DNA of 64,000 nt. It comes from Tetrahymena thermophila SB210 (Eukaryota; Ciliophora; Oligohymenophorea; Hymenostomatida; Tetrahymenidae). The stretch is taken from NCBI RefSeq assembly GCF_000189635.1, contig NW_002476477.1:1-64000 (forward strand). The letters are read 5' to 3'. Shown piece after piece: positions 1-64,000 of the stretch; position 1 is the stretch's first letter; every line of letters begins with the position of its first letter. Both the position numbers and the translations under genes were made by a program. The notes under the pieces were generated by a model that was not told the origin of the DNA, ran no database searches, and saw only the letters and a list, made by a program, of their open reading frames with translations.

Positions 1-95
1 CCCCAACCCCAACCCCAACCCCAACCCCAACCCCAACCCCAACCCCAACCCCAACCCCAACCCCAACCCCAACCCCAACCCCAACCCCAACCCCC
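1..95. repeat. Telomere, CCCCAA repeats
   Basis: Fifteen perfect CCCCAA units followed by CCCCC form the extreme left end, after which unique AT-rich sequence begins. This is the C-rich strand of a G4T2 telomere, the type known in Tetrahymena and Glaucoma. It makes position 1 a true chromosome terminus and suggests a macronuclear chromosome, whose ends are made by de novo telomere addition after chromosome breakage. Confidence 0.98.
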
Positions 96-779
96 TATAA
101 AATTATCTATTGAATATTAAAAATTGAAATCAGTCATTCTTATTTTTTATAAAATAAGCTACTGCTAATTTACAGTCAAATTTATTAATATTTAATAATA
201 ATTATTCTCTAATTTTTAAAATTGTAAAATTTTGAAAAAAGTTAAAAGCTTATTCAAGTTTAAATTAAGTAATTTTTTCAAAAAAAAAAATAGTATATTA
301 AAATTTTTATTTTTTATATAACAAAAATATTTTATTCATTAATATCTATACTGTATAGATAAAAAGAGTAAATAAAATATAATTCTTTATTAAAATTATA
401 CTTTGCATTAATTTGCTCATATTTACCCAATAATGCAGCTGAAAATATAGTATGCTTCTTTTGGTGCAACCTTTTTAAATATTATTAATAAATTTAAAAT
501 TTAAATTATGAAGGAATATTTAGAATGAAAATTATTGTTTTATAAATGCTTATATAATAAATATTAAATTTAATTTGTTTAAATTTTATGTTTATTTTTG
601 TTTTAAAATATTATAATAATCAATATTATTTAAATTTATAAATTATTTTCTTTAATTGAGAATTACTTAGAATATTAATAGAAATAAATCTATATGAAAA
701 TATGTAAACAAACATTTTAAAACTTAAATAAATTTAAATTTATCACGCTAATTTTATTTAAATAACATATTATACATTC
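96..779. other. Subtelomeric AT-rich spacer
   Basis: No coding stretch is supported here. The part nearest the first gene (about 640-779) resembles the sequences just downstream of the two other family members (about 3680-3815 and 7430-7553), so it is probably the 3' untranslated region and downstream flank that was duplicated with each gene. The rest is low-complexity A/T sequence. Confidence 0.6.
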
Positions 780-2384
780 TCACACAACATTAACTTCATT
801 TATAGGTAGTTTATTAAGTTATGCTTCATACATTTTCTTCTACTTTTCTATTATAACTCCTTTGTAATATGTTAATAATTAAATGACATTTTAACAAGTT
901 TATCTTGTATTAAATTAATTTAAGACTTTTGATGAATTTTTCATGTATTCATTGGTTTCATCCTAAAATTTTTTATATTTTGTGTCATTAAGAAATTTTT
1001 ATTAATCAAATTTTTATTTGTCAAACTATTGATCAAATATGTCACTATATTAATTTCTAAGAGCATTTAATTCATATAAGCTTGCTAATTATTCTCTATA
1101 ATCAGTACCTTTTCTATTTAAGTACAAAAAGGAAATCGTTAAAATTATTGTTAAAATATAATAAACTATCATAGCTGGATGGCAGTAAACAACAATCAGA
1201 GCTAAAGAAATTAACATAATCCACACATATGCTATTATAACACCCAATATTAATAAAAAATATATAAATGAATAAATACAATTTATCCATTAGCAGGAGC
1301 AATTTTCAGTTTTTGTTATCTTTGTGCCATCTGAAAGCGTTTATGTTGTTTATTCTTGTGAACATAAATTTTTGCACCCGCAATATGCAAATAAAAGAAT
1401 CAAGAAAGTAGGAAAAACAGCTAAAACTGCGAAAGGATAGTACATTAGGTCTTCAAATGATTAAGCTTTAAAACACTCTAATAAGACAATTAAGCAAATA
1501 AAATTAATTAATGAAAAAACAACTCCAGTAATATATATTGCAAATGATCCAAACGTGTAAATACCATATCTCAAATTTGCACACTCTTCATACACAATAG
1601 CTGTGAGAGGAGATATTGAAATCACAAAAATGAAGTCATAAAATAAATTGATATAATCAATGTAGGAGATATCAAACCTCTGAGAGTTAGAAATATATTT
1701 ATTCTCACATAAAAACCAAAATTGGGATGTAGTTTTTTTGATAAAGAATATCTTATAGCAAATTATAAAAAATGAGCAAAAGTAAACCCAAAAATCTGCT
1801 TAGTTGATGATATCTAGAATACCTGGATTTTATGCTTTTGTACAGTAGTAGTTAGAATGTGATACAGGTTTTGAAGTAGCCTTGAAATAATAATCATCAC
1901 CTTCTTAAACATAATCATATGAAGGTCTATTAGCGTAAAAGCCAATTGAAACGAACATATAAATTAAGAGCATAAATTGTAGTAAAACCTTTATGCCAAA
2001 AAAGAAGAGATAATAATTTGATATTTTTGTTGGTTTAATAGCTTCAGTCACTTTATAAATCATATTGGTTATCTTTGCTTCTTTTTACCCTTAGTCAATA
2101 AGATTTGTGTTTTCAACAGGATTAGCAGCCAGAATATTCATTGTAGTGGGTAATTACATCATAGGAATATCATTTTCATTTGGCAAGTTAATTTGAGTGA
2201 CATTTTAACCGTTATTAAGAATAGAAGACTAAGCACGCTAAAGGCTTGGCATAGTATAGTTTTAAGAATTTTATTGCTATGGTTGCATTGCAAGTACTTA
2301 CACACAAGTAAAAAGCCTCTGCTCATGCTAACCAGTCTAAGGATTTGTAATGTATCCAACTATTGGAGGGTCTATCTGACTCAT
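780..2384 (-). CDS. Multi-pass membrane protein, subtelomeric family copy 1
   Basis: With the ciliate code this is one uninterrupted frame of 535 codons (534 residues) from ATG at 2384 to TGA at 780, with no intron. The start is chosen because all three paralogs begin at the same aligned ATG (MSQI...). The first ~120 residues are polar and Gln/Asn-rich, without a signal peptide. About seven hydrophobic segments follow: residues ~124-150, then a loop with Cys, a cluster around the conserved SPLTA.VYEECANL, and a final pair ending in C.HPAM. The C-terminal ~100 residues are charged and hydrophilic. Function is unknown; I recognise no catalytic or channel motif. It is the member closest to the telomere and is transcribed toward it. 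The full frame argues for a functional gene rather than a subtelomeric relic. Confidence 0.85.
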
Positions 2385-3815
2385 TAGAAATTTCAGATTA
2401 CTTAAAAAATATAAGAATCCCACGAAACCAAACCCTATAAATATATATAATCCCATCTATGAACCCCCCCCCCTAACTTTTAATTATTCTCACAGCTATT
2501 TTCTAAAGTATTAATTTCTCTAAGCATTTCTAAATTTAGATATATATATTTATGATTAATATCACTAGATTTAAATGAGATACTTTTAATTAATTTAGTG
2601 TAAACATAATAAATTCAATATTACACATTAAATAATTTGAACGATCTAGATATATATATATATCTTTAAAAAATTCTTTTATATCATTAAATATTATCAG
2701 AAGAAAAATGATGACTAAATGTAAATATTATATTAATCAAATTAATTAATTTAATATTACAATTTTATTTATTATATATGCAATATTACGCTTAATACAA
2801 AATGAATTATTTCATGATATTGCATTTTGAATGATAATTATCTGAGTATTAATGTTGGCGGTTTTTATAATTATTTATACAAATTATCAAATAAAATATT
2901 TCTCTTTTATATAAAAATTTATTACAGGTATAAATGTATAAAATGGCTTTAAGCTAGGATATCAAAAGATAACTTTGAAATAGATCTCTCCATTTGATTT
3001 TAGATATTATAAGATAATCATTTTAATACTATAATATGAATTTTGGGTCTAAATACTTATATAGTTTACTTTTATAGAAGTCTAGTAATAGCAGTTTCTA
3101 TATTTGCCTAATTTCCTTCAATCAAATTTAATCTAAGTAGGAAAAAAAGTATTAACAACACCAAATTAATACTTTTATTTGATTATCTTTAAAAGTCATT
3201 AAATATTTTTTTTTCAATCCATAAGTGATAACTATTTCTTTTTTAGATTCAAGTGAACCCTTGCTTAAATAAAATTTTATCACAGATTTTAAGCTTTAGT
3301 GGTTGTGGAAATGTAATAATTTTCTTGAGTTTATTATTAATATAACTATTCCATATTATAAAATTTATTTAATTAGATAAATGTAATCAGCATACTTTAT
3401 ATATATATATAATTATTATATCATAGTCTAAATGCTTATTTTCTTTTTTAAATCAGAATTTATTAGAGAAACCGTGGGTACGCATGAATAAGGATTATCA
3501 AAAAAAAAATCTTTTTAAAAATTTTTTATAGACCATCCCAAAAAATAAAAAATAAAAAATGTGAAAATATAGCCCTCTAAGTAAAATGGTTGAAGGAGAA
3601 AAATTCGAATGCTAGGTTTTGATCTCGAACTTATAACAATAAACTATTGTACATTTTCTATTATTTAAATTTATAGTCAGAGATTTTTTTTTAACTAAGA
3701 ATTGCTTAGAATTAATATATAAATCAATATGAAAAAATATAAGCAAACACTTTAATATATAAATAAATTTAAATTTATAACGCTAATATTTATTTAAATA
3801 ACATATTATGCATGC
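2385..3815. other. Spacer between family genes 1 and 2
   Basis: This AT-rich spacer contains the upstream region of gene 1 and the downstream region of gene 2. Compared with the next spacer it lacks roughly 700 bases just upstream of the gene 1 start, at a point marked by a C10 tract. It holds the shared landmarks near 2958 and 3283 and a degenerate tRNA-like stretch at 3571-3640. No gene was found. Confidence 0.6.
2464..2473. repeat. C10 homopolymer at an indel junction
   Basis: Ten consecutive C residues sit in a region that is otherwise nearly all A/T. The tract lies about 80 bases upstream of the gene 1 start. It falls where the spacer jumps from sequence matching the gene-proximal flank to sequence that, in copies 2 and 3, lies about 700 bases further upstream (around 6170 and 9940). 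Confidence 0.8.
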
Positions 3816-5402
3816 TCACACAACTTTGATTTCATTTAAAGGGAGATTATTACTTTATGCTTCATACATTCTCTTCTATTTTTCTATTATAACCCCTTTG
3901 TAAAAATTTTATAATTAATTGATATTTTAACAAGTTTATCTTGTATTAAATTAATGTAAGACTTCTAAAGGATTATTTATGTATTAATTTGTTAGAGCTT
4001 AAAGGGTGCTATAATTTTTATTATTAAAAAACTTCTATTGATCAAATTTTTATTTACCAAATTATTGATCAAAAATGTCTCTATATTAATTTCTAAGAGC
4101 ATTTAATTCATATAAGCTTGATAATTATTTTCTGTAATCAGCTCCTTTTCTATTTTAGCACAAAAACCAAATTGTTAAAATTATTGTTAAAAGATAATAA
4201 ACTATCATGGCGGGATGGCAGTTTAAAATTATGAGAAAAAAAGAAATCATTATAATATAAAAATAAAATGATGAAAATCCTATTATTCCTATCACGCTTA
4301 AAATTGCTAAAAATATCAGCTTGTATTCAATTTTTTTAGTTTTTGTTATCTATGTGCCATCTGAAGATGTATATTCTTGTTCCTAGAATAATTACAATTA
4401 GTATAATAGTATAATAATCAGAATACCAGGAAGAAGAAATACAATTCCAAAAGGATATATCATTAATTTATCAAGTGTTTTAGCTTTAAAACACTCTAAA
4501 AAGATAATTAAGCAAATAAAATTAAATAATGAAAAAGCTACTCCAGCTAAATATGCTGGAACTGCTCCAAATAAATAATTATCAAACTTCAAATTTGCAC
4601 ATTCTTCATACACAACAGCTGTGAGAGGAGATATTGAAATTACAAAGATGAAGTCATAAAATAAATTGATATAATCAATGTAAGAGACATCAAATTTCTG
4701 AGAGTTAGAAATATATTTTTACTTATATAAAAACCAAAGTTAGGATGTAGTTTTTTTGATAAAGAATATCTTATAACAAATTATAAAAAATGAGCAAAAG
4801 TAAACCAAAAAATCTACTTAGTTGATGATAAAAAGAATATCTGGATTTTATGCTTTTGTGCAAGGATAATTAGAATGTGATACAGGTTTTGAAGTAGCCT
4901 TGAAATAATAATCATCACCTTCTTAAACATAAGCATATGAAGGTCTATTAGCGTAAAAGCCAATTGAAATGAACATGTAAATCAAGAATTTATATTGTAG
5001 TAAAACCTTTAAGCCAAAAAAGAAGAGATAATAATTTGATATTTATGTTGGCTTAATAGTTTCCGTCACTTTGTAAATCATACTGTTTATCTTTGCTTCT
5101 TTTTACTCTTACTCAACATGATTTGTGTTTTCAACAGGATCAGCATTCAAAATATTGATTGTAGTGGGTACCTACATCATAGGAATATGACTTTCATTTG
5201 GCAAGTTAATTTGAGTTACATTTTAACCGTTATTAAGAATAGAAGACTAAGCACGCTAAAGACTTGGCATAGTATAATTTTATGAATTTGATTACTATGG
5301 TTGCATTACAAGTACTTACAGACAAGTAAAAATCATTTGCTCATGCTAACCAGTCTAAGGATTTTTAATATATCCAACAATTGGAGGTTCTATCTGACTC
5401 AT
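3816..5402 (-). CDS. Multi-pass membrane protein, subtelomeric family copy 2
   Basis: A single open frame of 529 codons (528 residues) runs from ATG at 5402 to TGA at 3816 in the ciliate code, with no intron. It aligns with copies 1 and 3 from the first Met to the last residues (all end ...VV or similar before TGA). It has the same layout: Gln-rich N-terminal region, about seven membrane segments, the block SPLTA.VYEECANL, a C.HPAM motif in the last membrane pair, and a hydrophilic tail. It differs most in the loop between the fifth and sixth segments, where copy 1 has extra Cys residues (CGC, CSC) that are absent here. Function is not recognised. It is the middle member of the array, co-oriented with its neighbours. 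Confidence 0.85.
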
Positions 5403-7553
5403 TAAAAATCTCTAATTGCTTATAAAATTTAAGAATTATGTTTTATATTTTAAATTAAATTAAATATACTTTATAATTTGTTTGGTTTTTTAAATAAATA
5501 AATAATTTTTGGCTCTTATATTAATTTCTTTACTTTTTTTTAAGTTTACTATCTTTTTATTCTTCTCAAATTTTAATTTTTAGCTTTTTATATTTGAGAT
5601 AAATAGTTATGTGATTTTAAATACCAAAGCTTTATTTTTTTTTTGTATAAATAAAAGATTTTTATTGATACCTTTATAAATAAGCATTATTTTTAGAAAT
5701 CAAAGAGCAAAAAATAAGAATCACAAAAATTTGAGTAAGTAATTATAATCAAAATCAGCTTTTAGTTTACGAAAAAAAAAAAAACAAGCAAACAAATTAA
5801 ATTTTTTAGCGGGAGAAAATTAGAAAAGTAGAAAGTATTTTTTACCTCATAATCTTTGTTTTTTATTCATATAATTTTTAATGTATTTTTAAATATTTCA
5901 AGTAAGCAGTAATAATTTTGAGCAAACATAAATCATTTTTACTCTAAAATTATTTTTAACTTATAATTATTTTCTAAATTCTATTTTTCTATTTTACAAC
6001 AAATTTAGAAAAATGATTGTGATTAAATTCATTTCACTTAATGAAATGATATCTATTGTTTATCATATTCATACTATTTTTAGAAAAATTTAAATATTTA
6101 AAGTCATGTTTAAAAATTTATAATAAATATAAAAAACTTTTCTTTAAAACTATTATAACAATAATTTTATCAATTATTTTCTAAAGTTTTCATTTCTTTA
6201 TAAAATACTAAATTTAAATATAAAATTGTGATTAAATTCATTAATCTAAAAAGGAGAGGTTTTTAATTTAGTATAAACATAAGAAATATTATATTACATT
6301 TTAAATTACCTTGGACGATCAAGATTCTTCTTTCAAAAATTCTTTTATATTTTTAAATATTATTTAAAAAAATCCTAATTAATAACTAAATATAAATATT
6401 TTATTCATCTAATTTATTTATTTAATCTAATACAACAGTTTTATTCATTATATTTGCAATATTTCTCATTAAAAAAATAAATTCTTTCAGGGAATATTTG
6501 AATGAAATATTATCCAACTTTTAATTTGGTTGTTTTTATTATATGATAGAAATAAAAAGAAAGATTTCCCCTTTCTCTATAAATTAATAATAAGGATAAA
6601 GATATAAATGTGGCATTAAGCTAGGATATCAAAAGATAACTATTAAATATGTCTCTTTCTAGATTTAATCAAATAAGATAAACATTTTAATGCTATCATA
6701 TTAATTTGAGTTTAAATACTTATTTAATTTACTTTTTTAATAGAAGGCTTGTTTATAGTAGTTTCTATATTTGCCTAATTTCCTTCAACCTAATTTAATC
6801 TAAAAATCAAAAAAGTATAAATAATACACCAAATTAATAGTTTTTTTGATAGTATTTGAAAACCAATAATTTTTTTCAATCCATATATAATAACTATTTC
6901 TTATTTTAATTCAATTTATCACCTAAATTACTAAAACTTTATATTTTGTTTAATTGTGAGTAAATGATTGAAGCATGTAGGAGATAAATTATTAACATAG
7001 CACGTTCAGATTTTAAGCTCTAGTAGTTGCGGAAACCCAATAATTTAATTCTTTGGCTTACTATAAAATATAAACATTCCATATTTAAAACTCTGTTAGT
7101 TAGATAAATGATATCAACAGAATAATATTTATATATAAAATTATGATTTAATTGTTTAAATTTTTCTTTCTTTTTTAAACTAGAGTATATAGATAGAGCT
7201 TTGTTTGAAAATAAAGTATAATATAGTAGTTTCTCATTAATTAAGGGCAAACTCAAATCAAAATTTTCGTAAAAATTTATTCCTTTTTAAAAAAATGTGA
7301 AAGTATGTTATAGCCCTCCATGTAAAATGCTTGGAGGAGTGAAATTGGTATATTAGGTATCGATTTCAAATCTATTGTCTCTAAAATACTCCGATTTTAA
7401 AATTTTTAATATTTAAATTTAAAATTATCGATTTTCTTCAATTAAGAGTTGCTTAGAATTAATAGAAATAACTCAATATGAAAACATGTAAAAAACGCTT
7501 TAAAATTTAAATTTATAATGCTTATATATATTTAAACCACGTATTATGTGTTG
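5403..7553. other. Spacer between family genes 2 and 3
   Basis: This is the long version of the family spacer. It contains about 700 bases (roughly 5440-6170) that are missing before gene 1 but present before gene 3. It includes the landmarks near 6625 and 7007 and a tRNA-like stretch at 7312-7380. A short frame at 7020-7256 on the minus strand has no counterpart in the other spacers and is not treated as a gene. Confidence 0.6.
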
Positions 7554-9152
7554 TCACACAACTTAAACTTCGTTTATAGGTGGCTTATTATATTATGCTT
7601 GATACATTCTATGTTATTTTTCTAAAATAACCCCTTAGTAAAAAGTTTAGTATTATTTGATATTTTTACAAGTTTATCTGGCATTATATTAATATAAGAC
7701 TACAGATGGTCTATCAATGTATTGGTTAGTTTGAGCCTAAAAGGTGCTGTATTTTGAATTTTTAACACAATTTTATTGATCAAATCTTTAGTTGTCAAAT
7801 TATTCATTAAATCTGTTTGTATATTAATTTCTAAGAGCATTTAGTGAATATAAGCTTGCTAATTATTATCTATAATCCGTTCCTTTTCTATTTTTGTACA
7901 AAAATGCGAATGTTAAAATAATTGTTAAAATATAGTAAAGTATCATAGCGGGATGGCAGAAAGCAAAAATGAGCGCAAATGAAATTACTACCATGCACCC
8001 AAAAAATGCTATTACAAATAATATTCCTATAATAGGGAAAATTACTAACAACTTCTTATAGCTATCATCTACAATTGATGTTTCCTATCTACCGTCTGAA
8101 TATGTAGTTGTTACTTCATAGTAGTTTACCGGTGCACTTAAAATATGACTTCCGCATAATGCCATAGCAAGAATAGCAGTAGCAGGAAGAACAATCAAAA
8201 TTAAGATAGGATAGTACATTAGCTTATCAAATGTTTCAGCTTTACAACACTCTAATAAGATGATTAAGCAAAGAAAACTAAACAATGAGAAAACAATTCC
8301 GGCCGCATATGTTTGAACTGCTCCAAAGGTGTAAATACCATACCTCAAATTTGCACATTCTTCATATACAATAGCTGTGAGAGGAGATATTGAAATCACA
8401 AAGACGTAGTCAAAAAATAAATTGATATAATCAATATAAGAGATATCAAACTTTTGAGAGTTTGAAATATATTTTTATTTCCATAAATACTTAAATTAGG
8501 ATGTAGTTTTTGTGATAAAGAATATCTTATAGGCGACTATAAAAAATGAGCAAAAGTAAACCCAAAAATCTGCTTAGTTGATGATGTGAAGAACATCTCG
8601 ATTTTAGGCTTCTGTGCATTAGTAATTAGAATCTGAAACAGGTTTTGAAGTAGCCTTGAAATAATACTAACCACCTTCTTTTACATAAGCATATTTAGGT
8701 CTTACTGCATAAAAGCCAATAGAAATGATCATATAAAGCACGAACATAAATTGTAGTAAAACCTTTATGCCAAAAAAGAAGAGATAAGTATTTGATATTT
8801 CTGTTGGTTTAATAGATTCAGTCACTTAATGAATCATACTTATTATCTTTCTTTCTTCTTACTTTTACCTTTCAAGATTTTGATTTTAAACAGGATTAGC
8901 AGTAGGGATATTAATTGTTGCGGGTATCTACATCATAGGAATTGCATTTTCAGTAGGTATTTCCATTCCATTTTAACCGTTATAAATAGTAGAAGACTAA
9001 GCATGCTAAAGAGTTGGCGCAGTATAAATTTATGAATTCGAATACTATGGTTGCATCACAGGTACTTACATATAAGTTAACAATTTTTGCTCATACTATC
9101 CAGTCTAAGGATTGTAAACTTATCCGATGAATGAAGGGCCTATCTGACTCAT
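7554..9152 (-). CDS. Multi-pass membrane protein, subtelomeric family copy 3
   Basis: The frame is open for 533 codons (532 residues) from ATG at 9152 to TGA at 7554, without introns. It shares the start, membrane layout and C-terminal tail of copies 1 and 2, including SPLTAIVYEECANL and CHPAM. Changes concentrate in the N-terminal Gln-rich region and in the loop after the fifth membrane segment (a GSHILSAPV-type segment replaces the Cys-rich loop of copy 1). This suggests those regions are under weaker or different constraint. It is the member furthest from the telomere. The family is unrecognised. A transporter, channel or receptor subunit are all possible, with nothing in the sequence to choose between them. 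Confidence 0.85.
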
Positions 9153-12100
9153 TAGAAATTTCAGATTTCTTAAAAAATTTAAGAATTTTTGTTTATATTT
9201 TAGATAAAATAAAATATGTAATTTATTATTTGTTTGGTTTTTTATAGAGTTTATGGCCTTATATGTATTTCTTATCCTCTTTCTAAGCGTATTATATTTT
9301 TTTAGTCTCTAATTAGTTTATTTTTTTGAGAATTTAATCAAATAGTTAAGCCATTTATTTTGATTACTTTTTAAAAAATGTGTAAGTTTAATTTTTTTAG
9401 GTTTTAAAAAAAGGTTTATATTCAAATTTTTATAAAAAAGCATCGTTTTTTTTAATTCAAAACAAAAATCAAAAACAATTATTTCAAAATTTGAGTGAAT
9501 AAAATCACAATCAGCTTTTAAATTTTGTAATAAGTAAGAAAGATATTTAATTAATTTTATAGTTAGAAAATATTTGAAAAACAAAAAGTATCTTTTCGCT
9601 CATAATATTTGTTTCATACTCATATAATTTTAAGTATTTTTTAAATATTTTAAGAAACCTTTAAGAATTTTTAACAAATATAAAATAATTTTTCTCTAAA
9701 ACAATTTTAACTTATATTTATTCTAACAATTATAATCTAAAATATATATTTCTCTAAGTTACAACCAAGAAATTTAAATATTAGATTATGATTAATTTGA
9801 TTTCTGTAATAAAGAAATGATATCTATCTATTCATACAATTTTTTTGAGGAAAATTGAAATGTTTAAAGCCACCTTTTAGAATTTATAATAAATATAAAA
9901 CACATTTTTCTAAAATTAATTTTAACTTCTAATTATTCTAACAATTACTTTCTAAAGTATTCATTTATATTTGTTACATTAAATTTAAATATAATATTGT
10001 GATTTATATCACTTCTCTTAAAAGGAGATGCTTCTAATTTAGTGTAAACGTAAGAAATTCAATCTTACATATTATTCAATTAATTTGAACGATTAAGATA
10101 ATTCTTTCAAAAATTCTTATATATCTTTAAATATTAGAAGAAAAAATCCTAATTACTTTATTTAAATATTGTATTATTCAAATTCATTAATTTAATCTTA
10201 TTGATTTTATTCATTACATATCCAAATTTTCTCTTTCTACAAAATAAATTCTTTGACTTTTAGGATATTGCATTTTGAATGAAATTTACCCAAGTATTAA
10301 ATTTTGTGTTTTTATAATTATTGATAGAAATTATCAGAACAATTATTCTCTTTTCTTATAAAAGTATTAAAGTTATAAAAGTGAAAATAAGCTGGGATAT
10401 CTAAAGATAACTTTAAAAATGTTCTTTATATTTTAGTCTAACAAGAAAATAATTTTAATGCCATCATATGAATTTGGATTAAAATACTTATTTACTCTGC
10501 TTGAATTATTAGAGTGATTTCTATATTTACCTAACTTTCAAATTTAATCTAAGGAGGAAAAAAAGAAAAAAATATTAATTAATCAAATTAATAGACTGAT
10601 TTGATTATGTTTAGAAATCAATTATATCTTTCTTTTTTTTCTCAATCCATAAATAATAGTTATTTCTTTTTTTGATTGAACTTATCACCTACATTTAAAT
10701 TTCCATGAATTTTTTACTTTAAAATCTTTGAGCTGTCTAACATCTATTTATTTATTAAATTTTTTGTAAGATTACTTCTTTTTTTTAAATGTACAGAATT
10801 ACCACACATGCATTCACACACAAAAGGAGCCAAAACACTTCATTTATTGATTTTAAAATTTATTTTATTAGTATAAATTATTATAAAAGTCTAATTAAAA
10901 TAAAATCATATTTTTTAATAGTACCTACTTTATAATTTTAATATTTAAGACATGCAAAAAATACAAGATAATCGCAATTTATAATATTCCATAGTATCAG
11001 ATTAAAAAATATTATATTATATATACTCCACAATTAATATTTTTGAGTCCTTATTAATAAATAGTACTATTTTTTATAAAGAAAATATAAAAATATTTGG
11101 TTAATTTTAAATAAATATATGTTTCTCCATTAATTTTAAATTTTATTATTGTAATTGATTATTCTATTTATTTAATTGAGGTTTGAGCATGACTTAAAAT
11201 AATTAGAATAATTATTAATTAGGATTTTTTTGTTTTTAATTGATTTGAAAAAGATATTTTAAATAGATAGAATTTGAATAAAATCATTTGAGATTCTTAA
11301 TAATTTATAAGTATAATTAAATTTATTTTTTTATTAGGTTTGATTTTATGAATTTTAGTAAAAGCTGATTAATTAATAAAACTTTATCTTATATTTTATT
11401 TATATTTTATTGTAAATATTTCATTCAAGTAAATAGCCTAATAAAAACCTAAAAGAGCACCTCCAGATTTTAATCTTTTAAACGCGGAATTTCAATAATT
11501 TAACTATTGGATTTTCTACTTATAATAACTTTTTCAGGTTTTAAGATTCCACTAATTAGATAATGTATTTACATAAAAACTATGATATTGCAGTCTAAAT
11601 ATATATTTTTTTTTTAAATAAGTAAATATTATATATTATTTTATTTTAATATAAAGCATTGAATTTAATTTATTATGCAATAAAATTTTATATAAATTCA
11701 TTAAATTAATTCAATAAAATAATATAGTTCTCTTAATGATAATTTACTTTAACAATTAATTTTTAAAAATATTTAGAATTACTTCAAGTTATTAAAATCA
11801 ACCAAGACTTCTAATTTTCAATTATTAATTAAAATGTGCAATAAAATAATTAAATCCTTACTATTATTAGCTTTAATTTATTGTCTTTGAAATTATAATG
11901 TTTGCTTCTTTTATTAACTTATTTTACATAAATAATTTTTATCTAAATATTTAACTATTTATTTGTTTATTTTTAAACAAAAGTTACTTGAAATTTTTTT
12001 TACAAATTTTTGTCTTTCCTAATTATTCTTAAAAAATCATTGATTTTAGAATAAAATAACTTTATTTTTACTTCAAATATTTAAATAAAAATATAAATTA

Positions 12101-13141
12101 TCAGCCATTTATTTAATTTATTTAATGATCTGATTAAATAAATGTGATCATACTAGATAGAATATTTATTTTAGAAATCTTGTTAAAAATTTAATTTCAA
12201 ATACTGAAATTATAACATCATATTTTCTTATAACAAGCAATAAATTTTAAATTTATTAAACAAATGTCATATTAAAAATTAATTTAATAAAAGTTAAATA
12301 AATAAATTAATAATATTTTGAAGTATTTATAATAATAAATTGTATTAATTTTCATTTGAGAGTTAACACTAAAAATATATTCATTTTTTATTTTTATTGT
12401 TATTAAAACCAAATTATACTTCAAAAATAAAACCTCAAATTTCAGATTTAAAATTTGATCATGCTATTAAACTGTTCTTTGACCAAAAAAATCTTTATCT
12501 ATATAGTTATTAAATATTTTGTGTTAAATTTATGGAATCAGGTGTTGAAAAGTCAAATTTTTATACTTTTTAATATGAACGAATTTTAGAATAAAGTTGA
12601 TTTTTCAATAAGGAGAGTATAATTTGAAAATAATTTATTTATTTTTGACCTTCCTTAAAGATATCTAAAAATTATTTCATCTTTTTCTAATAATATAATA
12701 GCTAAAAATATCCTTATTTACTTTTTAAATATTTTTAAAATTTGATATTTCTTTTTGAAATTTTACATTTATTATTAAACTAAATACTTTTATTTTTGCT
12801 AATTTGCTAAAAAAAATATTTTTAGTCTAATTAATTAGTGCAGAAATAAACAAAAAATTATTATTATATTTTATAAAATTTTGATAAAAAATAAATTTGA
12901 TGAATATAAAATGAATTGCCAAGAATTAATATTTTCATAAAAATATACTTTATTAAATCACATATCAGGAAAAATAGTTAAAACAACATAAAATAGATAA
13001 CTTTCTTCGTTTTTTAAAATCATCAAAAAAAAAATTAATAAATTTAGATTATTAAATATATAACAAATCTGAATAACATACAATTTACAACTTGATTTAA
13101 ATAAGTATAATTAACTTAAAATACCATATTACAACAAATAA
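9153..13141. other. AT-rich spacer between the two gene arrays
   Basis: The first part (to about 11600) is the upstream spacer of the third membrane-protein gene, with the family landmarks at about 10397 and 11463. About 700 bases around 10720-11450 have no match in the other spacers. From about 12240 onward the sequence matches the region preceding the second giant gene (23990-24573), so it belongs to the 11.4 kb duplicated unit. Between about 11600 and 12240 I see only A/T-rich sequence. No gene is supported. Confidence 0.55.
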
Positions 13142-16100
13142 ATGAATTTAATTTATCGAATATTTATTTGTTTAAGCTTAGTAAAGCTCTCTCATTAGTA
13201 AGTATGCCCTTTCGACTTCAACTTAGGATATTCATCAAGAAATTGCTAAGGAACAAGCTCTGAAAATGTTGTTTTAGGTGGTGAATTATTCTACTTTAAA
13301 GATTAAGATTAATTTTCTAATCTTATGGTTAATTATGGAAGCTCTGGATTATTTGGAGTATGGAATTTAACTGACGCTAGTCTCCTCTATTCCACTACTT
13401 ATTATTAAGATTAAAATATTGAATTTCATTCAATCTTTGTTGATTAGTAAGTCAATTTTTCTGATCCAACTATATCTTAGACTTTTGTTTACATTGTTGA
13501 TTAAAGATTGAACGTATATTAGTAAAGCCTTTATTAGGATTAAGGTAAGCTCATCCTTTAAGGCTCATCTATGGTAAATAACTTCCCTATATAAATTAAA
13601 TTATGTTACAATATTAGAAAAAACATCCTCTTCTACCCTTAAGATAATTATGTAAGCTTTTTATTTTCCTTAAACAATTAAACCATCATAAACAAGCTTT
13701 AAATGAAACATTAATGATCTATATTTTTTTAAAATATTATTTATAGCTAAAACAATTTTATACATTATTATTAAATAAATATTTATAAGAAAGAAAAAAA
13801 ATTATTATTAATTAATAGGTCTACTAAAGAAAAAATAATTATGATTTTTAAGTAGAAATAGACTCTTAAGGAATTCAATGCGAAAGTGATTTTAATTAAG
13901 AATTTATTTTTATTCTTTCTTCTTAAAGCTTTATTTACGTGATAAATCAGAATTCTTTTTAAATAGAAAAGTAATTTTAATTTAATTAAGGGAAGATCAG
14001 TTATTTACAATTTAATTAAAATTATTGGTTGACTTTCATAAGTTAAAATAAAAGCAATTACTTAATTTACTTATTAGATTAAAATGTGAATCCTGTTCTA
14101 TTATTTTCTACTCCTAATTAAATTAACGATTATGGATTTCTAAAGAATAATACTTTAATTGCTTGCGGGACAAACTCATTAATTTAATTTGGCAATTATT
14201 CAGTTAATCCTTTAGCTTAAGGAATCGATACTACTGACTATGATTACAAAAATATTTAGCCTGATCTTGATATAAGTTAACTTAATTATACTAATTTAGT
14301 TATTGGAGACGATTACACAGTATTTTATGGGAGCCAATCAGTTATAACTATAGTAATAAATACAAATCTAGTTGTATAGCTTCACAAATATTTAGGAGCT
14401 TCGTAATATTTTATATTTATTTTAATATAATTTTCTTTTGTAATAAAATTAAATTTAATGAAAATTATTTTATTTATTTCAGGTTGCTAGTTGGATTGAT
14501 TCCTAAAGCTGTTATTGAGGGTTCATTGCTAAAAACTTTATCATCAAGCGGTCTTTTATTTTTGGAGATGTCAAATGGATAATTAAAAAAGCACACAAGT
14601 TGTTTTAGGGCTTTATCTGTTTATGAAGAAAAAATAGTTGGATTATATTTTGATGATGAATTGCTTAGAGTATATGCCCTTGAAAACTAAGGAAAATTAG
14701 GATATTTTGGTTACCCTAAAGGAGAATACCTGACTCAGTACTATAATCTTTCACAAAATAGCGCATGGAATTATAATAAAGTAAATGAGAAAATTAAATT
14801 TATTAATTTCTAATTTATTAATATGAAAATATTTGAAGTTCAAATATGATTAATTATGAGATAAAAAATTTGGTTTGGCTTTTTTAATTTTGAATGCAAA
14901 TTTCTTAATTGGAAAAGTTTATTTTAACTTTAAGTAACAAATATACACATATTTTAATATACTTATAAATATATTATACAAATTTTATATGAAATAATTT
15001 TGAGATAAGTTATTAGAAAATATAAGTTTCATTTACTTAATGAAATTTCTTATTTATATTTTCTAATAATGATCTATTTTTAAACCAATATTTATTTAAT
15101 ATTATATTCTAAATAATTTATTTATTTTTTATTATTTATTAAATAGAAAGCAGATTAAATATACATTTGGGGTACTGGAGGTCCTTCTAATTTTGTTGTT
15201 GTAACTTCATATCTTAATGGAACATATTTGGGATAGCTTTAATTTAATGATAACTTTACTGTTAACAATGTCTACTATGATAATTATTTAGAAATTATAA
15301 TCGTGGTTGATCCGACTTAAAGCATATAGGCCTTTAGCCTTTAAAATTTTTTAAAGGTTTATGAATAATCAATCGAAAACAATAATATTTAAATCTTTTA
15401 AAGTTAATTGGGTGTGATTATTATTTACTAATCTATTATTTAAATATTATCCAAAGGATAAACTAATTAATATCTTTCTATTAATAATTTGAACTTAAAA
15501 GAATTTATATTCGAATAAACTTACTTTGACTCTATCTCAAACTCTTTAATTATGGCAAAAACAGATAAAACAATATAAGTACTTTTTACTATTTTAATTG
15601 ATAAATTTATTTCATGGTTTTTGTAATTTTCAATTATTTTTTGTAAAAAAAAATATATATTTAGGTATTCAGCATAGATAGTTAATTTAATGCAATTAGC
15701 TAAAATTTGTCAATTTTAATGTAGAATAATTAAATAATCTCAAATATTTGCTATGGAAATCAATACCTAATTATTTTAATGAATCTTCCTAATCAAGTAG
15801 TTGTTATAAATAAACAAACAAATAAATAAAGTATCATCAATAATTTAACTATAATTCCAAGCCAATGCTTACTTCTGCTTAATGAGGATCTTCTTTTAGT
15901 TATTTCTAATATAAGTGATCTGTTGTTTATGAATGTCTCGTCTTTAAACATTTTAAAAAATGATGTTTTAGATGAGTTAAGTAGTGTTTCTTTAATTGAA
16001 ATAGATTTTTAAGAAAATTTATTAATAATATTGCTTTCTAGTTCAAAGATTATTAGCTATGATTACATCTAACTAAAATAAGTAAATTATAATTAATTAT

Positions 16101-19100
16101 TTATTAAAATATTTAAAATTTTATTTGAAAAGGTTTGCGATTGGACACCAGTAAATGCTATTACTGTTTCTACATTCTAGATAAACACAAATTATAAAAT
16201 GATTGTTTATGGCTCGGGTATTTTAATATATTTTACTGATTACTCTTAGAAGAAATTAATAAGTGAAATTCAATTATCAGAAGGAGCTTAAGGAGGGGTT
16301 GTTGATTTATAAACAAACAGCTATTTTGTTTACACAAATAAAATTTATTAATTTGATCTTTAAACAAATAATTTAATCCAAGTTTCTATATTTTAGGTAA
16401 TTCTTTTATTTAGTTTACATTTTTACATTTTAAAAATAAAATACTAGCATGATGATATAATTACATAATTAGAAATAATTTATGAATGGAACATAATAAT
16501 AACATCTTCATTTGATAACACTATGGCAGTATGGAGTTACCCTGAATTATAATTTATGCAAAGATTATACCACGATCCAGTAGATTGTGTAAAAGTAAAT
16601 AATTTTGAAGTAGAATTAGAAAGAAACAGAGTATTCTCAGGTTGTAGGTATGGAAGTGTTTACATCTGGAAGAAGTATGCTTTAAATAATACTTTTTATT
16701 TAGGAAATGATTTGTAATATATCTTAACAAATTGGAATGTAACGTCAATTATAGTTGATAACTCGAATGATTACTTATTTTTGATTGGAGTAATTTAAAT
16801 TCATCTTAAACTTTTATTGCTTTTAAATCTGTTTTAAACAAATTTTAAATATTTTTTATACTAATAAAGTGGTACTGGTATCCATTAATAATCTAACTAA
16901 GTACAGTAGAGTAATCAATTAATGTTATTGCAATGTTATAAGGTATAAATGCTGTATACGACAAGCTTAATTAGTGCTTAATACTTTCTGATTAAGATGG
17001 AAATGTTTGGAATTATAATATTACTTCAAGAACTTATATTTTCAATAAATAAAATGCAATTCATCAAGTATTTTTATTTTTAATCATGCAATCATTTAAT
17101 TTTTATTTTTCAAGGGTTGGGTAAATTAATTAGTTATTGATCCAGCAAATTAAATTTTTGCAAGTATGGGTGATGATTGCTCGATTTAAATATGGCCTTA
17201 TAACTCTGATAAGAGCTAAATACCTTTATTTTTTTTTAGGAATACAGCAAAAATACAATCTGGAAAATTGGATTTAGTATATTTTTAAACTTTTATAATT
17301 TATTATTTAAAAACTTTACTATTTAAAGAATAACTAGATATTGATTATTTCAGATGCCAATTATAATATTCTATTGCTCAAATATCCTTTGCTATATGTT
17401 ATTAAATCCTTTGATTCACACACTGCTTAGATAAACTCGTTTATAATTAATTGGAATTAATTTCTAGTAAATTTAATTATTTTTAAATTATAGATAAATA
17501 TTTATTTTGTTTTACAATTAGATTTTATCTTTTTCAAATGATAAAACTGTAAAATTTTGGGAATATGAGCTTGGAATTGAAGAAAAGTACTTTTAAATTA
17601 TATAAAGAGCTACTTCAGTAATGAGTTATGCCTATGATGAAACAGAAAACACAATATACTATGTTAGATCTGAAGGAAATGTATAAAAGTGGTCGATCAT
17701 GAGTGAGTAGACAGAAAATGGGTTTAATTTGTAATATAATGATAGATATAATAATACTATATTTTTAATCAACGATGAAGTTTTTATTTTAGCTACTACA
17801 AAATAATTAAAGTTAATAATGAAATAAACTTTAGAAGTACTTGAAAGTATACAAGTGGAATGCTCTCATAGTATAAATATATATGATATTATTATTTGTG
17901 GTTATCATTCTAAGTTGACCTCTTTTAAGCTAATCTAAACTAATATAAATAACAATTATAGCTTCTAATTAAAATATTTGTATTAATAAAATTTGGATTA
18001 TCCATTGTATAAACTACAGAATGGAATTAAATCTAAAACTGAATTCCTAATTATTCTTGTAAACCATTCTATTTCTTTCATAGAAAGCTCTACAGGTTTA
18101 GTAACTAAATCATTTCCTCTTATTCACAAATAAGTTATTGTAGAATTAATAATATTTAGCTAACAAATTATATTTAGCTATTCCTTTGATGGCTAATTAG
18201 TGTAATATGACATATAATAAAATAAAGTTTTAATTTATAGAATAATTTAGTTAAATTATCCAATACTTTAAGTGGTAATAAACGCAGATTATATTTTAGT
18301 GAATCTAAAAAAGTCAAACTTCTGTTAAATCTATAAAAATGACAATTCGACAGTTTTTACATTACTATCTCTTATTTAAGCAGCTTCTCGCTGGCAAACA
18401 AATTAATAAATAATTCTCTCTCCAGAAAATTAGACTATTCTTGTGAGTTCTGATTTCTACTACATTTCTTTTGATTATAAATCATTTAAATAGCTTTATT
18501 ATTATCAAAGCAATATTTTTGTAGAAAGCACATTTATGAAAAGAAAAGTTACATTAATTTAATAGAATTAATTCTTTATTTAATAAGGATAATCTTTTAT
18601 AGTCATAGCATCTAGTGATTTGTCTTAGTAAAATATGATAGTTGTCTAAAAAATATTAAACAGAAACTCATTTTATGAAAATATAAATATAAAATTAGAT
18701 TAAATAAATGATTCATATGTAGTTACAGTTCTTTCATTTAACCTTCAAGGATTTAATTATTTAATGACTGATACTCAAGGATAAATGTCATGCTAACAAA
18801 ATTTGTAAGATGCTAATTTTTTTGACATCTACAAGAGAGTTCGCGATTATTTGAATTTGAGGAATAACTTATAAACTGATTATAGTTTATAAATGTCTCA
18901 TTTATTTAATTTAAATATGACTAAGTCATTTACATTTTATGGATTCCCTTAAATAAATTCTAATTTCTAAATGCTTGTACAATTAACAGTCTAAGGAGAT
19001 AATTAAAAGTAATTGATTAATGGATATTTCTATTTCAATTAATTATTGCAATCATAAAATATAGCAAGCTTAAAATTAAATCATTTAATAATTGAACTTA

Positions 19101-22100
19101 AAGATGATGATAATAATGAGTAACTTTCAAGTATTAAATTAAAATAAGTTGAATTTATTTCAAGCTATATAATTTTTAACAATTAATCATTTAATATGAG
19201 TAATTTACAGCTTTTTCACATGAAAAATATAACCATAAACCAATAAAATATATCTTTTTGTTAAAGTGCTTTTATTATTACTAATACTCAATCAATAATT
19301 ATTGAAGATAGTATTATTAACAAAAATACCTTAAATACAACTTCATTTTTTAATTTCAACAATTCAATTACTAACAACCAATCTTCATAGTTCATTTTTA
19401 GCAGAAATTAAATATTAAATAATAAGTTAAATTAAAGCTCAATTTTTTTATTTGAATTTATAAGTGATGTTGTTTTTCAGAGTAACCAAATCGAAGACAA
19501 CTTTAGTGAGGAAAGCTCTTATTTAATATAATCATTAATTACTACTAAAATAATTATTTCAAATATGTATTTTAATAACAATATAAATTTAGCAATAATA
19601 AATAATTAGAAAATATTAAAGACTATTCAAAATTCTTTGATGTTTACTATTGAGGTTGAGAATAATTATTTAGAAATATCAAAAAGTATTATAAACTAAA
19701 ATAGATATTTAGCTACAGATAGTTATATGATTTATTCTAATTCATCACAAATTTTACTATAAGATACATAAATAAATAAATTGATTAGTAACTCTATGAT
19801 TAGTTTAATAACCTTATTATCTTAGAATTTGTAATTAAACTAATTAAGTGCTTCAGAAAGTCAATCATAAATTTAACCTTTTTTCTCTATTAGTTTGAGC
19901 AAAGTTTGGATATAGTAGTCTTCATTTGACTCAAATAGCCTTCTTAATCAATTTCTAGGAGGAGGTGTTTTTTACTTTATATCTTCTTAAGTAAATATTT
20001 CAAACAGTACATTTTCTAAGAATTCAGCCTAAAGTAATTATTATTATTTTTTTATTATTTTATGAAATATATAATTATCTATTTAGATGGAGGATCTCTT
20101 TATTTTATTGACTAATGTGATGGCTTAATTTCTAATACTACTTTTATTAGCAATTATGCTAGGGAAAATGGAGGAGTGCTTATTCTGAATAACTCTGATA
20201 TTCAAATATAAAAGACAATCTTTTAATTTAATAAAGCTTTGATAGGAGGAGTTGTAAGGTATTTAACATTTTAACCAAAGTTTTTGTAAAAAAGTAGTAA
20301 AAACAAAGTTTTAGATTCATGCGGAACTACTTTTGAAAATGTTTGTTTATAAAATTAAGGTTAGTTTTATGGAAATAATTTTGGTTCTTATCCATAAACT
20401 ATTAAAATAAATAATATAACAGTAGAAAATAATGGAGTATATACGTTTTAAAATGTGCAAAGTGGAACTTAAGGCCAAATTTTAGAAATTTAATTGTTTG
20501 ATGAAGAAGGAGATATAGTAAAAGTATAAAATAGTGATAGTTTGCCATCTAGTATAGCTTAAGAGTTTTAATATTATTAAGTTGCTCTATATGAACTATA
20601 TTAAGTAAACTAATTGCAAGATATTTCTTTAAGAAATTTAAAGTTAGACGGCACTACATTAAAATAATTTTAAACTGATAAATTCCTTTTAAACTAATAT
20701 TCATCATCAGGTAATAGATTTAAACAATAAAAATGTTAAAAATATACTTATTGCTATTTTTAAATCACTTATATTATTATCAAACAAATTTTAACAAAAT
20801 AATTAATTATTATTGAATTAAAAGCTATCACAATAAAATATACAAATTATATTAATAATTTAATAGAAAGAAAATTTTTTCTAAAAATTAAATATTAAAA
20901 AATTTATTGAATAATCTGAAAAAACATAAAAATAATTTTAAAAAAATTAGGATAACTTGGAAAAAAAGGAGAAGCTGTTTTATTTATCTATGGATTTGAG
21001 CTTTTATCAAACTAGAGTTTAAGATTTACTGATTCTATAGTTATTTTTATCAATTACATATTTAGATAGTGCTAGGTAGGTGAGATAATATAGCCTGCTT
21101 GCACTAATTGCTCTTTAGCAAATTGTTACACCTGTTAAAATGGGACTTACTCTATTTAAGATCCTACATAAAATTCAAATAATTTACAATGTAAACCATG
21201 CGATTATAAATCTTGTGATTCTTGTGAGGGAAATAAAATATCTTTAAAGAAAGGATTTTGGAGATTAAATAAATACGATGACAATATCATTCCTTGTGGT
21301 AAGTCAATAGATTTATGTACCGGTTAAGAGGATACTAATTATTGCTCTGAAGGGTAATTTTGAAATTTAAACATAGATTTATATACAAATATTTCTTATC
21401 TAAATATAAAGATAAATAGGTCCTTTATGTTAGACTTGTGATTATTTAGGATAATTTTGGAATAGCTCATATGCTTAAAATAATTTAGATAATAAATGTT
21501 TTAAGTGTGGTTCCGAATCATAATATATAGCTGCATAGTTCTTTCTTAGCATTATAACATTATTATATTTGACATATATTTTTTATGAGACAAAGGTAAA
21601 TCTAAATTTGATGGCTAAAGCTCTAATTTTAGATAGAATAGGACTAATAAGACTAGGAACTTCAGGATAAATAGGTGAAAAATCTTTTTACAGTAGAATT
21701 ATGATTAGATATCTATAAATATTTCTAAGTATCTCTACTTTGAGTCCTCATTCTATTTTTAATGTTTAGATCACTTCAATATTCTCACCTGTAAGCTCAA
21801 ATTAAAATTTACTTGACTGTATGTTAAGTAAATTTAGTAATACAGTCCCAGTTTATTATTATAAAGTGCTATTTTTTGTGGCGATTCCTTTCATCATAAT
21901 TCCTTTAGGATATATATTTTATAATTTAATCATATTTATTTTAAGTTACTTTACCAACCAAACTAGAACTTCTTATAATTATGAATACAAAGTAAATTTT
22001 ATTATTTAATATTTTTCATAATTTTAACACTATTTATTAAACATAAAAGAAAGATGCATCTATAATATGTTTTATATTTCTTTTCTTCTTTTTGTAGCAG

Positions 22101-23733
22101 AGTACATTTGAATCTTTAGTTTAACCATTTACATGTAAGCAAATAGGAAGTTAGTATTTAATAAGCTATTACTTGTTAGAAAAATGCTATTCTTCAGATC
22201 ATATATTTTTAATTGGAGTGGTTATTCTACCAGCAATTTTTTTATGGATAATTTTAATTCCAGGTATATTAATGTGGAAAATTTGGAGCAAATCTTAGTA
22301 GCAGGATAATTTTTCATAAGAATTTTATTTAACAAAAAAAGTATAAATTAATTAAAACAATAATAATCTATTAAAAATTTATTTTAATAAAAGTATGGAT
22401 TTCTTTTTTATGGCTATAAAAGAAATTTTTATTTATGGGAGTTTTTGTCTATGAATTTAAGACTAATATTAGTGTTTCTTGTATAATATTTTGATGAAGA
22501 TATTCTCAGCAGAGCTTCTTTAATGTTGGTTTTCCTTTACTTGTATCTTATGCTTTTGCAAAAACATAAAGTAATTTAAGTTTCTTAATCAGAACTAAGA
22601 TTTATTAATTTTATTTTAAAGCCTTATTAAAAGAGTAATTACTTTAAGATAGACATGCTATTTTCTTAAATATGTTGTCTCCTTACAATAATAAGCATTT
22701 TATTAAATGTCTTACAATCAGATATATTTTTATATTTTGGATAGATAATAATCTATATTCTTTAGCTGGTTGCTTTCTTGAGAATTTTTTTAATGTATTT
22801 AGATGCTTAAATTAGATTAAATTACCATAACTTAAAAAAAAAAAAGTTAGTATAATGCTTCAAAGCCATTTTATTAAGAGACTGTTTAATAAATAGGATT
22901 TTCAAGAGTATTTTAAAAAGATATTTATTATATTTCTATTTATTAATATTTCATACTGAGGATAATTCATTTAAAAAATTCAATAATTTCTAATTACTAA
23001 GACTTTGGCTTCAAGATTTTATTCAAAAAAAAAAGAAAAATATTTAGGCTTCTTTGATTTAGAGTTTGAAAACTTAAGAAAATTATTTAAAAGATTTTTC
23101 TCCACAAAGTAACTCTTTAAGAAAGACTCTACTTAATAATAGATCACCTAAAAATTTTCTACTAATATAAAACTCTACTTAATCGTGCCTTAAAGATAAC
23201 TCTCCATAAAGATAAAGCACATATAAAAATTAAAAATAAACCTTTTAAATAAATGATATCAAAAGTAGTAATATTAACTTTACACCATTAAATTCCCTTA
23301 ATACTAAAAAGTTAGGACAAAAAATGTCCTAAAAGCTAATTTAAATGCAGCAATTAGATTTTGAGTCTTAAATTAGCGAATCTTATTCAGAATTTGGTAG
23401 GCAAGATTCAATACAAAATTAAGATTTATATTATTTTAAAGTTAAAAGTAATAATTTTATTTATTTAAATTTTATTAAAACATAAAATTATTTTAACTGA
23501 AAAATTTAGAAAATTCAAGAAATATTACTTAATTTAATAATTAAGAATTTATTCAGACAAATAAAAATGACTTGGAATTAGAATCGATATTTTTAAGTGT
23601 ATAAGCTACATAAAGACAACAAACAATCGTCAATGCTAATCAAGTAAATATTTTTGAGCTTTTATTTTTTAATTTATTTTTTTTTAAGTGTGAAATAGTT
23701 GACAAAAACCAAATAAACAAATTGAATGACTGA
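13142..23733 (+). CDS. Giant surface protein: propeller, beta-helix, Cys-rich, multi-TM (copy 1)
   Basis: A multi-exon gene of several thousand residues starts at ATG 13142 (signal peptide MNLIYRIFICLSLVKLSHQ) and ends at TGA 23733. Introns fixed by phase include 13652-13818, 14403-14482 and 14781-15146; a further one (about 21357-21410) ends just before EGQIGPLC. In order: a beta-propeller/WD-like region to about 17900 (for example VWSYPEL and VKFWEYE blades); a parallel beta-helix at about 18900-20700 with FSKN, FISN and FQFN alternating with GGGVF, GGSLY and GGVLIL, the FxxN/GG pattern of Pmp-type adhesins; a Cys-rich growth-factor-receptor-like module at about 21060-21520; then several membrane spans (21540-22800) with the motif YGFLFYGYKRNFYLWEF; and a Ser/Gln-rich cytoplasmic tail. 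It probably sits in the plasma membrane with a large ectodomain. Ligand and role are unknown, and the middle exon joins are not all resolved. Confidence 0.8.
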
Positions 23734-24573
23734 ATTTTATAAATTCATTCATATTTTTATATTTGATTTTTATAAATTTGTAAAATGTAGCTATTAATAC
23801 TGTAATTTTTATTTAAATCATTTAATAATAATTATTATGGCTGTTTTTAAATTAAAAAATATTTTTTTATAATCATTTTTTAAAACTTTATATGTATTCG
23901 CAAATTAAATATTTTTATGATATTTTTAAAGAAAAAAATTATTTTTTCTCAATCTAATTTGGATTATATTTTTCTTGAAAGAAACAATAAATTTTGTATT
24001 TATTAAACAAATGGCAAATTATATTAATATAATGGAAGTTAAATGAATAAATTGATGATTCTTTGAAGTTTTTATAATAATAAATTGGATTAATTGTTAG
24101 TTGATAGTTAATATATTAGTAAAAATATTCTTATTTATAAATATTTTAAAAAATTTCTTATAGAAACTTACTTTACATTTTTTTTAAACTGAAAATTATA
24201 ATCTTTGTTAACTTACCAAAAAAATATTTTTATTATTAATATTTTTTGGGTTAAACATTTAAACGAACAAGGAATTAGTGAAAATATAAACAATAATTGT
24301 TATTTTATATTATCAAATTTGATAAAAAGTAAATTTGATGAAACTCATATGAATTGAGAGGAATTAAAATTTTCATAAAAAAAACTTAAATAATCAACCA
24401 GAAAATATATTTAAATAACATAAAGTCAATTTATTTCATTGTTTGAAAATTATCAAAAAAATTTAATAAATTACAATTAATAAGTATCAAACAAAAAACC
24501 TTAAAACACATACAATTTATAACTTGATTTAAATAAGTATAATCAAATAAAAATATCATTTTACAACAAATAA
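23734..24573. other. Spacer between the two giant genes
   Basis: This 840-base AT-rich spacer is the downstream flank of copy 1 joined to the upstream flank of copy 2. Its second half matches 12240-13141. It should hold the polyadenylation region of the first gene and the promoter of the second. I see no gene or RNA in it. Confidence 0.6.
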
Positions 24574-27500
24574 ATGCATTTAATTTATCAAATATTTATT
24601 TGTTTAAGCTTAGTAAAGCTCTCTCATTAGTAAATATGCCCTTTCGACTTTAACCTAGGATATTCATCAAGAAATTGCTTAGGAACAAGCTCTGAAAATG
24701 TTATTTTAGGTGGTGAATTATTCTACTTTAAATATTAAGATTAATTTTCTAATCTTATGGTTAGTTATGGAAGCTCTGGATTATTTGGGATATGGAATTT
24801 AACTGACGCTAGTCTCCTCTATTCCACTACTTATTATTAAGATTAAAATATTGAATTTCATTCAATCTTTGTTGATTAGTAAGCCAATTTATCTGATCCA
24901 ACTATATCTTAAACTTTTGTATATGTTGTTGATTAAAGATTGAATGTATATTAGTAAAGCCTTTATTAGGATTAAGGTAAGCTCATCCTAAAAGGCTCAT
25001 CTATAGCAAATAATTTACCTATTTCAATAAAATTATGTTATAATATTAGAAATAACATCCTCTTCTACCCTTAAAATAATTATGTAAGTTTTTTATTTTC
25101 CTTAAACAATGAAAATATCAAAATAAGCTTTAAATTAAACATTATTAAATGATCCTTGTTTTTAAAAAATATTATTTACAGCTAAAACAATTTTATACAC
25201 CACCAATATTTAAATTTATATGAAAGAAAAATAATTATTATTTATTTATAGGTCTACTAAAGAAAAAATAATTAAGATTTTTAAGTAGAAATAGACTCTG
25301 AAGGAATTCAATGCGAAAGTGATTTTAATTAAGAATTTATTTTTATTCTTTCTTCTTAAAACTTTATTTACATGATAAATCAGAATTCTTTTTAAATAGA
25401 AAAGTAATTTTAATTTCATTATAAGAAAATTAACTATTTATAATTTAATTAAAATTATTGGTTGACTTTTGTAAGTTAAAATAAAAGCAATTACTCAATT
25501 TACTAATTAGATTCAAATTTTAATTCTGTTTTACTATTTTCTACTCCTAATTAAATTAATGACTATGGATTTCTTAAGAATAATACTTTAATTGCTTGTG
25601 GGGCTAACTCATTAATTTAATTTGGCAATTATTCAGTAAATCCTTAAACTTAAGGAATCGATACTACTGATTATGATTACAAAAATATTTAGCCTGATTT
25701 TGATATAAGTTAACTAAATTACACTAATTTAGTTATTGGAGATGATTACTCAGTATTTTATGGGAGCCAATCAGTTATAACTGTAGTAATAAATACAAAT
25801 CTAGTTGTAAAACTTCATAAATACTTAGGAACTTCGTAATATTCTTTATTTATTTTGATATTATTATTCTTTTGTAATAAAATTAAATTTAATGAAAATT
25901 ATTTTATAATTTTAGGTTGCTAGTTGGACTTATTCCAAAAGCTATTATTGAGGGTTCATTACTAAAAACTTTATCATCAAGCGGTCTTTTATTTTTGGAG
26001 ATGTCAAATGGATAATTAAAAAAAAACACAAGTTGTTTTAGGGCTTTATCTGTTTATGAAGAAAAAATAGTTGGATTATATTTTGATGATGAATTGCTTA
26101 GAGTATACGCCCTTGAAAACTAAGGAAAATTAGGATATTTCGGTTACCCTAAAGGAGAGTACCTGACTCAGTATTATAATCTTTCATAAAATAGCGCATG
26201 GAATTATAATAAAGTAAAAGATAAAATTAAATTTATTATATTCTAGTTTATTAATATGAAAATATTTTTGAAGTTCAAATATGATTATTTATGAGATAAA
26301 AAATTTTGTTTAGCTTTTTTTATTTTGAATTGTGAATTTCATTATTGGAAAAATTTATCTTAACAATAAGTGCTAAATATACGCATATTTTAATATACTT
26401 AAATTAAAGTATTATATTAATTTTAAATCAAATAATTTAGCGATAAGATATTATAAAATAAAATAAAATATTTTATTTAATTAATGGAATTTCTTATTTT
26501 TAATTTTTAACAATATTCTATTCTTAAACAGATATTTAAAATTATATTTTTTATTCTAAATAATTTGATTATTTATTAAATAGAAAGCCGATTAAATATA
26601 TATTTGGGGTATTGGAGGTCGTTCGAATTTTGTTGTTGTAACTTCATATCTTAATGGAACATATTTGGGATAGCTTTAATTTAATGATAACTTTACTGTT
26701 AACAATGTCTACTATGATAATAATTTAGAAATTATAATCGTAGTTGATCCGACTTAAAGCATATAGGCTTTTAATTAAAAAAATTTTTTAAAGATTTATG
26801 AATAATCAATCAAAAACAGAAATATTTAAATCTTTTAAAGTTATTTGGGTGAGATTATTATTTATTAATCTGCGATATAATTATTAACCAAAGGATAAGC
26901 TAATAAATACCTATTGATAAATAATTTGAACTAATAAGAATTTATATTTGAATAAACTTACTTTGACTCTATCTCCAACTCTTTAATCATGGCAAAAACA
27001 GATTAATCAATCTAAGTATTTTTACTATTTTAATCAATAAATTTTATTTATGGTTTTTTTATTTTTCAATTATTTTTTGTAAAAATTTATTTAGTTACTC
27101 AACATTGACAGTTAATTAAATGCTATTAGCTAAAATTTGTCAATTTTAATGGAGAATAATTAAATAATATCAAATATTTGCTATGGAAATCAATACTTAA
27201 TTATTTTAATGAATCTTCCTAATCAAGTAGTTGTTATAAATAAACAAACAAATAAATAAAGTATCATCAATAATTTAACTATAATTCCAAGCCAATGCTT
27301 ACTTCTGCTTAATGAAGAACTCCTTTTAGTGATTTCAAATATAAGTGAACTGCTATTCATGAATGTTTCATCTTTAAACATTTTAAAAAATGATGTTTTA
27401 GATGAATTAAGTAGTGTTTGTTAAATTGAAATAGACTTATAAGAAAATTTATTAATAATATTGCTTTCGAGCTCTCATATCATTAGTTATGATTACATAT

Positions 27501-30500
27501 AACTAAAATAAGTAAATTATAATAATTTATAAAAGTATTTAAAATTTTATTCGAATAGGTTTGTGATTGGACACCAGTTAATGCTATTACTGTTTCTACA
27601 TTCTAAATAAACACAAATTATAAAATGATTGTTTATGGCTCAGGTATTTTAATATATTTTACTGATTACTCTTAGAAGAAGCTAATAAATGAAATTATAT
27701 TATCTGAAGCAGCTTAAGGAGGGGTTATTGATTTATAAACAAATAGCCATTTTGTTTACACTAATAAAATTTATTAATTTGATCTTGAAACAAATAATTT
27801 AATCAAAGTTTCTAAATTTGAAGTAATTCTTTTTATTTATTTAGTTTGTATTTTTATATTTTAAAAATAAAATACTAGCATGATGATATAATTACGTAAT
27901 TAGAAATAATTTATGAATGGAACATAATAATAACATCTTCATTTGATAACACTATGGCAGTATGGAGTTACCCTGAATTATAATTTATGCAAAGGTTATA
28001 CCATGATCCAGTAGATTGTGTAAAAGTAAATAATTTTTAAGTAGAATTAGAAAGAAACAGAGTATTCTCAGGTTGTAGGTATGGAAGTGTTTACATCTGG
28101 AAGAAGAATGCTTTAAATAATACTTTTTATTTAGGAAATGATTTGTAATATATCTTAACAAATTGGAACGTAACCTCAATTGTAGTTGATAACTAGAATG
28201 ATTACTTATTTTTGATTGGAGTAATTTAAATTTATGTTAATCTTTTATTGCTTTTAAACCTATTTTAAACTAATTTTAAATCTTTTTATACTAATAAAGT
28301 GGTATTGGTATCCATTAATAATCTAACTAAGTACAGTAGAGTAATCAATTAATGTTATTGCAATGTTATAAGGTATAAATGCTGTATACGACAAGCTTAA
28401 TTAGTGCTTAATACTTTCTGATTAAGATGGAAATGTTTGGAATTATAATATTACTTCAAGAACTTATATTTTCAATAAATAAAATGCAATTCATCAAGTA
28501 TTTTTATTTTTAATGATGCAATCATTTAATTTTTATTTTCAAGGGTTGGGTTAATTAATTAGTTATTGATCCAGCAAATTAAATGTTTGCAAGTATGGGT
28601 GATGATTGCACAATTTAAATATGGCCTTATGACTCTGACGCAAGCTAAATACCTTTATTTTTTTTTAGGAATACAGCAAAGATACAGTCTGGAAAATTGG
28701 ATTTAGTATATTTTTAATTTTTAATAATTTAATATTTAAAAGCTTTACTATTTAAAGGATAATTAGATATTGATTATTTCAGATACCTATAATAAAATTA
28801 TATTGCTCAAATATCCTTTATTGTATGTGATTAAATCTTTTGATTCACACACAGCTTAGATAAACTAGTTTATAATTAATTGGAATTAATTTCTAGTAAA
28901 TTTAATTATTTTTAAATATAGATAGATATTTATTTATTTTATTTTACAATTAGATTTTATCTTTTTCAAATGATAAAACTGTAAAATTTTGGGAATATGA
29001 GCTTGGAATTGAAGAAAAGTACTTTTAAATTATATAAAGAGCTACTTCAGTAATGAGCTATGCCTATGATGAAATAGAAAACACAATATACTATGTTAGA
29101 TCTGAAGGAAATGTATAAAAGTGGTCAATCACGAGTGAATAGACAGAAAACGGATTTAATCTTTAATATAATGATAGATATAATAATACAATATTTTTAA
29201 TCAACAATGATGTTTTTATTTTAGCTACTACCAAATAATTAAAGTTAGTAATGAAAAAAAATTTAGAAGTACTTTAAAGTATTCAAGTGGAATGCTCTCA
29301 TAGTATAAGTATATATGATATTATAATTTGTGGTTATCATTGTAAGTTGACCTCTTTTAAGCTAATCTAAACTAATATAAATAACAATTATAGTTACTAA
29401 TTAAAATATTTGTATTAATAAAATTTGGATTATCCATTATATAAACTATAGAATGGAATTAAATCTACAACTGAATTCCTAATTATTCTTGTAAACCATT
29501 CTATTTTTTTCATAGAAAGCTCTACAGGTTAAGTAACTAAATCATTTCCTCTTATTCATAAATAAGTTATTTTAGAATTAATAGAATTTAGTTAACAAAT
29601 TATATTTAGCTATTCATTAGATGGATAATTAGCCTAATATGAAATACAATAAAATTAGGTTTTAATTTAAAGAATAATTTAGTTAAATTATCCAATACTT
29701 TAAGTGGTAATAAACGCAGATTATATTTTAGTGAATCTAAAAAAGTCAAACTTCTGTTAAATCTATAAAAATGACAATTCCATAGTTTTTACACTACTAG
29801 CTCTTATTTAAACTTCTTCTCGCTGGTAAACTAATTAATAAATAATTCTCTCTCCAGAAAATTAGACTATTCTTGTGAGTTCTGATTTCTATTACATTTC
29901 TTTTGATTACAAATCATTTAAATAACTTTACTATTATCAAAGCAATATTTTTGTAGAGAGCACATTTATGAAAAGAAAAGTTACATTAATTTAATAGAAT
30001 TAATTCTTTATTTAATAAGGATAATCTTTTATAGTCATAGCATCTAGTGATTTGTCTTAGTAAAATATGATAGTTGTCTAAAAAATATTAAACAGAAACT
30101 CATTTTATGAAAATATAAACATAAAAGTGGATTAAATAAATGATTCATATGTAGTTACAGTTCTTTCATTTAACCTTCAAGGATTTAATTATTTAATGAC
30201 TGATACTCAAGGATAAATGTCATGCTAGCAAAATTTGTAAGATGCTAATTTTTTTGACATCTACTAGAGAGTTCGCGATTATTTGAATTTAAGGAATAAC
30301 TTATAAACTGATTATAGTTTATAAATGTCTCATTTATTTAATTTAAATATGACTAAGTCATTTACATTTTATGGATTCCCTTAAATAAATTCTAATTTCT
30401 AAATGCTTGTACAATTAACAGTCTAAGGAGATAATTAAAAGTAATTGATTAATGGAAATTTCTATTTCAATTAATTATTGCAATCATAAAATATTGCAAG

Positions 30501-33500
30501 CTTAAAATTAAATAATTTAATAATTGAACTTAAAGATGATGATAATAATGAGTAACTTTCTAGTATAAAATTACAATAAGTAGAATTTTTTTCAAGTCAA
30601 TTAATATTTAACAATTAATCATTTAGTATGAGCAATTTACAGCTATTCCGCATGAAAAATATAACCATAAACCAATAAAATATATCTTTTTGTTAAAGTG
30701 CTTTTATTATTTCTAATACTCAATCAGTAGTTATCGAAGATAGTATTATTAATAAAAATATCTTAAATACAACTTCATTATTTAATTTCAATAATTCAAT
30801 TACTAACAACCAAACTTCATAGTTCATTTTTAGCAGTAATCAAATATTAAGTAATAAGTTAAATTAAAGCTCAATTTTTTTATTTGAATTTATAACCGAT
30901 ATTATATTTCAGAGTAACCAAATTGAAAATAACTTTAGTGAGGAAAGCTCTTATTTAATTTAATCATTAATAGCTACTAATATAATTATTTCAAATTTTA
31001 ATTTTAATAATAATATTAATTTAGTAATAATAAATAATTAGAAGATATTGAAAACTATTCAAAATTCTTTGATGTTTATTATTGAGGTTGAGAATAATTA
31101 TTTGGAAATATCAAAAAGTATTATAAACTAAAATAAATATTTAGCTAGAGATAGTTATTTGATTTATTCTAATTCATCATAAATTTTACTATATGATACA
31201 TAAATAAATAAATTGGTTAGTAACTCTATGATTAGTTTAATAACCTTATTATCTTAGAATTTGTAATTAAACTATTTAAGTGCTATAGAAAACCAATCAT
31301 AAGTTTAACCTTTTTTCTCTATAAGTTAGAGCAATGTTTTAATATAGTAGTCATCTTTTGACTCAAATAGACTTCTTAATCCATCTCTAGGAGGAGGTGT
31401 TTTTTATTTTATATCTTCTTAAGTAAATATTTCAAACAGTACATTTTCTAAGAATTCAGCCTAAAGTAATTATTATTATTATTTTATTATTTTAAGTAAT
31501 ATATTTTTCTTTATTTAGATGGAGGATCTCTTTATTTTATTGACTAATGCGTTGGTTTAATTTCTAATACTACTTTTATTAGCAATTATGCTAGGGAAAA
31601 TGGAGGAGTACTTATTCTAAATAACTCTGATATTCAAATATAAAAGACAATCTTTTAATTTAATAAAGCTTTGATAGGAGGAGTTGTAAGATATTTAACA
31701 TTTTAACCAAAGTTTTTGTAAAAAAGTAGTAAAAACAAAATTTTAGATACATGCGGAACTATTTTTGAAAATGTTTGTTAATAAAATTAAGGTTTGTTTT
31801 ATGGAAATAATTTTGGTTCTTATCCATAAACTATTAAAATAAATAATATAACAATAGAAAATAATGGAGTATATACGTTTGAAAATGTACAAAGTGGAAC
31901 TTAAGGCCAAATTTTAGAAATTTAATTGTTTGATGAAGAAGGAAGTTTAGTAAAATTATAAAATAATGATATTTTGCCATCAAGTATAACTTAAGAGTTT
32001 TAATATTATTAAGTTGCTTTGTATGAACTATATTAAGTAAATTAATAACAAGATATTTCTTAAAGAGATTTAAAGTTAGATGGTACAACATTAAAATAAT
32101 TTTAAACTGATAAATTTCTATTAAACTAATACTCAGCATCAGGTAATAAATTTAAGCAATAAAAAGTTTTTAATAAATATACTTTTACTGAATTTAAAAT
32201 TATTTCTTTTTGATTAAACTAATTTAACCATTTATTATTGAATTAATAGCTTTCAAAATAAAATATACAAATTAAATTGATTCTTTAATTGAAAGAAAAA
32301 TTTTTATTAAAGATTTTAGTTTATTTATTAATAATTTAGTACTTAGAAAAAATTTTTAAAACTGTTGTTTAAGAGATTTAAAATAATTATCGCTATATAT
32401 CTTAATAATTAGTTATTAATTTAAAAAAATAATTAAATAATTTTTACAAATAATTATATAAAGAAAACATTATTACCATCTCACATTACAAAAATAGAAA
32501 GATTCAAAGAAATAGACATTATACATTTAGCATTTTTTGATTATTTTTATATACTTGAGAACAAACAGAGTATTTGATCTATTTATTGATAAAAGTTTCT
32601 CAAAAATATGTTTTTATTTTTAAAAAATTTAAACATTAAAATATTTATTTAATCATCTGAAAGAACATAAAAATAATAAAATAAAAATATTAGGATAAAT
32701 TGGGAAAAAAGGCGAAGCTGTTTTATTTATTTATGGCTTTGAGCTTTTATCAAATAAAAGTTTAAGATTTACTGATCCTTTGATTATTTTTATCAACTAC
32801 ATATTTAGATAGTGCTAGGTAGGTGAGATAGTTTAGCCTGCCTGCACTAATTGCTCTTTAGTAAATTGTTACACTTGTTAAAATGGGACTTACTCTATTT
32901 AAGATACTACATAAAATTCAAATAATTTACAATGTAAACCATGCGATTATAAATCTTGTGATTATTGTGAGGGAAATAAAATATCTTTAAAGAAAGGATT
33001 TTGGAGATTAAATTAATAAGATGACAATATTATTCCATGTGGTAAGTCTTAAGATTTATGTAATGGTTAAGAGGATACTAATTATTGCTCTGAAGGGTAA
33101 TTTTGAAATTAAAACAAAGATTTATTTTCAATTATTTCTGATCTAAATATAAAGATAAATAGGTCCATTATGTTAGACTTGTGATTATTTAGGATAGTTT
33201 TGGAATAGCTCATATGCTGAAAATAATTTAGATAATAAATGCTTTAAGTGTGGTTCCGAATCATAATATATAGCTGCATAGTTCTTTCTAAGCATTATAA
33301 CATTATTATATTTGACATATATTTTTTATGAGACAAAAGTAAATCTAAATTTGATGGCTAAAGCTCTAATTTTAGATAGAATAGGATTAATAAGACTAGG
33401 AACTTCAGGATAAATAGGTGAAAAATCTTTTTACAGTAGAATTATGATTAGATATCTATAAATATTTCTAAGTATCTCTACTTTGAGTCCTCATTCTATT

Positions 33501-35467
33501 TTTAATGTTTAGATTACTTCAATATTCTCACCTGTAAGCTCAAATTAAAATTTACTTGATTGTATGTTAAGTAAATTTAGTAACACAGTTCCAGTTTATT
33601 ACTACAAAGTGCTATTTTTTGTGACGATCCCTTTCATCATAATTCCTTTAGGATTTATATTTTATAATTTTATCATATTTATTTTAAGTTACTTTACCAA
33701 CCAAACTAGAATTTCTTATAATTATGAATACAAAGTAAATTTTATAATTTAATATTTTTCATAATTTTAACGCTATTTATTTAACATAAAAGAAAGATGC
33801 ATCTATAATATGTTTTATATTTCTTTTCTTTTTCTTGTAGCAGAGTACATTTGAATCTTTAGTTTAACCATTTACATGTACACAAATAGGAAGTTAGTAT
33901 TTAATAAGCTACTACTTGTTAGAAAAATGCTATACTTCAAATCATATACTTTTAATAGGAGTGGTTATTCTACCAGCAGTTTTTTTATGGGTAATTTTGA
34001 TTCCAGGCATATTAATGTGGAAAATTTGGAGCAAATCTTAGTTGCAGGATAATTTTTCATAAGAATTTTATTTAACAAAAAAAGTATTAATTAATTATAA
34101 CATTTACAATCATTTAAAAATTTATTTTAATAAAAGTATGGATTTCTTTTTTATGGCTATAAAAGAAATTTTTATTTATGGGAATTTTTATCTATGAATT
34201 TAAGACTAATATTAGTGTTTCTTGTGTAATATTTTGATGAAGATATTCTCAGCAGAGCCTCTTTAATGTTGGTTTTCCTTTACTTGTATCTTATGCTTTT
34301 GCAAAAACATAAAGTAATTTAAGTTTCTTAATAAGATTTATTAATTTTATTTTAAAGCCTTATTAAAAGAGCAATTACTTTAAGATAGACATGCTATTTT
34401 CTTAAATATGTTGTCTCCTTACAATAATAAGCATTTTATTAAATGTCTTACAATCAGATATATTTTTATATTTTGGATAGATAATAATCTATATTCTTTA
34501 GCTGGTTGCTTTCTTGAGAATTTTTTTAATGTATTTAGATGCTTAAATTAGATTAAACTACCATCGCTTAAAAGAAAAAAAAATAATAAAATGCTTCAAA
34601 GCCATTTTATTAAGAGACTGTTTAATAAATAGGATTTTCAAGAGTATTTTAAAAAGATATTTATTATATTTCTATTTATTAACATTTCATACTGAGGTTA
34701 ACTCTTTTAAAAAATTCAATAATTTCTAATTACTAAGACTTTGGCTTCAAGATTTTATTCAAAAAAAAAAGAAAAATATTTAGGCTTCTTTGATTTAGAG
34801 TTTGAAAACTTAAGAAAATTTTTATAAAGACTTTTCTCCATAAAGTAGCTCTTTAAGAAAGACTCTACTTAATAATAGATCACCTAAAAATTTTTTACAA
34901 ACATAAAATCTTACTTAATCATGCTTCAAAGAAAACTCTCCATTAAGATTCAGCATAAATAATAATTAAAAAGAAACCTTCTAAATAAGAGATATCAAAA
35001 GTAGCAATATGAATTTTACACAATTAAATTCCCTTAACACTAAAAAGTTAGAACAAAAAATTTCCTAAAAGCTAATTTAAATGTAGAAATTAGATTTTGA
35101 GTCTTAAATTAGTGAATCTTATTCAGAATTTGATAGGCAAGACTCAATAAAAAATTAAGATTTATATTATCTTAAAGTTAAAAGTAATAATTTTATTTAT
35201 TTAAAGTTTATTAAGACATAAAATTACTTTAACTGAAAAATTTAGAAAATTCAAGAAACATTCCTTAGTTTAATACTTCAGAACGTATTAAGACAAATAA
35301 AAATGACTTGGAATTAGAATAGATATTTTTAAGTGTATAAGCTACTTAAAGAAAATAAAGAGTTTTCACCTCTCATCAAGTAAATATTTTTGAGCTTTTA
35401 TTTTTTAATTTATTTTTTTAAGGATGAAATAGTTGAGAACTATCCAATTACCAAATTAAATAACTGA
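24574..35467 (+). CDS. Giant surface protein: propeller, beta-helix, Cys-rich, multi-TM (copy 2)
   Basis: This is the second copy of the same gene, from ATG 24574 (signal peptide MHLIYQIFICLSLVKLSHQ) to TGA 35467. All modules are present in the same order: propeller-like region, beta-helix with FxxN/GG motifs (about 30400-32150), Cys-rich module (about 32815-33270), membrane spans (about 33290-34560) including YGFLFYGYKRNFYLWEF, and a hydrophilic tail. Every stretch checked keeps its frame, and the last intron differs from copy 1 by two bases yet both copies remain open when it is removed. The gene therefore looks functional. The tail end diverges most (ends ...KLNN instead of ...KLND, with several changed residues before it). 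An intron between the beta-helix and Cys-rich module is about 300 bases longer than in copy 1. Substrate or partner is unknown. Confidence 0.78.
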
Positions 35468-35975
35468 AGTTAAACATGCATTTTTATATATTTATTGTTT
35501 ATAATTTTGTAAAATATAACTACATTTTTTAATACTGCAATTTTTATTTAAATAATTTAATTTTAATTATTATAACTATTTGAAAATTAAAAAATATGTA
35601 AAACATATTAATATTTATGACCGAAAAAAATTTTTAGGGCATTTATACCAATACAGTAAATGTATTTATTTTGAATTTTTAATCTGATTTAGTTAACTAC
35701 AAATTTACTATTTCATCTTATGTTTTTTGTCACTTTTTAAAGATTACTTAACTACCATCAGTTTTGATATTTATGTTTAATTAAAATATTAATGATTATA
35801 AAGTGCTATAAAGATAGATTTAATTAGAAAGTTGAATCAGTTTTTAAGATTGGGTGATTCAAAATTTACATAAAAAAACAAAACTTTCAATTATAAATTT
35901 CTTTTTTGATCTCTTTAAGATAGAATAGTCGATTTAGATAATAGTAAAAAATAATAAAAAGCAAAATCTAATAAA
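35468..35975. other. Spacer after the giant-gene array
   Basis: The first ~130 bases match the downstream flank of the first giant gene. After about 35600 the sequence is unique and AT-rich and leads into the zinc-finger gene. No gene was found. Confidence 0.55.
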
Positions 35976-37792
35976 ATGAGTAGTTCAGAATTAGATAGTA
36001 GCCAATAAATAGGACACCCAATTAAAAAAAAGGTTTGTAGAGATGAAGATAAAAATAAAAATGATACAGATATCAAAGAGGAATATCAAGATTAGGATAT
36101 TTCAGATGATGAGGGCGAGGATTTAGATTCTAATTCTTAAAAAAAACAGAATTCTACAAATAAATCATTAGATGGATAACAAATTGGAAATGAAAGAAGT
36201 ACAGAATAATCAAATGGGATTAAAAAATTAGAGATAAAATCAACTTATACCTATCATATGAATAACCCTAATCATATAATAACAAATGAACCTAATGATG
36301 TTGAATGGGAGTGTTTTGATTGCAATAAAAAATATAAAAGTTATCCAGCTTTCTATACTCATAATAAAATAAAGCATAATGGTAATCCTCCTGAAAGATA
36401 TAAAATTCCTCGTCCCCTAGATAGTATTTCAAAAGATAGAGGTAGACCTAAGGTGAATAATTTATTAATAGGTTTAGTATATTTTGAAAAATAGTCGTTT
36501 TAAAAAAAATATTTGTTATAAATTTCATAATTATGTAATAAGCATATTATTAAATTATTGAAAGGTGTATTCTATTAAATAAAATTTGGTTTATTAGCAT
36601 AAAAAAATGCTTTAAGTACCATGAAAAGATTGTACTTAACAAAATCTTATTTTAAATTTAAATAGGCTGATACTAGCACTAAATAAAAATTTACAGATAA
36701 AGACCAAAAACAGCATAATCTTGAGGATTAGATCTATGAATTCTTAGCAAAAGCAGGAGCAAATGTAAAAATTATTTCAAGTAAAAAGAATTTAAAACAA
36801 ATTTATAAATAGGATGACTAAGATAACAAAATAATTAGATAATACTTAAATGAACCTGTCAATTATATTGAAGCTATGCCCTCATTTAATTTGTAGGACT
36901 CTAACATACAAGATAATATTTAACAGATAAAGAAAGAAATAGTGTAAATAAAATATGAATATTAATAAAAAGTAAAATATATTTTAAATTTAAAAGAAAG
37001 CTAATAGATTTAGTTATGCAATATGATGATTTCTAGTATATTGATCCCATGGAACTAAGTGATCCTTAAGAAAGTGAAATAAATCTGTTTAATTTAAAAT
37101 ATTTGATACAGCATTACAAATAAAATAATTTGATTAACGACTTTTCTTTAATTTCAATATTCATTTCATGGATAGGAAAAGAATTAAGATAAGATTCTTA
37201 TTAAGAAATTTGTTTAATTTTAATTGCATATTTTACATAATATTAAAATGAATTAAAAAAATTGGCAAAAATTGCCCCTGATACTAGAAGAGATCTCTTA
37301 GAAAAGATTCACAAATTTAGAGAATATAGATATTTCTTATTAGCTCAGTAATTTAAGCTATTTAATGACTAAACTATATTCGATTTCATTGGACTTTTTA
37401 AGATTTGGATAGTATTTTGGATAGAATAAATTTATGGTGATGGAATTAAAGTAAATACATTTAGTAATAAGCAAGAAGCTCCTATTATTTTGGGCTCTGA
37501 TGAAGATGAAGATAACTTTGATGAAGATGATGATAATGACAATGAAGAAGATGCAGCTGAAGAGAATGAAGATGAAGATGACGATACTAATCGAAAAATT
37601 TCAAAATAAAAATCTAATTAGAATAAAAAATAAAATAACAGTTAAAAAAAAAATTAACAAAGTAAAAATAATAATAATGAATTAGAAAATCCTGAAAATT
37701 AATTAAAACAAAAAAATATCTAAAAAGAACACATAGAAAGAAATGAAACAAATTTGGGAATGACTAAAGTCTAGGTTGAAGAAGAGGCATGA
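35976..37792 (+). CDS. C2H2 zinc-finger / AT-hook protein
   Basis: The frame runs from ATG 35976 (MSSSELDSSQ) to TGA 37792. An intron at 36944-36996 (GT...AG) restores the frame across a shift. A second probable intron, 36453-36665, has a length divisible by three and an AT-rich unlikely translation; removing it gives 516 residues, keeping it gives 587. The N-terminal ~105 residues are acidic and Gln/Ser-rich. A zinc finger uses C113, C116, H129 and H134 (CX2C-X12-HX4H). An AT-hook-like RGRPK follows at 155-159. The middle is alpha-helical in character without a known domain. Near 37500-37580 is a long Asp/Glu run, then a Lys/Asn/Gln-rich tail. The combination suggests a nuclear DNA- or chromatin-binding protein; its target is unknown. 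Confidence 0.75.
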
Positions 37793-38932
37793 AAATTTGA
37801 TTGTTATTAATTCAATAATTTCAAAATTAAAAAAACTAAAAGATTTATTTAAAATTAATTTGTAATTTTCACCATGAACTATAAATTTTTTATTTTTAAT
37901 GTAACTTGATATTATTTAGTAATGCAAAATTTAAAACTAACTTAAAATTTTTTTTTTTTAATTATTCAAATATTTCACTAAATAAGATTAAAATGATATA
38001 TTTATTTTATTTTTAAAAGGCTAAGCAATAATGAGTTAATAAAATAATAAATTTTCATCACTTAGGTAGAATTAAAACATTAAGCTATTCTTATTTTAAA
38101 ATAGTTAGAGACACTTTTTATTTAATTAATAAAAAATTAAAAAAAAAATATTCATAAAATATTCAATTTTAAAAAGAGTAATTAAATAATTAAAATTATT
38201 TAAAACTAATTTAAAATTATTTATTTTTAATATAAATTTATCAAATTAATGCAAATTCAAAATTTTTTAAAAGCAAAAAGATATTTTATTTTGAATTTTT
38301 GATGAAAAAAAAAGATTAAATAAGATTTCTTAATTATTAAATTAAAATATTTTTTTACTTTTATCTATTTTTAAAACTTTAGCAAAATGCTTTTAATCAT
38401 TATCCATTAGTAAAATTTATTAATAATTTATAATAATAATAAATAATTAAAAATATAAATAATATTTATCAAATAATTTGTTTTCATTACTTAAATTGAT
38501 TAATATTGATGATAATTCAAAATTAATTTTATAATAATTGCATAAAAAAGCTAATCTTTTAATAAAATTAATTTAATTATAAAGTAAAAAAAAAAATAAT
38601 TAAAATAGTTTGCAATTATACACTTATTTAATAGAGAAAGTTAACTATTATTAGTATAATTAGTACATGAATGGCTATATGAAGAGTTAGTTAATTAATT
38701 ATTTAATCTTAAATTCAATTGTAGTTAAAATACAAAATTCAAAAAAATTGTATTTATTTAGAAATTTTTTATTTTAGAAGATATATTACTTAATTAATAT
38801 CTGGTTTATAACTAACAAGTACTTATCAGCTTTTTATAGATAAGACTAGGAAAAGAAAATAAAAAATAATACATCAATTGAAATTTTAGTTAAGGAGAAG
38901 TTATATTTATTTAGATTAAAGCAAGGTTATTA
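37793..38932. other. AT-rich intergenic region
   Basis: This 1.1 kb stretch is made of A/T-rich low-complexity sequence with many short poly-A and poly-T runs. It should contain the 3' region of the zinc-finger gene and the promoter of the MORN gene. No open frame with protein-like composition and no RNA gene was recognised. Confidence 0.5.
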
Positions 38933-40505
38933 ATGGGAAATGCTTGTTCCTGCGATGATGACGTTGTTCATGATCAAAATTTGAATAAACCTGTTTAATA
39001 TAATTAAAATAAAAATTTTCAAGAATTATATGAAAGAGGAGTTGATTCAGATTTTGAGCAAGATTAAGATTTATAAGCAACTGCAAAGACTTTAGGAAAA
39101 AAAGCATCTATATAAAAACTGCATGCTACTCCTGGTTAAGTTTCTGTAAGAAACTCATAAATATTTAATGGTACAAATAATAGTTTCATAGAAAAAACAG
39201 CAGCCAATAATGATAATACTGCAATCTAGAAGGCAAATTTTTTAAATGGAGTTAAAATTATAAAACATAGTTCAACTATCCCTCCTGAAGTTAAGAAACA
39301 CATAAGATTGGATCTTTAATTATTAGATAAATTACCAGATTTTAGTAATGAATATACTCGTCATGTGTTAGATAGATTAGGAGGTTTTAAGTATGACGAT
39401 GAGGATCCTTTAGATATTACAAATTTACCTTATTATGGACCTGTTTTACTTGATAATTACGCGTAAATATTTCAAAAGATTTTTGATTTTTTTGTAGCTT
39501 TAAGTGTACTTTAAGTGAAATGAGTTTTTCTTTGTAATGAATTAGAAAGAAAATAGAATTAAAGAATTTAATATAAAATGAATGAAGCATATTAAATAAT
39601 CAAGAAACAACTTTTTAATATAAAATTAATTTTGAAAAAGATTTTTCTCATTGAATGATAATATTTTTTATTTTACTTTTAGATGCTACTATGGACAATG
39701 GAAAAATGGAATGAAATGGGGAAGAGGAAAATAAGTATGGAGCGATGGTTCTATGTATGAAGGTTACTGGTCTAATGATATGGCTAGTGGAAGAGGTAGA
39801 CTTATTCATGGAGATGGTGACGTTTACGAAGGCTAATGGTAAGAAGATAAAGCTGATGGTGATGGAGTTTACATTCATAGAGATGGCGCTAGTTATACTG
39901 GATAATGGGTATAAGATAAGTAGCATGGTATTGGTATTGAAAAGTGGATTGACGGAGCTAGTTACGAAGGATAATATTTTTAAGGTATGAAACATGGAGA
40001 GGGTATCTTTTTGTGGGCAGATGGTAGTCAATACCATGGATCTTTTAAATAAAATAATATTCATGGAAAGGGTTAATACAAGTAAGTATTTTATATAATT
40101 TTTTGTGAATTTTTAATCAGTAAAAAATCTTTTTTTAAATTAATTATTATATTCAAATCTATAAAATTTTAGGTGGAAAGATAAGAGATAATATACTGGA
40201 GAGTGGAAAGACAATAAAATGCATGGACTAGGCTAATTTACATGGCCAGATGGTAGGAAATATTATGGAGAGTATAAAGATGACAAGTAAAATTTTATAT
40301 TTGATGAATTAATGTATATTTTAAAATCTAATTTTCAATCAGAAAACATGGGTATGGAGAATTTACTTGGCCTGATGGAAGAATGTACAAAGGTTACTGG
40401 GAAAATGGAAAATAGCATGGTAGAGGAACCTATAGAGGAACAAGCGGAGTTGAAAGGGAAGGTGAGTGGTTCGAAGGAAGAAAAATAAAATGGATTGATG
40501 AATGA
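38933..40505 (+). CDS. MORN-repeat protein with lipid-anchor N-terminus
   Basis: Four exons (38933-39462, 39683-40081, 40173-40286, 40343-40505) join in phase to 402 codons, a 401-residue protein. The start MGNACSC has Gly2 for N-myristoylation and Cys5/Cys7 for palmitoylation, so membrane anchoring is likely. Residues up to about 177 are polar and of unknown fold. From the second exon on, about nine MORN repeats follow with the usual pattern (Y.G.W..g..HG.G....DG), then a partial tenth ending [12 protein letters not shown]. The known role of MORN repeats is in membrane- or cytoskeleton-associated scaffolds, and in lipid kinases in some families; no kinase domain is present here. All three introns are phase 2, and the last two fall inside repeats. 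A cortical or ciliary scaffold role is an inference. The long open frame on the opposite strand is a shadow. Confidence 0.93.
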
Positions 40506-41611
40506 TTATTTTAAAGAACTCAAAAATATATTTAAAGCCATTAAAAAAATGAAGCTTGCGATAGGAAAGTTTTAAAAATCTAAAAAAATAAGAAAGGAAG
40601 GAAGTAAGAAATGAATGAACAAAAAACTAATAAATATAGAGATCTATAAACCACTCTCTCAAAATTTATTTAAAATTTTGATAATTTATCATTCAATCTA
40701 ATTAATTTCTGCATTCGTTTTAGGTCTGTAAAAAATGAGATAGATTGAAAAATAAATAATTAGTTACCTATAAATTTTTAAATACAAAAATATAAATTTA
40801 AGGAATTTATTAATGATTTTTTTGATTACTCTAAATTAATCAAACTAACAAAAAAAAACAAAAAATACAAATTAAAAAAACAGATCAAACAAACAAAGTT
40901 TTTTCTTAATTACCTCAAATAAACATACTGAAAAAATTTCGTAAGTGCTGTTTTTTAAAACATACAATTATAAATAAAATAATAAAAATAATAAGTTAAT
41001 TTAATTAAATTTAGTTAAGTTTTTCCAAATTTTTAATATCTTTACTCTATTCTTATCATGTACATATTGTATCTGTTTTTTGTTACTTGCTCCTTTTTTC
41101 TTTTATCTAAGTTAATTTACGCTATTTCTTTCAACTTTCTTATCATAAACATCTAAATAAGTAAATATATTAAACTTAATTTTTCTTGATTATATCATAA
41201 TTTATTTTATTTTCATCCTATTTAGAAAGATAATTTACCTTACATATTTTTTAATAAAGAGTTAAAAAACTAAAAAAATCTTACATTGTGCTATAACTGA
41301 GTAGTTATTCTATGCTAAATGATTACAAATTTAAAGTTAAAAAAATAAATAATTTTTTAACTAATTGACAAATAGTTGTTTTTACATATTGAAAAAAATA
41401 TTATTAGTATGATCAGTGGATTACATTAGCTACTTAAGTATTAAGTTAAAAATTTTTCAATTAATAATACACAATTATTGAAGAAGATTTTAGATAATTA
41501 ATTAATAGTGAAAAAAAATACATAAATCTATTATCTAAAAAATCATAGGTATAATAAGAAGAGCATAGCATAACAAATAAGAGACTAGATTATAGAATTT
41601 TAGCAGCTCAA
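40506..41611. other. AT-rich intergenic region
   Basis: About 1.1 kb of A/T-rich sequence lies between the MORN gene and the large membrane-protein gene. It is made of short homopolymer runs and has no protein-like frame in the ciliate code. It presumably holds the 3' end of one gene and the promoter of the next. Confidence 0.5.
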
Positions 41612-44600
41612 ATGATGAATTTATACAAAATCTTGCAAATAGCTTTCCTTCTTTCATTTATCTCTTGCGAAAGTACTTAAATTTTTTTACTTTTTTGTTA
41701 TTTCAAGTCAATCATAATAATTATGATTAAAACTTTCAAAAGATAGTACAATTTTATTAGTAAAAGAGTTATATATAGGATTATAATACTAAAATGCTAT
41801 CATTTAAGAAATTAACTTACTAAAAAATATTTTTTTAGGTGATAAGTTAAATTCAAATACATTCTTTTTATGTAAAATCAAAAAATGATAAAAGAAAAAT
41901 CATATAACTCTAATAAGCCAAACTTTTATTTTGCTATATTTATATTTTTAGCAAGTAATTTTTAAATATTTATTGATACTTGTAAACAAAAAAGAACAAC
42001 AAATAGAAGGTCCTAACCAATCTCAATAATAAACCAGTTTAAATATTTCTTCAGATCAATAAGTTGATAAAAATTTTTAGACAAGCAGAAACGATTTATT
42101 AAATAACATCAGTAGTACTATCAGAATAACACAACAGAGTTAGGCAAATAATATATCTACATTAAATGGATTTTCTGTTTCTAATTAATCTACAGTTCAA
42201 CTCGCTTAAGGTGAAATTATAGACAATTTTTATTATTCTGAAACCCTTTAATGCTTCTTTGTTATTACTGAATAACAAAACTTTATTTACTTCAATCCTA
42301 ACGCAACTGACATTTCATAAAGATAGCAATTGATTTTTAATGTTTCTCAAAGAAAAGACGACAAAAAATTTATTAGAAAATTTTACTATAGTGAAACTTA
42401 TAAATATATGATAGTTCTATTTGATAACTAGCCTACATATATGTTTAATAACTTTAATTAAAATCTTTTCAGTGGTAGCAGCTCTCTTTCATCGCTAATA
42501 GAAGTTTACATGTTTTCAGTAAACTCTGAAAACATGATTAAAGTACAATTTTAGATTCAGGTAAGTGAAATATTAACAGGAGCAACTCTTATGTCTCCTA
42601 TCATAGACTTTAGTGTATCGAGTGATGATATCAAATTTATGTATTTAACAAATCAAAACATTCAAGTGTATGAAACGAACATCTTGGGCAATATTTAATT
42701 TTATCCTACTTTCAATTTACAAAACACTAACTCCTAGAATCCTTTTTCAAATGGATTTTCAAAGCTTTACTTCTCTTAAAATTTAATTATCATTATGAAT
42801 AATTTGCAAGGCCTTATTTGTTATCGTATAGATACTAAACTATGGTATGCTGGAATTATCACTTACACTAATCCTACATTTCAATTTATTTATCTAAGCA
42901 AAACATTTTTCATATTTTTTGGAACGAATATTCAATAAGGTAGCTTAACAACATTTTAACTTGTGCTCTAGGATACTCCAGTCAATAAGGCTCTAAACAG
43001 CACTAATATTTCATTATTTAGTTCGATCCCTTTATTTATTACCATCAGTTAAAATTTCATGCTCGCTGTTTTGTAAAGCAGTACGGTAGCAATTTATTAA
43101 ATTGTCGACAATAACTCAAGCTTAAGTTAATTCAATTTTGTTCTCTCTTAAACTCTTTAAATATAGCAGAATATAATTTAGCTGCAAATGACATCATATG
43201 CTCTCATTATCTTGAACTATAAATAGTTATCTATTTTTTCAAGAATAGATATCTCTACTCCAGTCTAGACCAACTATGTTAGCTTATATGCTTCATAGAA
43301 TGTTTGGTAGACATCTAGTAATGCCCAGTAAGCGTCTTTCTGCGCTTTTTATAATAATATTGTCTATATATTATCATCATCTAGTATATTTATTAGCTCC
43401 TAAAACTAAGCTGTTAGCACAATACCAGTTGCAAATAGTAATCCAATCATTCTATTTGGAGTATTTGCATATCCTCTTTCTTACTATTACTTAGACTCAA
43501 AGTTAAATTTGGTAACTATTTTAAATTTAATTATACCATAAATTCATAAATTAAATTAATAATTATTTTCGAGCTTTTATGTTATAATACGCATTATTAA
43601 TACTGAAATATAATTTCAATTAACATAAAACCCCACAAAAAAATACAAAAATAGTCACAATCAAAATTGTAAACGTAAAATATGATAAAATAAACATGAT
43701 TTAACACCACAAGCAATATGAATTTTTGATAACCTTTGAATAAATGTATAGAAAAGCATTTAATTTACTATAATACATAAAATCTCATTTAAAATTACTC
43801 TATTTTAAAATTATTTTTGGCAAAATTTTTGTTTAAGAAAGATCTGTAAAATATTTTTCATAATGAAAGTCCTGATGATTAATACTTATGACTGCGCATA
43901 ATGAATTTTTAATTTTTAGTAAAATATAATTTTGATTTTTATTATTTGAAAAATAAGAAAGGAGATTTTATTTGTTTCTATTTTTCTTGTTTCAATAATA
44001 AAAAAATCAAAAATCAATATGCATTATATGAAATAAAATTTAAAAGCTTATTCTTTTTTATTTGTTTATTAAAAAATTTACAGATTTAAATTTATTAATT
44101 AATGTTTAATTAAAAATAGTAAATAAACTCAATGAACGTGACTTCAAATAACTAGATTAGTATTAAGAATTTGAATACAGTGTTCTAAACGATAGATTAA
44201 GTTATTTAGACGTTTTAAAACATAATTTTTATAAAGGGAAGTTTCATACAACCTTCAACAATAAGTAACATTATGATAATATAATTAGATAACACATTTA
44301 AGTAAACTTAACTAAGTGTTCCTAATTCCCTAATAACTTTGAATTGCACGTCAATTTTATATAGCAGTCTGACTTAATCTACATATTTTACTACAAATAC
44401 ATAGATATATTTAATATCATAAAATATATTAACGCCAACAAATTTGATAGCATCGTTAATATATGATTTCTCAAATATTATTGTTGGTTTTAATAATTTT
44501 ATTCAGCAGATATCAGTATCATAGTCTTTTATCTATGTCATACTTAATTATGGTATAATATTTTATGAATTAAATATTTAAAATAATAGCGTTAGATAAA

Positions 44601-47600
44601 TAAATATCCCTTTCAACATAGGAAATATCTTCCCATTTAATAACTTTTTAGTATTAACCAATCCTTCTCAAATAGTAATATTTGATATAGTTTCTAATAA
44701 TGTTGTTTTATTTAAATCAATAAATTAAAATAACAATAAATAAATAACTTGTGCAGATTCTTATCAATCTTCTCAAAGTAGCTATTCAGTAGTTTAATCA
44801 AGCGTTGCTCTTTTGTATAATTTTCAAAATTATTAACCAAATCTAATATTAAAATTAGTAAATAATAATTCTCCTCCTCCATATTAATTAGGTTCTTAAC
44901 TCACTTTCTAATATTATATGACTAGTCTTTAAAGCTAAATACTAAAATTGAGTTATATTTAATAAGATCAAGGTTTAGTATAAACAAACCTTCCATTTGT
45001 TATAAATTAAGTAGGAAATACAATAGTTTAGACATCTGACCTTTTACTGAATACTATTGGAGGCAATGTTGTTGAGTACTATACCACAAAGACAACAAAT
45101 CTAAGAATAGAAAGTGCTGTCTTAATATTTGGTTTCATTTAAAAAGTTTCATCTCTTTTACTACCTAGCACTGTATAATCATTATAGTCAATAGGGTAGA
45201 TTACAAATGATGGATATATTGTTTTAAATGGACTCTAATCTGCATTTAAAATATTATCCCTTCCTTAATCTGAATAATCAATAATAATGAACTCAATTAT
45301 TCGTGTGCATTATCTTGTTTAAATCTAAGAAACCCTCTAATTTGATGAGCTTAATCTTTTAGCATTCACTACTAGTTCAAAGAATGTTTAGCTTAGTTTC
45401 AATATGAAAAATAATTATTATTAATTTATTTTAAAAAATATTTATACTTCAGAGGTAAGTGAAAATCTGAATTGGGAAATTGTAAATAATTCCTTTGGAT
45501 TGATTATACAAGGCGCTCCAAGTAATATTTAAAAATATTTATCTTACTTTATGATAAAGCCAGTCAAATAGTCTACAGTTCCAAGTTAGGAAACAATAAA
45601 TATTTTATTTAGTGATTTCTTAAATTCAAGCAAAAATATTACTTTAAAATTGTAAGATTTCTTAAATAATAATTTGCAACTTTTTAAGTAAGTGGAAGGA
45701 CTGAAATTAAATTAAAGTTTGCAAACAGTTTTTAATCAAATTTATGATTACAGCAATTTAAAAATTGACAATATTGACTTTTCTATTCCAGATGCAGTAT
45801 TCTAAGACTCAGACATACCAAAAAATTCCCATTTATCATAGCAAAGCATTCTACAGTATTAAGAAAAGAATAAAGAAAATATAATTTATTATTATTATCA
45901 CACAACTTAAAAAGGTGATTTGGACTTAAATTAAATATAGGTAGGATAAAACAGTATAGATTATCTATCTTCTTATAATGGAGTTGCAATTAGCTAAAAT
46001 AACTTCATGATTGATACAAACAATTTTCGCGAAAAGGGATTACTTACTAATAAAATAGAATATCATAGAATAATAATTTGTGCTTAAAATGAAATTAATT
46101 AAATATGTGATGATATTGAATTCACTCTTGGAATATCTAATACATTAGATATTTTGCTAATTGTATTGACACCGATTGGCGGCGCATTAGCTTTCTACTG
46201 GATATATCAAAGATATTATGTTATTAAATTTTTCTACAATATGAATAAAATAACATTCTCAGATGAAAAAGTTTATTCAAATAATCATTATCACAAATAG
46301 ATTCCTATAATTACTGACTAATTTGAAATAGCAAAGGAACTTTGGAGCATCTATAAAGTTATTCGTATAGATAGAATTGAATAGAGAGTATATTAATAGA
46401 AACTGAATTTTTATGATGATGAAGAAAATATAACTGCCAAAATGTTTGAATAAAACATAAGAAAAACTTCAGATATAGCTACAACATAACAAGGTTCTGG
46501 TCAGAACAACTAAAATGGTATTGAGATAAATTAAATCAATATCGAAAACAATCTAGGTTCGAAAGTTAATTCAAGTAAGAAAATAGAATTATCATAAAAT
46601 TCAATAATTGGAATAAAAGGAGAAAGACCTCAAAACTAGAAAAATAAATAGCTTTAGTCACAGTCTTCTCACGAATACGGCCTAAATATGCATGGAATGC
46701 ATCCAGGTGGAATTAGTACAGGAAGATAAACTAGTTCAAATAACTTAAAATAAGCTCATAATAATGAAGAAAACGATGTTAGCAAAAATGCTACAACTCC
46801 TGATAATTCAATCATAAGAACTCAATTAAATTAAGAATTAAAGGATTGTTCATTCAGCAATGCAGCTCCTATTAATTAAGAATAAATAGCTAATCCAGAA
46901 GTTGAAAATAATGATTAATTTAGCAGATAAAATCCTAATCTAATCACTCTAAATTCTGAATAAAACTCACCAACTGTAAGATCATAATTTTACAGACATA
47001 ATAACCACAATCACTCAATAATTAGGGAAAATAATATTGATCAAATGAATATGTCCTTCTTCCAAAGTTAACTTGAGAAAAGTGATAGTGGAGGTTCATA
47101 GTCTAATCCGTACTAATCCTACTAAGAATTTATTTACAAAAATAAAAAAATTTAGCTAGTTTAGGCTAATGGCAATATTATCACAAATTAATTAAAAGAA
47201 CCATTGGCTGAAAGCTAAGGCTACTTATCTTTTACAAAATATTAAGGTCCTCTTTTATCCTCTTATCAAGCTAGCTAATTGTAAGTTAAAATAGAGTAGC
47301 AAAAAATAGAAGATGATAGAAATCAACTTATATTTTAAAAATGTTTTTAAGAAAATAATATTTAATTTAATAAAACAAATTCTTTTATTGTCAGAGATTT
47401 GATAAATAATTCAAGAGTTTTTAACTAAAAAGTGTATGATCTGTGGAAAAACATGCAAGTAGTAAATCCAGTACAGTTAAATGATACTCCTGAAAACCCA
47501 TAATTATTGGATAACTACGATTCTCCTAGATCGAACAGGTAAACTTATAAAAAAAATGCTTCAAGTAGAAGTATACTCAAAAAAATTTAGTTGTAATAAC

Positions 47601-49354
47601 AAAAAAAGAATTTAGTAATACTTTCTAAAAATGTTAATGAATAAGTTGAAAAAATTAAAGGCTCGTTTTCAAAATTAATTAGAGATTAACTTGACTTAAA
47701 GGATTAAGTTAATAAAAGACTATAAAATCTAAAAGAAGAAAACATAATTGATGATTTTTCAGGTATAAATGAAGATATTTTACTAAATGATATCAAAAAA
47801 ACACTCACAGGCTACTTATAGACTAAAATACAATAAAGATTGAACGTTTCTAAGTTCAAATTTCTTCTCAACTAAGTTTAAACAATAACAAATCGCAAAG
47901 ACGCACTATCCAGATATTTATTTGTTGAGTGTGCAAGACATATATTATCCATAGATTCTATAAGTAAATATATTTATGACTATCTAAAGAAACTAGCTTT
48001 GTTATACAATAACTCAAATGATTGGTATAAGTCATATCTATTTATCATCGGCCATAATTAAGATAATTAAATCTACCCATTTCCTTCTATTGTTGTTAAA
48101 GTAATTATAATATAAATATTGTTTTAAATTTAATTTTATTATTTTTAATAATAGGATGATATGGTTTAACAGGCATTTTTTGATTTGGGAGTTCGTTTTT
48201 CTGGTAAAGAAGCTTAATACAAAGAAAAAATAAAAATTGTAGGCTAAGCATTAGTTGCTGATGCTTTGGATTTAAATAAATTTTCAAATAATTGTGGAGA
48301 AAGTCTATATTTAAGTCCAGATGATTAAATATTATCTATTAGAGCAATTAATATTCCTGAGAAATCAATAGGAGGTAAAATGAGATAATTTAAGAATTTC
48401 GTATCTTGGATGATAGGGAATTTTGATAAATAATAACTTTTAAATAATATGTATATACCCGAATGGATGAGCTGTGATATTACATACAACACAGTGCATA
48501 TAAAAGGAAATCCTAATAATAGTTAAGTTGGTAGGTATTTAATCATCATTAGTGGAAAAAGAAAACACATTTTACGTTCTTTTATCCTGAAAGTTTTGAA
48601 ATCAAATTCTTATAATTAATCTCATAATACTTAATCTAATTAAATTAGAATGCCATTTGAAAGTGATGGAAATCTATTTAATAATAGTTTAGGAAAAAAC
48701 TAAATTGAAGTATAATCACCATATATAGGTATTAAATAAGATGAAATAAAATAATAATAAATCGAATAATAATAGTTATAATAATAATAGCCATAACCAT
48801 AACCATTAAGATTAAAAAGTAAAAGCAAAGGTAAATAAAAAGAAGGCAAAGCAAATTCTGATCAAAGTATATCAGGAAATAAATATTTACCAAAAACAAA
48901 AAGCCTATTTTAGAAATCAACTTTACCTCTTAAAAGCTCTAGCTATATAAATTCTCCAAAAAGCTATAAGAGTACAATTTAAGTAAAAGGTGAAGCAGAA
49001 TAGCCGCGCTTAAGAGGATTTTCTGAGTATGTAGAAACAAATAAATATTAAATTCATCATTAAGATAAAATTGCTAGACCTAAATCATCTTAGCTTATCG
49101 AGGACCTCAAAAACAATCAAAATAATTTAAAGCCTGTTTCTGAAGAAGAAAATAATAATGAATCTTCTATAAAAAGCTCTTTTATAAGCGAAAATAGGAA
49201 TATTTTCAACTAAATTCCTCCTCATTTAGACCATGTTATTGAACCTAGATTTTTCCCAAACAGCAAAGATATATCAGTAAATATGTTTGATGCAAGCTCT
49301 AACGATTTATAAACACAAAGAGGGTAGTCATAAGAAGATAGTATGACAAACTGA
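41612..49354 (+). CDS. Large single-pass membrane protein with long cytoplasmic tail
   Basis: Five exons (41612-41672, 41708-41838, 41952-43511, 44120-48100, 48155-49354) join in frame to 2311 codons (2310 residues). The N-terminus (MMNLYKILQIAFLLSFISC) is a likely signal peptide. The ectodomain of about 1240 residues is rich in beta-type and Asn/Ser sequence, reminiscent of a beta-propeller. One clear membrane span lies at about residue 1258-1281 (46144-46209: LLIVLTPIGGALAFYWIY). The tail of about 1030 residues is Gln/Asn/Ser-rich. It contains a helical region (about 47600-48050), a segment PEWM...GNP...GRYLIII (about 48460-48560) resembling dystroglycan/He_PIG-type beta-sandwich motifs, and a Gln-rich tract. 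The 608-base third intron is the weakest join: two separate genes, the second starting at ATG 44132, is the alternative. It is probably a surface receptor or adhesin. Confidence 0.72.
48751..48811 (+). repeat. Gln-rich tract written mostly with TAA/TAG
   Basis: In the tail of the large membrane protein, a run of glutamines with interspersed Pro, Ile, Glu and Leu is encoded almost entirely by TAA and TAG, ending in PQPQP. In the standard code this would be a cluster of stops. It lies at about residue 2110-2130, in a low-complexity cytoplasmic part. Confidence 0.8.
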
Positions 49355-49952
49355 TATTTTATAAAAGTTTATTTGTAAATGTCAAACAAGTTTATATTTA
49401 TTAATTTATTTTTACAAAAATTTAGTAATTAATAATTTTTTAATAAACATAAATAATAGTTTTACATTATCTGTCTTGAAATTAATTGCTTTAAAGCTAT
49501 TAATTATTCTTCTATTATTATTATCCTTATTTTTTATAAATTTCAATATATTTGTTTTTAATTATTCATAAGTAAAAAAAAATATTTTATAAACCTTTTA
49601 TTAATTTCCACCCAAATTACTTAAATTAAATTTTTTATTTAAGGAATCTACTTAAATTAAATTTTTCATAGAGAAAATACTTTTTAAATATGAATATTTA
49701 AAAAATATCAGTCATCCCATATATCAACCATGACCTCCCTCGCCTTTCCTTTTTTTTTGTTGATTTATTATTGAAGGAAATATATTTGGTTTTTCTAATA
49801 AAATTGTAAAAATGCAAAAAATTATATTAATTTATATTGAATTAATTTATTATAAATTAGTAACTATTTTTTATTTATTAACAGAAAAAAATTTTTGTTT
49901 TATTTAGCATTTAATTCATTTATTTAAGAAATTGGTTATTTATTGTTAGTTG
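49355..49952. other. AT-rich intergenic region
   Basis: About 600 bases of A/T-rich sequence separate two co-oriented genes. It includes a short pyrimidine-rich patch near 49724-49765. No coding potential or RNA gene was recognised. Confidence 0.5.
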
Positions 49953-52900
49953 ATGAATCAAACTTCAATAAAAATAATAAGCAATTAATTAGCTAAAAAG
50001 TATAAAAATTCTAGTTAAAAAGTAGAATCAAAAATTAATTAAGCAAAACGCTGTTATATGAACGAAGGATAAAATAAATATTCTAAGCAAGCCACAAAAA
50101 CATTTTAGTCACAGTATAAAAATGGAATAAGTGGTATTTTAGAAGATTCAGCAAAGCTTATAAAATAAGTAAGTTAATTTCAATTAGCTTGGCTATATCC
50201 TTTTATATTTATAGGGTTTGTACAGGAAAAGCTTTTTACACATGGATAGATTCTTTAACAAAAATTACAAAAAAATTAATATAAATGAAATAGATTTGTT
50301 AAAATTTTGTAGGAGAATGCTTTATTGCATCTTTAAGATACTTGATTAATATAAACTTGATGGATAAATAGCTGTTAAAAAGTAATCAGTTTAACTTTTG
50401 AGCAGAGGATACTATTTCATAGGATTATGGAAAAAAATATTGATGAATATTTTAAATATTAATAAGAGCTATGAATAATTTAGCGATAATAGCTTCGACT
50501 CCTAAGACTCGGACTAAATTTTATTCAAAAATGAAGAACAAGATTCTTAAAATATGCCTAGCCTTAACTCTAGTCCTATAAACTTCATGATAGCTAGTAA
50601 AAATGACTAAATAACTGAGACTGAAGATGTTGAAAGTCTTACTTAATTGCTTAATCTATCAAATGATATAATAAATTATTAGGAGATTAAAAAAATCCCA
50701 AAGAAATATAACAGTAACTTCATAAAATTATCAAAAAATAGACATTTATTTTTATAATAGTTTTAGTATAAATTGAAGAGTTCTTGCTGAACTTTCTACA
50801 ATTAATTTCTAAGACAATCTTATATTACACAGAGTAATTAATTTAAACTATTTAAAAAAATAATATTTCAACATATTCAAAAGGGCAAAAGACTCTAAAA
50901 TGGTTTTAAGTTTATATTAATTAACTGAAAACTTAATTAATATGCCTGAGCTTCAAAGATCAACAGTAAAATTTAGCTTAAATCAAAAAAATTAATTTAA
51001 AACTATATTTTTTATTAAAAAAAGAAATATAAATTTCTTGATATATCTTTTCAAATAAAGATGAACTATGCTTCTTTACTTTTTTAATAAGAATAGTAAA
51101 ATTTTTATTACATTTTATTATAATAAATAATTTAAGATTTACAACATTTACTTTATTTTTTTTTATTATAATAAAAGATTTGAAAGCAGCAAGTTGGAAG
51201 CCTAAAAAGCTTATTAAATAGCCAGCAATATGGTTAACCTTTAACTAAATAAAGATTTGTAGTAGAAAAAATTAATAGATGGAAAGAGTGATCCTTTGTA
51301 GTTAAGAAAAAGTATTGCTAGATAAGAAGAAAATGTAAATAAAATAATTTTAAATTGTATTAAATTGAAATTATTAAAAAAGGTAAAATTCTTAATAACA
51401 TCATTAGTACTACTAGGATAAATAAATGAGTAAATGTAAAATATTGAGAAATTTTCTGAAACAATTCATTTAATAAACTGGCTGGTAAAAGTATTTTTAC
51501 CTCATAATTCTGACATGAGGCATATAAAATAGCATTTTATTGATCAATTCAATTAAAAAGTAAAAGAAAATTTGTATTATAAAAAAATAACTTTTTTAAT
51601 TAAAATTTAATAAAGTACAGCGACTATCTATTATAGACTGGAGAAGTAACCAAGATATTAAAGCAAGTATATAACAGTGAAAGAAACATACTCCTAAATT
51701 AACATAAAGATCAATAAATAGAATTAGAGAAAGGAGAAGCTTCAAATAGATCTTTTTAAGAAAAAATTAATAACCACATTTATGAAAAGTATAAACACAA
51801 AGAGTTAAATGCATCTTAATTTATAGTATCTTATAGCAAATCAAAAGAAATGTAAAAAGATGAAAAAAAGCAATATTAACTAATGGCTAAATAAAGAGAT
51901 AGCATCTTTGTTGCTAGTGAAATGAATTCTCAGATAAACTATTTCGACTAAGAATAATCTACAGCATACATTTCTAAAAAAGATAGCGTGTTGCAAGCAC
52001 AGACAGCAGAAGATGATATGAGTGCTTCTATTTAAAAAAGTAAAATGTAAGAACTATATTTCTTGTCAAATAGCTTTGAGCCATCATTGCACAACAAAAA
52101 TTCATAAATACATGATCATATTTATATTGATGATGAAATGATGCTTACTTCTTCAATTTAAATACAACAAAATAGCTCTTCTTTTAAAGCTTACCAAAAT
52201 AGCTTACTTACAAAATCTAATAAAGTGTCAGGAAATATAAAAAATCAAATCAGACCAAAATCGAGCTATTTAAAATAAACTATTGCAAAACCTAAATTGC
52301 TACTAAAAAGTAGATATTTCCCTGATGATAACACTGAAAAAGAAAACAAAAAATAAAAATTTGCAACAGAATAAGTAATTTTTATCCAAATACTTTTTTT
52401 AAATAAACTTAAATTAATATAGAATGAGAAATTCACTGATATCTATGAGATGTTTGGAATTAAAAGACCAAAACATGTGAGTGACTAATTAAATGATCTT
52501 GATTCTTATACAGGATAATTGATATCAGAAAAAATATCTCAAGTTGAGCAATTTAATCCACTATCTAAAGTAATTACTTAGTGTAGCTAAGAGCTAAAGG
52601 ATTCATAATTTGATTAAAAAGAGTTTGGTCATTGTAGAAGGTTAATAGATAATAAAGTAATAAAATTTAAATAAAATTATTTTAAAATATAACTAGATAT
52701 TTTAAAAATTTTATAAGCACCCATTTCAATTTTTGCAATAATAAAATTTTTTTTTAATAATTTAAAAATTAAATAAAATAATTCAAATTGTTAACTCAAA
52801 AAAAGTAATTAAGATAAAAGAAACCAATAAAAAATATTTTAAAAATATAAATTCATTTTGTTTTTTTTTCAATGTTTATAATTTATTATATTTTTAAAAC

Positions 52901-53936
52901 AGAATTATGACTTGTTTTATTACTATTTTTCTTTGAAAAAAGTTTGTATTTTTTAGTACTATTTTATATATTTTTAATTAAAGAGAATTTTTGGAAATGG
53001 AACTACTCTAGAAAGTGATAAAGGTGAAAATAAAAAAGATGTTCATATTTTAGATGCAAAGAATAAAATTGATTTAGAGGTTAAATAGGAAGCTTACTTA
53101 GTAACTAATCATATAGAGGCCTTTAAATCAATAGAAGAACTTAAAGATTTTCGTAAGCAATAAGTATAAGAAAGGTTGTATTAACAAAGTTTAAGAAGTC
53201 AAAAGATTAACTTAAAAAATAGACTTCTTAAGCATTCAAACACTTTAGGTTTCTTGAATGTGTATCAATAGTAGTAATAAAATTAAAATTAACATCATAA
53301 CTTGAAAATGCATGTGGCAACAATTCATGAAATTAGCAGAGACAAATTTTTAGCTACATAGGATTCATCAGAAGAACAAGATGCAAAGTAGTAAGATATG
53401 AAATAGATTTTATAAAATAATGAAAAGAACATTAAAGAGTTCTTAAATTAAGCAGAAAATGTTAGCAGTTTAAGCATAATATAACTGAAGAAATTAGCTA
53501 AATAGCAAGTTAAGCAAGAATCTTAGTTAATTGATTAGGATCCAAAACCTAAAATTCCTACCCACATTATACCTATAAAGTAAGATACTAATAGAGAGGC
53601 ACTATTGTAATCAACTAATTAAATCAATCTGATTTTTGATTTTTTATATTTTTTAATCTAACTAGGAAAAGTTGTAAAGGATATCATCAAAATCTAGTTT
53701 CAAGACATAATTAGCTGGCATTAAGCACTATGCATTTGAATTTAGTGAATGAAGCTAAATATGCCTCTAACTTAGCAGATATCATATAAATCAAAATGAA
53801 AATCAGTAAAATGGACTCAAACAAATCTACGAGTAACAGGAGCATAAGGAAATCAATAATAGCAAACTTAAGCAATCTTACATAATTTTAAAAACTTACA
53901 AAATTTGAACAAAACAAAAATATTTCTCATTCTTGA
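49953..53936 (+). CDS. Nine-exon Gln-rich protein with a TPR-like region
   Basis: Exons 49953-50168, 50215-50713, 50781-50965, 51025-51095, 51178-51559, 51616-52374, 52423-52656, 52984-53606 and 53666-53936 join in phase to 1080 codons (1079 residues). Every intron is GT...AG and needed to keep the frame; the junction at 50714-50780 is the least certain. There is no signal peptide or membrane span. Residues ~73-240 are mixed with a Ser/Asp-rich patch. Residues ~240-400 are helical, and the stretch KYKFLDISFQIKMNYASLLF followed by SKLEAQKAYQIA looks like a TPR helix pair. The C-terminal 600 residues are Lys/Gln/Ser-rich and partly coiled-coil-like. No enzyme motif was seen. A cytoplasmic scaffold is plausible but unproven. 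A 48-base segment at 51335-51382 could be an optional intron. Confidence 0.7.
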
Positions 53937-54726
53937 ATCATTCCTTCATATTAATTCTTATAAAATATTTATGAATAAAAATTTATTATTTGTTGAATAA
54001 ATTTAATTTAATAAATTATTTGTTTTTTCATTACTTAAAAAATATTCAAATCATGACAATAAAAGAAAAATTTGAAGAAAATTTTAATTTATTTTCATTC
54101 ATTTAAATAATACATAAATAAAATATTTTGGGGTAATTCTTGTTTTTCTAAAAGTTTTTACAAATATCATTTTTATAAAATAAACAATATACAAATATCA
54201 CAATTTCAATATTATAAAATCAATATGTTAATGAAAAATTAAGAGGTTTTGATTCCACTAAAAACTTTATTGGAATATTTTTAAAAATAAATCACTACAG
54301 AAATTGCCTGTACCCAAATCCTATATTTTTGCTAGCTACCCCACTTCACATTTCAGAAAATTTAGCAAAATTAAAAAATTTTTGATTCTATTTTTAAAAT
54401 CTTTAGTAAATATATTAAATTTTTATACATTTAAAATAAATATTTATCTACAATAAAGACTAAATGCAAATTAGTATTTAAAAAAAAGGTTTAATAATTT
54501 GTCAATTAATTACTTTTAATTAATACTACTACTGGCTGGAAACTCTATTTTATTAATTAATAAAATAGAAAAGCAATTTACTAAAATAGTTATTTACCAT
54601 TAATTTATTTAATTCTAGAAGATTTAATTTTTTGATTTATTTTTGTAAATTACAATCAATATATTAAGTTAATCTATATTTTTTATATCAAAATTATAAA
54701 AACAATATTAATAAAACATTAGTTTA
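53937..54726. other. AT-rich intergenic region
   Basis: About 790 bases of A/T-rich sequence with a somewhat more GC-rich patch near 54300-54350. No reading frame with protein-like composition and no recognisable RNA gene. It should hold the promoter of the intronless AT-hook gene. Confidence 0.5.
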
Positions 54727-56187
54727 ATGGAAAGTGAAGAAATAAATAGGGACGGAAGTTTAAGTATTGAAAGCAATCAAGAATGTATTCAAAGATAGAA
54801 TGATATAAGAGATTAAAATATTAGTATGAGTGATGATTAAAGCGAAGACCCATAAATAGATATAAATTCGAGTTTTAGAGACTAGCAAATGAGCATTGAA
54901 TCTACATAAAATTAAACCAAAAAAAATAGTTTAATAGAGGAGAGCTCGCTTCAATCCTTATCTTAAATAAAGAGAAAAATTCATAAAAATGATGAGTAAA
55001 AAGGACAAAAAAGAGGAAGAAAACCAAAATTGCAATTAAAAAAGACATATTATGATTTTAAAACAACTAACTTAACTAATTTAAGTGATCTTTAGTCTTA
55101 ATTCTAATTTGAGACAAACATCATGAAACCTATTTCGAATTTAAAAGTATTTTTTTTAGCTGGTGATATTCTTGCTGAATTAAAAGAAGCTAGTCATTAA
55201 ATGGGGATAGATCTTTTTTTTGAATAGAGAAATGCTTTATTTATGGAAAATTTGAAACATGGAACATCATTTGAAGTTTCAACTAATCGTCCTTTAAAAA
55301 ATTTTTAATCTGTCATTTATTAAATGGAGAATTCTTAAGACTAAAAGCTATATGAATTTTCTTAATTTTTAAAGAAACACCAAGAACTAGTTTATATGAT
55401 TAGCTCTTAGATTTAGGACCTCTAAAATTATTATTAATTCAATCCAGAGGATATGCAATTTATCATAGACTAAAGATAAAAAATAATTTAATAGTAAAGG
55501 AAATAGTTATTAGAATAGATATTTAATTAAGATCAATTTAGTATAATTGCAACAGTGAGTCTAGCTTTGAGTAATCAGACAACTACAATATCTAATATTT
55601 GTTTATCAAAGTCAATGATGGCTCTGATAGGATGTGGAGATGAATAGCTCTGTGATATAATAAAACTAGGATTTTTCAAATTAATTAGTTAAAAGTCAAG
55701 GAAATAGTTTATGTTATGCAATGTTTAAGCATAATAAGCTTTAAATTCAGCTTTTAAATTAGATTTTGATGATTTAGAGTTAACAACTTTTGATTTAATA
55801 AAAATAATATGTAAAGGTTAATTTTAAACTATTCCTGTAAAATACCCTGAAAACCTAAAATTTGATAAGCACCCACTTCTAAATATGGAAACATTCTATG
55901 TAATTTAATTCGATATTACACCATGGCATATAGAGTAGGTATTAAAATTAAGAAGAGAATATAAACAAAAGGCACCTTAAAACGAAAATTTTCCTTACAA
56001 TTATAACTATAGTGGATTTGTAGAATTTGATATTTTCGAATACACTATTTAAAGTTAAATTTTCCTTGAAAAATATTATTAGAAAGAGCTAGATAGAATT
56101 TAGTAATAAAACTAAAAGAAATAAGAAGAATAGTATTAAGAATAAATTAATTATAATAAACAGCAATGTGGTTATAGATACTTATGA
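54727..56187 (+). CDS. AT-hook protein, possible transcription regulator
   Basis: A single exon of 487 codons (486 residues) runs from ATG 54727 (MESEEINRDG) to TGA 56187. The N-terminal ~90 residues are acidic and Ser/Gln-rich. A basic patch, QKRGRKPKLQLKK (around residues 94-106), is an AT-hook, a minor-groove DNA-binding motif and probably also a nuclear localisation signal. A folded-looking region follows (about 145-420). Its segment around 55555-55720 (ATVSLALSNQTTTISNICLS) may be a divergent ligand-binding or dimerisation domain such as PAS, but the match is too weak to assert. The C-terminus is Gln/Glu/Lys-rich. With the zinc-finger gene upstream, it is one of two AT-hook proteins in the window that share an acidic N-terminus. 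Targets are unknown. Confidence 0.75.
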
Positions 56188-56533
56188 AAGAAACTAACTA
56201 CTAAAATAAATTAAACTTAAAGCTATTTATCAAAATACAAAATATTATTTTAAAAACCATAAAATTATTATTTTAAATTATTTTGTATTCTTTTTATATT
56301 AATTGTATTTTCATTAAAAAAAACAATTTTATAAGTTTATAATATGCATAGAATTAATTTTTTAAGATTAATAGATTTCTAAAGATTTAAGTATAGATTA
56401 GTACAAAAATAAAAGACGATACATTAAATTATTGATTTTTATACATAAATATATAATAATAATATAGGAAATTTTTCTTTTATTTTTAACTGAATTTTTA
56501 TAAATATGAGTGCCGAAGTAAATACTAAAATGT
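56188..56533. other. Convergent intergenic region
   Basis: The AT-hook gene (plus strand) and the leucine-rich-repeat gene (minus strand) converge here, so the region holds two 3' ends. It is A/T-rich with no gene. If the last exon of the leucine-rich-repeat gene were spliced instead of read through, its frame would extend into this region to about 56315. Confidence 0.5.
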
Positions 56534-58099
56534 TCATAAATATATAATTTTTAAACTCACTAACCTCTCTAGTTTTTTTGCTTGAAGATCAATAATATAA
56601 TTTCTTTGTCCAGTCAAAATTTAAATACTTTAAATATAAATTTTATTTTTTTAGTAGATGAAAAATATTAATCAAAAGAATAAATATACTCTAAAATTAA
56701 GCTCAAGGAGGTTAATTTCTTCCAAGCTTTAATTTAATAAGCTAGAGTATTTATACTTTATTATGTTATCTATTTACTAATAAAAATTAATCAAAATTTA
56801 TAAAAAAATATAAAAAATAAAATAAAACTTACTTTTAGAAACCTATTATCAGAGTCAATATTGAAAGATTTTCACATTATGCAATACCCATTTGTAAATT
56901 TTATAAGCAGGCTACACCTTTGTTGTTAAACCTAAAAAAATATAAACAGGATAATAAGAAATAATTATTTTCTTATAAATTTTAAACAATTTAATTTATT
57001 ATTTGATTTTTTTACAAGCTTCAAATTAAAATACTTATTTACCAAATAACTAATTTTAAATTTTAGAGATTTTTAAATTGAGCTAAACTTTATCCTATAA
57101 ATGATATTCCTTAGTCTTCAATATCGTTGTTTGAGCTAAAAAATTTTTAAAATTGTTGAAAACAAATTTTATTTTAAAATAAACTCTTAAAATTTATAGA
57201 ACCAAACGTAAAAGAGTTTATTTTAAAATAAAGATTAAATTTGAAAATAATAAGTAGTATAATTTACTTAAATATTAAAGCTAAGTTCGTTAGCTTAGTA
57301 CATTTAGATATTCCTAAAACTATGTCATATGCATCTTAATTATGAATACTGTTATTACTTAAAAAAAATATTTGTAAGACTAAAAATAAGTATTGAATGA
57401 GTAATATATTTATATTTACTGCATTTTCAAAGTTAGATGTTAAATATTTCTATTTTTTGCTATACTTGATCCTAAATATTCACCTTTATCTTTTAGACAT
57501 ACATTCCTATAAAATAATTTTATAAAATAGAGTTAGAACATTATTAGCTTTAAATTATCTTTATTTTATTTTAAAAAAACCAAAAAATAGAAATTTTGAA
57601 CTTACCTCAAATTCAAATTAAGGAATTAGAGATTCAAACATTCATGAATTCCATTCATAATAAGCTGTAAAGTTTAGAAATTTAGCTAATTTTAACTATC
57701 CAAATTAAAAAATATTAAAAACTAATTTTTTGTTTTAATTAATCTTAATAAAAAAATAAAAAGAAAACCTTAAATTCAAAGTTAAATTTTTAAGTTATTA
57801 GCATTTTTTAATAGCATTTTAAATTATTAGAGCATGCTCTTCATATAATCTTTGGCTAATTTAATAAAATTTAATTGTTTATTTATATCCAAAATAGTTT
57901 TAAAAACTTAATTTCCAAAAAAAATTAAGTTAAAAATAATAAATTAAATATCTACTAACTTACCTAAAATTTAAATCCAATATTTCATGATAAATCAAAT
58001 AAGAATTAGTAAACTTTATAAAAAAAATAATAAATTTCAAATATTAAAAAGTAAATAAAAACATACACTTTCTAAGCTAGTATATTGTTTTTTATTCAT
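56534..58099 (-). CDS. Leucine-rich-repeat protein, one exon per repeat
   Basis: Seven short exons on the minus strand (58099-58067, 58013-57964, 57695-57606, 57506-57420, 57135-57043, 56931-56833, 56627-56534) join to 182 codons, 181 residues. All introns are GT...AG and the phases close exactly. The start is ATG 58099 (MNKKQYTSLES). The product is a run of leucine-rich repeats: LNLQFLNLNL, NIQHLTLKM, FKNLQNLKL and CENLSILTL, each followed by an N....D.G loop. This is the ribonuclease-inhibitor-like pattern common in Tetrahymena. From the third exon on, each exon is 87-99 bases, about one repeat, with phase-2 introns. The protein is small and has no catalytic domain, so it is probably a protein-binding module. 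The 3' end is uncertain: the last exon could splice on. Conventional ORF calling misses this gene. Confidence 0.8.
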
Positions 58100-58709
58100 A
58101 AGGTTTTTTATTCTATTTAAAAAAGATTAAAATATTTTAAGCATTTTAAATAAATGTTTATTAATGAAATATTTTAAATATATTATCTGAAATTATTTTA
58201 ATTTACATCTTTGATTTTATTTATCCCATCTTTTTTTTCTTTTAGCTAATTTAATAAATATTTATTATCTATCCCAATCTTTAAAAAAAATTTCTTCTTC
58301 TTCTTTTTTTAATTAATTTTTATAGTTTTTTCTAATAATTTCATTAATTAAACCAATTTAAAGCAAATAATCAATTTTAAAAATTAATTTTATATATACA
58401 AAAAGTTATTAATAATTTTATTCTTATTTCCTTATTTTTACAAAACTAATTAAGCCATTTTACCCAATAAATTACTGAATTAAAAAAATTAATCTTTTCA
58501 AAAAAATCTATTATTAATTTTATTTTTTTGGATAAAAAAATAATTGTCTTAATTTGTTGTAATAAAAAATTTAATTTATTTTTTATTATTTTTCAAATTT
58601 ATAAACTAAAAAATTGATATTTTAATACAAAATGGATAAATAACTATAAAAACTTCATATTATTTTAAGATTCTTATTATCATAAGTATATGTTAAACTA
58701 TAAAATGAG

Positions 58710-58951
58710 TTAAATTTTATATTTATTTATTAATTTTTATTACATCATAAAATGTAAAAGTAAATTATGATAAGTTTGATAATATTTTAGTTCATTATAA
58801 TAAATAAGATAAATCCAAGTTTGCTTATTAACCTATGGAATTTAAATTATCAGAAATCACCTCTTTTTAGTCTTAAAATTAATCTATTTTAAAGAATAAG
58901 TATATAGAAAATAAAATTATAAAAGTTTTACTTTAAAAATTAATTTTGTGA
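58710..58951 (+). CDS. Possible small exon, unassigned
   Basis: A plus-strand frame is open from 58710 to TGA 58951. Its second half translates to protein-like sequence (VNYDKFDNILVHYNKQDKSK, then FAYQPMEFKLSEIT). No convincing start codon or upstream exon was found; ATG 58632 or an intron near 58710-58760 are possibilities that I could not join in phase. An open stretch of this length is expected by chance at this base composition when TGA is the only stop, so the evidence is weak. It may be a small gene, an exon relic, or nothing. Confidence 0.22.
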
Positions 58952-59290
58952 TTGAGTTACCAAATAAAAAAATGTCTATAATTTTTAAAATATGAATAAT
59001 AAAATAAAAAGTAAAAATATTTTTAAGCTTTAATTTGGAATGATTAAATTATATTGAATATATTAAACAAATTATCAGCATAGAAATTTTTAATTTTTAA
59101 ATCACTAAAAATCTGAAATTTTATATTAAAAATAAATAAAAAAATATCATTTTATTTTGAACTATTATAATTGATAATTTGTTTACTAACAAATATTATA
59201 TATTTTTATATTTAATGGATATATTTATTTTTATAACTAGATTATTGTATTTACTAGTCTCTCAATATTCTATTTCAAATATGAATTTAA
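58952..59290. other. AT-rich region downstream of polyubiquitin
   Basis: This A/T-rich stretch lies just downstream of the polyubiquitin stop and should contain its 3' untranslated region. No coding signal was seen. Confidence 0.5.
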
Positions 59291-60436
<1,146 letters not shown>

Positions 60437-60942
60437 TTGAAGTTTTTTAAAGTTGTTTTTTTGTATGAGTTGTTTTTTTAATTATTGTTTTGATTTTGTT
60501 TTTAGAATTCAATCAAACCCCTATTTAAAATATGAGAGGAACAGATCTGTTTAAATCTGATTAATTACCTCTTATGTAATATTTTTTCTATTTTTTTTTT
60601 AATAGAAAATTTACAAAATACAATATTTTTTGTATCAGACATTTTAATAAAATTATATCTATATCTGTTTATTATTTTTTGATATAGATTATGTTTTTCT
60701 AATCCAAAAACAATAATGTGATTATTGTTACAAATTTTTCTATATCATTTAATTTCCTAAAAATTTGTTATCTTTTAAGAAAAAAACATATTAGTAAAAA
60801 GTAAATATATTATATACTAAAAAAAATATTTATCATAAAATAATTTTAAATTAAATTATTATTATTGTATTAGAGATGATAAAATTAACATTTGTTTTTA
60901 AATCAAAACAAATAAAATTTTTTTCATTTATCAAAAATAAAA
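60437..60942. promoter_or_regulatory. Upstream region of the polyubiquitin gene
   Basis: About 500 bases upstream of the polyubiquitin start are A/T-rich with T-runs close to the ATG. The only GC-richer patch is near 60505-60570 (around GAATTC and AGAGGAACAGATC). No clear TATA box or standard heat-shock element could be assigned by eye, so this is called only by position. Confidence 0.35.
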
Positions 60943-61014
60943 GGCACCAATTCCATGAATTTAACCTTGGTCTCCTGACTATCTACAAGCAGGAATACTA
61001 ACTATTATACTGTC
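60943..61014 (-). pseudogene. Degenerate tRNA-like sequence
   Basis: Read on the minus strand, this stretch resembles a tRNA of the Asp/Gly type. It has a D-arm/A-box-like GTATAATAGTTAGTATTCC, an anticodon stem CCTG...CAGG, then GAGACC and a B-box-like GGTTAAATTC, and it is followed by a run of T (TTTTATTTTT) such as ends Pol III genes. However, the anticodon loop region is about three bases too long, the T-stem has a mismatch, and the two acceptor halves do not pair. It is more likely a tRNA relic than a working gene. Confidence 0.35.
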
Positions 61015-61057
61015 TCATATATATCAAATCATTGTTATTATCTTTTAACCATATTGA

Positions 61058-61567
61058 ATGAAATTCAAATTTCAATTGAACTAAAAAATAAATCAAAAGT
61101 TTTTATTTGTCAAACATTATTTTTTAATAAAACAGTCATCAAGAATATAATCAGAATAAAAAGATTTTGTAAAACAAAACCAAAATATCAGAAGGAATGA
61201 ATTTGAAAGAACAAAAAAGTAAAAATAACTTGATTAAATTATTTATTTAGATCAACTAAAAAGATTACGTACAATATCTTTTTCAATGATAAAGAAGTTA
61301 AAAAATGTATTATGGAGCAGCCAAAAATTCATAGAATTTTAAATATTGTTTAATGAAAAAGGTCTCCCAACAAATTTTATTTTTATTTTGAAACAATATT
61401 TAAAAAGTTTAAATAAATTTGATGATAAAATAGAATAGAAATACTCACACATATAAATGCACTCAAGATACATCTTAAATTTAATTTTTATAATATTTAT
61501 ATATTTATATTTTTATTATTATATTCAATATTTTAAATTAATAATTATTATTTTTATAATTATGTGA
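61058..61567 (+). CDS. Possible small ORF, unrecognised
   Basis: A frame of 170 codons (ATG 61058 to TGA 61567) is open in the ciliate code. The middle translates to a protein-like, Lys/Leu-rich sequence (LDQLKRLRTISFSMIKKLKN), while the last ~30 residues are low-complexity Ile/Tyr/Phe that look like translated A/T-rich spacer. At this base composition TGA is rare, so open runs of this size can occur by chance. No homologous neighbour or domain was seen. It could be a short gene, one exon of a gene, or a relic. Confidence 0.25.
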
Positions 61568-62625
61568 TATGGAATAATGGAAAAGAGGGATAAATGAATA
61601 ATTTATTCTATTTAATTTTTTTTAGTATTTTAATTTAATTTAATATAATATAAAAGTGGAAACAAAATCAGTGAATGATAATATTAGATAGTATAATGCA
61701 AGTATCTTAAATCTAAAAGATTAATTATCTTAAATATATTTTTCTTTTAATGATAGATAAGTCTGTGAAAAAACCATAAATAAATATTAAATTTAAAGTT
61801 CTCCTTATCAAAATATAATATATATTTAACCTTAAAATATTTAGTTTGAAAGTGAATTTAAAAATAAGTAAATCTAAGAAAGATTAATAATTATATAAGC
61901 TTATACTACTTTCTCAAAAATGCCCTATTAATGAATTGAAAAATTTAAAAAAGGATTAAATACAGCAATTTTTAGTTAAAAAAATATTTTTTTAAATATT
62001 TATATTAAACAATAAACAAACAATCTTAGCTTATATAATATGTTAATTAATATTAGTAATTTATACTATTATTGGTTTTATAAAAAGAAAGGATAAATCA
62101 TTTATTTTGATATAAATAGATAAATTAAATGTATTTATCAGGTAATTCAAGTAAGAAATTATAAGAAAAAGAAATGTAATGTTTTTACAAATTAATGACT
62201 CCTATCAAACAACATTAAATGGCTATATTTAGATATCTTGAATATATTACTAATTACTTTCCTTCAAAATAACTTGATAATTTATCAAATTTTTTGATTT
62301 TTGTTTCAAATAAAAATATTAATTAATTAGATAGAATTTTATATTTTTGCTAAGGTATTTATTTAAAAAATTATATATTTAAAATAAAATTAAATACATT
62401 TATCCTCTTTCAAATTTAGTTTTTGTAATAGAGAAAATTGAATATTTTGACAAAATATATATTTTTATAGTTGGATCAGTTTTAAGAAAATTATATATTT
62501 ATTTAGATTTGGCATAATATTTGTAATTTATTATGGTGATAAATAGTTTAATAAAAAATTTTAAAGTGAATTACTATAACTATGAAAAATATAGATTTTT
62601 ATATTATTATTTTAATTAATATTTT
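61568..62625. other. AT-rich intergenic region
   Basis: About 1.06 kb of A/T-rich sequence downstream of the cysteine protease gene. No protein-like frame or RNA gene was recognised. The portion next to 62625 is presumably the protease 3' untranslated region. Confidence 0.5.
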
Positions 62626-63603
62626 TCAAATGTAAGGTGCATAAGCTCTAGTACAAATAGCACAAGTGTTAGCAATTTGATTATTAGTAATCTTAGCAGA
62701 GAGATAGATGTAACCACCTTCACCAAATTTAGGACCCCATGAGTTTTTTACCTTCCAAGCTTCTTTGACAGAATCATAACCAACAAGCAGAACTCCGTGA
62801 TTGATCTTCGTACCACAGTTTGAGAAGATTCCGTTTGTATAGAATTAGAGGTTAGAAGAATCAATACCAACAGTAACGGGAGCTTTTTGAATAGCATTTA
62901 CTAGGTCAGAACATTACTTAATAGCTGTGAAACCAGAAATAGTATAAGGATTGCTCTTACCTTAAAGTCTGCATTTACCATTTTTGGCTTCATATGAATA
63001 CTCTTCTTCTGTAGTTAAACCTGTTTCTTTTACATAATTTAAGGCAATATCTCTTAAGCCGCCACCACAACCCTTATTTTAAGTGTTGCAATCAATCAAT
63101 TATTGTTAAGATAAATTAGGGAGGACATTTTTGTAGACGAAGTTAGCACCCTCAACACCACCAGTTGTAGCAAATGACCAACAGCCACCACAACCTCCTT
63201 AATTTTTAACAGGAGTAACTGCACCTTTTTCAACCCAATCAATAACAATATCTTCATTATGTTAAATTGGTTATAAAGAGTCGATTTCTTCATCAATGTT
63301 TTCAGCAGGATTCAAGTAGAGTTCTGCGAATTCTGTATGAGTAAGATCCATAAATTTAGTAACACCCATAGTTGGATCTTTTTTAGTGAATTCCAAATTA
63401 TCAAAGAAGACATTCATTCTGTAAACTTCTTCATCATCATCTTAATCAGCATATTTCTTGTTATAAGTTTACTTGAAACTCTTCCACATTTTAATTTGGT
63501 CTTCAGTAAATTCTACTCTAGAGGATTTGTGGATAAGTAAAAATGAAGTTAAACCTAATAAGGTTAAACCCAAAGTAGCAGCGATAAGCAATTAAGTCTT
63601 CAT
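62626..63603 (-). CDS. Papain-family cysteine protease (cathepsin-like)
   Basis: A single exon of 326 codons (325 residues) runs from ATG 63603 to TGA 62626. The N-terminus ([20 protein letters not shown]) is a signal peptide. Residues ~35-95 form an I29-type inhibitory propeptide (WKSF...YNKKY...R...F..N). The mature enzyme starts near residue 121 ([15 protein letters not shown]). Catalytic residues are visible: oxyanion-hole Gln135, Cys141 in GGCGGCWSF, His269 in [10 protein letters not shown] and Asn287 in [13 protein letters not shown]. Paired cysteines typical of the family are present (DCNTQNKGCGGG). It is probably a lysosomal/phagosomal or secreted endopeptidase made as a zymogen. Length is normal for the L/papain subfamily. 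A Gly replaces the usual Ser before the active Cys (CGGCW rather than CGSCW), a tolerated variation. It is transcribed leftward and its promoter lies right of 63603. Confidence 0.96.
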
Positions 63604-64000
63604 TATTTTATTTTATTTTATTTTATTTAATATTTTCAAAAATTTATATTATCAGGTTTTTATTTAAAGCTAAGTATTTGAATTTTGTTCTAAATTAATT
63701 TTGAAAAAAGATAAAAAGTAAACTTTTTTATTATGTATTATTCAACTTCAAGTCTAATATTTCAATATTTTTATTTATTTCTATGCATGCTGGTTACATA
63801 TTATTTTATTAATAGTAAAAGTCAATTAATTAATAAAAGCAAAATAAATAGTTTAAATTAGCTAAAGTGGAGCCAAAAATATCTATTAATTAGTAAATAT
63901 TTTTCTATCAAATTATTGAAATTCTTTTATAATAATTGTAATATAATTTAATTGATCATTCACTAGACTTTTTATTGAGAAAGTCAATATTATTTACATC
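63604..64000. promoter_or_regulatory. Upstream region of the cysteine protease gene
   Basis: The 400 bases to the window edge lie upstream of the protease start. Directly before the ATG is a repeated TTTTA/TAAAA stretch (63604-63635), typical of short A-rich ciliate leaders. No gene or specific regulatory motif could be assigned. Confidence 0.4.

Follow-up and report, generated by a model that had tools for sequence, protein, structure and literature searches.

The window analysed here, 64,000 nucleotides of Tetrahymena thermophila SB210 (contig NW_002476477.1), contains a gene, gene A, whose predicted product carries a signal peptide, a WD40 propeller, a Pmp-like beta-helix, a Cys-rich stalk, 8-9 membrane spans and a tail, in that order. 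The core of beta-helix, Cys-rich module and multi-pass domain is kept as a unit at 58 or more loci of the same genome, and its base is likely homologous, through paralogs, to the TRP family PF06011 (fungal Pkd2/FLC type). We tentatively propose that gene A encodes a giant surface receptor of a multiplied ciliate superfamily, in which contact or a ligand would gate a TRP-like base.

Gene A and its paralogs

Gene A was read with the ciliate code (TAA and TAG as Gln, TGA as stop); G+C content is 13-30% per kilobase. The exons come from a computed gene finder, trained on gene A, together with paralog comparison, without transcripts, and the model is weakest at its last exon and in the precise position of the C-terminus. 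The features are as follows.

13142-23733, + strand: gene A, 18 exons, 2993 aa, 348 kDa
13142-13651, 13819-14402, 14483-14780, 15147-15578, 15665-16081, + strand: exons 1-5
16133-16396, 16448-16789, 16870-17067, 17115-17276, 17329-17466, + strand: exons 6-10
17522-20033, 20087-20710, 20951-21353, 21412-21991, + strand: exons 11-14
22050-22340, 22394-22570, 22622-23447, 23510-23733, + strand: exons 15-18
13142-13198, + strand: predicted signal peptide, residues 1-19, a hydrophobic N-terminus placed by eye and shared with paralogs
13199-16396, + strand: N-terminal region, residues 20-835, no fold assigned (no Pfam or PDB match)
16448-17956, + strand: predicted WD40 beta-propeller region, residues ~836-1260 (PF00400; PDB matches)
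17957-18796, + strand: residues 1261-1540, propeller-like or linker, by position only
18797-19951, + strand: predicted beta-helix, N-half, residues 1541-1925, fast-evolving by dN/dS, with FxxN motifs
19952-20484, + strand: predicted beta-helix, C-half, residues 1926-2085, with GG and FxxN turns; contains intron 20034-20086
20485-21069, + strand: stretch between beta-helix and Cys-rich module, residues 2086-2200, collinear in paralogs; intron 20711-20950
21070-21508, + strand: Cys-rich stalk, 16 Cys, residues 2201-2327; contains intron 21354-21411
21527-22804, + strand: membrane domain, residues 2334-2705, putatively TRP-like (PF06011-related), eight clear spans plus TM2 by eye
22805-23733, + strand: tail, residues 2706-2993, taken as cytoplasmic from the positive-inside count
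24574-35427, + strand: gene B, tandem copy of gene A, 18 exons, 2979 aa, 91.5% identical to A

Genes A and B lie head to tail on one strand, and a search of the genome (101 Mb, 445 contigs) located 11 more collinear paralogs on two contigs, giving 13 copies in total. The propeller-side segment was found in this search only in the 13 family members. Exons 1-15 are of equal length in A and B in 15 of 15 cases, and gaps fall in 10 of the 14 introns. The family is under purifying selection, with an A-B dN/dS of 0.23 overall and 0.16-0.29 by module. Gene B had appeared truncated by a 7-nucleotide frameshift; the aligned paralogs place this difference in an intron (22571-22621 in A, 34314-34357 in B), and B is therefore full length.

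Because the splicing model is computed, two genes, one for propeller and beta-helix and one for the Cys-rich and transmembrane part, could have been wrongly joined. A second full-length copy and 11 collinear paralogs indicate one gene, and the order is kept in all 13 paralogs and at the 58 loci described below, with no other close order; exon lengths are constant and most introns vary. We regard a false join as extremely improbable. The first-pass annotation had assigned the protein to 18900-22800, an interval that does fall within gene A and covers only part of it, the propeller (16448 to about 17900) lying upstream. Its four modules, propeller, beta-helix, Cys-rich and multi-pass, do occur in a single gene model, as seen from profile scores, motif counts and hydropathy.

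The outer part: propeller and beta-helix

The signal peptide suggests that the gene A product is probably a cell-surface protein with its outer part facing outside, and 42 N-glycosylation sequons precede the first membrane span. Residues 20-835 gave no Pfam match in the whole-protein scan, whose query was an earlier gene A model without 16 residues of the fourth span, and no PDB match at E≤10. Further propellers in this region were considered and rejected (profile against the WD40 part 1.8%, reversed 0.3%).

The propeller and beta-helix folds are both predicted from sequence alone. A profile-HMM check of the modules, proposed at first pass, placed PF00400 above its cut-off on the gene A protein (33.3 bits versus 27; best stretch residues 1094-1128), and 11 other propeller models match residues 836-1238, each under its own cut-off. 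In the PDB, the WD40 part matches 126 distinct sequences at E≤0.01, the best at 5.3e-12. AlphaFold models of exon 11, which holds the WD40 end, had a pLDDT of 30.1, and those of exon 12 a pLDDT of 32.0 (two sequences each), values too low to speak for or against either fold. As WD40 domains are mostly intracellular, it is uncommon for one of their propellers to follow a signal peptide. A propeller shared by distant superfamily members was not seen in profile comparisons (0.2-0.5%, reversed controls 0.2-0.4%). Separately, WD40-type models score weakly on one distant member, C110 (E 0.0015 and 0.0072, under their cut-offs).

Both motif types that had been noticed in the beta-helix occur above shuffled expectation. 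Within residues 1590-2160, GG[AILVGS] is found five times, two of these counts overlapping in one GGG, versus 0.29 expected (0 of 2000 shuffles reach five), and FxxN 11 times versus 5.6 expected (P 0.017). The spacing is regular: GG stands at residues 1929, 1954, 1981 and 2006 (steps 25, 27, 25), and FSKN, FISN and FQFN at 1946, 1972 and 1998 (steps 26, 26). The description of this region as Pmp-like thus holds for the repeats and not for family membership, as the Chlam_PMP model (PF02415) scores 13.5 bits on the gene A protein, under its cut-off of 20.6. Exon 12 matches 126 places genome-wide, and the model reaches 19.8 bits on one relative (C46) and 23.8 bits, over the cut-off, on two places of contig C178 that overlap exon 12 matches. 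Among 14 control genomes, one is matched by the same model. Searched against the PDB, a relative's beta-helix produced two weak matches, the best at E 0.021.

The N-half of the beta-helix evolves about twice as fast as neighbouring parts. Median dN/dS per 60 residues among the C15 paralogs is 0.37-0.70 over residues 1476-1955 versus 0.15-0.29 over 1116-1475, and the beta-helix median is 0.47 versus 0.24; residues 121-240 evolve equally fast (0.60). As the highest single-pair dN/dS in the beta-helix is only 1.07, relaxed constraint and selection for diversity are indistinguishable. This N-half, the most variable among paralogs, may be a recognition surface. A pectin-lyase fold is itself a beta-helix, and a carbohydrate-modification role has been suggested, in the available text of PMC10901506, for MRC2 of the Tetrahymena mating-type recognition complex; by that analogy gene A would encode a membrane-bound polysaccharide-modifying enzyme with the fold as its catalytic part. 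We consider this quite implausible, since Pfam gave 13 matches at E≤10, none to a lyase or glycosidase family, and the fast-evolving N-half is unlike an active site.

The stalk and the membrane base

The receptor-type Cys-rich module followed by membrane spans with a WEF signature, read at first pass, is borne out by the 16 Cys of the stalk, by hydropathy and by the motif YGF-x3-GYKR-x2-YLWEF in the membrane domain. The genome holds at least 128 Cys-rich/TM loci. At 58 of these 128 a beta-helix lies just upstream on the same strand within 3 kb, and any other arrangement of the two within 3 kb occurs at none. The fusion, at first called unusual, is in its core a recurrent one in this genome.

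Eight spans are clear once intron 14 is shortened, exon 15 starting at 22050 by paralogs and open frame; TM2, a ninth, lies under the hydropathy threshold and was placed by eye. Lys+Arg counts are 7, 3, 6 and 6 in the inner loops, the fourth dropping from 6 to 4 by hand count with a later intron correction, and 2, 2, 2, 0 and 0 in the outer stretches, which is compatible with nine spans if TM2 is counted. A further hydrophobic stretch (1.59) lies close to the C-terminus. Searching the PDB with the Cys/TM module returned nothing usable from a single query (E≤10) and two weak matches from a profile (E≤1).

For PF06011, neither the whole gene A protein (E≤10; earlier model, 16 residues short in the fourth span) nor its Cys/TM module (E≤1) gave a match, and the connection runs via paralogs at 25-27% identity. 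Across the genome, 12 places match PF06011 at E≤0.01, four of them over the cut-off; by hand count eight of the 12, including all four, lie directly downstream of beta-helix or Cys/TM matches. A gene A query spanning Cys/TM1-3, from the same earlier model, hits four PF06011-bearing loci (C332 at 9.2e-29, C311 at 3.7e-17, C40 at 2.8e-16, C138 at 7.0e-16). A second query, TM6-9, still contained 16 residues since reassigned to an intron; it hits C40 at 3.2e-4, at a site that PF06011 hits as well. Two spliced relatives score 26.7 and 21.7 bits, under the whole-protein cut-off of 28.5. In hhalign, a TM-only family profile aligned with four PF06011-matching relatives at 99.88% (E 2.7e-32; reversed 3.1%), and the whole Cys/TM module at 100% (5.3e-70); the reversed control of the latter gave 55% (E 1.2e-4), so these E-values are uncalibrated. 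The paralog matches place the base more closely than the earlier wording, "channel- or receptor-like". The part of the open-access literature that was covered showed no TRP link for ciliate proteins.

Among six Cys/TM modules scanned, one matches Ephrin_rec_like (PF07699, 0.0024) and one, weakly (E 0.028), NCD3G, a domain with nine Cys found in family 3 GPCRs. With the seven strongly hydrophobic spans of an early, uncorrected model, the latter would fit a 7-TM GPCR with a class C-like Cys-rich domain. Such a receptor seems improbable given the eight clear spans of the corrected model; no 7TM family appears among the Pfam matches, and PF06011 matches three of those same six modules at E≤1 (best 1.5e-7).

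A candidate receptor-channel and known systems

The first reading's receptor or adhesin agrees with what one protein combines here: folds of the recognition type on a multi-pass base that looks like that of a receptor or channel. In the mechanism that we tentatively favour, the gene A product would sit at the plasma membrane, possibly that of the cilia, and the signal peptide would put some 2,330 residues outside: the N-terminal region, propeller, beta-helix and disulphide-rich stalk. The stalk would connect this outer part to a membrane domain akin to fungal Pkd2/FLC TRP-like proteins; a ligand bound to the outer part, or a pull on it, would open the base to cations (Ca2+), and the cytoplasmic tail would couple to signalling. 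We infer all of conduction by the base, gating by the outer part, location and ligand.

PF06011 includes proteins named flavin carriers, and homology is therefore no proof of conduction. The base might instead not conduct and serve as an adhesin or receptor anchor, a small-molecule transporter (compare the FLC flavin carriers) or a complex scaffold. The portion of PMC10732042 available also counts yeast PF06011 proteins as members of the flavin carrier (FLC) family, which fits a non-conducting base, and a large ectodomain with a mating-complex parallel is compatible with recognition without conduction. The sequence offers no counter-argument; however, the source text available describes effects on Ca2+ for Pkd2 and further fungal members. 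We judge a non-conducting base possible, if somewhat unlikely.

A gated base is retained as our working proposal. Should the base prove to be a TRP domain of Pkd2/FLC type, channel gating would become a testable account of contact sensing and of self/non-self sensing, and gene A offers a testable idea of how surface contact could become a calcium signal in ciliate cells. More speculatively, and unlikely to hold as a whole, there may be a ciliate receptor-channel superfamily in which exchangeable outer domains (WD40, Cys repeats, others) are mounted on a fixed beta-helix/Cys-stalk/Pkd2-FLC-type TRP base. MRC2 would be a member, partner, prey or surface contact would lead directly to Ca2+ entry, and the fast beta-helix would be the specificity element.

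Fission-yeast Pkd2 is reported to have a nine-helix domain, to be mechanosensitive and to admit Ca2+ (PMC11277609, in the text available). Like the predicted gene A product, Pkd2/FLC proteins place a multi-span domain after an N-terminal outer domain and before a cytoplasmic tail; unlike it, they are described, as far as the accessible text goes, with an ML or TRP_N domain and no propeller, beta-helix or Cys-rich stalk.

Chlamydial Pmps end in an autotransporter barrel. They share with gene A the GG and FxxN motifs, once per 25-27 residues, and differ in that the gene A protein stays under the Pfam cut-off and has a eukaryotic multi-pass base. The Paramecium O3 mating substance, also considered as a relative, is unrelated, having a kinase-like domain and EF hands in the description available.

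In Tetrahymena itself, MTA/MTB and MRC1 resemble gene A in an extracellular region with Cys-rich furin-like/GFR repeats followed by transmembrane helices, and differ in having five such helices; the descriptions available mention neither a beta-helix nor a propeller (PMC3608545, PMC10901506). MTA and MTB form a head-to-head pair, whereas A and B run head to tail and have at least eight hydrophobic spans. The members of the mating-type recognition complex are of 92-212 kDa, versus 348 kDa for gene A, and the accessible part of PMC10901506 does not mention a WD40 for MRC2. MRC2 is described there as having a pectin-lyase fold and eight predicted transmembrane segments; as a large membrane protein with a beta-helix of this kind, compared by description only, it would be the closest lead for the gene A protein.

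The gene A model and its modules

The DNA of the window is AT-rich and readable with the ciliate code, in which TGA is the sole stop. A script combining GT-AG introns with codon scores trained on gene A's own open frame, followed by correction through paralog comparison, gave for gene A, the gene under study, a computed model of 18 exons encoding 2993 residues (348 kDa). The interval 18900-22800, which a first-pass annotation had read as a fusion of propeller, Pmp-like beta-helix, Cys-rich stalk and multi-pass C-terminus, falls inside this gene.

Genes and open frames in the window
783-9599 (-): membrane-type protein gene in three tandem copies (open frames of 569, 627 and 681 codons), DNA 75-90% alike over the stretches listed
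13142-23733 (+): gene A
24574-35427 (+): gene B, full-length copy, head to tail after gene A
39636-40280 (+): repeats that we take to be of MORN type
41889-49351 (+): long open frames
43892-49351 (+): the second of these frames, reading as a beta-rich outer part, one span judged by eye as likely membranous, and a tail rich in Gln and Ser
59294-60508 (-): polyubiquitin gene of tandem 228-nt units, four about 90% alike, the fifth 72% over the compared 300-nt frame
62629-63651 (-): frame presumably encoding a papain/cathepsin-like protease

Residues 1-19 of the gene A product look like a signal peptide. The WD40 model PF00400 scores 33.3 bits (cut-off 27), with its best stretch at residues 1094-1128; 11 further propeller models match within residues 836-1238, all below their own cut-offs, and the WD40 region finds 126 distinct PDB sequences at E ≤ 0.01 (best 5.3e-12). 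At residues ~1541-2085 a beta-helix pattern is seen, with GG motifs in steps of 25, 27 and 25 and FSKN, FISN and FQFN in steps of 26. Residues 1590-2160 hold five GG motifs versus 0.29 expected, a count reached in none of 2000 shuffles, and 11 FxxN motifs versus 5.6 expected (P 0.017), whereas the contrast region, residues 30-1540, shows no enrichment of GG (P 0.61) or FxxN (P 0.23). The FxxN and GG repeats originally noticed in the beta-helix part are thus borne out, both by counts against shuffles and by regular spacing. The Chlam_PMP model scores 13.5 on the window protein, under its cut-off of 20.6; it reaches 23.8 on contig C178, at two places overlapping exon 12 matches, and also matches in one of 14 control genomes.

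The stalk (residues 2201-2327) contains 16 cysteines. Hydropathy gives eight clear spans in residues 2334-2705, and a ninth, TM2, was placed by eye near residue 2398. In this nine-span model the inner loops carry 7, 3, 6 and 6 Lys plus Arg (the last becoming 4, by hand count, after intron correction) and the outer stretches 2, 2, 2, 0 and 0. An additional hydrophobic stretch lies close to the C-terminus.

Copies of gene A and their variation

Within the window's own genome, a DNA search found 16 matches on five contigs. Gene B is identical to gene A at 2725 of 2979 aligned residues, and gene models were obtained for 11 further copies: contig C15 carries nine of them as a tandem array, and C94 the other two. 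Crude models of 10 of the 11 align to gene A past residue 2690, some with gaps; that of the eleventh aligns up to 2551, its later exons being found by tblastn. Between genes A and B, exons 1-15 are equal in length in every case, 10 of 14 introns have gaps, and dN/dS is 0.23 overall (0.16-0.29 by module). Because the copies are collinear, exon lengths are kept while introns are gapped, and dN/dS is low, these comparisons argue strongly against gene A being two genes wrongly joined.

Intron 12 is 240 nt in gene A (20711-20950) and 551 nt in gene B (32143-32693), which has an extra 311 nt. Partial gene A matches between full copies, at C15 48373-50111 and 85076-86537, are likely relics. Two C15 copies have an in-frame TGA, one in the exon 11 starting at 26323 (-), the other in exon 12, 53805-54419 (-); these copies are possibly decaying, or the stops may lie in unrecognised introns.

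Across exon 11 of all 13 copies (78 pairs, the copy with a stop there being cut at it), median dN/dS is 0.24 in the WD part and 0.47 in the beta-helix part, with a top pair of 1.07. In 60-residue windows over eight C15 copies (27 or 28 pairs, the copy with the exon 11 stop left out), values are 0.15-0.29 at residues 1116-1475 and 0.37-0.70 at 1476-1955; exons 12, 13 and 14 give 0.20, 0.20 and 0.21 (nine copies, 36 pairs). A full-length scan of crude models, whose last two windows are unreliable through mis-splicing, again peaks in the beta-helix at 1561-1920 (0.64, 0.49, 0.64), with a second peak at 121-240 (0.60). A recognition surface would show such a pattern of variation; relaxed constraint may also account for it.

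A recurrent core and its membrane base

With the Cys-rich/TM exons as query, at least 142 places at no fewer than 128 loci were found in the genome, lower bounds from scoring 135 of 515 first-look candidates; the beta-helix exon found 126 places (138 of 138 candidates scored). At 58 loci a Cys/TM match has the beta-helix within 3 kb upstream, on its own strand; 45 of these are outside the 13-member family (median gap 643), and no other arrangement of the two within 3 kb occurs at any locus. The frames at 41889-49351 are absent among the matches of both searches. One propeller-side segment (17522-18900, residues 1116-1574) matches the 13 family members exclusively.

Four distant superfamily members were compared on partial sequence. 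Three have long N-terminal regions without firm assignment, one with weak, sub-cut-off WD40-type scores; that of the fourth, C332, reads as Cys-rich repeats. In profile comparison three members gave 97.4, 96.3 and 96.0% for the beta-helix and C332 gave 64.6% (reversed controls ≤0.5%); no propeller common to the family and these four was found. These results point to a core made up of the beta-helix, the Cys stalk and the multi-pass base, joined to an exchangeable front end.

In this genome PF06011, the fungal Pkd2/FLC-type TRP family, matches 12 places at E ≤ 0.01, four of them above cut-off; the 14 control genomes gave no match. By hand count eight, including all four above cut-off, lie directly downstream of superfamily matches (three on C176, two on C138, one each on C311, C332 and C40); the remaining four (C33, C338, C262, C117) do not. 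The window's Cys/TM1-3 query matches PF06011 loci on C332 (9.2e-29), C311 (3.7e-17), C40 (2.8e-16) and C138 (7.0e-16), and its TM6-9 query matches C40 (3.2e-4) at the same place as PF06011. Relatives spliced from four of these loci, aligned with two window-family modules, share 45 invariant columns, including 13 of the 16 stalk cysteines, a W-E pair and PY. A window-family TM profile (six sequences from crude models) matches the four relatives at 99.88% (E 2.7e-32; relatives reversed, 3.1%). For the whole Cys/TM module the forward comparison gives 100% and the reversed 55% (E 1.2e-4), so profile E-values are not calibrated. Counting against homology, PF06011 matches neither the window protein nor its Cys/TM module; of six Cys/TM modules scanned, three match it; two script-spliced relatives score 26.7 and 21.7 (cut-off 28.5), covering profile positions 155-408 of 426. 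Homology of the base to PF06011 is likely, not proven.

A candidate receptor and known systems

Of the readings weighed for the gene A product, the likeliest is a surface receptor, whose conduction, gating, location and ligand we infer. The beta-helix and propeller would make contact with matrix, prey or a partner cell. A resulting pull or change of shape would travel along the Cys stalk to the TRP-like base, and Ca2+ might enter there. A non-conducting base is nearly as likely as such a conducting receptor.

Fission-yeast Pkd2 is described as a mechanosensitive, Ca2+-admitting protein whose membrane domain has nine helices (PMC11277609). TRP-like proteins of A. nidulans were found via PF06011, in an account that mentions FLC flavin carriers and Pkd2 and gives fungal members an ML or TRP_N domain (PMC10732042). 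Among species-specific Tetrahymena genes, the seven main domains include WD40 and GFR (PMC6564038). For the mating-type proteins MTA and MTB, TM helices are described together with a furin-like segment rich in Cys (PMC3608545); the helices number five according to PMC10901506. MRC2, a member of the Tetrahymena mating-type recognition complex reported to have a pectin-lyase fold and eight predicted TM helices (PMC10901506), may resemble the gene A product, a likeness that we offer as a lead only.
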